Below are positions 1-25,370 of a DNA stretch of 25,370 nucleotides, in pieces. The stretch covers positions 1 to 25,370 of the forward strand of contig NZ_RIZI01000159.1 in assembly GCF_003721225.1 (NCBI RefSeq), in the 5' to 3' direction. The position numbers were made by a program, and so were the translations under genes. The stretch's first letter is position 1. Each line of letters starts with the position of its first letter. The DNA is from Acidithiobacillus sulfuriphilus (GTDB lineage Bacteria; Pseudomonadota; Gammaproteobacteria; Acidithiobacillales; Acidithiobacillaceae). The notes under the pieces are model-generated. The model worked only from the letters and a program-made list of their open reading frames with translations, searched no databases and was not told the origin of the DNA.

Positions 1-378
1 CGCGGGCCTGCGCAGAAGCGGGCTTATCATTACGCACCGTCCAGCGATGGACAGAGGAGCAGGGAATGGTGAAGGCGGATGCCCGCACGACGGTGGAACG
101 ACCGGCGCCGACCAACAAACTGAGTGAAGCCGAGGTACAGGAGGTGCTGGACGCCTGTCATCGTCCGGATACCGCACACCTGCCACCGACCCAGATTGTG
201 CCACGGCTGGCAGATGAGGGGGTCTATCTGGCATCGGAGTCCACTTTCTACCGGATTCTCAAGGCCGAAGGTATGGACGCACGACGGGGTCGTGCGCACC
301 CGCCCCGTAAAGTGAAACTACCCACCACCCATACGGCCACAGCAGCCAACACCGTCTGGTCGTGGGACATCACCTATT
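1..378 (+). pseudogene. IS3-family transposase, exon 1 (5' end outside window)
   Basis: The reading frame is open from base 3, upstream of the first ATG at 66, so the true start lies to the left. The translated part carries the helix-turn-helix region and the linker typical of IS3 OrfB or fused transposases (LPPTQIVPRLADEG, ASESTFYRIL). It ends in WSWDITY, which holds the first aspartate of the DDE catalytic triad. The frame is then interrupted by the group II intron and resumes at 2666 with LPSPVRGQ. Joining 378 to 2666 restores TAT-TTG-CCG (Y-L-P), the family sequence. The joined gene is still broken by a frameshift in exon 2, hence pseudogene. Confidence 0.85.
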
Positions 379-2665
379 GTACGCCCAGCCAGCGTAGCCC
401 GCCCTTTTGGGGGTAAAGCTGCTTGAGCATGTTTGGAATGCAGAACCAGTGTAGTTGGTATTGTAGTACCTGGGCATGCCCTTTCTCTGCTGCGAGAGGA
501 AGTGAGCCGAAGCGGCGGTGACTTGCTGACACTGGCAAGGTGACGAAGTCCGTGGGAAACGGGGCTTGCGGCGAAGCGGTTACGCCAAGATGAGTCTCTA
601 GGCTGAGCATGGGACGGTTGAGGAACACGAACCTGTTTACACGCATCTGAGGGTTGAAATGTCACCACTGCCTACACCGCTTATCAGGCAGGACGCGGGC
701 TGTCGCTGAGTACAGGTAGGTCTCGGCGATGCGAATGCTGGCCGGAAACGTATGCCGGACAGCACGGAACCACGGGGAGCGCGCAGCTAGACCGGGGTGC
801 CCACGACGACTTGCGGCAAGCAAGGATAAAGACTGCGACAGGCAACCTCGCCCATGCGTTGAGTCCAACATGTGAACTGGGGAAGGCCTGCACAGATGCC
901 AAGGGAGTGTGTCCCCGATGCTGTGCAGGATGGCGGAGCCCCCGTAGTAGTCCGAGACCGGGAAAGCCGGTCACATGGCGAAGGGGGGCAGTTGAAGTGG
1001 TTTGCTGGGTGGATTAACTGACCATAGTGAGGTGAAGACCTTTGATAATCAGTGAAATGCAAAGCAAACTGGCGATATGGTCGACGGAGAACAAAGAGCG
1101 TAAGTTCAATCGACTCCTGAGACTGATTGCTGGCCAGGATTGGCTGAGTGAAGCGGCTCGCATTACGCTGGCCTCCAGCGGAGCCCGCACACCGGGTGTG
1201 GATGGGGTCGATAAGCGCATGATGGAGAGGAACCTCCAGCAGGAGCTGACGACGATACGCGAAGAGCTGATGATGGGCACCTATAGCCCGCTACCGGCAC
1301 GGCGCGTATATATCCCAAAAGCAAACGGTAAGCTCAGGCCGCTCGGCATCCCAAGCCTAAGGGATCGCATCGTGCAACGGGCCATGCTGATGGCGATGGA
1401 GCCGATCTGGGAGAGCGACTTCCACCCGGCCTCGTATGGCTTCAGGCCGGCCCGAAGCGTACATCACGCGATCCGCACGGTGAAGCTTCAATTACAGGAC
1501 GGTGACGAGCAGAGTACCGTTGGACGCTGGGTCATCGAGGGCGACCTTGCCAGCTACTTCGACACGGTTCACCATCGTTTGTTAATGAAGGGAATCCGCA
1601 AACGGATTGCCGATCAGCGCTTCCTTGCCCTGCTCTGGAAGTTTATCAAAGCAGGGTGCGTTGATCGCGGTTTATTTCGTGCTGCCAGTGAAGGCGTTCC
1701 GCAAGGCGGTGTCATCTCGCCGTTATTATCCAACATCATGCTGCATGAATTCGATGTGTGGATGGAAGCGAACTATCTGAACAAGAAGGTGCGGAAGGAC
1801 CGGTGGGCGTGGAACTTCGGCATTCTCAAGCAACGGCCTATCGCTGCGAGAGAGAACCGGCAGTGGAAACCAGCGGTGTCCTACTGTCGGTATGCAGATG
1901 ACTTTGTCATCGTGGTCAAGGGAACTCGGGCGCATGCCGAAACCATACGTGAGGCATGCCGGGAATTCCTCGAAGGCGGATTGAAGCTCACGCTGAATAT
2001 GGAAAAGGCCCATATAACGCATGTGAACGATGGCTTCGTCTTTCTTGGCCACCGAATCACCCGCAAGCGCGGACCACGCGGCCGCATGCGGCCTGTGACG
2101 ACCATTCCGTGGGAGAAGTATCGGGGTTTTGCCGCGCGGTTAACCAAACAACTGTCGGGCAATTACAGTATGAACCGGATGGATCTGCTGGAAAGCCTGA
2201 ATCGGCAAATTGTCGGCTGGGCTGCCTTTTACCAATACACCGACTACACGGCGACCCTGTTTCGCCGTCTGGACCGTGTCGTCTTCTGGAAATTCGGCCA
2301 CTGGCTCGCGCGAAAATATCGGCGAGGTTTTAGATCACTGATGCGCGACCATATCCGGGCGCCGGAGCCGGGGCGGGCTAAGACCTGGGTGATGCAGGGC
2401 CAGAATAGTCGGGGATGGTATGGGGCGGTGGCGCTTCAGCGCCTGGTCACCAGTCGAAAAGGCCGCTTTACATGGCGTAATCCCTCGGAAAATCCGTACA
2501 TCATGCGCGACGAGATACGCCGTACCATCGAGTCGAGATATAAGGATGTCGCCTTTGCTATGAGCAACACTTGAACGGAGAGCCGGATGCGCTGAGAGGT
2601 GCAAGTCCGGTTTGGGGAGGAGAGGCGGGGAAATAGTTTCGACTACGCCCCGTCTCTTACTCTAC
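379..2665 (+). mobile_element. Group II intron with encoded maturase
   Basis: The 5' end reads GTACGCCCAGCC, close to the bacterial GTGCGCCCAGC start but with A at position 3. Domain V is a clear 34-base element at 2580-2613 (GAGCCGGATGCG, then the GCAAGTCCGG arm). Domain VI follows, with a candidate branch-point A at 2659 seven bases from the 3' end; the intron ends in TCTAC, fitting the AY rule. A candidate EBS1, GGTAGGT at 715-721, can pair with the last seven exon bases ACCTATT (two G-U pairs). Bases 379-1041 are the structured RNA domains and hold no other gene. The intron is in sense orientation in the transposase, so splicing would rejoin the exons. Length is 2287 bases. Confidence 0.85.
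1042..2574 (+). CDS. ltrA: Group II intron reverse transcriptase/maturase
   Basis: This is an intron-encoded protein of about 510 residues, a normal length for a form without an endonuclease domain. It folds, debranches and copies the host intron RNA. Reverse transcriptase motifs are present in order: PLGIPSLRDRIVQ, SYGFRPARSVHHAI, GDLASYFDTV, GVPQGGVISPLLSN and the catalytic YADDFVIV. The maturase (domain X) region follows, with NRQIVGWAAFYQY and FWKFGHWLARKY. I see no C-terminal HNH cysteine pairs, so mobility would rely on replication-associated priming. The frame is open from a TTG at 1042 after a weak GGTG; an ATG at 1057 is an alternative start. The coding frame is undamaged, unlike its host transposase. 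Confidence 0.93.
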   Translation: MIISEMQSKLAIWSTENKERKFNRLLRLIAGQDWLSEAARITLASSGARTPGVDGVDKRMMERNLQQELTTIREELMMGTYSPLPARRVYIPKANGKLRPLGIPSLRDRIVQRAMLMAMEPIWESDFHPASYGFRPARSVHHAIRTVKLQLQDGDEQSTVGRWVIEGDLASYFDTVHHRLLMKGIRKRIADQRFLALLWKFIKAGCVDRGLFRAASEGVPQGGVISPLLSNIMLHEFDVWMEANYLNKKVRKDRWAWNFGILKQRPIAARENRQWKPAVSYCRYADDFVIVVKGTRAHAETIREACREFLEGGLKLTLNMEKAHITHVNDGFVFLGHRITRKRGPRGRMRPVTTIPWEKYRGFAARLTKQLSGNYSMNRMDLLESLNRQIVGWAAFYQYTDYTATLFRRLDRVVFWKFGHWLARKYRRGFRSLMRDHIRAPEPGRAKTWVMQGQNSRGWYGAVALQRLVTSRKGRFTWRNPSENPYIMRDEIRRTIESRYKDVAFAMSNT

Positions 2666-3268
2666 TGCCGTCGCCGGTGCGTGGGCAGATTATATACTAT
2701 CTCTACCTCTTTGAGGACCTCTACAGCCGCAAGGCGGTGGCCTGGGAGGTCCATACGGAGAGAGAGTGGCGACCATGCCGCTGCGCTCATCCAAAGAGGG
2801 TTTATGGCGGAGCGATGCTGGCGGCAGCCACTGGTCTTACACTCCGACAATGGCGCCCCGATGAAATCATCTACCCTGCTGGCCAAGCTCTACGATCTGG
2901 GGGTCACCCCGTCCCGGGGCCGACCACGGGTCAGCAATGACAACCCGTATTCAGAGTCGTTGTTCCGGACACTGAAATACTGCCCACAGTGGTCGGAGAG
3001 CGGCTTTGCTGACCTCGACGCTGCACGGTTCTGGGTGCGTGACTTCATCGCCTGGTACAACCATGAGCATCGTCACAGCCGCATTCGCTTCGTCACCCCG
3101 GCCCAGCGTCACCGGGGCGAAGATCACGCGCTGCTGGCGAAACGTCATGGGCTCTATGAGGCGGCCAAGGCGAGAAATCCTGCGCGCTGGTCAGGCGGCA
3201 CACGCAATTGGACACCCGTCGGTGCGGTAGATCTGAACCCGCAGCGGCAGGATAAAAAGGCCGCTTAA
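2666..3268 (+). pseudogene. IS3-family transposase, exon 2, frameshifted
   Basis: The frame begins LPSPVRGQ and YLYLFEDLYSRKAVAWEVH, the rve core next to the first catalytic aspartate. At about 2756-2767, in a gagagagag run, the frame changes by one extra base. It then continues SGDHAAALIQRGFMAERC. The second aspartate (LHSDNGAPMKS), the glutamate (NPYSESLFRTLKY) and the C-terminal FIAWYNHEHRHSRI block follow, so all DDE residues survive across the two frames. IS3 elements use programmed shifting between orfA and orfB, but this shift lies inside the catalytic domain with no slippery heptamer or stem that I can see. I read it as a mutation. Confidence 0.85.
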
Positions 3269-3328
3269 AAAATGGGAGACGCGACAACTACCTTGACAGA
3301 CGCCGCCGGTAGGAGCCAAATAAATCCA

Positions 3329-3748
3329 ATGGCAATATATCTTGGGGGTGGCTCATATATTGGAAAAGATTCTTTAATATATGATGCTATCCTGTTTGTC
3401 TGGATATATATTGGCTGTTTAGTATTTTTCAGCCTGTTCACAAAAGAAGCGATTACCAAGAGGGTTGCGCTAGATCTAATAATCCTCGCATCTGTTGTGG
3501 CAATGTCAAAAGGATTTCTCCTTTCACAGATATTTTGCAGTGGATCGCTATGCGTTGCTCCACTGCTCGCAGCAAACGGTGAACACCTTTTGTTTACCAC
3601 GTTTTATGATTCTTTGCTGCCATTCATATTTTTTATGGTATACTCTTTTAGCAATATTTCGTCATGGCTTCGGGGGCTTGCATTTATAGCGTCTGTCATA
3701 TTCATTTACAATATTCTTAATTTAAACTTTATTTTTATGTTGATATGA
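3329..3748 (+). CDS. Small multi-pass membrane protein, possible orphan immunity protein
   Basis: This is a protein of about 139 residues that I do not recognise by family. It has four hydrophobic stretches that look like membrane helices (around residues 20-45, 50-72, 90-110 and 115-138). The frame is open from inside the insertion sequence, but the ATG at 3329 has AGGAG 13 bases upstream. Before it the frame reads D-A-A-G-R, an Rhs YD-repeat style peptide directly at the IS edge. Base composition is markedly AT-rich compared with the IS. Its stop overlaps the ATG of the next Rhs fragment by four bases. A position just after an Rhs tail suggests an immunity protein whose toxin was lost when the IS inserted; that is inference. 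Confidence 0.55.
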   Translation: MAIYLGGGSYIGKDSLIYDAILFVWIYIGCLVFFSLFTKEAITKRVALDLIILASVVAMSKGFLLSQIFCSGSLCVAPLLAANGEHLLFTTFYDSLLPFIFFMVYSFSNISSWLRGLAFIASVIFIYNILNLNFIFMLI

Positions 3749-4248
3749 ATAATATTACGGCAAATAAAATATCAGGAATCGGGGTCTGGGGAGCAATGGA
3801 ACAGCGAACCGACTTGCTGATGCCCCTTGTGGGCAAGGCACCGGATTACCGTTATGCTGGGCTGTTCTTCCACGAACAGAGTGGGTTGTATCTAGCGGTG
3901 TTCCGGGCTTACGATCCGAGTGGGGGACGGTGGATTAGCCGAGATCCCATTGGGGAAGAAGGCGGGGTGAATTTGTATGGTTATTCCAAAAACGATCCAA
4001 CAAACGCCATCGACCCGCTCGGAAATGTTAGCCAGATAGTAAAAAGTGTTGGTTTATCATTGACTTTCGATATTCTCGCTGGAATGCTGTTATTTTTCTG
4101 CCCAGAGTGCGAAGGTGGCGCCCTAATTATTGAACTTGGGGGACAACTTTTGGATGCAGCAGAAGATTATTACAAAGGACGGCATGACATTGAAACCAAC
4201 AGGAAAATGAGAGAAAAAGTGTTGGCTCAAGTATGTAAGCAGTTATAG
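3745..4248 (+). CDS. Orphan Rhs core terminus with variable C-terminal tip (candidate toxin)
   Basis: Residues about 30-93 are the conserved end of the RHS-repeat-associated core: YRYAGLFFHEQSGLYL, RAYDPSGGRWISRDPIG, GGVNLYGYSKNDP and the closing DPLG. In full-length Rhs proteins DPLG marks the autoproteolytic junction with a variable toxin tip. Here about 74 residues follow (NVSQIVKSVGLSLTFDILAG onwards). They contain one hydrophobic segment and a CPEC pair, then a charged helical end. I do not recognise the tip family. The N-terminal thousand or so residues of a complete Rhs protein are missing, so this is a displaced tip, as seen behind main rhs genes. It would act only if recombined onto a full rhs gene or expressed alone. 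A membrane protein gene follows after four bases. Confidence 0.8.
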   Translation: MNNITANKISGIGVWGAMEQRTDLLMPLVGKAPDYRYAGLFFHEQSGLYLAVFRAYDPSGGRWISRDPIGEEGGVNLYGYSKNDPTNAIDPLGNVSQIVKSVGLSLTFDILAGMLLFFCPECEGGALIIELGGQLLDAAEDYYKGRHDIETNRKMREKVLAQVCKQL

Positions 4249-4252
4249 GCCC

Positions 4253-4624
4253 ATGTTAGCAAGAACCATCTTCTCTAGGTTATGTTATAATGGCGGACTC
4301 TTCATGTTCGTCGGCGCTGTTTGTTTTCGTATTTACAGCATCATTTTTCATGGCCATGAAAGTGATAATGCAACGTGGGCTTTAATTTGTGGTCTAATTT
4401 TAATTTTTTGTGGAGCGTATATAAAATCAGCAGGAAACCACAATCAAACTAGGAAAGTGTTATATCTCGCCGTCAGTATGTGTTATATATTTTTGATTGC
4501 GGCGCTTTTGTTGAATTACAATATCAACGTATATGCTATGGCTGTCGGGTTTTTAGCGACCGCGTATGTTCTTGCCGTTGAGTTTAGAAAACGGAGACGT
4601 CATGAGCAGCAAAACTTCAATTAA
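4253..4624 (+). CDS. Small four-helix membrane protein, candidate immunity protein for the Rhs tip
   Basis: The 123-residue product has four hydrophobic stretches (about residues 12-30, 42-58, 68-87 and 90-108). It ends in a basic, cytoplasm-type tail (VEFRKRRRHEQ). The start ATG lies four bases after the stop of the Rhs tip gene, so the two are probably translated together. Rhs tips are regularly followed by their cognate immunity gene. A membrane immunity protein would fit a tip acting at or in the membrane. I cannot assign a family. The gene is AT-rich and ends just before a small inverted repeat. Confidence 0.6.
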   Translation: MLARTIFSRLCYNGGLFMFVGAVCFRIYSIIFHGHESDNATWALICGLILIFCGAYIKSAGNHNQTRKVLYLAVSMCYIFLIAALLLNYNINVYAMAVGFLATAYVLAVEFRKRRRHEQQNFN

Positions 4625-4626
4625 AG

Positions 4627-4644
4627 GCATCCACCATGGGATGC
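4627..4644 (+). terminator. Hairpin after the Rhs tip/immunity pair, possible terminator
   Basis: GCATCC and GGATGC form a six-pair stem around a six-base loop, starting two bases after the stop of the candidate immunity gene. Only a short, broken T stretch follows (ttctaaat), so intrinsic termination would be weak. Confidence 0.3.
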
Positions 4645-4705
4645 TTCTAAATCAACATGGCCTACCTGATCCTGGGTAAGCTGGATCTCAGGCTACCCAC
4701 TTGAA

Positions 4706-4852
4706 ATGACGAGGAACCACAAAAAAGGAGCGATAGCGGTAAAATTTGATGAGTGTTGCCGAGAATTATATTTGATCAGGTTTGAAGATGGTGTAGTATC
4801 AAATATTGGAGGAAGTTTTAAGAATGGCATATACGAATTACAGCGCGTTTGA
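4706..4852 (+). CDS. 48-residue ORF, probable remnant of a cassette protein
   Basis: The frame reads MTRNHKKGAIAVKFDECC, then LYLIRFEDGVVSNIGG, and stops inside the next Rhs fragment. It stays open upstream to about 4670, giving WISGYPLE before the ATG. The amino-acid make-up is soluble-protein-like and the DNA is AT-rich like neighbouring cassette genes. It is likely the tail of a lost toxin or immunity gene. No family is recognised and there is no strong ribosome binding site, so expression is doubtful. Confidence 0.35.
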   Translation: MTRNHKKGAIAVKFDECCRELYLIRFEDGVVSNIGGSFKNGIYELQRV

Positions 4853-5057
4853 CCATCTTGGTCACCGTCAATATTTTTGGACAGCCGCCTACTGCGACGC
4901 CAATGATAACCTGACCAGCGACGGTATCCGGAGTTACGCCTGGGACGTGGAGAACCTGCTGGTCGGGATCGGCTATGTCGAACAGCCCGAGAAGAAGTAC
5001 CCGTTCCAGCATGACGGCCTGGACCGTCGGGCGGTCATGGTTGCACTTCATTCTTGA
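4806..5057 (+). pseudogene. Rhs YD-repeat fragment
   Basis: From about residue 24 the frame reads AAYCDANDNLTSDGIRSYAW, then DVENLLVGIGY, and closes with YPFQHDGLDRRAVMV. These are typical Rhs/YD repeats (YDxxGNLTxDGxxxYxWDxENRLV). Neither the N-terminal part of an Rhs protein nor the DPxGxxGG core end is present, so this is a broken piece. GC content rises inside it relative to the AT-rich cassette genes on both sides. This matches the usual contrast between Rhs cores and their tips. The fragment runs directly into the next small gene. Confidence 0.75.
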
Positions 5058-5068
5058 GCGCGCCCACG

Positions 5069-5455
5069 ATGAGCGGCTGGTACTTTTTTGTTGTTGTGCC
5101 AAGTATCTTGTGGATGATGTATCACCATATCCGCAGAAAGCGGTTAGCCAATTTTTTAGAGCTACGCGGAATACATCATGACGAAAAATTTTGGATAGAT
5201 CGTTATCCACAATACCAGAGCGCAAAGCTTATGGTTGTGATATCCGATCTTTCAAGAGTGCTAGGAGTATCGGCCGAGCTAATAGATCCGACAGATAAGT
5301 TATCAGATATAACTGTTAATGATGTTTTAACTTCTGATGAGTTGGATGATGCTGCATTAACACTGGTAAAGGAGTATGGTGTTGATGAGAATAAGCTTAA
5401 ACACATCGTTACTGTTGACGATTACATTCACGCTGCTCTAAGGGGGGAGAGTTGA
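5069..5455 (+). CDS. Small protein with one N-terminal membrane helix, cassette gene of unknown function
   Basis: The product has about 128 residues from the ATG at 5069; a TTG at 5054 would add five. A hydrophobic helix at residues 3-16 (FFVVVPSILWMMY) is followed by basic residues, so the rest is probably cytoplasmic. The C-terminal half is acidic and helical (SDELDDAALTLVKEYGV). It faintly recalls small acyl-carrier-like domains of the DUF1493 type, which is only an impression. It follows an Rhs fragment in the same orientation and is AT-rich, so it fits the Rhs-associated cassette genes. Whether it is a toxin tip remnant or an immunity protein cannot be told. Confidence 0.5.
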   Translation: MSGWYFFVVVPSILWMMYHHIRRKRLANFLELRGIHHDEKFWIDRYPQYQSAKLMVVISDLSRVLGVSAELIDPTDKLSDITVNDVLTSDELDDAALTLVKEYGVDENKLKHIVTVDDYIHAALRGES

Positions 5456-5458
5456 GAT

Positions 5459-5596
5459 ATGCGCCAGATTTTTAGTGCCACCGACATCGGCGGCAGTCTC
5501 ATACCTCAGATGAAACACTATCAACACGACGGCGCCGGTAGGGGCGCGACTTCCACTATCACATACACTGAGATTGTGCCGGTTCTAAAGTTTTAG
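5459..5596 (+). pseudogene. Short Rhs-like fragment (45 codons)
   Basis: The frame from ATG 5459 contains MKHYQHDGAGRGATST followed by a short tail and a TAG. The Y-x-H-D-G-A-G-R peptide resembles an Rhs YD repeat. Its DNA gacggcgccggtagg (5525-5539) is nearly the same as gacgccgccggtagg next to the IS end at 3299. Both are probably recombination edges of rhs sequence. Too short to be functional. Confidence 0.4.
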
Positions 5597-5613
5597 CATG
5601 GGAGATTAACCTT

Positions 5614-5882
5614 GTGGTTACACGCAAAAAATCGTTATGGTTATTATCATTGACGTGCCTTTTTGGCACCACGTTTTGTTTTTTTTCCAGTTTTATGTGC
5701 TTGCTGTCGCTTATAATAGCCCGCATCCACAGACAGGAATGGTGGCCACGGTAAATGTCCACGGTACTAATTATTATATCACAAAACGCCAAAAACAAGA
5801 AAAACAAATAACATGGGACGCCATGTTTTTATTTACCTTTATCGGAGGATTGGCATATTATGGATATAAAAGAAAACGGTAA
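5614..5882 (+). pseudogene. Small membrane protein, probably frameshifted
   Basis: A GTG at 5614 opens a frame with a signal- or anchor-like start (VTRKKSLWLLSLTCLFG) that continues as a hydrophobic helix and ends in IARIHRQEWWPR and a TAA at 5754. A second frame, open from 5637, takes over with VATVNVHGTNYYITK, then a helix (WDAMFLFTFIGGLAYYGY) and a basic tail. Joined near 5735-5750 they make one plausible protein of about 87 residues with two membrane helices. The alternative is an 81-residue protein starting at ATG 5637. It lies after an Rhs fragment and overlaps the next gene by 23 bases, so it may be another immunity-type gene. Confidence 0.4.
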
Positions 5883-6462
5883 GAATCCAGCCTCAGAAAA
5901 GACCTTGATGCGTTCTGTCGGGAGACTGTTTGGGCCTGTGTTTATTGCCTACGGAGATTATCTATTTGCAATGGACCTTTGCCGACTCGCACAGCCATTG
6001 GCAGCGCCTGACCAACGAGAATACACAAAGGATTTGTGCGTTATGATCAAAATCGAAGTATTTCGCATATTGGGAAGCATTTTCACTGCGGTTTTCGGCG
6101 GGGGGGTTCTTTTTTTAGGGTATACGAGCATAATGTTTCTTTCTGAAAAAGAAAAATACAGTAAACTTTTTGGAGTTATTTGGTCCGCCTGTTCTACAGG
6201 ATGGGCATATATTGTAGAGGATAACCGACTAAGTCATTTTTTGTATTTTAGATATGCGCTGAGCGATCAGATAATTTCTTTTGAGCTGTGGTATATTTTG
6301 GTGCCATCAACCATATTTATTTTGTTTCGTTTAATACAAAAATCAAGATTAAAATATCTCGTTGGCGAGACTTCTACAATCGTTATAGTTTTAAACTTTG
6401 CCTACTTTGTGGGGATTTTCTCTGTAGCAATTGCTCTAGCCGTTGTTAATTTAATTTTCTGA
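5860..6462 (+). CDS. Multi-pass membrane protein of unknown function, Rhs cassette region
   Basis: The 200-residue product starts with a charged N terminus and an amphipathic stretch. At least four hydrophobic segments follow, around residues 70-95 (ILGSIFTAVFGGGVLFLGY), 104-118, 142-157 (LWYILVPSTIFILF) and 172-198 (IVIVLNFAYFVGIFSVAIAL). GGAGG lies 11 bases before the ATG. The gene is strongly AT-rich and overlaps the preceding small membrane gene. I recognise no family. Its place in a row of Rhs tails makes an immunity role possible, though no adjacent toxin tip survives. Confidence 0.6.
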   Translation: MDIKENGKNPASEKTLMRSVGRLFGPVFIAYGDYLFAMDLCRLAQPLAAPDQREYTKDLCVMIKIEVFRILGSIFTAVFGGGVLFLGYTSIMFLSEKEKYSKLFGVIWSACSTGWAYIVEDNRLSHFLYFRYALSDQIISFELWYILVPSTIFILFRLIQKSRLKYLVGETSTIVIVLNFAYFVGIFSVAIALAVVNLIF

Positions 6463-6504
6463 CTAGAAAAACATGCACCGATAAAACGTAAACGTGATTA
6501 CGAA

Positions 6505-6726
6505 ATGATGAATTTGCGACATCGAACGGGCCTGGGAATCGGTGGCTTCTCACGTTCTTTGGGCGGAGTCCAACTCTCTGTGGTAAGGTTTTTCGTCCTG
6601 GTGAACATGGCTTTCAACATGGGCATTGACGGGTTGCTGGAGTTTCATGAAATGCTGTCTGCCCTGCAACAAGGCAACTACGAAGCGGCAGCACAGGCCA
6701 TGGAAAACAGCCTTTGGTACTATCGA
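6505..6726 (+). pseudogene. GH24 (T4-type) lysozyme C-terminal fragment, cut by an IS remnant
   Basis: The stretch FVLVNMAFNMGIDGLLEFHE, followed by ALQQGNYEAAAQAMENSLW, matches the C-terminal lobe of phage-type lysozymes. The usual form there is VNMAFNxGxGGLxxFxxML, then G(D/N)YxxAAxxMxxSxW. The N-terminal lobe with the catalytic glutamate is missing, and the preceding 28 residues do not look like lysozyme. The end is lost where minus-strand IS3 sequence begins near 6720. It may be a prophage relic, or a peptidoglycan-cutting effector domain from the neighbouring Rhs array. Confidence 0.7.
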
Positions 6727-7010
6727 ACTCGGGTGGCCCCGCCGCCCTGGCCGGTCAGATAGACATGGTCCGGCGTGGCATAGCCGAGGGACTGGTGGAG
6801 TCGGCCATTGTAGAACTCAAAGTACGTCGTCAGCCCGATCATCAGCTCCGGCACGCTGGCATAGCCCTTCAAATAGACATCCTCGTACTTGACGCTGCGC
6901 CAGAGCCGCTCCACAAAGATGTTGTCCTGGGCCCGACCGCGACCATCCATGCTGATCTGGACACCATGCCCCTTGAGCACACCCGTGAAGGCTTCGGAGG
7001 TGAACTGGCG
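6720..7010 (-). pseudogene. IS3-family transposase C-terminal fragment
   Basis: Reading the minus strand, homology starts abruptly at QFTSEAFTGVLK. It continues with MDGRGRAQDNIFVERLWRS (the third catalytic residue, E, in FVERLW), YEDVYLKGY and the terminal HQSLGYATPDHVY block. The catalytic aspartates lie in the missing N-terminal two thirds. This is a different IS3 subgroup from the element at the left of the window. One edge abuts the lysozyme fragment; the other abuts AT-rich DNA at about 7010. Confidence 0.85.
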
Positions 7011-7056
7011 GCCGCGGAAACACGGTAGATGCGACAAATACATTGAGAACAACAGC

Positions 7057-7127
7057 GTTACCAACTTTATTTGCACAAAATTTAGGGGCTTTTGGTCTGA
7101 GTAGCCAAAAGGTTACCAACTTTATTT
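7057..7127 (+). repeat. 16-base direct repeat pair around a hairpin
   Basis: GTTACCAACTTTATTT occurs at 7057-7072 and again at 7112-7127. Between the copies, CTTTTGG (7089-7095) and CCAAAAG (7105-7111) form a seven-pair stem with a nine-base loop. This lies in AT-rich non-coding DNA between an IS remnant and the toxin-antitoxin locus. It could be the edge of a lost mobile element. No gene is seen between 7011 and 7202. Confidence 0.7.
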
Positions 7128-7157
7128 ATTTTGGCAGATTTCGAGGCGGCAATTTTA

Positions 7158-7182
7158 CTGGCTTAGGCTTGATAAAAGCCAG
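7158..7182 (-). terminator. Hairpin downstream of the toxin gene, possible terminator
   Basis: CTGGCTT and AAGCCAG pair in a seven-base stem with an eleven-base loop, about 20 bases beyond the toxin stop codon on the minus strand. The following bases are TAAAATT rather than a clean T run, so this is a weak call. Confidence 0.35.
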
Positions 7183-7202
7183 CGCCATATTCCCGTTTCA
7201 TC

Positions 7203-7514
7203 TCATTTTTTGCTGTAAGTTGCATCGTGGTCCGGGGCAACGGTTAAAAACCGCAAGTAGTCTCCATCCCGGTAGGCGGTCGCCCTGCGGGATTGCGTGA
7301 TCCGTAGCGAGTAGATGGCAGCAATACCTTTGGGCGGCGTCACACTCAGAATTTTCTCCCATCGCAACCCCTTATCCCGGTAGACCTGATCCCAGGTCAT
7401 TTGCAAAATCTTTCGCAAGGTCTCCAGGGCCGAATGGCGTTCTGGCTTGGGCAAGGCAAGCAGGTTTTCCTGGAATACCGGATTATTCAGGTCCAGACGA
7501 ACCGGGTCACCCAT
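7203..7514 (-). CDS. Type II toxin, small RelE/BrnT-like cytotoxic protein
   Basis: The product is a basic protein of 103 residues with a compact alpha/beta pattern: LDLNNPVFQENLLALPKPER, a helix with LRKILQMTWDQVYRDKGLRW, then strands in IYSLRITQSRRATAYRDGDY and LRFLTVAPDHDATY. The combination of WDQVYRDKGLRWE and R-A-x-A-Y-R-x-G-x-x-L-R is what I know from small toxins encoded beside AbrB-type antitoxins. They are presumed to inhibit translation, but I cannot name the exact family. Its ATG overlaps the antitoxin end by eight bases (ATGGGTGA), so it is translationally coupled. The frame is intact. Confidence 0.75.
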   Translation of the reverse strand: MGDPVRLDLNNPVFQENLLALPKPERHSALETLRKILQMTWDQVYRDKGLRWEKILSVTPPKGIAAIYSLRITQSRRATAYRDGDYLRFLTVAPDHDATYSKK

Positions 7515-7764
7515 GGGTCATTTGACCCAGAGCGTGCTGGGTGTCGGTATCATCCGCCGGATGCGCCGACGCCCAAGCCATAGCACGTTGCAGGTCGCTT
7601 TGCGCTTTTGGCGTGTTCAGCCAAAGCTCATTGTCAGGGATTACCGTCACTGTCCGTACCAACCATACCCCGGGCTCTTGTTCTTCCACGCATACTTGAC
7701 GGCCCGCATACCGTTTGCCAAAAGAAATCTGGCCATTGCTCCCAATCGTTTTAACGTCCTGCAT
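7507..7764 (-). CDS. AbrB/SpoVT-like antitoxin
   Basis: The 85-residue product starts MQDVKTIGSNGQISFGKRYA, a swapped-hairpin AbrB/SpoVT-type DNA-binding start. Strands with VCVEEQEPGVWLVRTVTV and a helical C-terminal tail for toxin binding follow. I chose the ATG at 7764 because ATGGAGG lies just upstream as a ribosome binding site and upstream codons read non-protein-like sequence. It precedes and overlaps the toxin gene, the usual order. Inverted repeats directly upstream suggest autoregulation by the antitoxin or the complex. Confidence 0.75.
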   Translation of the reverse strand: MQDVKTIGSNGQISFGKRYAGRQVCVEEQEPGVWLVRTVTVIPDNELWLNTPKAQSDLQRAMAWASAHPADDTDTQHALGQMTHG

Positions 7765-7779
7765 GATAGCCTCCATGAA

Positions 7780-7807
7780 TGCACTACTGCACATATGCAC
7801 TATAGCA
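7780..7807 (-). promoter_or_regulatory. Putative operator of the toxin-antitoxin operon
   Basis: Two near-identical imperfect palindromes, TGCACTACTGCA (7780-7791) and TGCACTATAGCA (7796-7807), lie 16-43 bases upstream of the antitoxin ATG, with centres 16 bases apart. On the minus strand the second contains TATAGT, a plausible -10 box. Binding there would block transcription, as expected for a self-repressing module. Confidence 0.5.
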
Positions 7808-7827
7808 CAAAAGGATGCACCCCAACT

Positions 7828-8094
7828 AACGCTTTGACCATCCACGCTGATTTTGGCCATCTCCCGCTGCTGGCCCAGCCTTGCAGGCGGCAGCCCTCCA
7901 CGTTACCCAGCACGAAGATGACCGGCCCCGCGTAGGCCAGACGCAGCTTGCGCAAGAGTTCCGTGTAGTATTCCGGCATGGTGTCCACGTCGCCGGCAAG
8001 GATCAGCGCGTCGACAGTGGACAGTGGATAGACCGGTGAGCGTTAAAGATGGATCGAACTCCAGGTGGAGGTCGGAGGCGTAGGTGATGCGCAT
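7828..8094 (-). pseudogene. Chimeric metallophosphoesterase fragment
   Basis: The start MRITYASDLHLEFDPSL carries the first metal motif (D-x-H). The frame is lost at a 7-base tandem duplication (ACAGTGG twice, 8014-8027). Removing one copy restores VDALILAGDVDTMPEYYTEL and the helix leading to VIFVLGN, the place of the GNHE motif. There the histidine is replaced by valine, and the sequence becomes EGCRLQGWAS, copied from the other small phosphoesterase of this window. The last 73 bases (7828-7900) repeat 13029-13102. The result is two phosphoesterase halves fused at short homology, with the C-terminal GHxH motif missing. Confidence 0.75.
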
Positions 8095-8150
8095 TTAGGT
8101 TATCACTACCATTTTTCGTCATACCGACCGCAGGTCGTGCCGATTGCAAA

Positions 8151-8425
8151 TCAGCACGCAATCCGCACATCGACAATCTCCGCGCCGTTATGCTTCCAGC
8201 CGCAGTCTTTCTGGTGGCACAATACGGTCAGGCCTATGTTCAGATCACGCACGCCTTTATCATTGGGCACCGACTGATATGCGCCGGTGTCCAGAAACAC
8301 ATACGAACCCGCCGTCAGCAATTGCGAGCATCCCCCTGCCGGGTCCTGCGAACTGCGGCCGGTGCATCCCGCATCACCGTGATGGTGTGGCCCACATAGG
8401 TCGTGGAGACTTCCCGCACCATCAT
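8151..8425 (-). pseudogene. PPP-family phosphatase C-terminal fragment, frameshifted
   Basis: The minus strand reads MVREVSTTYVGHTITVMRD in one frame. After a shift near 8320-8335 it continues LTAGSYVFLDTGAYQSVP and LNIGLTVLCHQKDCGW. This parallels the end of the intact phosphatase at 14725-15606 (TYVGHTI, HVFLDTGA, LTLFCHQEQQGW), so it is a second, diverged paralogue. The N-terminal two thirds with the GDxHG, GDxVDRG and GNHD motifs are gone. It begins 15 bases after the stop of the vWA-like gene and is followed by the phosphoesterase fragment, the same class order as in the intact operon. Confidence 0.75.
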
Positions 8426-8439
8426 GCAAACTTCGTCAT

Positions 8440-9375
8440 TCAGTGCGTTTCCGGATAGGCCACCGGCTCAACGAGCGCCGGTTCACCGAACTCCATCAGC
8501 TTGCCGTCTGACTTTGCGAAATATTGCCGCCAAAAGTCCTTCAGGTTGATCAGTGCCTGCGGGTCACGGTAGCCATTCCGTGCAGCCAGCGACCCGCTTG
8601 CGGCCGGCGGCATGACGGCGCCGCCCAGCACATACACGGATGCGCCACCGAAATTACCAATCAGGTGGTTCCTTATCGCCTTGCCCATCTCTACCGCGGG
8701 GTTGATGACGCGCACCGTGCCGTTGCCATAGAACGTGGTGACGCTGGAGTTCTCCAGCCCGTCCGTGATAGCGAACAACACCTTTTGAGGGGCTGGATCC
8801 CTTGCAATGGCCGGAGCCACCGTTTTCATCGCCATCATGATGTCCGACTGGTCCAGACTGCCCGTGCTGCTTTCCATTATGGATGCCATGCTGGTGGCCA
8901 CCATCTTCCTGGCGAATCCGTATTGCATGCCAAGACACACGTTCAGATGCCTTGCTGCGACCATGGATGTTGACCCTATGCGGGATGGGGCCAGCGGCTT
9001 TTCGACGATACCCGTATGCACGACCTGCAGGAAATGCCCCTGGGAAAATGCGGAGAACTCGGCGATGACGAACCTAGTTCCGGGCTTCAACATGCGCAAC
9101 GCGTTGTTCACCGCCGATTGCTCCAACGTGGGCGGCAACTTGACTGTTTGGTCCATAAGAATATAGATCAGATGGGTATAGGGCTTTGCCGGTGGCGCGA
9201 TGTGGGTCGCCGCGTAGCAGCTTGGCACATCGTCGACCAATCCAGCCAACGCACTTGCCGGGGCGACCACCAGAAGCGCCGCCACCGCGAACTGAACCAC
9301 TCGCAGGGCTGCCGTCCGCAGGACATGCCCAAAAATGCTGGCACTGAAACTCGGAGTATCATAATGGCTTTCCAT
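8440..9375 (-). CDS. Exported vWA-like protein
   Basis: The ATG at 9375 gives 311 residues, with a ribosome binding site (GGGGGA) before it and the upstream gene ending four bases away. A signal peptide of about 44 residues (LRTAALRVVQFAVAALLVV, cut near ALA-G) sends it across the inner membrane. The mature part has a von Willebrand A-like layout: a first strand LIYILMDQTVKLP, a helix, TRFVIAEFSAFSQGHFLQVV, and KVLFAITDGLENSSVTTFYG with the aspartate of a metal site. The first motif (D-Q-T-V-K) departs from canonical D-x-S-x-S, so metal binding is uncertain. It is last in the envelope trio with the OmpA-like lipoprotein and the membrane protein. Confidence 0.65.
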   Translation of the reverse strand: MESHYDTPSFSASIFGHVLRTAALRVVQFAVAALLVVAPASALAGLVDDVPSCYAATHIAPPAKPYTHLIYILMDQTVKLPPTLEQSAVNNALRMLKPGTRFVIAEFSAFSQGHFLQVVHTGIVEKPLAPSRIGSTSMVAARHLNVCLGMQYGFARKMVATSMASIMESSTGSLDQSDIMMAMKTVAPAIARDPAPQKVLFAITDGLENSSVTTFYGNGTVRVINPAVEMGKAIRNHLIGNFGGASVYVLGGAVMPPAASGSLAARNGYRDPQALINLKDFWRQYFAKSDGKLMEFGEPALVEPVAYPETH

Positions 9376-9379
9376 TTTT

Positions 9380-10936
9380 TCAATCCCCCAATGCGTCGAG
9401 AAGATCTTGAGACAGGCCCGCAGACTCTGTCGCTTTCCGTTTTTCTTTGGCGGTCGCCAATGCCGATTGAAAACGCTCCCGGTCTTTGGGTAAAAGATTC
9501 TGGCCAGACACAAACGACACCCGTTCCTCCCTGGATGGCAAAGACAGAGTTTTCTCCGCCAAAGCGCAAATCTGTTCATCACTCAACCCTACCGCTTCGC
9601 GAGCCGGGCGATTCTCGGGCTGGTCGCTCAAATCGACCGTTTCCCGTGGCGGACGGGCATCGGCTATATACATTTCCATGAAATCGAAAATAGACGGTCG
9701 ATAGGTTGGGTTCATCTTGGACAGGTTGGATCGCAGCGTCGTCATACGCATGGTCGCCCGTTGCGACACCGGCTTAACGACGTGGCCCAGGAAGGTGTCA
9801 TAACTGGGATACCCCTTGGTTTCCTTGTACGCCTGTTCCGCATTTTCCCCGAAGAAACCGTATTTATATCCGGTAACCACGCCCAAAAACTGGGTGAACA
9901 GATAGATCACGCCCAATAGAACGACCCCCACATCATTAGCGCTTTTCTTGTCGCTGATGATAGCATCCGTGGCTTTTTTCTGGGATTGCTGGGCGGCCTG
10001 CGCAACGGCTGCGGGCAGCGGCGTATCCCCTCCCGCGCCGCTTGCCGAGGACGATGAGAACATATTCTGGAAACTCTGCGTCCCGCCTGCCGCCGAGGCG
10101 GAAGACGGCGCCGACATGCCTACGGCCTCGCTGTCCAGGTGTTTGTTCAGCTCGTCGTGGCGATACCAGGTGGACAACACAAAGGCCAAAACAATGAGCG
10201 ATGTTGCGGCAACGATGTTCCCGTACCTCTTTTTGGCGTCGCCCAGCGTATTGATTCCCAGGCGGGCCGCCAGACGGGTCATCGGAGCATTCGATTCATC
10301 CTTGTCCTGGTCCATATCCGGAGAAATGACGCTAATGGCTTCGACGGCCTTATCCTTACCGCCTACAACAAATCCGCCGCGCTGACGGAAATTGGCCGCA
10401 ATGTGAGACACCAGCGAATTGTGATACAAATCATGACCCGCATTGTGCGTGAAAAGCAGGGTGACAACGGCCAGCACAAAGGCCAGCGCAGCGCCGATGA
10501 ACAGTGCGCCATCCGGTGTGATCTCACGGGAAATCAATGGAGCGATCAAGGCGCCCGTGCCGAACGCTTCGGCAACGGTGAGCCCAAAGAGAATGGCCCA
10601 CATCCAGGCGCTCATGGGGCGACGGTCACTTTGCTTCGCGAGCACCAGGTATTTGCGATACCTGTCGAAGCTCTTACGGGAGGTCTCGGGGACACCGTTT
10701 TTGTAATAATCATACAGCGCTTTTTCCACGGGAATCATCGTTCCCGGCGAATCATCATGCTCACCGGTACGTTCATCTCCCCGACTCCACTTCGCCATTT
10801 TTCCCAAAAAGGGCAACCATACCCAAAAATCCTTGCCCAACAGCGAAGTGGTGTAACTGCTCCACACCAGAAATACGATGGAAAGCAGCACCACGGCGGC
10901 GACCACTATTTCAATGACTCGGGACATATCAAACAT
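9380..10936 (-). CDS. Polytopic inner-membrane protein of unknown function
   Basis: The product is 518 residues; AGGAG precedes the ATG by eight bases. Five membrane helices are apparent, at about residues 8-26, 110-132, 143-162, 240-258 and 350-370 (VGVVLLGVIYLFTQFLGVV). The second and third are separated by a short acidic loop. Between helices 4 and 5 is a long Ser/Ala/Gly-rich loop, probably periplasmic. The last 145 residues are soluble, charged and helical, with a proline-rich patch (ADARPPRETVDLSDQPENRP). I recognise no family. It lies 24 bases after the OmpA-like lipoprotein gene and four bases before the exported vWA-like gene. The three may form one envelope-spanning complex. Confidence 0.75.
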   Translation of the reverse strand: MFDMSRVIEIVVAAVVLLSIVFLVWSSYTTSLLGKDFWVWLPFLGKMAKWSRGDERTGEHDDSPGTMIPVEKALYDYYKNGVPETSRKSFDRYRKYLVLAKQSDRRPMSAWMWAILFGLTVAEAFGTGALIAPLISREITPDGALFIGAALAFVLAVVTLLFTHNAGHDLYHNSLVSHIAANFRQRGGFVVGGKDKAVEAISVISPDMDQDKDESNAPMTRLAARLGINTLGDAKKRYGNIVAATSLIVLAFVLSTWYRHDELNKHLDSEAVGMSAPSSASAAGGTQSFQNMFSSSSASGAGGDTPLPAAVAQAAQQSQKKATDAIISDKKSANDVGVVLLGVIYLFTQFLGVVTGYKYGFFGENAEQAYKETKGYPSYDTFLGHVVKPVSQRATMRMTTLRSNLSKMNPTYRPSIFDFMEMYIADARPPRETVDLSDQPENRPAREAVGLSDEQICALAEKTLSLPSREERVSFVSGQNLLPKDRERFQSALATAKEKRKATESAGLSQDLLDALGD

Positions 10937-10960
10937 GACAGTGCTTCTCCTGTTCGGGAA

Positions 10961-12544
10961 TCAATGTTGCAGGCTGAAAATGGGCTGGGACATGTATTTC
11001 TTCCCATTCAAGGCGTAATACAGTCGAGAGCCGCCCTGATATTCGCCTGTGGGGACCACCATATCGATGCACTTGGCCGGACCGTTGACGAATACCCGAT
11101 ACAGCGTTTTGTTCTGGCCACGGTAGACATTGACCGGCACCTTGCCGCTAAACACGGGAGCCTGCCGTGTATTCCCATGGTAATCTTTGTAGATCAGGAC
11201 GTCGGGACGCGGCACATAGGTCCCCGCCCCCTTGAGGACGTTGGCGTGGGTGATGGCCACCAGATTTTTCCCCGCATGGGCCACCCACACCGCGTCATAA
11301 AAGCCGGAGACGTAATCCCTGGGCGGAAGCGTCTGGCCGTTGGCCAGATTGCGCACGGCGGTCACAGGGTGCGGATGGCTGGACAGACACGCCGGGACGA
11401 TCACCGGAGTATCCGCCTGGGCGGAAGAAATCAACCCGAACATGGAATGGGATGCCGGAGCGGCACCTAGGTCCACCGGGATGCCATTCCCATACAGGGG
11501 CGTCCCACCAAAACCCGCGCCAGCGCCCATATGCGCCACGGTGTGAACCGCCTTGACTGGGACGGGTGCCGGAACCGGATGACGCACAGCAGGATGGGCT
11601 TTCGCTTGCACTGGGGAGGATGCGGGCGCATTGGGCTGCGGCGCAAAATCGCTGGCGTTCACCGTCCGTCGCTGCACATAATCCTGCAAATCGGATACGG
11701 TGGGCACATCCACGATCTGCACCCGGTTGTTTTCCTTTTCGCCACGAGCGGTATGCACCGGAGCGATGGGCAGAGCGTCGCCAGCGCCCTGATAATAGAT
11801 ATTACCCGCCGGAACTCCGTTTTCGGCGAAAACGGTGGCCACCGCACGGGCGCGCTGCTGTGACAACTTCGCGGCGCTCATGCCGGATATGGCCTGATCC
11901 ACCAAGTTGGTATGCCCAACGATCAGTATCTTGTGGTTCACAGCCGCCAGTCGCTGCTCCGGCGTCGCGTTGGCGGGGAGATGCTTTTCCACAACCGCAG
12001 GCGCATATTGCCGCGCGATCTGCGAGAGATAGGCTTGCGCCTGCGGTGTGATGGAGGCCGTCCCAGGGGTAAATTCGCCTCCCTTGTTTTCCACCTGCAC
12101 ATCCAGACCGATAGCGGTGGACGGCTTTTGCGCTGGGTCCGTCGGGGCGACGCCCAGCTTGGCGGACGTGATCCTGGCGCTGGCGATCTTTAGGTCATGC
12201 GCCTTGGCGATTTTGTATAGCTCACAGCGTCGCGCGTCCAGGAAATGCCCTACCAGGAAACCGCCACCGACGCCAACGACTGCGCCGACGACCGCACCCT
12301 CCACGCCATGGGTAAGCCCGCCTACAAGGGCACCTGTCACCCCGCCCAGAACCATGCCGATGTTCCGGTCGTTGTTGGAGCAGGGATTGGGGCTGTCGAA
12401 GATGCTAGAAAGCGTGTTTTCACTCTGCGAAGCGCCGCCAGGGCTACCCGGAGGGGCGGACACCGTGGCACACCCGGTCATGGTGGATACAATAAGCCCC
12501 ATAGCGATCGCCCTGGGAACATAGGAAGTTTTCTTCTTTTTCAA
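10961..12544 (-). CDS. OmpA-family lipoprotein with glycine zipper
   Basis: I place the start at a TTG (12544) because AAGGAG stands seven bases before it and a lipoprotein signal begins at once: KKKKTSYVPRAIAMGLIVST, then M-T-G-C. This gives 527 residues. After the lipid-attached cysteine come a short linker and a glycine zipper (GMVLGGVTGALVGG and GAVVGAVVGVGGGFLVG), typical of membrane-embedded hairpins. An OmpA-like peptidoglycan-binding domain follows, with KILIVGHTN, KLSQQRARAVATVFAENGV and NNRVQIV. A Pro/Ala linker and a C-terminal domain of about 180 residues that I do not recognise complete it. It should anchor the outer membrane to peptidoglycan and could hold the two following gene products. 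Confidence 0.8.
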   Translation of the reverse strand: MKKKKTSYVPRAIAMGLIVSTMTGCATVSAPPGSPGGASQSENTLSSIFDSPNPCSNNDRNIGMVLGGVTGALVGGLTHGVEGAVVGAVVGVGGGFLVGHFLDARRCELYKIAKAHDLKIASARITSAKLGVAPTDPAQKPSTAIGLDVQVENKGGEFTPGTASITPQAQAYLSQIARQYAPAVVEKHLPANATPEQRLAAVNHKILIVGHTNLVDQAISGMSAAKLSQQRARAVATVFAENGVPAGNIYYQGAGDALPIAPVHTARGEKENNRVQIVDVPTVSDLQDYVQRRTVNASDFAPQPNAPASSPVQAKAHPAVRHPVPAPVPVKAVHTVAHMGAGAGFGGTPLYGNGIPVDLGAAPASHSMFGLISSAQADTPVIVPACLSSHPHPVTAVRNLANGQTLPPRDYVSGFYDAVWVAHAGKNLVAITHANVLKGAGTYVPRPDVLIYKDYHGNTRQAPVFSGKVPVNVYRGQNKTLYRVFVNGPAKCIDMVVPTGEYQGGSRLYYALNGKKYMSQPIFSLQH

Positions 12545-12602
12545 GGAACATCTCCTTTGCGGCACTTGTTTCGTGGAATGGAACGGAACTATCCGGTTAT
12601 TG

Positions 12603-12761
12603 TTATGGCGTACTTCCCCCATCGCCCGGAATAATATGCGCTGCGGGCGCATCCGCCAACATCTCCGCCCGCACGAAGGATTCCCCACCCGCAGCGCGCC
12701 GGGACAACGCTTTCGAGTAGCTGCTATATATGCTCATCAAGAGTTCCTCATCCATATCCAT
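12603..12761 (-). CDS. Small 52-residue protein, unknown
   Basis: The minus strand encodes MDMDEELLMSIYSSYSKALS, then an Arg/Gly/Ala stretch and AEMLADAPAAHIIPGDGG, with a TAA 59 bases before the lipoprotein start. The N terminus is a plausible amphipathic helix. No strong ribosome binding site is visible (AAAAGAAA before the ATG) and the family is unknown. It fills most of the gap between the broken phosphoesterase and the lipoprotein, in the same direction. Confidence 0.4.
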   Translation of the reverse strand: MDMDEELLMSIYSSYSKALSRRAAGGESFVRAEMLADAPAAHIIPGDGGSTP

Positions 12762-12794
12762 TTTCTTTTGCCGTAACCCGCCAACGGGGAATTA

Positions 12795-13359
12795 CTAATC
12801 CCAGTCTCGCAACCGCAAACTTCCACGCCGTTTTTTCTCGGATTCGGCATCAAAAAGTGCCATGGCACCCAGAATTTCCGCCATCTGAATAGGCTTCCCG
12901 CCCCAAACATCGGCACTCACCTCCATGGAGCCTGGCATCGGCTGCAGGTTGCCATGCACATGGCCATACAAATGCACCGTGCCTTTCCACATGCCAGGCC
13001 ATTCCCGCATCGGGTAGTGGCAGAGAAAAACGCTTTGACCATCCACGTTGATTTTGGCCATCTCTTGCATGCTGGCCCAGCCTTACAGGCGGCAGCCCTC
13101 CATACCCGTGGTCCGGTCGTGATTGCTGACAATCAGATACTTGGTGCCGTGCAGCTTTTTGAGCAGGCCGTTGACGGTCTCCACTGGACGCATAGAAAAA
13201 TCCCCCCAGGGGGTAGACCACATCACCGGGGCTCACAACGCTGTTCCAGGCATCCATCAACGCACGGTCCATCTGTGCGCCGTCCTGGAAGGGGCGCTTG
13301 CCATGCCGGATGATATTGTCGTGTCCGAAATGACTGTCACTGGTAAAAAAGGTGCGCAT
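12795..13359 (-). pseudogene. Small calcineurin-like metallophosphoesterase, doubly inactivated
   Basis: The start MRTFFTSDSHFGHDNIIRHG holds the first metal motif (D-S-H-F-G-H), and GDVVYPLG contains the second aspartate. An extra base in a six-G run (13202-13207 on the plus strand) shifts the frame. The continuation reads DFSMRPVETVNGLLKKLHGT, then YLIVSNHD in the GNHD position. At 13083-13085 a TAA replaces the CAA (Q) found in the partial copy at 7828-7900. After it the frame continues with MAKINVDGQSVFLCHYP, HLYGHVHGN and the C terminus. All metal motifs survive across the frames, so inactivation is recent, or the errors are in the sequence. It follows the kinase gene by 15 bases. Confidence 0.85.
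13029..13102. repeat. 74-base direct repeat, partner at 7828-7900
   Basis: The segment from aacgctttgaccatccac to ggcggcagccctcca occurs here and at 7828-7900 with a few substitutions and one missing base in the left copy. It encodes the EGCRL(Q)GWAS region of the small phosphoesterase. It shows that the left chimeric fragment was built from sequence related to this gene. The copies are in direct orientation, about 5.2 kb apart, on either side of the envelope trio. Confidence 0.8.
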
Positions 13360-13374
13360 ATTCCCCTGAAATCT

Positions 13375-14703
13375 TCATCGGTACAGAGCGTCCATATCCA
13401 CGCCCATATTCGCCCCCAGGGCCACATCACGCAGAATTTCCGCCCACCAGGCAGAGGCTCCGTGCTTTGCCGGAGGATGACGCCCCTCTCTATTTCCAAG
13501 AGTAAGGTCGGCTGATAGTCGGCCTGCAGGTTCAGGTCCACAGTGGCGCGGTTATCGTAAACGCGCAGGCGCCGCGCAAAATGCGCCACCAGTGCGGCGT
13601 GGGTAAAACCGCCGAGCAGATTGCGTCAATCTGGGCCTCTGGAATATCTACCCGATCACTGCGTAGGGCACGGGATTGCACCCGCTGGACCAGCGTATCC
13701 AGATCATGAACACCCACATAATCCAGATCCACTACAGCCCCTGCCCGAATGCTTTCAAGTACCTGATCGAATCGGCCCGCAAGGGAGAAAGTGGTTTCCA
13801 CCAGCAGGTTTTGACGGGCATCCAAACCCCGCCGCCAGTCCGCATTGGAGAGCAGATAGGCCACCTGCAATTCTGGCAGGGGTTCATTGGCGGCGGGAAT
13901 CAGGCCCATGGCCCGATCTGCGTCATCTTCGTCTGGCAGCCAATGCCGGATGGCCTCACGGGCAATAGTGACAAGGCGTGCGCGATCCTTCGGAAGCGAC
14001 GGCAGATAACGATCCACATCGACCCATGCGCTTTCCGCAATGCCCAACTGCCGGCGCAGAGGCGCAGAGAGGAGCGTTTTCCCGGAACCGATACTGCCGG
14101 CGAGATAATGCAAAACCGGTGCATGCCCGTCGGCACGATGACAGTTGGTCCGCGCTTCAGCCATTTCTTCCGCATAGCGGGCCAGTCGGATAGCCACGAA
14201 ACGCCGGTAGGTTGACGCATCCTGTTTGGGATCGGCGGGCAGCCTGCGTGCGGCGAGAGATCCTTTAGGTGGCCATCCCCTTTGTTTGAATTTGGCTTCC
14301 TGCAACTGTTGAAAGGCGCCGGGCGTTAGTCCGCCGTTGGCGTGCTCCGGACAGGCCACATGCCAGTAGGCGCCACTGACCAATAAGGTACCCGGCAAAC
14401 CGCAGTTCTCACAGATCCGACGTGAGCGGTCACAATAATCCTCCACGATCTGAAACAGGCCATGTTTCTGCGCGTCTGTCAGTTTCGCGTCGTAGCTAAG
14501 TAATAGCGTAGCGTTCCGAATTTCTGTTTGATCTGGGTGACGTGGATACGAATGCCGTTCTCCTGGCAGTAGGTGTCTACGGCCTGAGACAAGGCGCGGA
14601 GTAGTGGATACCAGCCGTCTTCGCACCAGAAATGGCTTTCCTGGTTGTCGCTGTAGAGTGCTGGATAATCCCGCTGCAAGGCGTGTTCCAGGGCGATGTC
14701 CAT
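13375..14703 (-). pseudogene. Zeta-toxin-like P-loop kinase with zinc-ribbon-like N-terminal domain, three frameshifts
   Basis: The start MDIALEHALQRDYPALYS has AGGAG upstream. The N-terminal domain has DGWYPLLRALSQAVDTYC and QIKQKFGTLRYYL; the frame shifts near 14494-14505 and continues with SYDAKLTDAQKHGLFQIVED. A C-x2-C / C-x2-H set (RRICENCGLPG, ACPEH) suggests a zinc site. The kinase part has the P-loop GSIGSGKT, WVDVDRYLP, the zeta-type LLVETTFSLAGRFDQVLESI, and YVGVHDLDTLVQRVQSRA with DIPEAQI. A second shift (13610-13630) leads to FTHAALVAHFARRLRVYDN, the zeta-family end. A third (13450-13458) leads to a stop at 13375. Each shift fits loss of one base. Zeta-type enzymes phosphorylate nucleotide sugars; some relatives act on other substrates, so the target here is unknown. 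Confidence 0.8.
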
Positions 14704-14724
14704 GTGTTTTTCTCCTGTATCAAT

Positions 14725-15606
14725 TTAGATCGCGGGGGCATTTCCCAGCGTTACGCCCTCCATGTCGGTTGCTGTGGCCATCCACCCCTGCTGTTCCTGA
14801 TGGCAAAACAGTGTCAAGCCCTGATCGCGGTATCGCTCAGCCTGATCCAGATGGGCAGCACCCGTATCCAGAAACACATGTCCAGCGACCTGCAACAAGC
14901 GGCCTTCCCGGGGCGGGGTGATGGTGTGCCCCACATAGGTACGGGACAACGCGGCCGGAACAATGGGGTTCTCGTGGGACAGGGCATAACGCAAGCTCCG
15001 TCCCCACAGCAGATGATCTTCCCAAGTCCCCGTAGCGTCATAGCCGATGACCTGATGCGGCTCCAGCCAGCGGGATGCGTGTCCTCTGCGAGAGTGGCGT
15101 CCGTTCCAGCACACCGCCACGCCATCCTCGCGTTCTGCCGCCAGTTCCGCGTGCAGTACCTGAAACCGCCCTGCGGGAGCCGTATTCTCAGCGTCGACGA
15201 TGCGTACCAAAGGCACCTGAGACAGCGCTGACCGCCACCGTTCACACTGTTCTTCATCCATCCGATAATGGCGGAACCAGTCCCATCCGCCATTGCGGGT
15301 CGCGGTCCGTTGGGCTTCCTCCCGCCGCATCTCCCGCAAATGACCCAGATTCAACGTGGCCAGCAGCATGGCGTCGTGGTTGCCCAGCACCGGATAAAAC
15401 CAGGGCGCTTCCAGCAGATCCAGCGCCCCGGCACTGTTCGGGCCGCGATCCACCAGGTCACCCACGCTGAACAGGCGATCCAGGTCATAATCGAAGGCGA
15501 CATGATCCATGAGCCTGCGCAGGACATCGGGGTGACCGTGAAGATCCCCCACGATGAAATCCCGGCCCTGAAGATTGGCCGGATGGGCTATGACACGCGG
15601 GTTCAT
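14725..15606 (-). CDS. PPP-family protein phosphatase (PrpA-like)
   Basis: The 293-residue product keeps all metal and phosphate motifs of the PPP family: GDLHGH (20-25), GDLVDRG (49-55), GNHD (75-78), LHAEL (151-155) and YVGHTI (224-229). The fold should hydrolyse phosphoserine/threonine or related phosphoesters with two metal ions in the cytoplasm. Bacterial relatives include PrpA/PrpB and ApaH-like enzymes, so a dinucleotide substrate is possible. Its ATG overlaps the stop of the upstream phosphoesterase (ATGA). The kinase gene follows after 21 bases. A kinase and a phosphatase side by side suggest opposing or sequential reactions on one substrate. Confidence 0.85.
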   Translation of the reverse strand: MNPRVIAHPANLQGRDFIVGDLHGHPDVLRRLMDHVAFDYDLDRLFSVGDLVDRGPNSAGALDLLEAPWFYPVLGNHDAMLLATLNLGHLREMRREEAQRTATRNGGWDWFRHYRMDEEQCERWRSALSQVPLVRIVDAENTAPAGRFQVLHAELAAEREDGVAVCWNGRHSRRGHASRWLEPHQVIGYDATGTWEDHLLWGRSLRYALSHENPIVPAALSRTYVGHTITPPREGRLLQVAGHVFLDTGAAHLDQAERYRDQGLTLFCHQEQQGWMATATDMEGVTLGNAPAI

Positions 15607-16460
15607 AAAACCTGCTCCTCCAGTTCAATCACCTGATCCAACTGCACGCCGGTACCTTCCCTCGGGTATCCGAAGGCGTTGGACAGCACCCGCACCGCAC
15701 CGATACGGTAATCCACCGCATGATGGGTATGGCCGTGCATCCATAGATGTACGCCAAGGTCACCAAAGCGCTGCACGGTTTCTTCCAATCGGCTGGCGTA
15801 GGCACCGGACAGATCATCCTGCCGGAAGGATTTGTAGATGGACGCCCATGCCGGTGCGTGGTGGGTGATCACGACCTTGTGGCCGGCCCAGGGCTGTGCA
15901 ATGGATGCCTCCAGCCAAACCTTACTGGCCAGATGCAGCTCCAGGGTATCCCGCGGCAAAAAACGCCGGGCACCCCCATGGCACCGTATCCGCTTATGAT
16001 CCTGCATGGTCTCCTGTGCCGCCCGCATGGAATAGGGGTCGCCGCCATCAAAATCAGACCACAGGGTGGCTCCGAAAAAGCGGATGTTGCCGATGTCCAC
16101 GCTTTGACTTTCCAGCAGAGTACACCGCGCCATCAGATCCTCCGGTAGATGTTTGGCCAGGCCCTCCCGCCACTTTTCCGGTGCCCGTTCGACGGATAAA
16201 CCCCAATAGTCATGGTTACCCAATATCGCCACGATATGCGGGAAGGGGGTTGCCGCGATCTTGAGCCAGTCGGCCAGCTTTTTGGGGGTGCCGAAGTCTC
16301 CCGCCAGCACGAGAATGCTGTCCCGGTCCGTCGGCAAAGGCGCCAGACGGACCGTTTGGGGCGGGTTCATGTCCAGATGAATATCCGACAGGAGGCGCAG
16401 AAAGGGCGGCGGATGGTCCGTCACGGCGAGCGTATCCTCCTCCGACAGTTCCCGTGTCAT
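15603..16460 (-). CDS. Calcineurin-like metallophosphoesterase
   Basis: The 285-residue product has the complete set of metallophosphoesterase motifs: LLSDIHLD (23-30), LAGDFG (52-57), GNHDYW (81-86), ITHHAP (198-203) and MHGHTHH (241-247). The motif spacing is that of cytoplasmic Icc/YfcE-like phosphodiesterases rather than of PPP phosphatases. There is no signal peptide. Its start overlaps the ATPase stop and its stop overlaps the next start, both as ATGA, so the three proteins should be made in fixed proportion. The substrate cannot be inferred from sequence; phosphodiesters in nucleic acids or cyclic nucleotides are possible. Confidence 0.88.
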   Translation of the reverse strand: MTRELSEEDTLAVTDHPPPFLRLLSDIHLDMNPPQTVRLAPLPTDRDSILVLAGDFGTPKKLADWLKIAATPFPHIVAILGNHDYWGLSVERAPEKWREGLAKHLPEDLMARCTLLESQSVDIGNIRFFGATLWSDFDGGDPYSMRAAQETMQDHKRIRCHGGARRFLPRDTLELHLASKVWLEASIAQPWAGHKVVITHHAPAWASIYKSFRQDDLSGAYASRLEETVQRFGDLGVHLWMHGHTHHAVDYRIGAVRVLSNAFGYPREGTGVQLDQVIELEEQVL

Positions 16461-18037
16461 TGCAACCAGTCTCCATTTCTGCCCGACGGCCGATCCGCCA
16501 TGGCCTGCATTTCCAGCAGTCGATACACCACTCCGCGCAGATCGCGCATGGACCGGGGGTTACGGGCAAAAGCCCGCTGCAGACGGTCCCTGACCGTGGC
16601 ATCCAGAGTGGGCAAGACAACCGTGTCCACGCCGTACTCCCGGGCGACATCCCGCCGCACGTTCTCCAGGATGCGATCAAAATCCTCCGCCTGGGGAAGC
16701 CCCACCCGGATGATCTCCCAACGGGAGCGCAACGGTCCCGGCAAATCCTCCAGACTGTTTGCCGTCGCCACCCAACTGATGGCGGAATAATCGACCTCGC
16801 CGAGGAGAAACTCGTCCAGCACCCTGCTGCTGCTGGCGGGTTCCAGAAACGTCAGCAAGGTCTCCCAGACCCGCCCGTTCTGGCGCCCCAGACCAACCTT
16901 GTCGATCTCGTCCAAGACCACCAAAGGGTTGGGGCACTGCCGCTCCAACATCATTTCCACCAGAAAGCCCGGACGGGCGCTGCTCCAGCCGCGCGCGGTG
17001 CCTTTCAGGAGCATATTGTCGCTGGCGCCGGCCAGCGGCACAAAGAGCGTCGGAGCGCCCATGGTTTCCCCCAACCGCCGCAGAAATCGGGTCTTGCCCG
17101 TACCGGCCGGTCCCAGAAGGAGCAGAGGCCGCAGTCGCAGACTGTCCGCGCCCAGGCGCTGGGCCATGACCTGCTGCCGTTCCAGCGCACCGATCGCCGC
17201 TTCCATCCAGGGAAACTCCTGCCGCAGCAACTTCGCCCAGGAAAGACTCCGTGGCCATGCCGCCAGCGGCAGAGGGCGCAGGAGGGGACGAAAACGCTCC
17301 AGACCGCGACGGTCATCCTCCTTCTGGGGCGACTGCATGGATTGCAGCACCACCCGCCGGGAACGCATGTCCTCCTCCGGGATTTCCGCTTTGCCCAGCA
17401 CGCGCTCCAGCACACACTGGAGCGGAAAGAGGCGAAGCGGCACCTTGGTTCCATTTTCTTGGGTAAATCGGTCGACCTCCCGGGCCAAGTCCGGGTCCTC
17501 CAGCCGCGCCACGGCCTGCAAGCCCATCTCCAGCGTCAGTGATTTGCATTGTCCGCTGCGATCCTGGCCCTCCATCCAGAAATCGGCCTTGTTGCGCAGT
17601 TGCGCGCTCCAGAAAAAAAAGGCATCTCGCAGGAAGGTCCCGTAAGCCTTTGGCCGTAGGCGCGCTGCCAGCACCAGGACATAGATCTCCCCGATCTGCG
17701 AGCCGAGCTGCGCCGCCACCGTCGCCCACTGCCAGGCGAATTCCTCCGGCGGGCTCCAGCAGCCCTCTTTCTGTACCGCTTCGGCCAAGTCCCCCGATGG
17801 AGAGCAGGCGAACACCATTCCGAGGGTAAAACGCCGGGTTTTTTCCAGGACCTGGGTGGGCCAATCCTGGGGAAGGAGTCCGGAATACCCGCTGGCGGCC
17901 ACGCGCACAGGAGGAATCCCTTGGGTAACCCAGAGGGGTACCGATTTGCCATTTTTCAGCATGCTCTCGCAAAGCGCATCCAGGCAATCCACCAGACGGG
18001 GCAGACGCTCTTCGAGGTCGGTGTACCAAACGAACAT
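16457..18037 (-). CDS. Lon-like AAA+ ATPase without protease domain
   Basis: The product is 526 residues; the ATG at 18037 follows AAAGGAG by seven bases. Residues 1-270 form a mostly helical N-terminal region that I do not recognise. The AAA+ module follows: LLLLGPAGTGKT (Walker A, 305-316), LVVLDEIDKVG (Walker B, 372-382), VATANSLEDLP (sensor 1, 423-433) and PLRSRWEII with candidate arginine fingers. A C-terminal helical lid contains NPRSMRDLRGVVYRLLE. The order and wording of these motifs are closest to Lon (DEIDK, T-A-N, R-x-E/W-I), but no Ser-Lys protease domain follows. It is probably a remodelling ATPase and heads the operon. Confidence 0.88.
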   Translation of the reverse strand: MFVWYTDLEERLPRLVDCLDALCESMLKNGKSVPLWVTQGIPPVRVAASGYSGLLPQDWPTQVLEKTRRFTLGMVFACSPSGDLAEAVQKEGCWSPPEEFAWQWATVAAQLGSQIGEIYVLVLAARLRPKAYGTFLRDAFFFWSAQLRNKADFWMEGQDRSGQCKSLTLEMGLQAVARLEDPDLAREVDRFTQENGTKVPLRLFPLQCVLERVLGKAEIPEEDMRSRRVVLQSMQSPQKEDDRRGLERFRPLLRPLPLAAWPRSLSWAKLLRQEFPWMEAAIGALERQQVMAQRLGADSLRLRPLLLLGPAGTGKTRFLRRLGETMGAPTLFVPLAGASDNMLLKGTARGWSSARPGFLVEMMLERQCPNPLVVLDEIDKVGLGRQNGRVWETLLTFLEPASSSRVLDEFLLGEVDYSAISWVATANSLEDLPGPLRSRWEIIRVGLPQAEDFDRILENVRRDVAREYGVDTVVLPTLDATVRDRLQRAFARNPRSMRDLRGVVYRLLEMQAMADRPSGRNGDWLQ

Positions 18038-18051
18038 TTCCGGCTCCTTTC

Positions 18052-18070
18052 TGTGGACACCTGGTCCACA
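18052..18070. promoter_or_regulatory. Perfect inverted repeat, putative operator
   Basis: TGTGGAC-ACCTG-GTCCACA is a perfect 7+5+7 inverted repeat. It lies directly downstream of the minus-strand -10 box and 15 bases before the ATPase ATG. A third TGTGGAC stands alone at 18137-18143, close to the divergent HTH gene. Placement at the predicted transcription start suggests a repressor site, perhaps for the divergent HTH protein. Confidence 0.65.
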
Positions 18071-18078
18071 TTGGCAGC

Positions 18079-18107
18079 ATATTACTACTATAGTGCAGAC
18101 TTGTCAA
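18079..18107 (-). promoter_or_regulatory. Sigma-70-type promoter for the ATPase/phosphoesterase operon
   Basis: On the minus strand TTGACA (18107-18102), a 17-base spacer and TAATAT (18084-18079) form a good promoter. Transcription would start near 18072, giving a leader of about 35 bases. TTGTCA (18101-18106) on the plus strand overlaps the same bases, but I see no convincing -10 box for the divergent gene. Confidence 0.6.
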
Positions 18108-18197
18108 TTATCCTGTACTATATGTCTATCAAGGGATGTGGACTTGCCGCATGGCGGGCTTCATCCTTACTTCCTATCTGCACACAGGAGTTTCACC

Positions 18198-19349
18198 ATG
18201 CCGCGCCCCGCGCTCTCTTATTCCGTAAGTCTCGAGCCCCTATCCGATTTCTATACGCTATCGCCCTGGAGCCTGGCGGAGATGGCCCGCCGCTTCGGAC
18301 TGGGCCGCTCCAATCTGATGGGCTTGTTACGGGGTGAACGCACCATCAGCAATGACAAGCTGATGGCGTTATTGCGCTGGTCCGGTCTGGAGGTGGTGGA
18401 CGGCACATTGCGACTGGCCCCCGGGCTGCATGTATGGCGCGTCGCTTCGGTCAAACATCTGGAAGCCTTTGCACGCCTCCCCGCAGGCCTGCAGCCGGAG
18501 GATGCGTGGGATCTGGTCACCGAAGCCGATCGTCCCCGGCGCGAGTGGATTCATGTGTTGAGCCAACCCTGCGACGCGCGGCAGGTCCTGTTATCCGTAC
18601 GCCCCGATTATTATCCCCTTCTACGCGACCACCGGCCGGGCCTGGGACGGCCTCACAGGCTGCACCATTTTGCTGGTGGAAGAAAATATGACGAGATCGC
18701 GGGTCAGCTCGGAGGAGAGCATCTCTACATTCCCTCTGCGGAAGGGACCCGGCTTTTCACAGACCCAGAGGCCCAAAATATGGGCAGGGCTCCGGAAATA
18801 AACGAATGGGCGCGTTGGTTGCGGCAGTCTCTCCACGTGGATACCAGCCCTTGGTTACTGCCCGGATTGGCGGCGGAGGAGACGCAAGGCGGAGGATCAA
18901 CCCCGCCGGCGACATCGGTTCACCCTGAAGCCTGTCAGCATGCCTGGACGGCACTGACCCACCGGCTCGATACCGGTGGAACGCATGCCGATATTTGCGA
19001 CGTCCCGGTTTTTTCTCTGGGCGATATTCATCAATATCCTGCAGGAATGGTCCGCCTGGACCGGTCTTTTCTGGGCGAGAAGGCTATGGAGTATGGCAAA
19101 GCGCAGCGCTTGCGCCTTTACAAGGACGAAAACACCGGGGTGATGTGGCTCGTTGTGATGAATGGGCAGTCCCCTTGCGGCCTGCCGGACGCATTTTCCT
19201 CCGACAGGATTGGCGATTTCGCCCTTCTGCTACAAGGAGAATCGCTCCTGGTTGACAGGATCTCCGCCCCTGGACACATTCTGGGTCGGGTTCTGAGCCG
19301 CATGGCAATTCATGAAACGGACGCTCACCAGATCGCCACTCCGGAGTAG
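18198..19349 (+). CDS. HTH protein, likely regulator of the divergent operon
   Basis: The ATG at 18198 has AGGAG eight bases upstream and gives 383 residues; the frame is open further left, but that region holds the promoter. Residues about 23-62 (WSLAEMARRFGLGRSNLMGL, then GERTISNDKLMALLRW) look like a Cro/C1-type helix-turn-helix. The remaining 320 residues contain Arg/Pro-rich and Gly-rich stretches and a C-terminal alpha/beta part (YGKAQRLRLYKDENTGVMWL). I do not recognise a ligand-binding family. The gene is divergent from the ATPase operon across a 160-base region with an inverted repeat. By position it is the regulator or sensor of that operon. Confidence 0.75.
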   Translation: MPRPALSYSVSLEPLSDFYTLSPWSLAEMARRFGLGRSNLMGLLRGERTISNDKLMALLRWSGLEVVDGTLRLAPGLHVWRVASVKHLEAFARLPAGLQPEDAWDLVTEADRPRREWIHVLSQPCDARQVLLSVRPDYYPLLRDHRPGLGRPHRLHHFAGGRKYDEIAGQLGGEHLYIPSAEGTRLFTDPEAQNMGRAPEINEWARWLRQSLHVDTSPWLLPGLAAEETQGGGSTPPATSVHPEACQHAWTALTHRLDTGGTHADICDVPVFSLGDIHQYPAGMVRLDRSFLGEKAMEYGKAQRLRLYKDENTGVMWLVVMNGQSPCGLPDAFSSDRIGDFALLLQGESLLVDRISAPGHILGRVLSRMAIHETDAHQIATPE

Positions 19350-19386
19350 TCCATAGGGAGTGCGGCTATCCGGCGAAGCAGGTCGT

Positions 19387-19401
19387 ATTGACAATGTCAA
19401 T
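19387..19401. promoter_or_regulatory. Palindromic operator of the brnTA operon
   Basis: ATTGACA-A-TGTCAAT is a perfect 7+1+7 palindrome. Its left arm contains the -35 hexamer, so bound repressor would exclude RNA polymerase. BrnTA operons are known to be repressed by their own proteins. Confidence 0.6.
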
Positions 19402-19415
19402 CTTTGCCCTATGCT
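19388..19415 (+). promoter_or_regulatory. Promoter of the brnTA operon
   Basis: TTGACA (19388-19393), a 16-base spacer and TATGCT (19410-19415) lie just upstream of the toxin ATG at 19423. The leader would be very short or absent, which fits the lack of a clear ribosome binding site before that ATG. Confidence 0.55.
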
Positions 19416-19422
19416 GACCCTT

Positions 19423-19723
19423 ATGGATATTCATTACGAACTGAACGGACTTTACTTTTGTCTGGGACGACAGGAAAGCCGCCAGCAATCCCAGAAAACA
19501 TGACGGGGTGACGTTCGAGGAAGGGGCTACGGTGTTTTTCGATCCCTTCTTCCGCCTGGTGGACGCCAGTAGCGCTCATGAGGCCAGAGATGCGGCCATT
19601 GGCTCCAGCGCGGCGGGGCACCTGCTGTTTATAGTACATATTGAGATCGAGGACGAATCCATCCGCATTATTTCGGCCCGCAAACTGACCAATGATGAGA
19701 GGCAAGATTATGAGTATTCCTGA
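19423..19723 (+). pseudogene. brnT: BrnT-family toxin, frameshifted
   Basis: The start MDIHYELNGLYF is followed by an extra T in a four-T run (19456-19459). Without it the frame reads VWDDRKAASNPRKHDGVTFE, then a loop and LLFIVHIEIEDESIRIISAR and ERQDYEYS. This is the full BrnT layout: WDxxKxxxNxxKHGVxFExA at the start and RIISARxxxxxERxxYE at the end. BrnT is a ribonuclease-like toxin (DUF497). As read, translation stops after 26 residues. The start and stop of the gene and its partner remain in place, so it was lost recently or the base is a sequencing error. Confidence 0.85.
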
Positions 19724-20000
19724 ACGTATCAAAACCCGTCTGAACAAGGAGCGCCCCATGACCACGGTCACGCTGCGGATACCGGTAGACGTGGTCGAAT
19801 CCCTGAAAGAAATCGCACCACAGCGCGGATTTTCTGGCTATCAGCCATTGCTCAAGGCGTATGTGAGCGAGGGGCTACGGAAGGATGAAGCGCGGTACAC
19901 CTTCGGGGCCACCGCCCGGCTGATTGCTGCCCTGAGAAAGCGCGGTGTCCCTCAAGAGGTACTGGATGAGGCCGTGAAGGATGAGGCCATATCCGCGTGA
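19710..20000 (+). CDS. BrnA-like antitoxin
   Basis: The 96-residue product starts MSIPERIKTRLNKERPMTTV. The TLRIPVDVVESLKEIAPQRG segment looks like a ribbon-helix-helix DNA-binding part, and GFSGYQPLLKAYVSEGLRKD is typical of antitoxins beside BrnT. The C-terminal half is helical (RLIAALRKRGVPQEVLDEAV). It overlaps the toxin stop by 14 bases; an ATG at 19692 would add six residues. The frame is intact although the toxin is broken. It should neutralise BrnT and bind the palindrome upstream. Confidence 0.8.
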   Translation: MSIPERIKTRLNKERPMTTVTLRIPVDVVESLKEIAPQRGFSGYQPLLKAYVSEGLRKDEARYTFGATARLIAALRKRGVPQEVLDEAVKDEAISA

Positions 20001-20075
20001 TTGCAGGTTCATCCCCGGCGGCAGATGCCACCGTCTCTTGCGCATACAAATGGATAAGGTGATCCCGGAAGGAAG

Positions 20076-20104
20076 TTGCGCCTTTGACTGCACTATCATA
20101 AAAT
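20076..20104 (+). promoter_or_regulatory. Putative promoter of the FitAB/VapBC-type pair
   Basis: TTGCGC (20076-20081), a 17-base spacer and TAAAAT (20099-20104) lie 34 bases before the antitoxin ATG. The palindrome TGCATGCA (20104-20111) touches the -10 box and could be part of an operator. Confidence 0.45.
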
Positions 20105-20137
20105 GCATGCAACGACGGCATGTTAATGGGGTGGCTT

Positions 20138-20392
20138 ATGGCGATGCTGACTATACGGAACCTTCCTGAAGAAGTGCGGCGTGCATTGCGCATGCGTGCC
20201 GCACAGCATGGGCGAAGCACTGAGGCTGAGGTCCGGTCGATATTAGAAGAAGCAGTGAAGCCACAGGGGCGGGTGAAGCTGGGGTCACTGCTGACTGAGA
20301 TTGGCCGTCGCGCCGATCTGACCGATGAGGACCTCGCGGTCTTCGAGCGGATGCGCGACAAAACTCCTGTAGAGCCGGTACGTTTTGAATGA
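20138..20392 (+). CDS. FitA/VapB-type ribbon-helix-helix antitoxin
   Basis: The 84-residue product begins MAMLTIRNLPEEVRRALRMR and continues with AAQHGRSTEAEVRSILEEAV. This is the FitA-like pattern: a strand with T-I-R-N-L-P and helices containing A-x-x-x-G-R-S-x-E-A-E-x-R. I chose ATG 20138 over 20120 because the family starts next to the T-I-R-N strand and GGGGTGG lies before it. The C-terminal tail would wrap around the toxin. The stop overlaps the toxin start by four bases (ATGA). Confidence 0.85.
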   Translation: MAMLTIRNLPEEVRRALRMRAAQHGRSTEAEVRSILEEAVKPQGRVKLGSLLTEIGRRADLTDEDLAVFERMRDKTPVEPVRFE

Positions 20393-20814
20393 TTCTTCTC
20401 GATACCAACGTCATTTCGGAACCCCTGCGAAAGGCGCCCGAGATAGGCGTTGTCACCTGGATCGATGCGCAACCCATTGAGACGCTTTATCTTTCAACGG
20501 TCACCATTGCTGAGTTACGGCTGGGCATTGAAATGCTGCCGACTGGCCGGCGCCGGGATATCCTCCATGAGAGTCTGGAAGACCGTGTGCTGCCCATGTT
20601 TGTCGGGCGGGTGCTGGTATTTGACCTGGCTGCCTCGCAGGCTTACGCGCGTTTAATGGCAAAATCTCGGGGTGCCGGTTTTGCCATTGGCAGGGCGGAT
20701 GGTTATATCGCAGCGATTGCTGCCGCCAATAAGATGACCGTAGCCACGAGGGATACTGGCCCGTTCCTGTCTGCAGGGATAACTGTCATCAATCCATGGG
20801 CATTATCGGCGTAA
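20389..20814 (+). CDS. PIN-domain toxin, FitB/VapC type
   Basis: The 141-residue product has the PIN-domain acidic residues in their usual places: MILLDTNVISE (first Asp), TIAELRLGIE (Glu), and the later aspartates in IGRADGYIAAIAA and ATRDTGPF. These bind Mg2+ for RNA cleavage. The closing G-I-T-V-I-N-P-W is typical of FitB-like proteins. The frame and active-site residues are intact, so this module is probably functional. Confidence 0.88.
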   Translation: MILLDTNVISEPLRKAPEIGVVTWIDAQPIETLYLSTVTIAELRLGIEMLPTGRRRDILHESLEDRVLPMFVGRVLVFDLAASQAYARLMAKSRGAGFAIGRADGYIAAIAAANKMTVATRDTGPFLSAGITVINPWALSA

Positions 20815-21304
20815 CGGCAGGCCTTTCCCGCTGAATACGCGACCGCACTGTTAACGGACAAAATAGTTTCATCCTGAACAAAAAAGTAGCACCATCAACA
20901 ATAGAGTATCATCCTAGCCCCCTGATCCACAGACGACTGAGTATGCTTGTAGGACACAAGGTCGGCTCAGCTATGGACGGCGTGAAAGCAGCGAGGGAAT
21001 GTATGCTCGAAGCGCGCGGTGGCAATCCGTCTTTGGCCTTTTACGACAGGCATTGTTTACTGACGACGGGGTGCTGTAGCATCTTGTGGAGCGAACGGCA
21101 GTAACAGACTGTAAGCAGTCATCCAGTTTTCGTTGGCGACGGGCGGGGTGATGCTTTCCTTGCGTCAGGCACCCAGTCGAAACCGACAACTAGACAATAC
21201 CATCCGGAAGCATAGTACCATTGGTTTCGTCTACCCATCATCCTGTTGCGCTGGAGTCACCATTGGCCCCGTCCCTCTCCACGAACACTCTCTGAGATCA
21301 TGTT
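20815..21304 (+). other. 490-base region without a supported gene
   Basis: No gene with family support is seen. A 53-codon ORF from ATG 20943 to TAA 21104 (MLVGHKVGSAMDGVKAARE onwards) has a protein-like composition but no ribosome binding site or recognised family. The stretch 21083-21130 resembles 25135-25180 (shared ggcag...cagactg.aagcag.cat). These look like remnants of a common lost element. No clear promoter for the VOC gene was found. Confidence 0.4.
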
Positions 21305-21703
21305 ATGCGCATAGACCGCCTGGATCATATCGTCCTGACCGTGGTGGATATATCCGTTACGATCGACTTCTATTCACGGGTATTGGGCATGCAGGAAATC
21401 ACCTTTGGTGACCAGCGAAAGGCCTTGGTCTTTGGGCAGCAAAAAATCAACCTGCATTCGGCAGGGCGTCCCATCGCTCCGCATGCGGCCAGTCCCACTC
21501 CCGGATCGGCGGATTTGTGCTTCATTGTCACCGGTGGTATCCAAGAGGTGCTCGCCCATCTGCAGACCTGCGGAGTCGCCCTGGAAGCCGGTCCCGTACC
21601 ACGCACTGGAGCCACGGGGCCGATCACTTCTGTCTACTTCCGGGATCCTGATGGCAATTTGCTGGAGGTGGGCACCTATGATCACTCGGGCCATGAGTCA
21701 TGA
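21305..21703 (+). CDS. VOC (glyoxalase/bleomycin-resistance-like) family protein
   Basis: The 132-residue product is a single-unit vicinal oxygen chelate protein. The strands start with IDRLDHIVLTVVDISVTIDF (metal ligand His) and YSRVLGMQEI. KINLHSAG carries another candidate ligand, and VYFRDPDGNLLEVGTY closes with the ligand Glu. Such proteins form dimers that bind a divalent metal and act on small molecules; the substrate is not predictable. The stop overlaps the next ATG by four bases, so it is cotranslated with the dehydrogenase. Confidence 0.85.
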   Translation: MRIDRLDHIVLTVVDISVTIDFYSRVLGMQEITFGDQRKALVFGQQKINLHSAGRPIAPHAASPTPGSADLCFIVTGGIQEVLAHLQTCGVALEAGPVPRTGATGPITSVYFRDPDGNLLEVGTYDHSGHES

Positions 21704-22443
21704 CCGATAATCCTCGCGTCGCACTTGTCACCGGCGCCACCTCCGGCATTGGTCTGGCTATCGCGCAGCGTTTAACGCAGGCGGGATATTTGGCGGCCCT
21801 GCATTCCCGCGCTTCCTCCGATGCGGGTCTACAAGCGGCAGCAACGCTGGCGGGCGCCCACTATTTTCAGGCAGACTTGCTGGAGGATGGTGAGCGCCGG
21901 GATCTGATCGACCAGGTGTACGCGCACTATGGTCGGCTCGACGTGTTGGTCAATAACGCGGGTGAATCCCGTGTGATTCCGCACGATGATCTCCTGGCCG
22001 CGACACCTGATCTCTGGCACCGCCTCTACGAACTCCATGTGGTGGCGCCCTGGCAACTCGTCGCGCTGAGCGAACCCTATCTGCGGGCGGCATCGACGGC
22101 CGAACACCCGGCATCGGTGTTAAATATCAGCTCCCATGCCGGCGTACGACCCAAGGGTGCTTCCATACCTTACGCCGCCAGCAAGGCCGCATTGATCCAT
22201 GTCACCCGCTTACTCGCCAAAACTCTGGGACCCGATATCCGGGTGAACGCTATCGCACCGGGGCTGGTGGATACATCGCTGACCGAAGATTGGGCGATCA
22301 TTCGCGAACAATGGATTCGCGATGCCCCCATGCATCGAAGCGCGCGCCCTACCGATATCGCAGATGTCGCCATGATGCTAACCGAATCGACCTATCTGAC
22401 GGGAGAGGTGATTGTGGTGGATGGCGGGATGAACCTGCTTTAA
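21700..22443 (+). CDS. Short-chain dehydrogenase/reductase (SDR)
   Basis: The 247-residue product is a classical SDR of normal length. It has the nucleotide-binding TGATSGIG near the N terminus, the NNAG motif (VLVNNAG), the catalytic serine in NISSHAG and YAASKAA with the Tyr/Lys pair. The C-terminal part has VNAIAPGLVDT and GEVIVVDGG. It should oxidise or reduce an alcohol/carbonyl with NAD(P)H in the cytoplasm; the substrate is unknown. It overlaps the VOC gene, which may act on a related compound. Confidence 0.9.
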   Translation: MTDNPRVALVTGATSGIGLAIAQRLTQAGYLAALHSRASSDAGLQAAATLAGAHYFQADLLEDGERRDLIDQVYAHYGRLDVLVNNAGESRVIPHDDLLAATPDLWHRLYELHVVAPWQLVALSEPYLRAASTAEHPASVLNISSHAGVRPKGASIPYAASKAALIHVTRLLAKTLGPDIRVNAIAPGLVDTSLTEDWAIIREQWIRDAPMHRSARPTDIADVAMMLTESTYLTGEVIVVDGGMNLL

Positions 22444-22491
22444 GCCATCGCGGCGAATAAATGGGATTTTTTTACGACGATGGGGATAGCC

Positions 22492-22689
22492 ATGCATCAG
22501 ATCGTGACAGAGATTGATATTGCGGCATCACCGGAGCGTGTGTGGTCGATCCTCATGGATTCCCCCGCCTATCCTCAGTGGAATCCCTTAGCGGGTTTTA
22601 ATTCGATGAATCAGGCCCTGAGGAATCGCGCGGAGGCGAGGGTCAATGCTGACCACGCACATGATGACATCTCCAAGGAGCGGTACTGA
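22492..22689 (+). pseudogene. SRPBCC-family protein, N-terminal remnant
   Basis: The frame starts MHQIVTEIDIAASPERVWSI and goes on to MDSPAYPQWNPL, the typical start of a START-like/polyketide-cyclase protein. After about 35 residues the similarity ends, and the remaining 30 residues (RNRAEARVNADHAH and onward) are unlike the family. A full protein has about 140 residues, so most of the fold is missing. The following cupin gene still has its AAGGAG, which lies inside this remnant's 3' end. Confidence 0.65.
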
Positions 22690-22690
22690 C

Positions 22691-23176
22691 ATGGATACCC
22701 GAAAACTGCTTCTTACCGCGCAGGAAATCAGTCAGATGAAGGGCGAACATAAGGTCCATTTTCTCAATCCCGGCGCCGTTCGTATCAATAAGTCTTTGGG
22801 CGATGCGGTAGGCCTCCGGCACATGGGTATACATCTCATCCAGATAGAGCCGGGTAAAGAGAGTACCGAGTACCACCTGCATCATTATGAAGAAGAAGCC
22901 GTGTACGTGCTGTCTGGTAAGGGCACGCTCACCATGGAGGGTGATCAGTATCCCATCGCCCCAGGTGACTTCGTCGGTTTTCCTTGCCATGCAGCCGCGC
23001 ACAGCATCATCAACGATGGAACGGAAACACTCGAGTGCCTGGTCATCGGTCAGCGCCTGGATCAGGATGTCGCGGATTACCCAAATCAGCATAAACGCCT
23101 ATATCGTAATAATGGGGAATGGAATCTGGTGGATATGGCAGATATCCGTGTGTTGCGCGAACCCACGCAGAAATAA
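22691..23176 (+). CDS. Cupin-domain protein
   Basis: The 161-residue product has one cupin barrel. The first motif is in ESTEYHLHHYEEEAVYVLSG (metal ligands His, His, Glu) with the following GKGTLTMEG. The second is in PGDFVGFPCHAAAHSIIN (His). A C-terminal tail contains NQHKRLYRNNGEWNLVDM. I chose ATG 22691, with AAGGAG upstream, over an ATG at 22646 inside the SRPBCC remnant. Metal binding looks intact; the substrate cannot be told. Confidence 0.85.
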   Translation: MDTRKLLLTAQEISQMKGEHKVHFLNPGAVRINKSLGDAVGLRHMGIHLIQIEPGKESTEYHLHHYEEEAVYVLSGKGTLTMEGDQYPIAPGDFVGFPCHAAAHSIINDGTETLECLVIGQRLDQDVADYPNQHKRLYRNNGEWNLVDMADIRVLREPTQK

Positions 23177-23186
23177 CAGGAAATTT

Positions 23187-23861
23187 ATGAAGCTCGCAAA
23201 ATTCGATACCCAGCCGTCACCGCACTTCCTGATGGAAAGCGCCACCGTAGATTATGCGCATGCCGATATCCGCAAGTTGGCAGCCGCGCTGTCTTCTGAC
23301 GATCCAACGGCAACCGCCAGGCATTGCTTCGAATGGGTACGCGATCACATTGCGCACAGCATGGATTTCCACCGGGAAGAAGTGACCTGCGCAGCGTCGG
23401 ATGTGTTGCAGCAAGGCACTGGTCTATGCACCGCGAAAAGTCATCTGCTCGTGGCCTTATGGCGCGCCAACCAAATCCCTGCGGGATTCTGTTATCAACG
23501 ACTGACGCTGGATGGCCCCAGTCCGCCCTACTGTACACACGGCTTCACCGCGGTCTGGCTGGATGACCGGGGCTGGTATCGTTGTGATGCTCGCGGCAAC
23601 AGCAAACCCGGGATCCACTGCGAATTCACGCCCGGACAAGAAAACCTGGCCTATCCGACTATGTATAACGGCGAGCAAACCTATCCGGAGGTTTGGGCAG
23701 AGCCTTGGCCAGATTTGCTCGCCGCCATGGGGAAGCTGCAAAACATATCGCAGTATCGGAGCCATCCCATTGATGCCCGCCCACCCGCCGCGGATTTGTG
23801 CGTAAACGAGCCTACGGGAATGAACATACATGGCGCGGAGACCGACCATGTATTGCCCTGA
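23187..23861 (+). CDS. Transglutaminase-like (cysteine protease fold) protein
   Basis: The 224-residue product has the transglutaminase core triad: Cys in QGTGLCTAKSHLLVALWRAN, His in CTHGFTAVWLDDRGW, and Asp in WYRCDARGN. There is no signal peptide, so it is cytoplasmic. Bacterial members act as amidases or proteases more often than as cross-linkers. AGGAAATTT precedes the ATG. The 3' end overlaps the next gene by 14 bases. Confidence 0.85.
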   Translation: MKLAKFDTQPSPHFLMESATVDYAHADIRKLAAALSSDDPTATARHCFEWVRDHIAHSMDFHREEVTCAASDVLQQGTGLCTAKSHLLVALWRANQIPAGFCYQRLTLDGPSPPYCTHGFTAVWLDDRGWYRCDARGNSKPGIHCEFTPGQENLAYPTMYNGEQTYPEVWAEPWPDLLAAMGKLQNISQYRSHPIDARPPAADLCVNEPTGMNIHGAETDHVLP

Positions 23862-24507
23862 CCCGTTTGCGGAAACCCGCCCGGAAATCTTGCGGGCACT
23901 GATTCAGCGTTATCCCCTCGCGACACTGGTCAGTATGGGCGGTAATGGTCTGGAGGCGAATCATATTCCCTTGTATCTCGCACCCGGGGAAGGACCGCAA
24001 CCGGTGCTGCAGGGACATGTGGCGCGCACTAATCCACTATGGCGGGAGGCGCCCCCGGACAGCGAGGTGCTGGTCATCTTTCAGGGGCCGCAACACTACA
24101 TCAGCCCCTCCTGGTACGCGACCAAGGCGGAAACCGGCAAGGTGGTGCCGACCTGGAACTATGCCGTCGTCCATGCCCACGGTCCGCTGCACGTCAGAGA
24201 CGATCCCGACTGGATACGGCAACAGATGGGCGCCCTGACCGCGCAGCAGGAGAATGGCTTTACCCCGCCCTGGCAGGTGGATGATGCGCCCCGGGACTTT
24301 ACGGAGCGGCTCATCCAGCAGGTAGTGGGCATAGAAATCCCCATTTCCCGCTGGATGGGTAAGTGGAAGGTCAGCCAGAACCAGCCGCTTTGTAACCGTG
24401 ATAGTGTCGTCGCGCACCTGGAGCAGCAAAAGCAGCCTGACTCCGGGGTCATGGCTGAATATGTTCTGGCCAGCCTGAAAGACGGCAAAAAGGACCATCC
24501 CGGATGA
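23848..24507 (+). CDS. PaiB-type FMN-binding protein
   Basis: The 219-residue product matches the PaiB family along its length: MYCPDPFAETRPEILRALI, LATLVSMGGNGLEANHIPLY, GHVARTNPLWRE, VIFQGPQHYISPSWYATK, VPTWNYAVVHAHG, and the end GKWKVSQNQ. The domain is a split-barrel flavin-binding fold. It is called a negative transcriptional regulator after Bacillus PaiB, though DNA binding is not shown for most members. GGAG lies seven bases before ATG 23848. Its stop overlaps the start of the DJ-1 remnant. Confidence 0.9.
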   Translation: MYCPDPFAETRPEILRALIQRYPLATLVSMGGNGLEANHIPLYLAPGEGPQPVLQGHVARTNPLWREAPPDSEVLVIFQGPQHYISPSWYATKAETGKVVPTWNYAVVHAHGPLHVRDDPDWIRQQMGALTAQQENGFTPPWQVDDAPRDFTERLIQQVVGIEIPISRWMGKWKVSQNQPLCNRDSVVAHLEQQKQPDSGVMAEYVLASLKDGKKDHPG

Positions 24508-24599
24508 CGATTACCGTGGGTTTTCTGGTGTTCCCGGGTCTTCAACTGCTGGATCTGGCGGGTCCCTATGAGATTTTTTCGGCACTGCACGAGGGATGA
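24504..24599 (+). pseudogene. DJ-1/PfpI-family protein, N-terminal remnant
   Basis: An ATG overlapping the PaiB stop opens a 31-codon frame: MTITVGFLVFPGLQLLDLAG, then PYEIFSALHEG and TGA. This is the first strand and helix of a DJ-1/PfpI (ThiJ-like) protein with the F-P-G-x-x-x-L-D motif. The remaining 150 or more residues are gone, replaced by the start of the acetyltransferase gene. The overlap shows it was once cotranslated with PaiB. Confidence 0.75.
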
Positions 24600-24616
24600 T
24601 TGCGGAGAGTGGATAA

Positions 24617-25057
24617 TTGCTACCCGAGATTGTGATTCGATTGTTGGCGAAGGATGAACTGGCCATGATCTTACCGCTGGTACAGGAGCTCAATCCTGGC
24701 GTACCGCCGGATGTGCTCGCGCAAAGACTTCAGGATATGACCGGACAGGGATATCGATGCGCTGCTGCTTTTATGGATGATTATTGTATCGGTGTGGCGG
24801 GCATCTGGCTGGGAACGCGTTTCTGGTGTGGACGCTATCTGGACGTCGACAACGTGATTGTCGACCCGCAGTATCGCGGTACCGGTATCGGTCAACGGCT
24901 TATGGATTGGGTAGAGAGTTACGCGCACCGAGAAGGCTGCGAAACCATGGTGCTGGATGCCTACGTCACCAACCATCCTGCGCACAAGTTCTATCAGCGT
25001 AACGGTTATCAGATCATCGGCCATCATTTCGTCAAATCATTGCGGTCCACCGGCTGA
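24617..25057 (+). CDS. GNAT-family N-acetyltransferase
   Basis: The product is about 146 residues from a TTG start with GGAGAG 9-14 bases upstream; the first in-frame ATG (24665) would lose the first strand. The fold is GNAT: an N-terminal part with MILPLVQELNPGV, central strands (GVAGIWLG), the acetyl-CoA loop RGTGIGQRLMDWVE, and a C-terminal NHPAHKFYQRNGYQIIGHHF. It should transfer an acetyl group to a small molecule or protein amine. It lies just beyond the DJ-1 remnant and may be the last member of the run. Confidence 0.85.
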   Translation: MLPEIVIRLLAKDELAMILPLVQELNPGVPPDVLAQRLQDMTGQGYRCAAAFMDDYCIGVAGIWLGTRFWCGRYLDVDNVIVDPQYRGTGIGQRLMDWVESYAHREGCETMVLDAYVTNHPAHKFYQRNGYQIIGHHFVKSLRSTG

Positions 25058-25318
25058 TCCACGAGCCCAACTGACGGCATGACGGAAGTTATGATGAGGA
25101 TGGGGCACCTCGTCAGGAGCCATGGGTGCGATAGTCTTGGGTGGCGGCAGCAGACTGGAAGCAGCCATTCATTATCGATGAGCACTTGACAGCATCCGAC
25201 CCACTCTGGCCAGTTAGCGGCGCTTCAGCAAAGGGCCGTACCTCACCAAAACAGTCATTCGTGTCAAGCCTCTGTGCGGGCCTAATTCCATTTCTACATC
25301 ATTAGGGCAATAATAGCC
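25058..25318 (+). other. 260-base region without a supported gene
   Basis: No reading frame with family support is seen on either strand. The stretch 25135-25180 (ggcagcagactggaagcagccatt) resembles part of 21083-21130, as if both derive from one lost element. Confidence 0.4.
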
Positions 25319-25370
25319 ATGATTATGCACGAGAGGGTAGAGCGGACATGGCAAGGATTGCGAGAGGTGG
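25319..25370 (+). CDS. Possible start of a CDS running off the window end
   Basis: An ATG at 25319 (or 25325) opens a frame MIMHERVERTWQGLREV that is still open at the window edge. No clear ribosome binding site is seen, and 17 codons are too few to assign a family. Confidence 0.25.
   Translation, partial: MIMHERVERTWQGLREV

Follow-up and report, generated by a model that had tools for sequence, protein, structure and literature searches.

Enzyme sets in which a P-loop kinase is combined with the chemistry of a calcineurin-fold phosphatase are known from RNA end repair, with bacterial Pnkp/Hen1 and T4 Pnkp as the described examples, and the zeta-type kinase fold is known for the phosphorylation of sugar nucleotides. 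On the regulatory side CapH with CapP, CapW/BrxR and CapK with CapS are named as 'controllers of associated/adjacent pathways' of immune operons, the CapK-CapS pair being a phosphorylation-controlled repressor of such operons (PMC13373217). The classification of immune-operon controllers is only now under way.

We have analysed a window of 25,370 nucleotides, the entire contig of an Acidithiobacillaceae genome, for which a preliminary description had proposed a five-gene operon of a new kind. All five genes were found, and they run in one direction on the minus strand as had been suggested; both ATGA overlaps joining the first three are real. The first gene (AAA, 16457..18037) was rightly recognized as a Lon-like AAA+ ATPase lacking the protease: it matches PF00004 (Pfam, E 3e-12), and since the NCBIfam lon model (83.6 bits against a cut-off of 608) aligns only with residues 305-446 of 526, the protease part is absent. 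All 15 aligned AAA sequences agree without exception in the columns of the P-loop, Walker B, sensor and arginine positions, and the N-terminal region (residues 8-218) is all-helical. MPE_B (15603..16460) and PPP (14725..15606) both match PF00149, in agreement with their assignment as a calcineurin-like phosphoesterase and a PPP/ApaH-type phosphatase. The zeta-type P-loop kinase with its Zn-ribbon-like half and the small calcineurin-like second phosphoesterase (MPE_E) were also present as described; however, both are broken in the window, the kinase (about 13257..14703) into three ORF pieces (14703-14479, 14626-13532 and 13589-13257) and MPE_E (12795..13359) into two, an intact relative of the latter being available elsewhere.

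The five-gene extent turned out to be too narrow, since it left out a divergent regulator gene and the decayed cassette fragments that continue downstream to about 7.8 kb of the window; an operator-like site and the swapping of the operon heads had been overlooked as well. The downstream remnants, all on the minus strand, are the 3' part of another PPP gene (8151..8429), a piece of an additional MPE_B-type gene (MPE_B2, 7902..8094) and a 67-bp fragment (7829..7895) 97% identical to part of the MPE_E of the relative L026. The fullest cassette consists of MPE_B, PPP, the Zn-ribbon/zeta kinase, MPE_E, an optional OmpA-G-H module, MPE_B2 and a 3'-5' exoribonuclease.

The OmpA-G-H module (8440-12688, minus strand) is a separate insertion composed of a glycine-zipper/OmpA lipoprotein gene (F, 10961..12688), a gene for what by eye is a membrane protein (G, 9380..10936) and a third gene (H, 8440..9375, start approximate), whose product looks secreted and vWA-like by eye only and has no Pfam match. 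We place this module outside the core and have rejected it as a core part, because on plasmids of Paraburkholderia, Acidiphilium and Pantoea it stands without ATPase or body gene in the examined stretch, because it is found in only 2 of the 31 genomes of the order, and because L124 lacks the insert, its MPE_E and MPE_B2 being 14 bp apart against about 4.35 kb in L026.

The regulator (REG, 18198..19349, plus strand), encoded divergently beside the ATPase gene, is a protein of 383 amino acids with an N-terminal XRE-type HTH, a middle domain and a C-terminal domain that may resemble LexA/186 CI; like phage 186 CI and LexA-type repressors it has an HTH followed by a C-terminal domain, whose predicted fold is possibly similar to theirs. 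In residues 265-372 of the C-terminal domain, aligned over 23 sequences, no Ser or Lys occupies an invariant or near-invariant column, therefore REG probably does not cleave itself. Its relatives form 20 clusters, and the five of these that carry an organism name are Acidithiobacillus. The ATPase promoter contains a 30-bp dyad, TAGTACA-N16-TGCACTA (18091..18120, minus strand), which lies over the TTGACA -35 box and which we propose as the REG operator. Among the 31 genomes this dyad has eight matches, all eight upstream of the ATPase. It is an operator-like element dedicated to the ATPase operon, and REG may bind it and repress the promoter.

It is well supported that the operon is modular, with an exchangeable head and a body. 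Three divergent regulator-ATPase heads were recognized, each followed by closely similar phosphoesterase genes, and three comparisons break at one and the same base, window position 16388 within MPE_B, where strong homology to the operons with other head types starts.

The reading we prefer, with a probability of roughly 0.45, is that of a modular conflict or stress operon of mobile or defence islands, in which a repressor and AAA+ head switches a body of phosphate enzymes. REG, an HTH protein of phage-repressor type, would silence the ATPase operon promoter by binding the dyad over the -35 box. The helical N-terminal region of the ATPase might be sensor-like, phage infection or damaged RNA or DNA might serve as the trigger, and after it the proteaseless ATPase would probably act on REG, remodelling or stripping it. 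The body enzymes could then take phosphates off, put them on and trim them, with RNA ends or signalling nucleotides as the most likely substrates, and an anti-phage effect might follow. The preliminary description had likewise thought of phosphate processing on nucleic-acid ends, nucleotides or a protein, and the RNA-end or nucleotide side of that idea gains indirect support from the gene content: the operons of relatives add an Rv2179c-like 3'-5' exoribonuclease, and in one relative there is a fusion to a HAD "RNA repair" domain (HAD_SAK_2). Membership in the Pnkp type was not supported: with TIGR04075, which stands for a single protein uniting kinase, phosphatase and ligase, PPP reaches 16.5 bits against a cut-off of 750, and no match to this model was listed for nine other proteins scanned, the L026 kinase included.

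As to the defence islands with which a comparison had been recommended, defence genes stand near several loci. These neighbours were picked by eye (18 proteins at 10 loci); 17 were matched at the thresholds used, and the protein at L131:14199-16319 was not. When the ten proteins of the window were compared with PADLOC 2023, only weak or partial matches were obtained, the best being PDC-S10 (3e-9), ZorB3 (8e-6, the OmpA gene) and BrxF (3e-3), and no strong gene-set match to a catalogued system was seen; Zorya was rejected for OmpA-G, the ZorB3 match being generic and limited to the OmpA domain.

A rather unlikely alternative would reverse the direction of the conflict: the cassette would be a nucleotide clean-up kit serving a mobile element, with the ApaH-like PPP, the exonuclease and the calcineurin enzymes breaking down alarm nucleotides of the host or derivatives of ADP-ribose, and the HTH-ATPase head would be a repressor switch belonging to the element itself. 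The phage-repressor-like C-terminal domain of REG fits with this, as does PPP, whose nearest NCBIfam models are ApaH and protein-serine/threonine phosphatases, all well below their cut-offs; moreover phosphodiesterases are predicted as counter-nucleotide weapons in jumbo phages by a published survey (PMC7824862). ATPase relatives also occur on plasmids, with body-type genes within 4 kb at 6 of 20 loci (7 against 2 hits), the 20 loci being chosen rows out of 130 and 127 records and hence a non-random sample in which L042, L128 and L129 have near-identical head neighbourhoods; the annotated gene of L043 is 4.8 kb from the ATPase, outside the limit. Against this alternative stand the defence genes near several loci of the order and the viral records. 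No PPP was found in viral contigs, which were scanned for close relatives only, and among at least 27 viral ATPase loci the best seven were examined, two of them the size of a whole Lon, with MPE_B beside the ATPase in one (L147). The ATPase query met nine phage records covering 25-34% of its length, and the kinase query a single one, matched via the N-terminal domain. A phage origin was rejected on the empty scan for close PPP relatives, the partial phage matches and the best seven viral ATPase loci.

It is improbable that the kinase and PPP form a protein phosphorylation circuit acting on REG or the ATPase, as CapK does on CapS, with the small phosphoesterases as accessories. There is the CapK-CapS precedent (PMC13373217), and protein phosphatases are among the below-cut-off models nearest to PPP; nevertheless the kinase is zeta-type and not a protein kinase, and it is intact in only 3 of the 31 genomes compared with 20 of 31 in which PPP was found. 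We see equally little chance for a toxin-antitoxin-like module, in which the zeta-type kinase (or the exoribonuclease) would be a toxin checked by the phosphoesterases or REG, and the breakage of the kinase would reflect its cost. The Zeta toxin family match is marginal (PF06414, 24.3 for the window kinase piece and 22.5 for the L026 kinase, gathering score 22.3), and the kinase, besides being broken in the window, has only partial matches in G011, G017 and G009. However, no epsilon-like partner was noticed on reading the neighbours, the intact kinases (about 443 aa in L026, L124 and L027, P-loop kept) are under purifying selection with dN/dS of 0.24-0.28, and the stretches L114, L115 and L116 (the last two truncated by contig ends) hold MPE_B and PPP without a kinase.

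The preliminary description had made its proposal depend on co-occurrence elsewhere, and here the ATPase and body genes do recur, but all five genes together are rare. Within the order, 14 of the 19 ATPase loci have a body gene (phosphoesterase, kinase or exonuclease) no more than 6 kb away, or 12 of 17 without the two ATPase loci found through PPP. Among 23 PPP places, two of them outside the examined set, the ATPase is within 6 kb in 12 and absent from the stretch in nine (L115 being cut by a contig end). MPE_B was found at 131 places by tblastn (E 1e-5) and had four near hits by profile (E 1e-2), two differing yardsticks; two of these four, L137 and the query locus L135, stand among the 40 of 113 records listed. 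Related gene sets were also met on plasmids of other proteobacteria and of other classes. The threshold of the class-wide ATPase search let in ordinary Lon (345 of 369 genomes); outside the order the ATPase is present in at least five places with E <1e-48 and open frames below 700 aa (L045-L049; longer stretches L072-L076). The cluster is thus real and beyond chance, and it recurs outside the order: a random assembly of unrelated genes, for which the nine PPP places without an ATPase and the separate OmpA-G-H modules on three plasmids might speak, is very improbable in view of the loci of the order and the plasmids of other classes.

Compared with the individual enzymes already known, the ATPase is Lon-like in the sequence and predicted fold of its AAA+ domain, but the C-terminal S16 protease domain of LonA is absent from it. 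REG differs from phage 186 CI and LexA-type repressors in its long middle domain, and no conserved Ser-Lys catalytic dyad like that of the self-cleaving LexA and lambda CI was found in its C-terminal domain. The kinase belongs with the Zeta/PezT family by its PF06414 match and the P-loop kept in intact copies, but here a Zn-ribbon-like domain is fused to it and no epsilon antitoxin was noticed nearby. The body shares with Pnkp/Hen1 and T4 Pnkp the chemistry of kinase and phosphatase; it differs in having separate proteins, a zeta-type kinase and no ligase that was noticed. The PADLOC candidate PDC-S10 resembles residues 48-137 of MPE_B, a partial match to one candidate gene and not to the gene set of the window. 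In line with the earlier statement that no named system has this gene set, none was found for this phosphate-processing body in the open-licence PMC literature, an absence that is weak evidence.

As regards control, we consider it doubtful that the head adds a fourth class to the controllers of immune operons, in which a phage-type repressor that does not cleave itself is released by a proteaseless Lon-like AAA+ sensor. This exchangeable head would then drive a new RNA-end-processing effector (phosphatases, zeta-type kinase, exoribonuclease), which would either protect the cell from phage or mend RNA that phage had damaged. If true, a head that recombines with its operon at one set base would couple sensing to an effector in a novel manner. 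CapP is a peptidase, and the partner in the window matches AAA/P-loop families only; CapW/BrxR has a WYL domain, and no Pfam WYL match was obtained in REG of the window, L026, L029 and L033; CapK and CapS are a GHKL kinase and a STAS-wHTH repressor, and neither the ATPase nor REG has such a Pfam match. In contrast to these three controllers, no DNA-damage response is known for the REG-ATPase head. What it shares with all of them (PMC13373217) is that the operon has a repressor next to it, which may work by itself or be paired with an activator, and that one type of controller fronts different operons.

The window is the whole of its contig (25,370 bases, G000:C67), and its closest named relatives, judged by the ATPase, are Acidithiobacillus. 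The five minus-strand genes of the preliminary description (ATPase, the phosphoesterases MPE_B and MPE_E, the PPP phosphatase and the kinase) were confirmed and the observation extended, and the ATGA overlaps described there are present at the ATPase-MPE_B and MPE_B-PPP junctions. The window kinase is divided into three open reading frame pieces and MPE_E into two, neither being intact; single-frame kinases of about 443 amino acids are present in relatives, and dN/dS was 0.12-0.37 in all 14 gene pairs compared. Leftover fragments of MPE_B2, PPP and MPE_E lie at 7829-8429, and the frame at 7507-7860, seemingly starting as an MPE_E remnant and followed by unrelated sequence, appears to be a chimera from decay.

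The architecture of these loci is strongly indicated to be modular, with a head (the HTH regulator REG and the Lon-like ATPase) and a downstream enzyme body. At least three ATPase types adjoin similar bodies: type 1 (window, L006, L036, L037), type 2 (L026, L027, L028; 45-49% to type 1) and type 3 (L114, L116; 30-38% to the others). The window PPP is 90% identical to those of L026 and L114, its MPE_B 88% and 90% respectively, and all pairs of unlike head type gave 73-98% for PPP and 77-96% for MPE_B, one comparison of barely overlapping fragments being omitted; the first MPE_B is absent from L027. When the window was compared with L026, L114 and L116, strong DNA homology started in all three cases at base 16388, just inside MPE_B, and above it only a 388-column ATPase stretch could be aligned to L026 (68%). 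Within type 1 the alignment of the window with L036 is unbroken from 14828 to 20044, covering ATPase and REG, which together with the breakpoint between head types argues that head and body recombine as blocks.

In the order, 14 of 19 ATPase loci have body genes, and 12 have PPP, no more than 6 kb away, counted over loci related by ancestry and not independent; ATPase relatives devoid of these neighbours, the outcome that would have spoken against the cluster, are a minority in the order. Leaving aside two loci found via PPP, the figures are 12/17 and 10/17. Body genes are missing within this distance at L024, L025, L032, L033 and L034, the contig of the last stopping 188 bases past its ATPase. 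L033 (G000:C91) is a second, tandem REG-ATPase pair of the window genome, lacking body genes, and akin tandem pairs occur in genomes G013 and G014 (L032, L034). PPP was found at 23 places in the 31 genomes; among the 21 examined, 12 adjoin the ATPase and nine have none in the stretch examined.

Conservation of gene order held in part: sets recur at several loci, and the order is not universal. The fullest body, at L026, reads ATPase - MPE_B - PPP - kinase - MPE_E (in two frames) - OmpA - G - H - MPE_B2 - EXO; L124 carries kinase - MPE_E - MPE_B2 - EXO, L115 MPE_B - PPP - MPE_B2 - EXO, and L029 ATPase - PPP - MPE_E - MPE_B-type gene - EXO. MPE_E lies on the opposite strand in L027, L028 and L031, and PPP is divergent in L030. 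EXO is an Rv2179c-like 3'-5' exoribonuclease (PF16473, E 1.7e-38, L115 protein scanned). The OmpA lipoprotein, G and H form a three-gene module (window 8440-12688; L038, L039, L040), which is also found on Paraburkholderia, Acidiphilium and Pantoea plasmids, there with neither ATPase nor body.

Outside the order, an MPE_B, MPE_E or Zn-ribbon/kinase-type gene lies within 4 kb of the ATPase in six of 20 plasmid loci read (L133, L135, L137, L138, L140, L141), and at 4.8 kb in plasmid locus L043. Around the 20 plasmid ATPases seven body-type matches fell in 155 kb of near sequence and two in 136 kb of far sequence, a contrast which is weak taken alone. Plasmid sequence totalling 7.3 Gb yielded just 131 MPE_B places; beside these ATPases four MPE_B were counted, by a different yardstick. 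Sphaerotilus has HTH - ATPase - MPE - MPE. In Rhodoferax the ATPase is followed by a fusion of the Zn-ribbon-like domain to HAD_SAK_2 (RNA repair, E 1.3e-30), a small frame which is exonuclease-like by eye, and a phosphoesterase; in such a fusion (L133:8966-9892) HAD_SAK_2, an RNA repair phosphatase domain, replaces the zeta kinase. Among five class-level genomes the ATPase-PPP overlap is seen in L072 and a Zn-ribbon-like domain adjoins the ATPase in L075; the homology of this domain is modest, since six aligned sequences share only ten invariant columns. On Klebsiella, Raoultella and Aeromonas plasmids (L042:8243-10684, L128, L129), close to genes of type I restriction, a related ATPase is paired with a different, divergently oriented HTH gene; a class-level genome has such an arrangement too (L076:421-2825).

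The ATPase promoter, TTGACA-17-TAATAT, is spanned by the dyad TAGTACA-N16-TGCACTA. This 7-16-7 geometry is common to ten loci, four of them close relatives (window, L006, L036, L037), and between 3 and 7 of the 7 arm positions agree, all 7 of them in L025. A matrix built from the ten picked up the ATPase promoter of L028 as one more site and, at L026, a second site next to REG; 20 shuffles of six loci gave no match. When up to one mismatch was allowed, the pattern gave eight matches in eight of the 31 genomes, all upstream of the ATPase, and its reversed form none; as it was derived from these same loci, the informative part is the lack of sites elsewhere. No site was found at L030, L032, L033 and L034, where REG is present. 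REG may bind the dyad, and on this sequence support would keep the operon silent. Lon family ATPases are hexameric, and the protease-free motor seems well placed for pulling REG off DNA, after which the body enzymes might act on phosphate groups. The exoribonuclease and HAD_SAK fusion make RNA ends the favoured substrate; nucleotide signals are a possible alternative, since PPP resembles ApaH and protein phosphatases to about the same degree.

Eighteen neighbour proteins, chosen by eye at 10 loci, were scanned with PADLOC, and all but one found a match. Type I restriction came up at L028, L042, L073, L128 and L129, SIR2 at L027 and L124, Mrr/PDC-S02 at L027 as well, BREX A/B/C at L031, type I-E Cas at L114 and a type IIG enzyme at L131; these matches are only suggestive of a link with defence genes. 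L024 and L025 are surrounded, by eye, by transporter-like genes. The window also holds, by eye, a group II intron-type reverse transcriptase/maturase (1042-2574) adjoining insertion-sequence fragments, an Rhs core-like fragment (3745-4248) followed by small membrane-protein-like frames, and a VapBC-like toxin-antitoxin pair (20120-20814).

In the tests made, the operon proved to be neither Pnkp nor Lon, nor did it match a catalogued PADLOC system, and among the open-licence papers listed by the literature search there was no description of it, in agreement with the earlier statement that no named system with this gene set is known. Its overall design is like that of the immune-operon controllers CapH+CapP, CapW and CapK+CapS (PMC13373217), but the partner in this operon is a different kind of protein.
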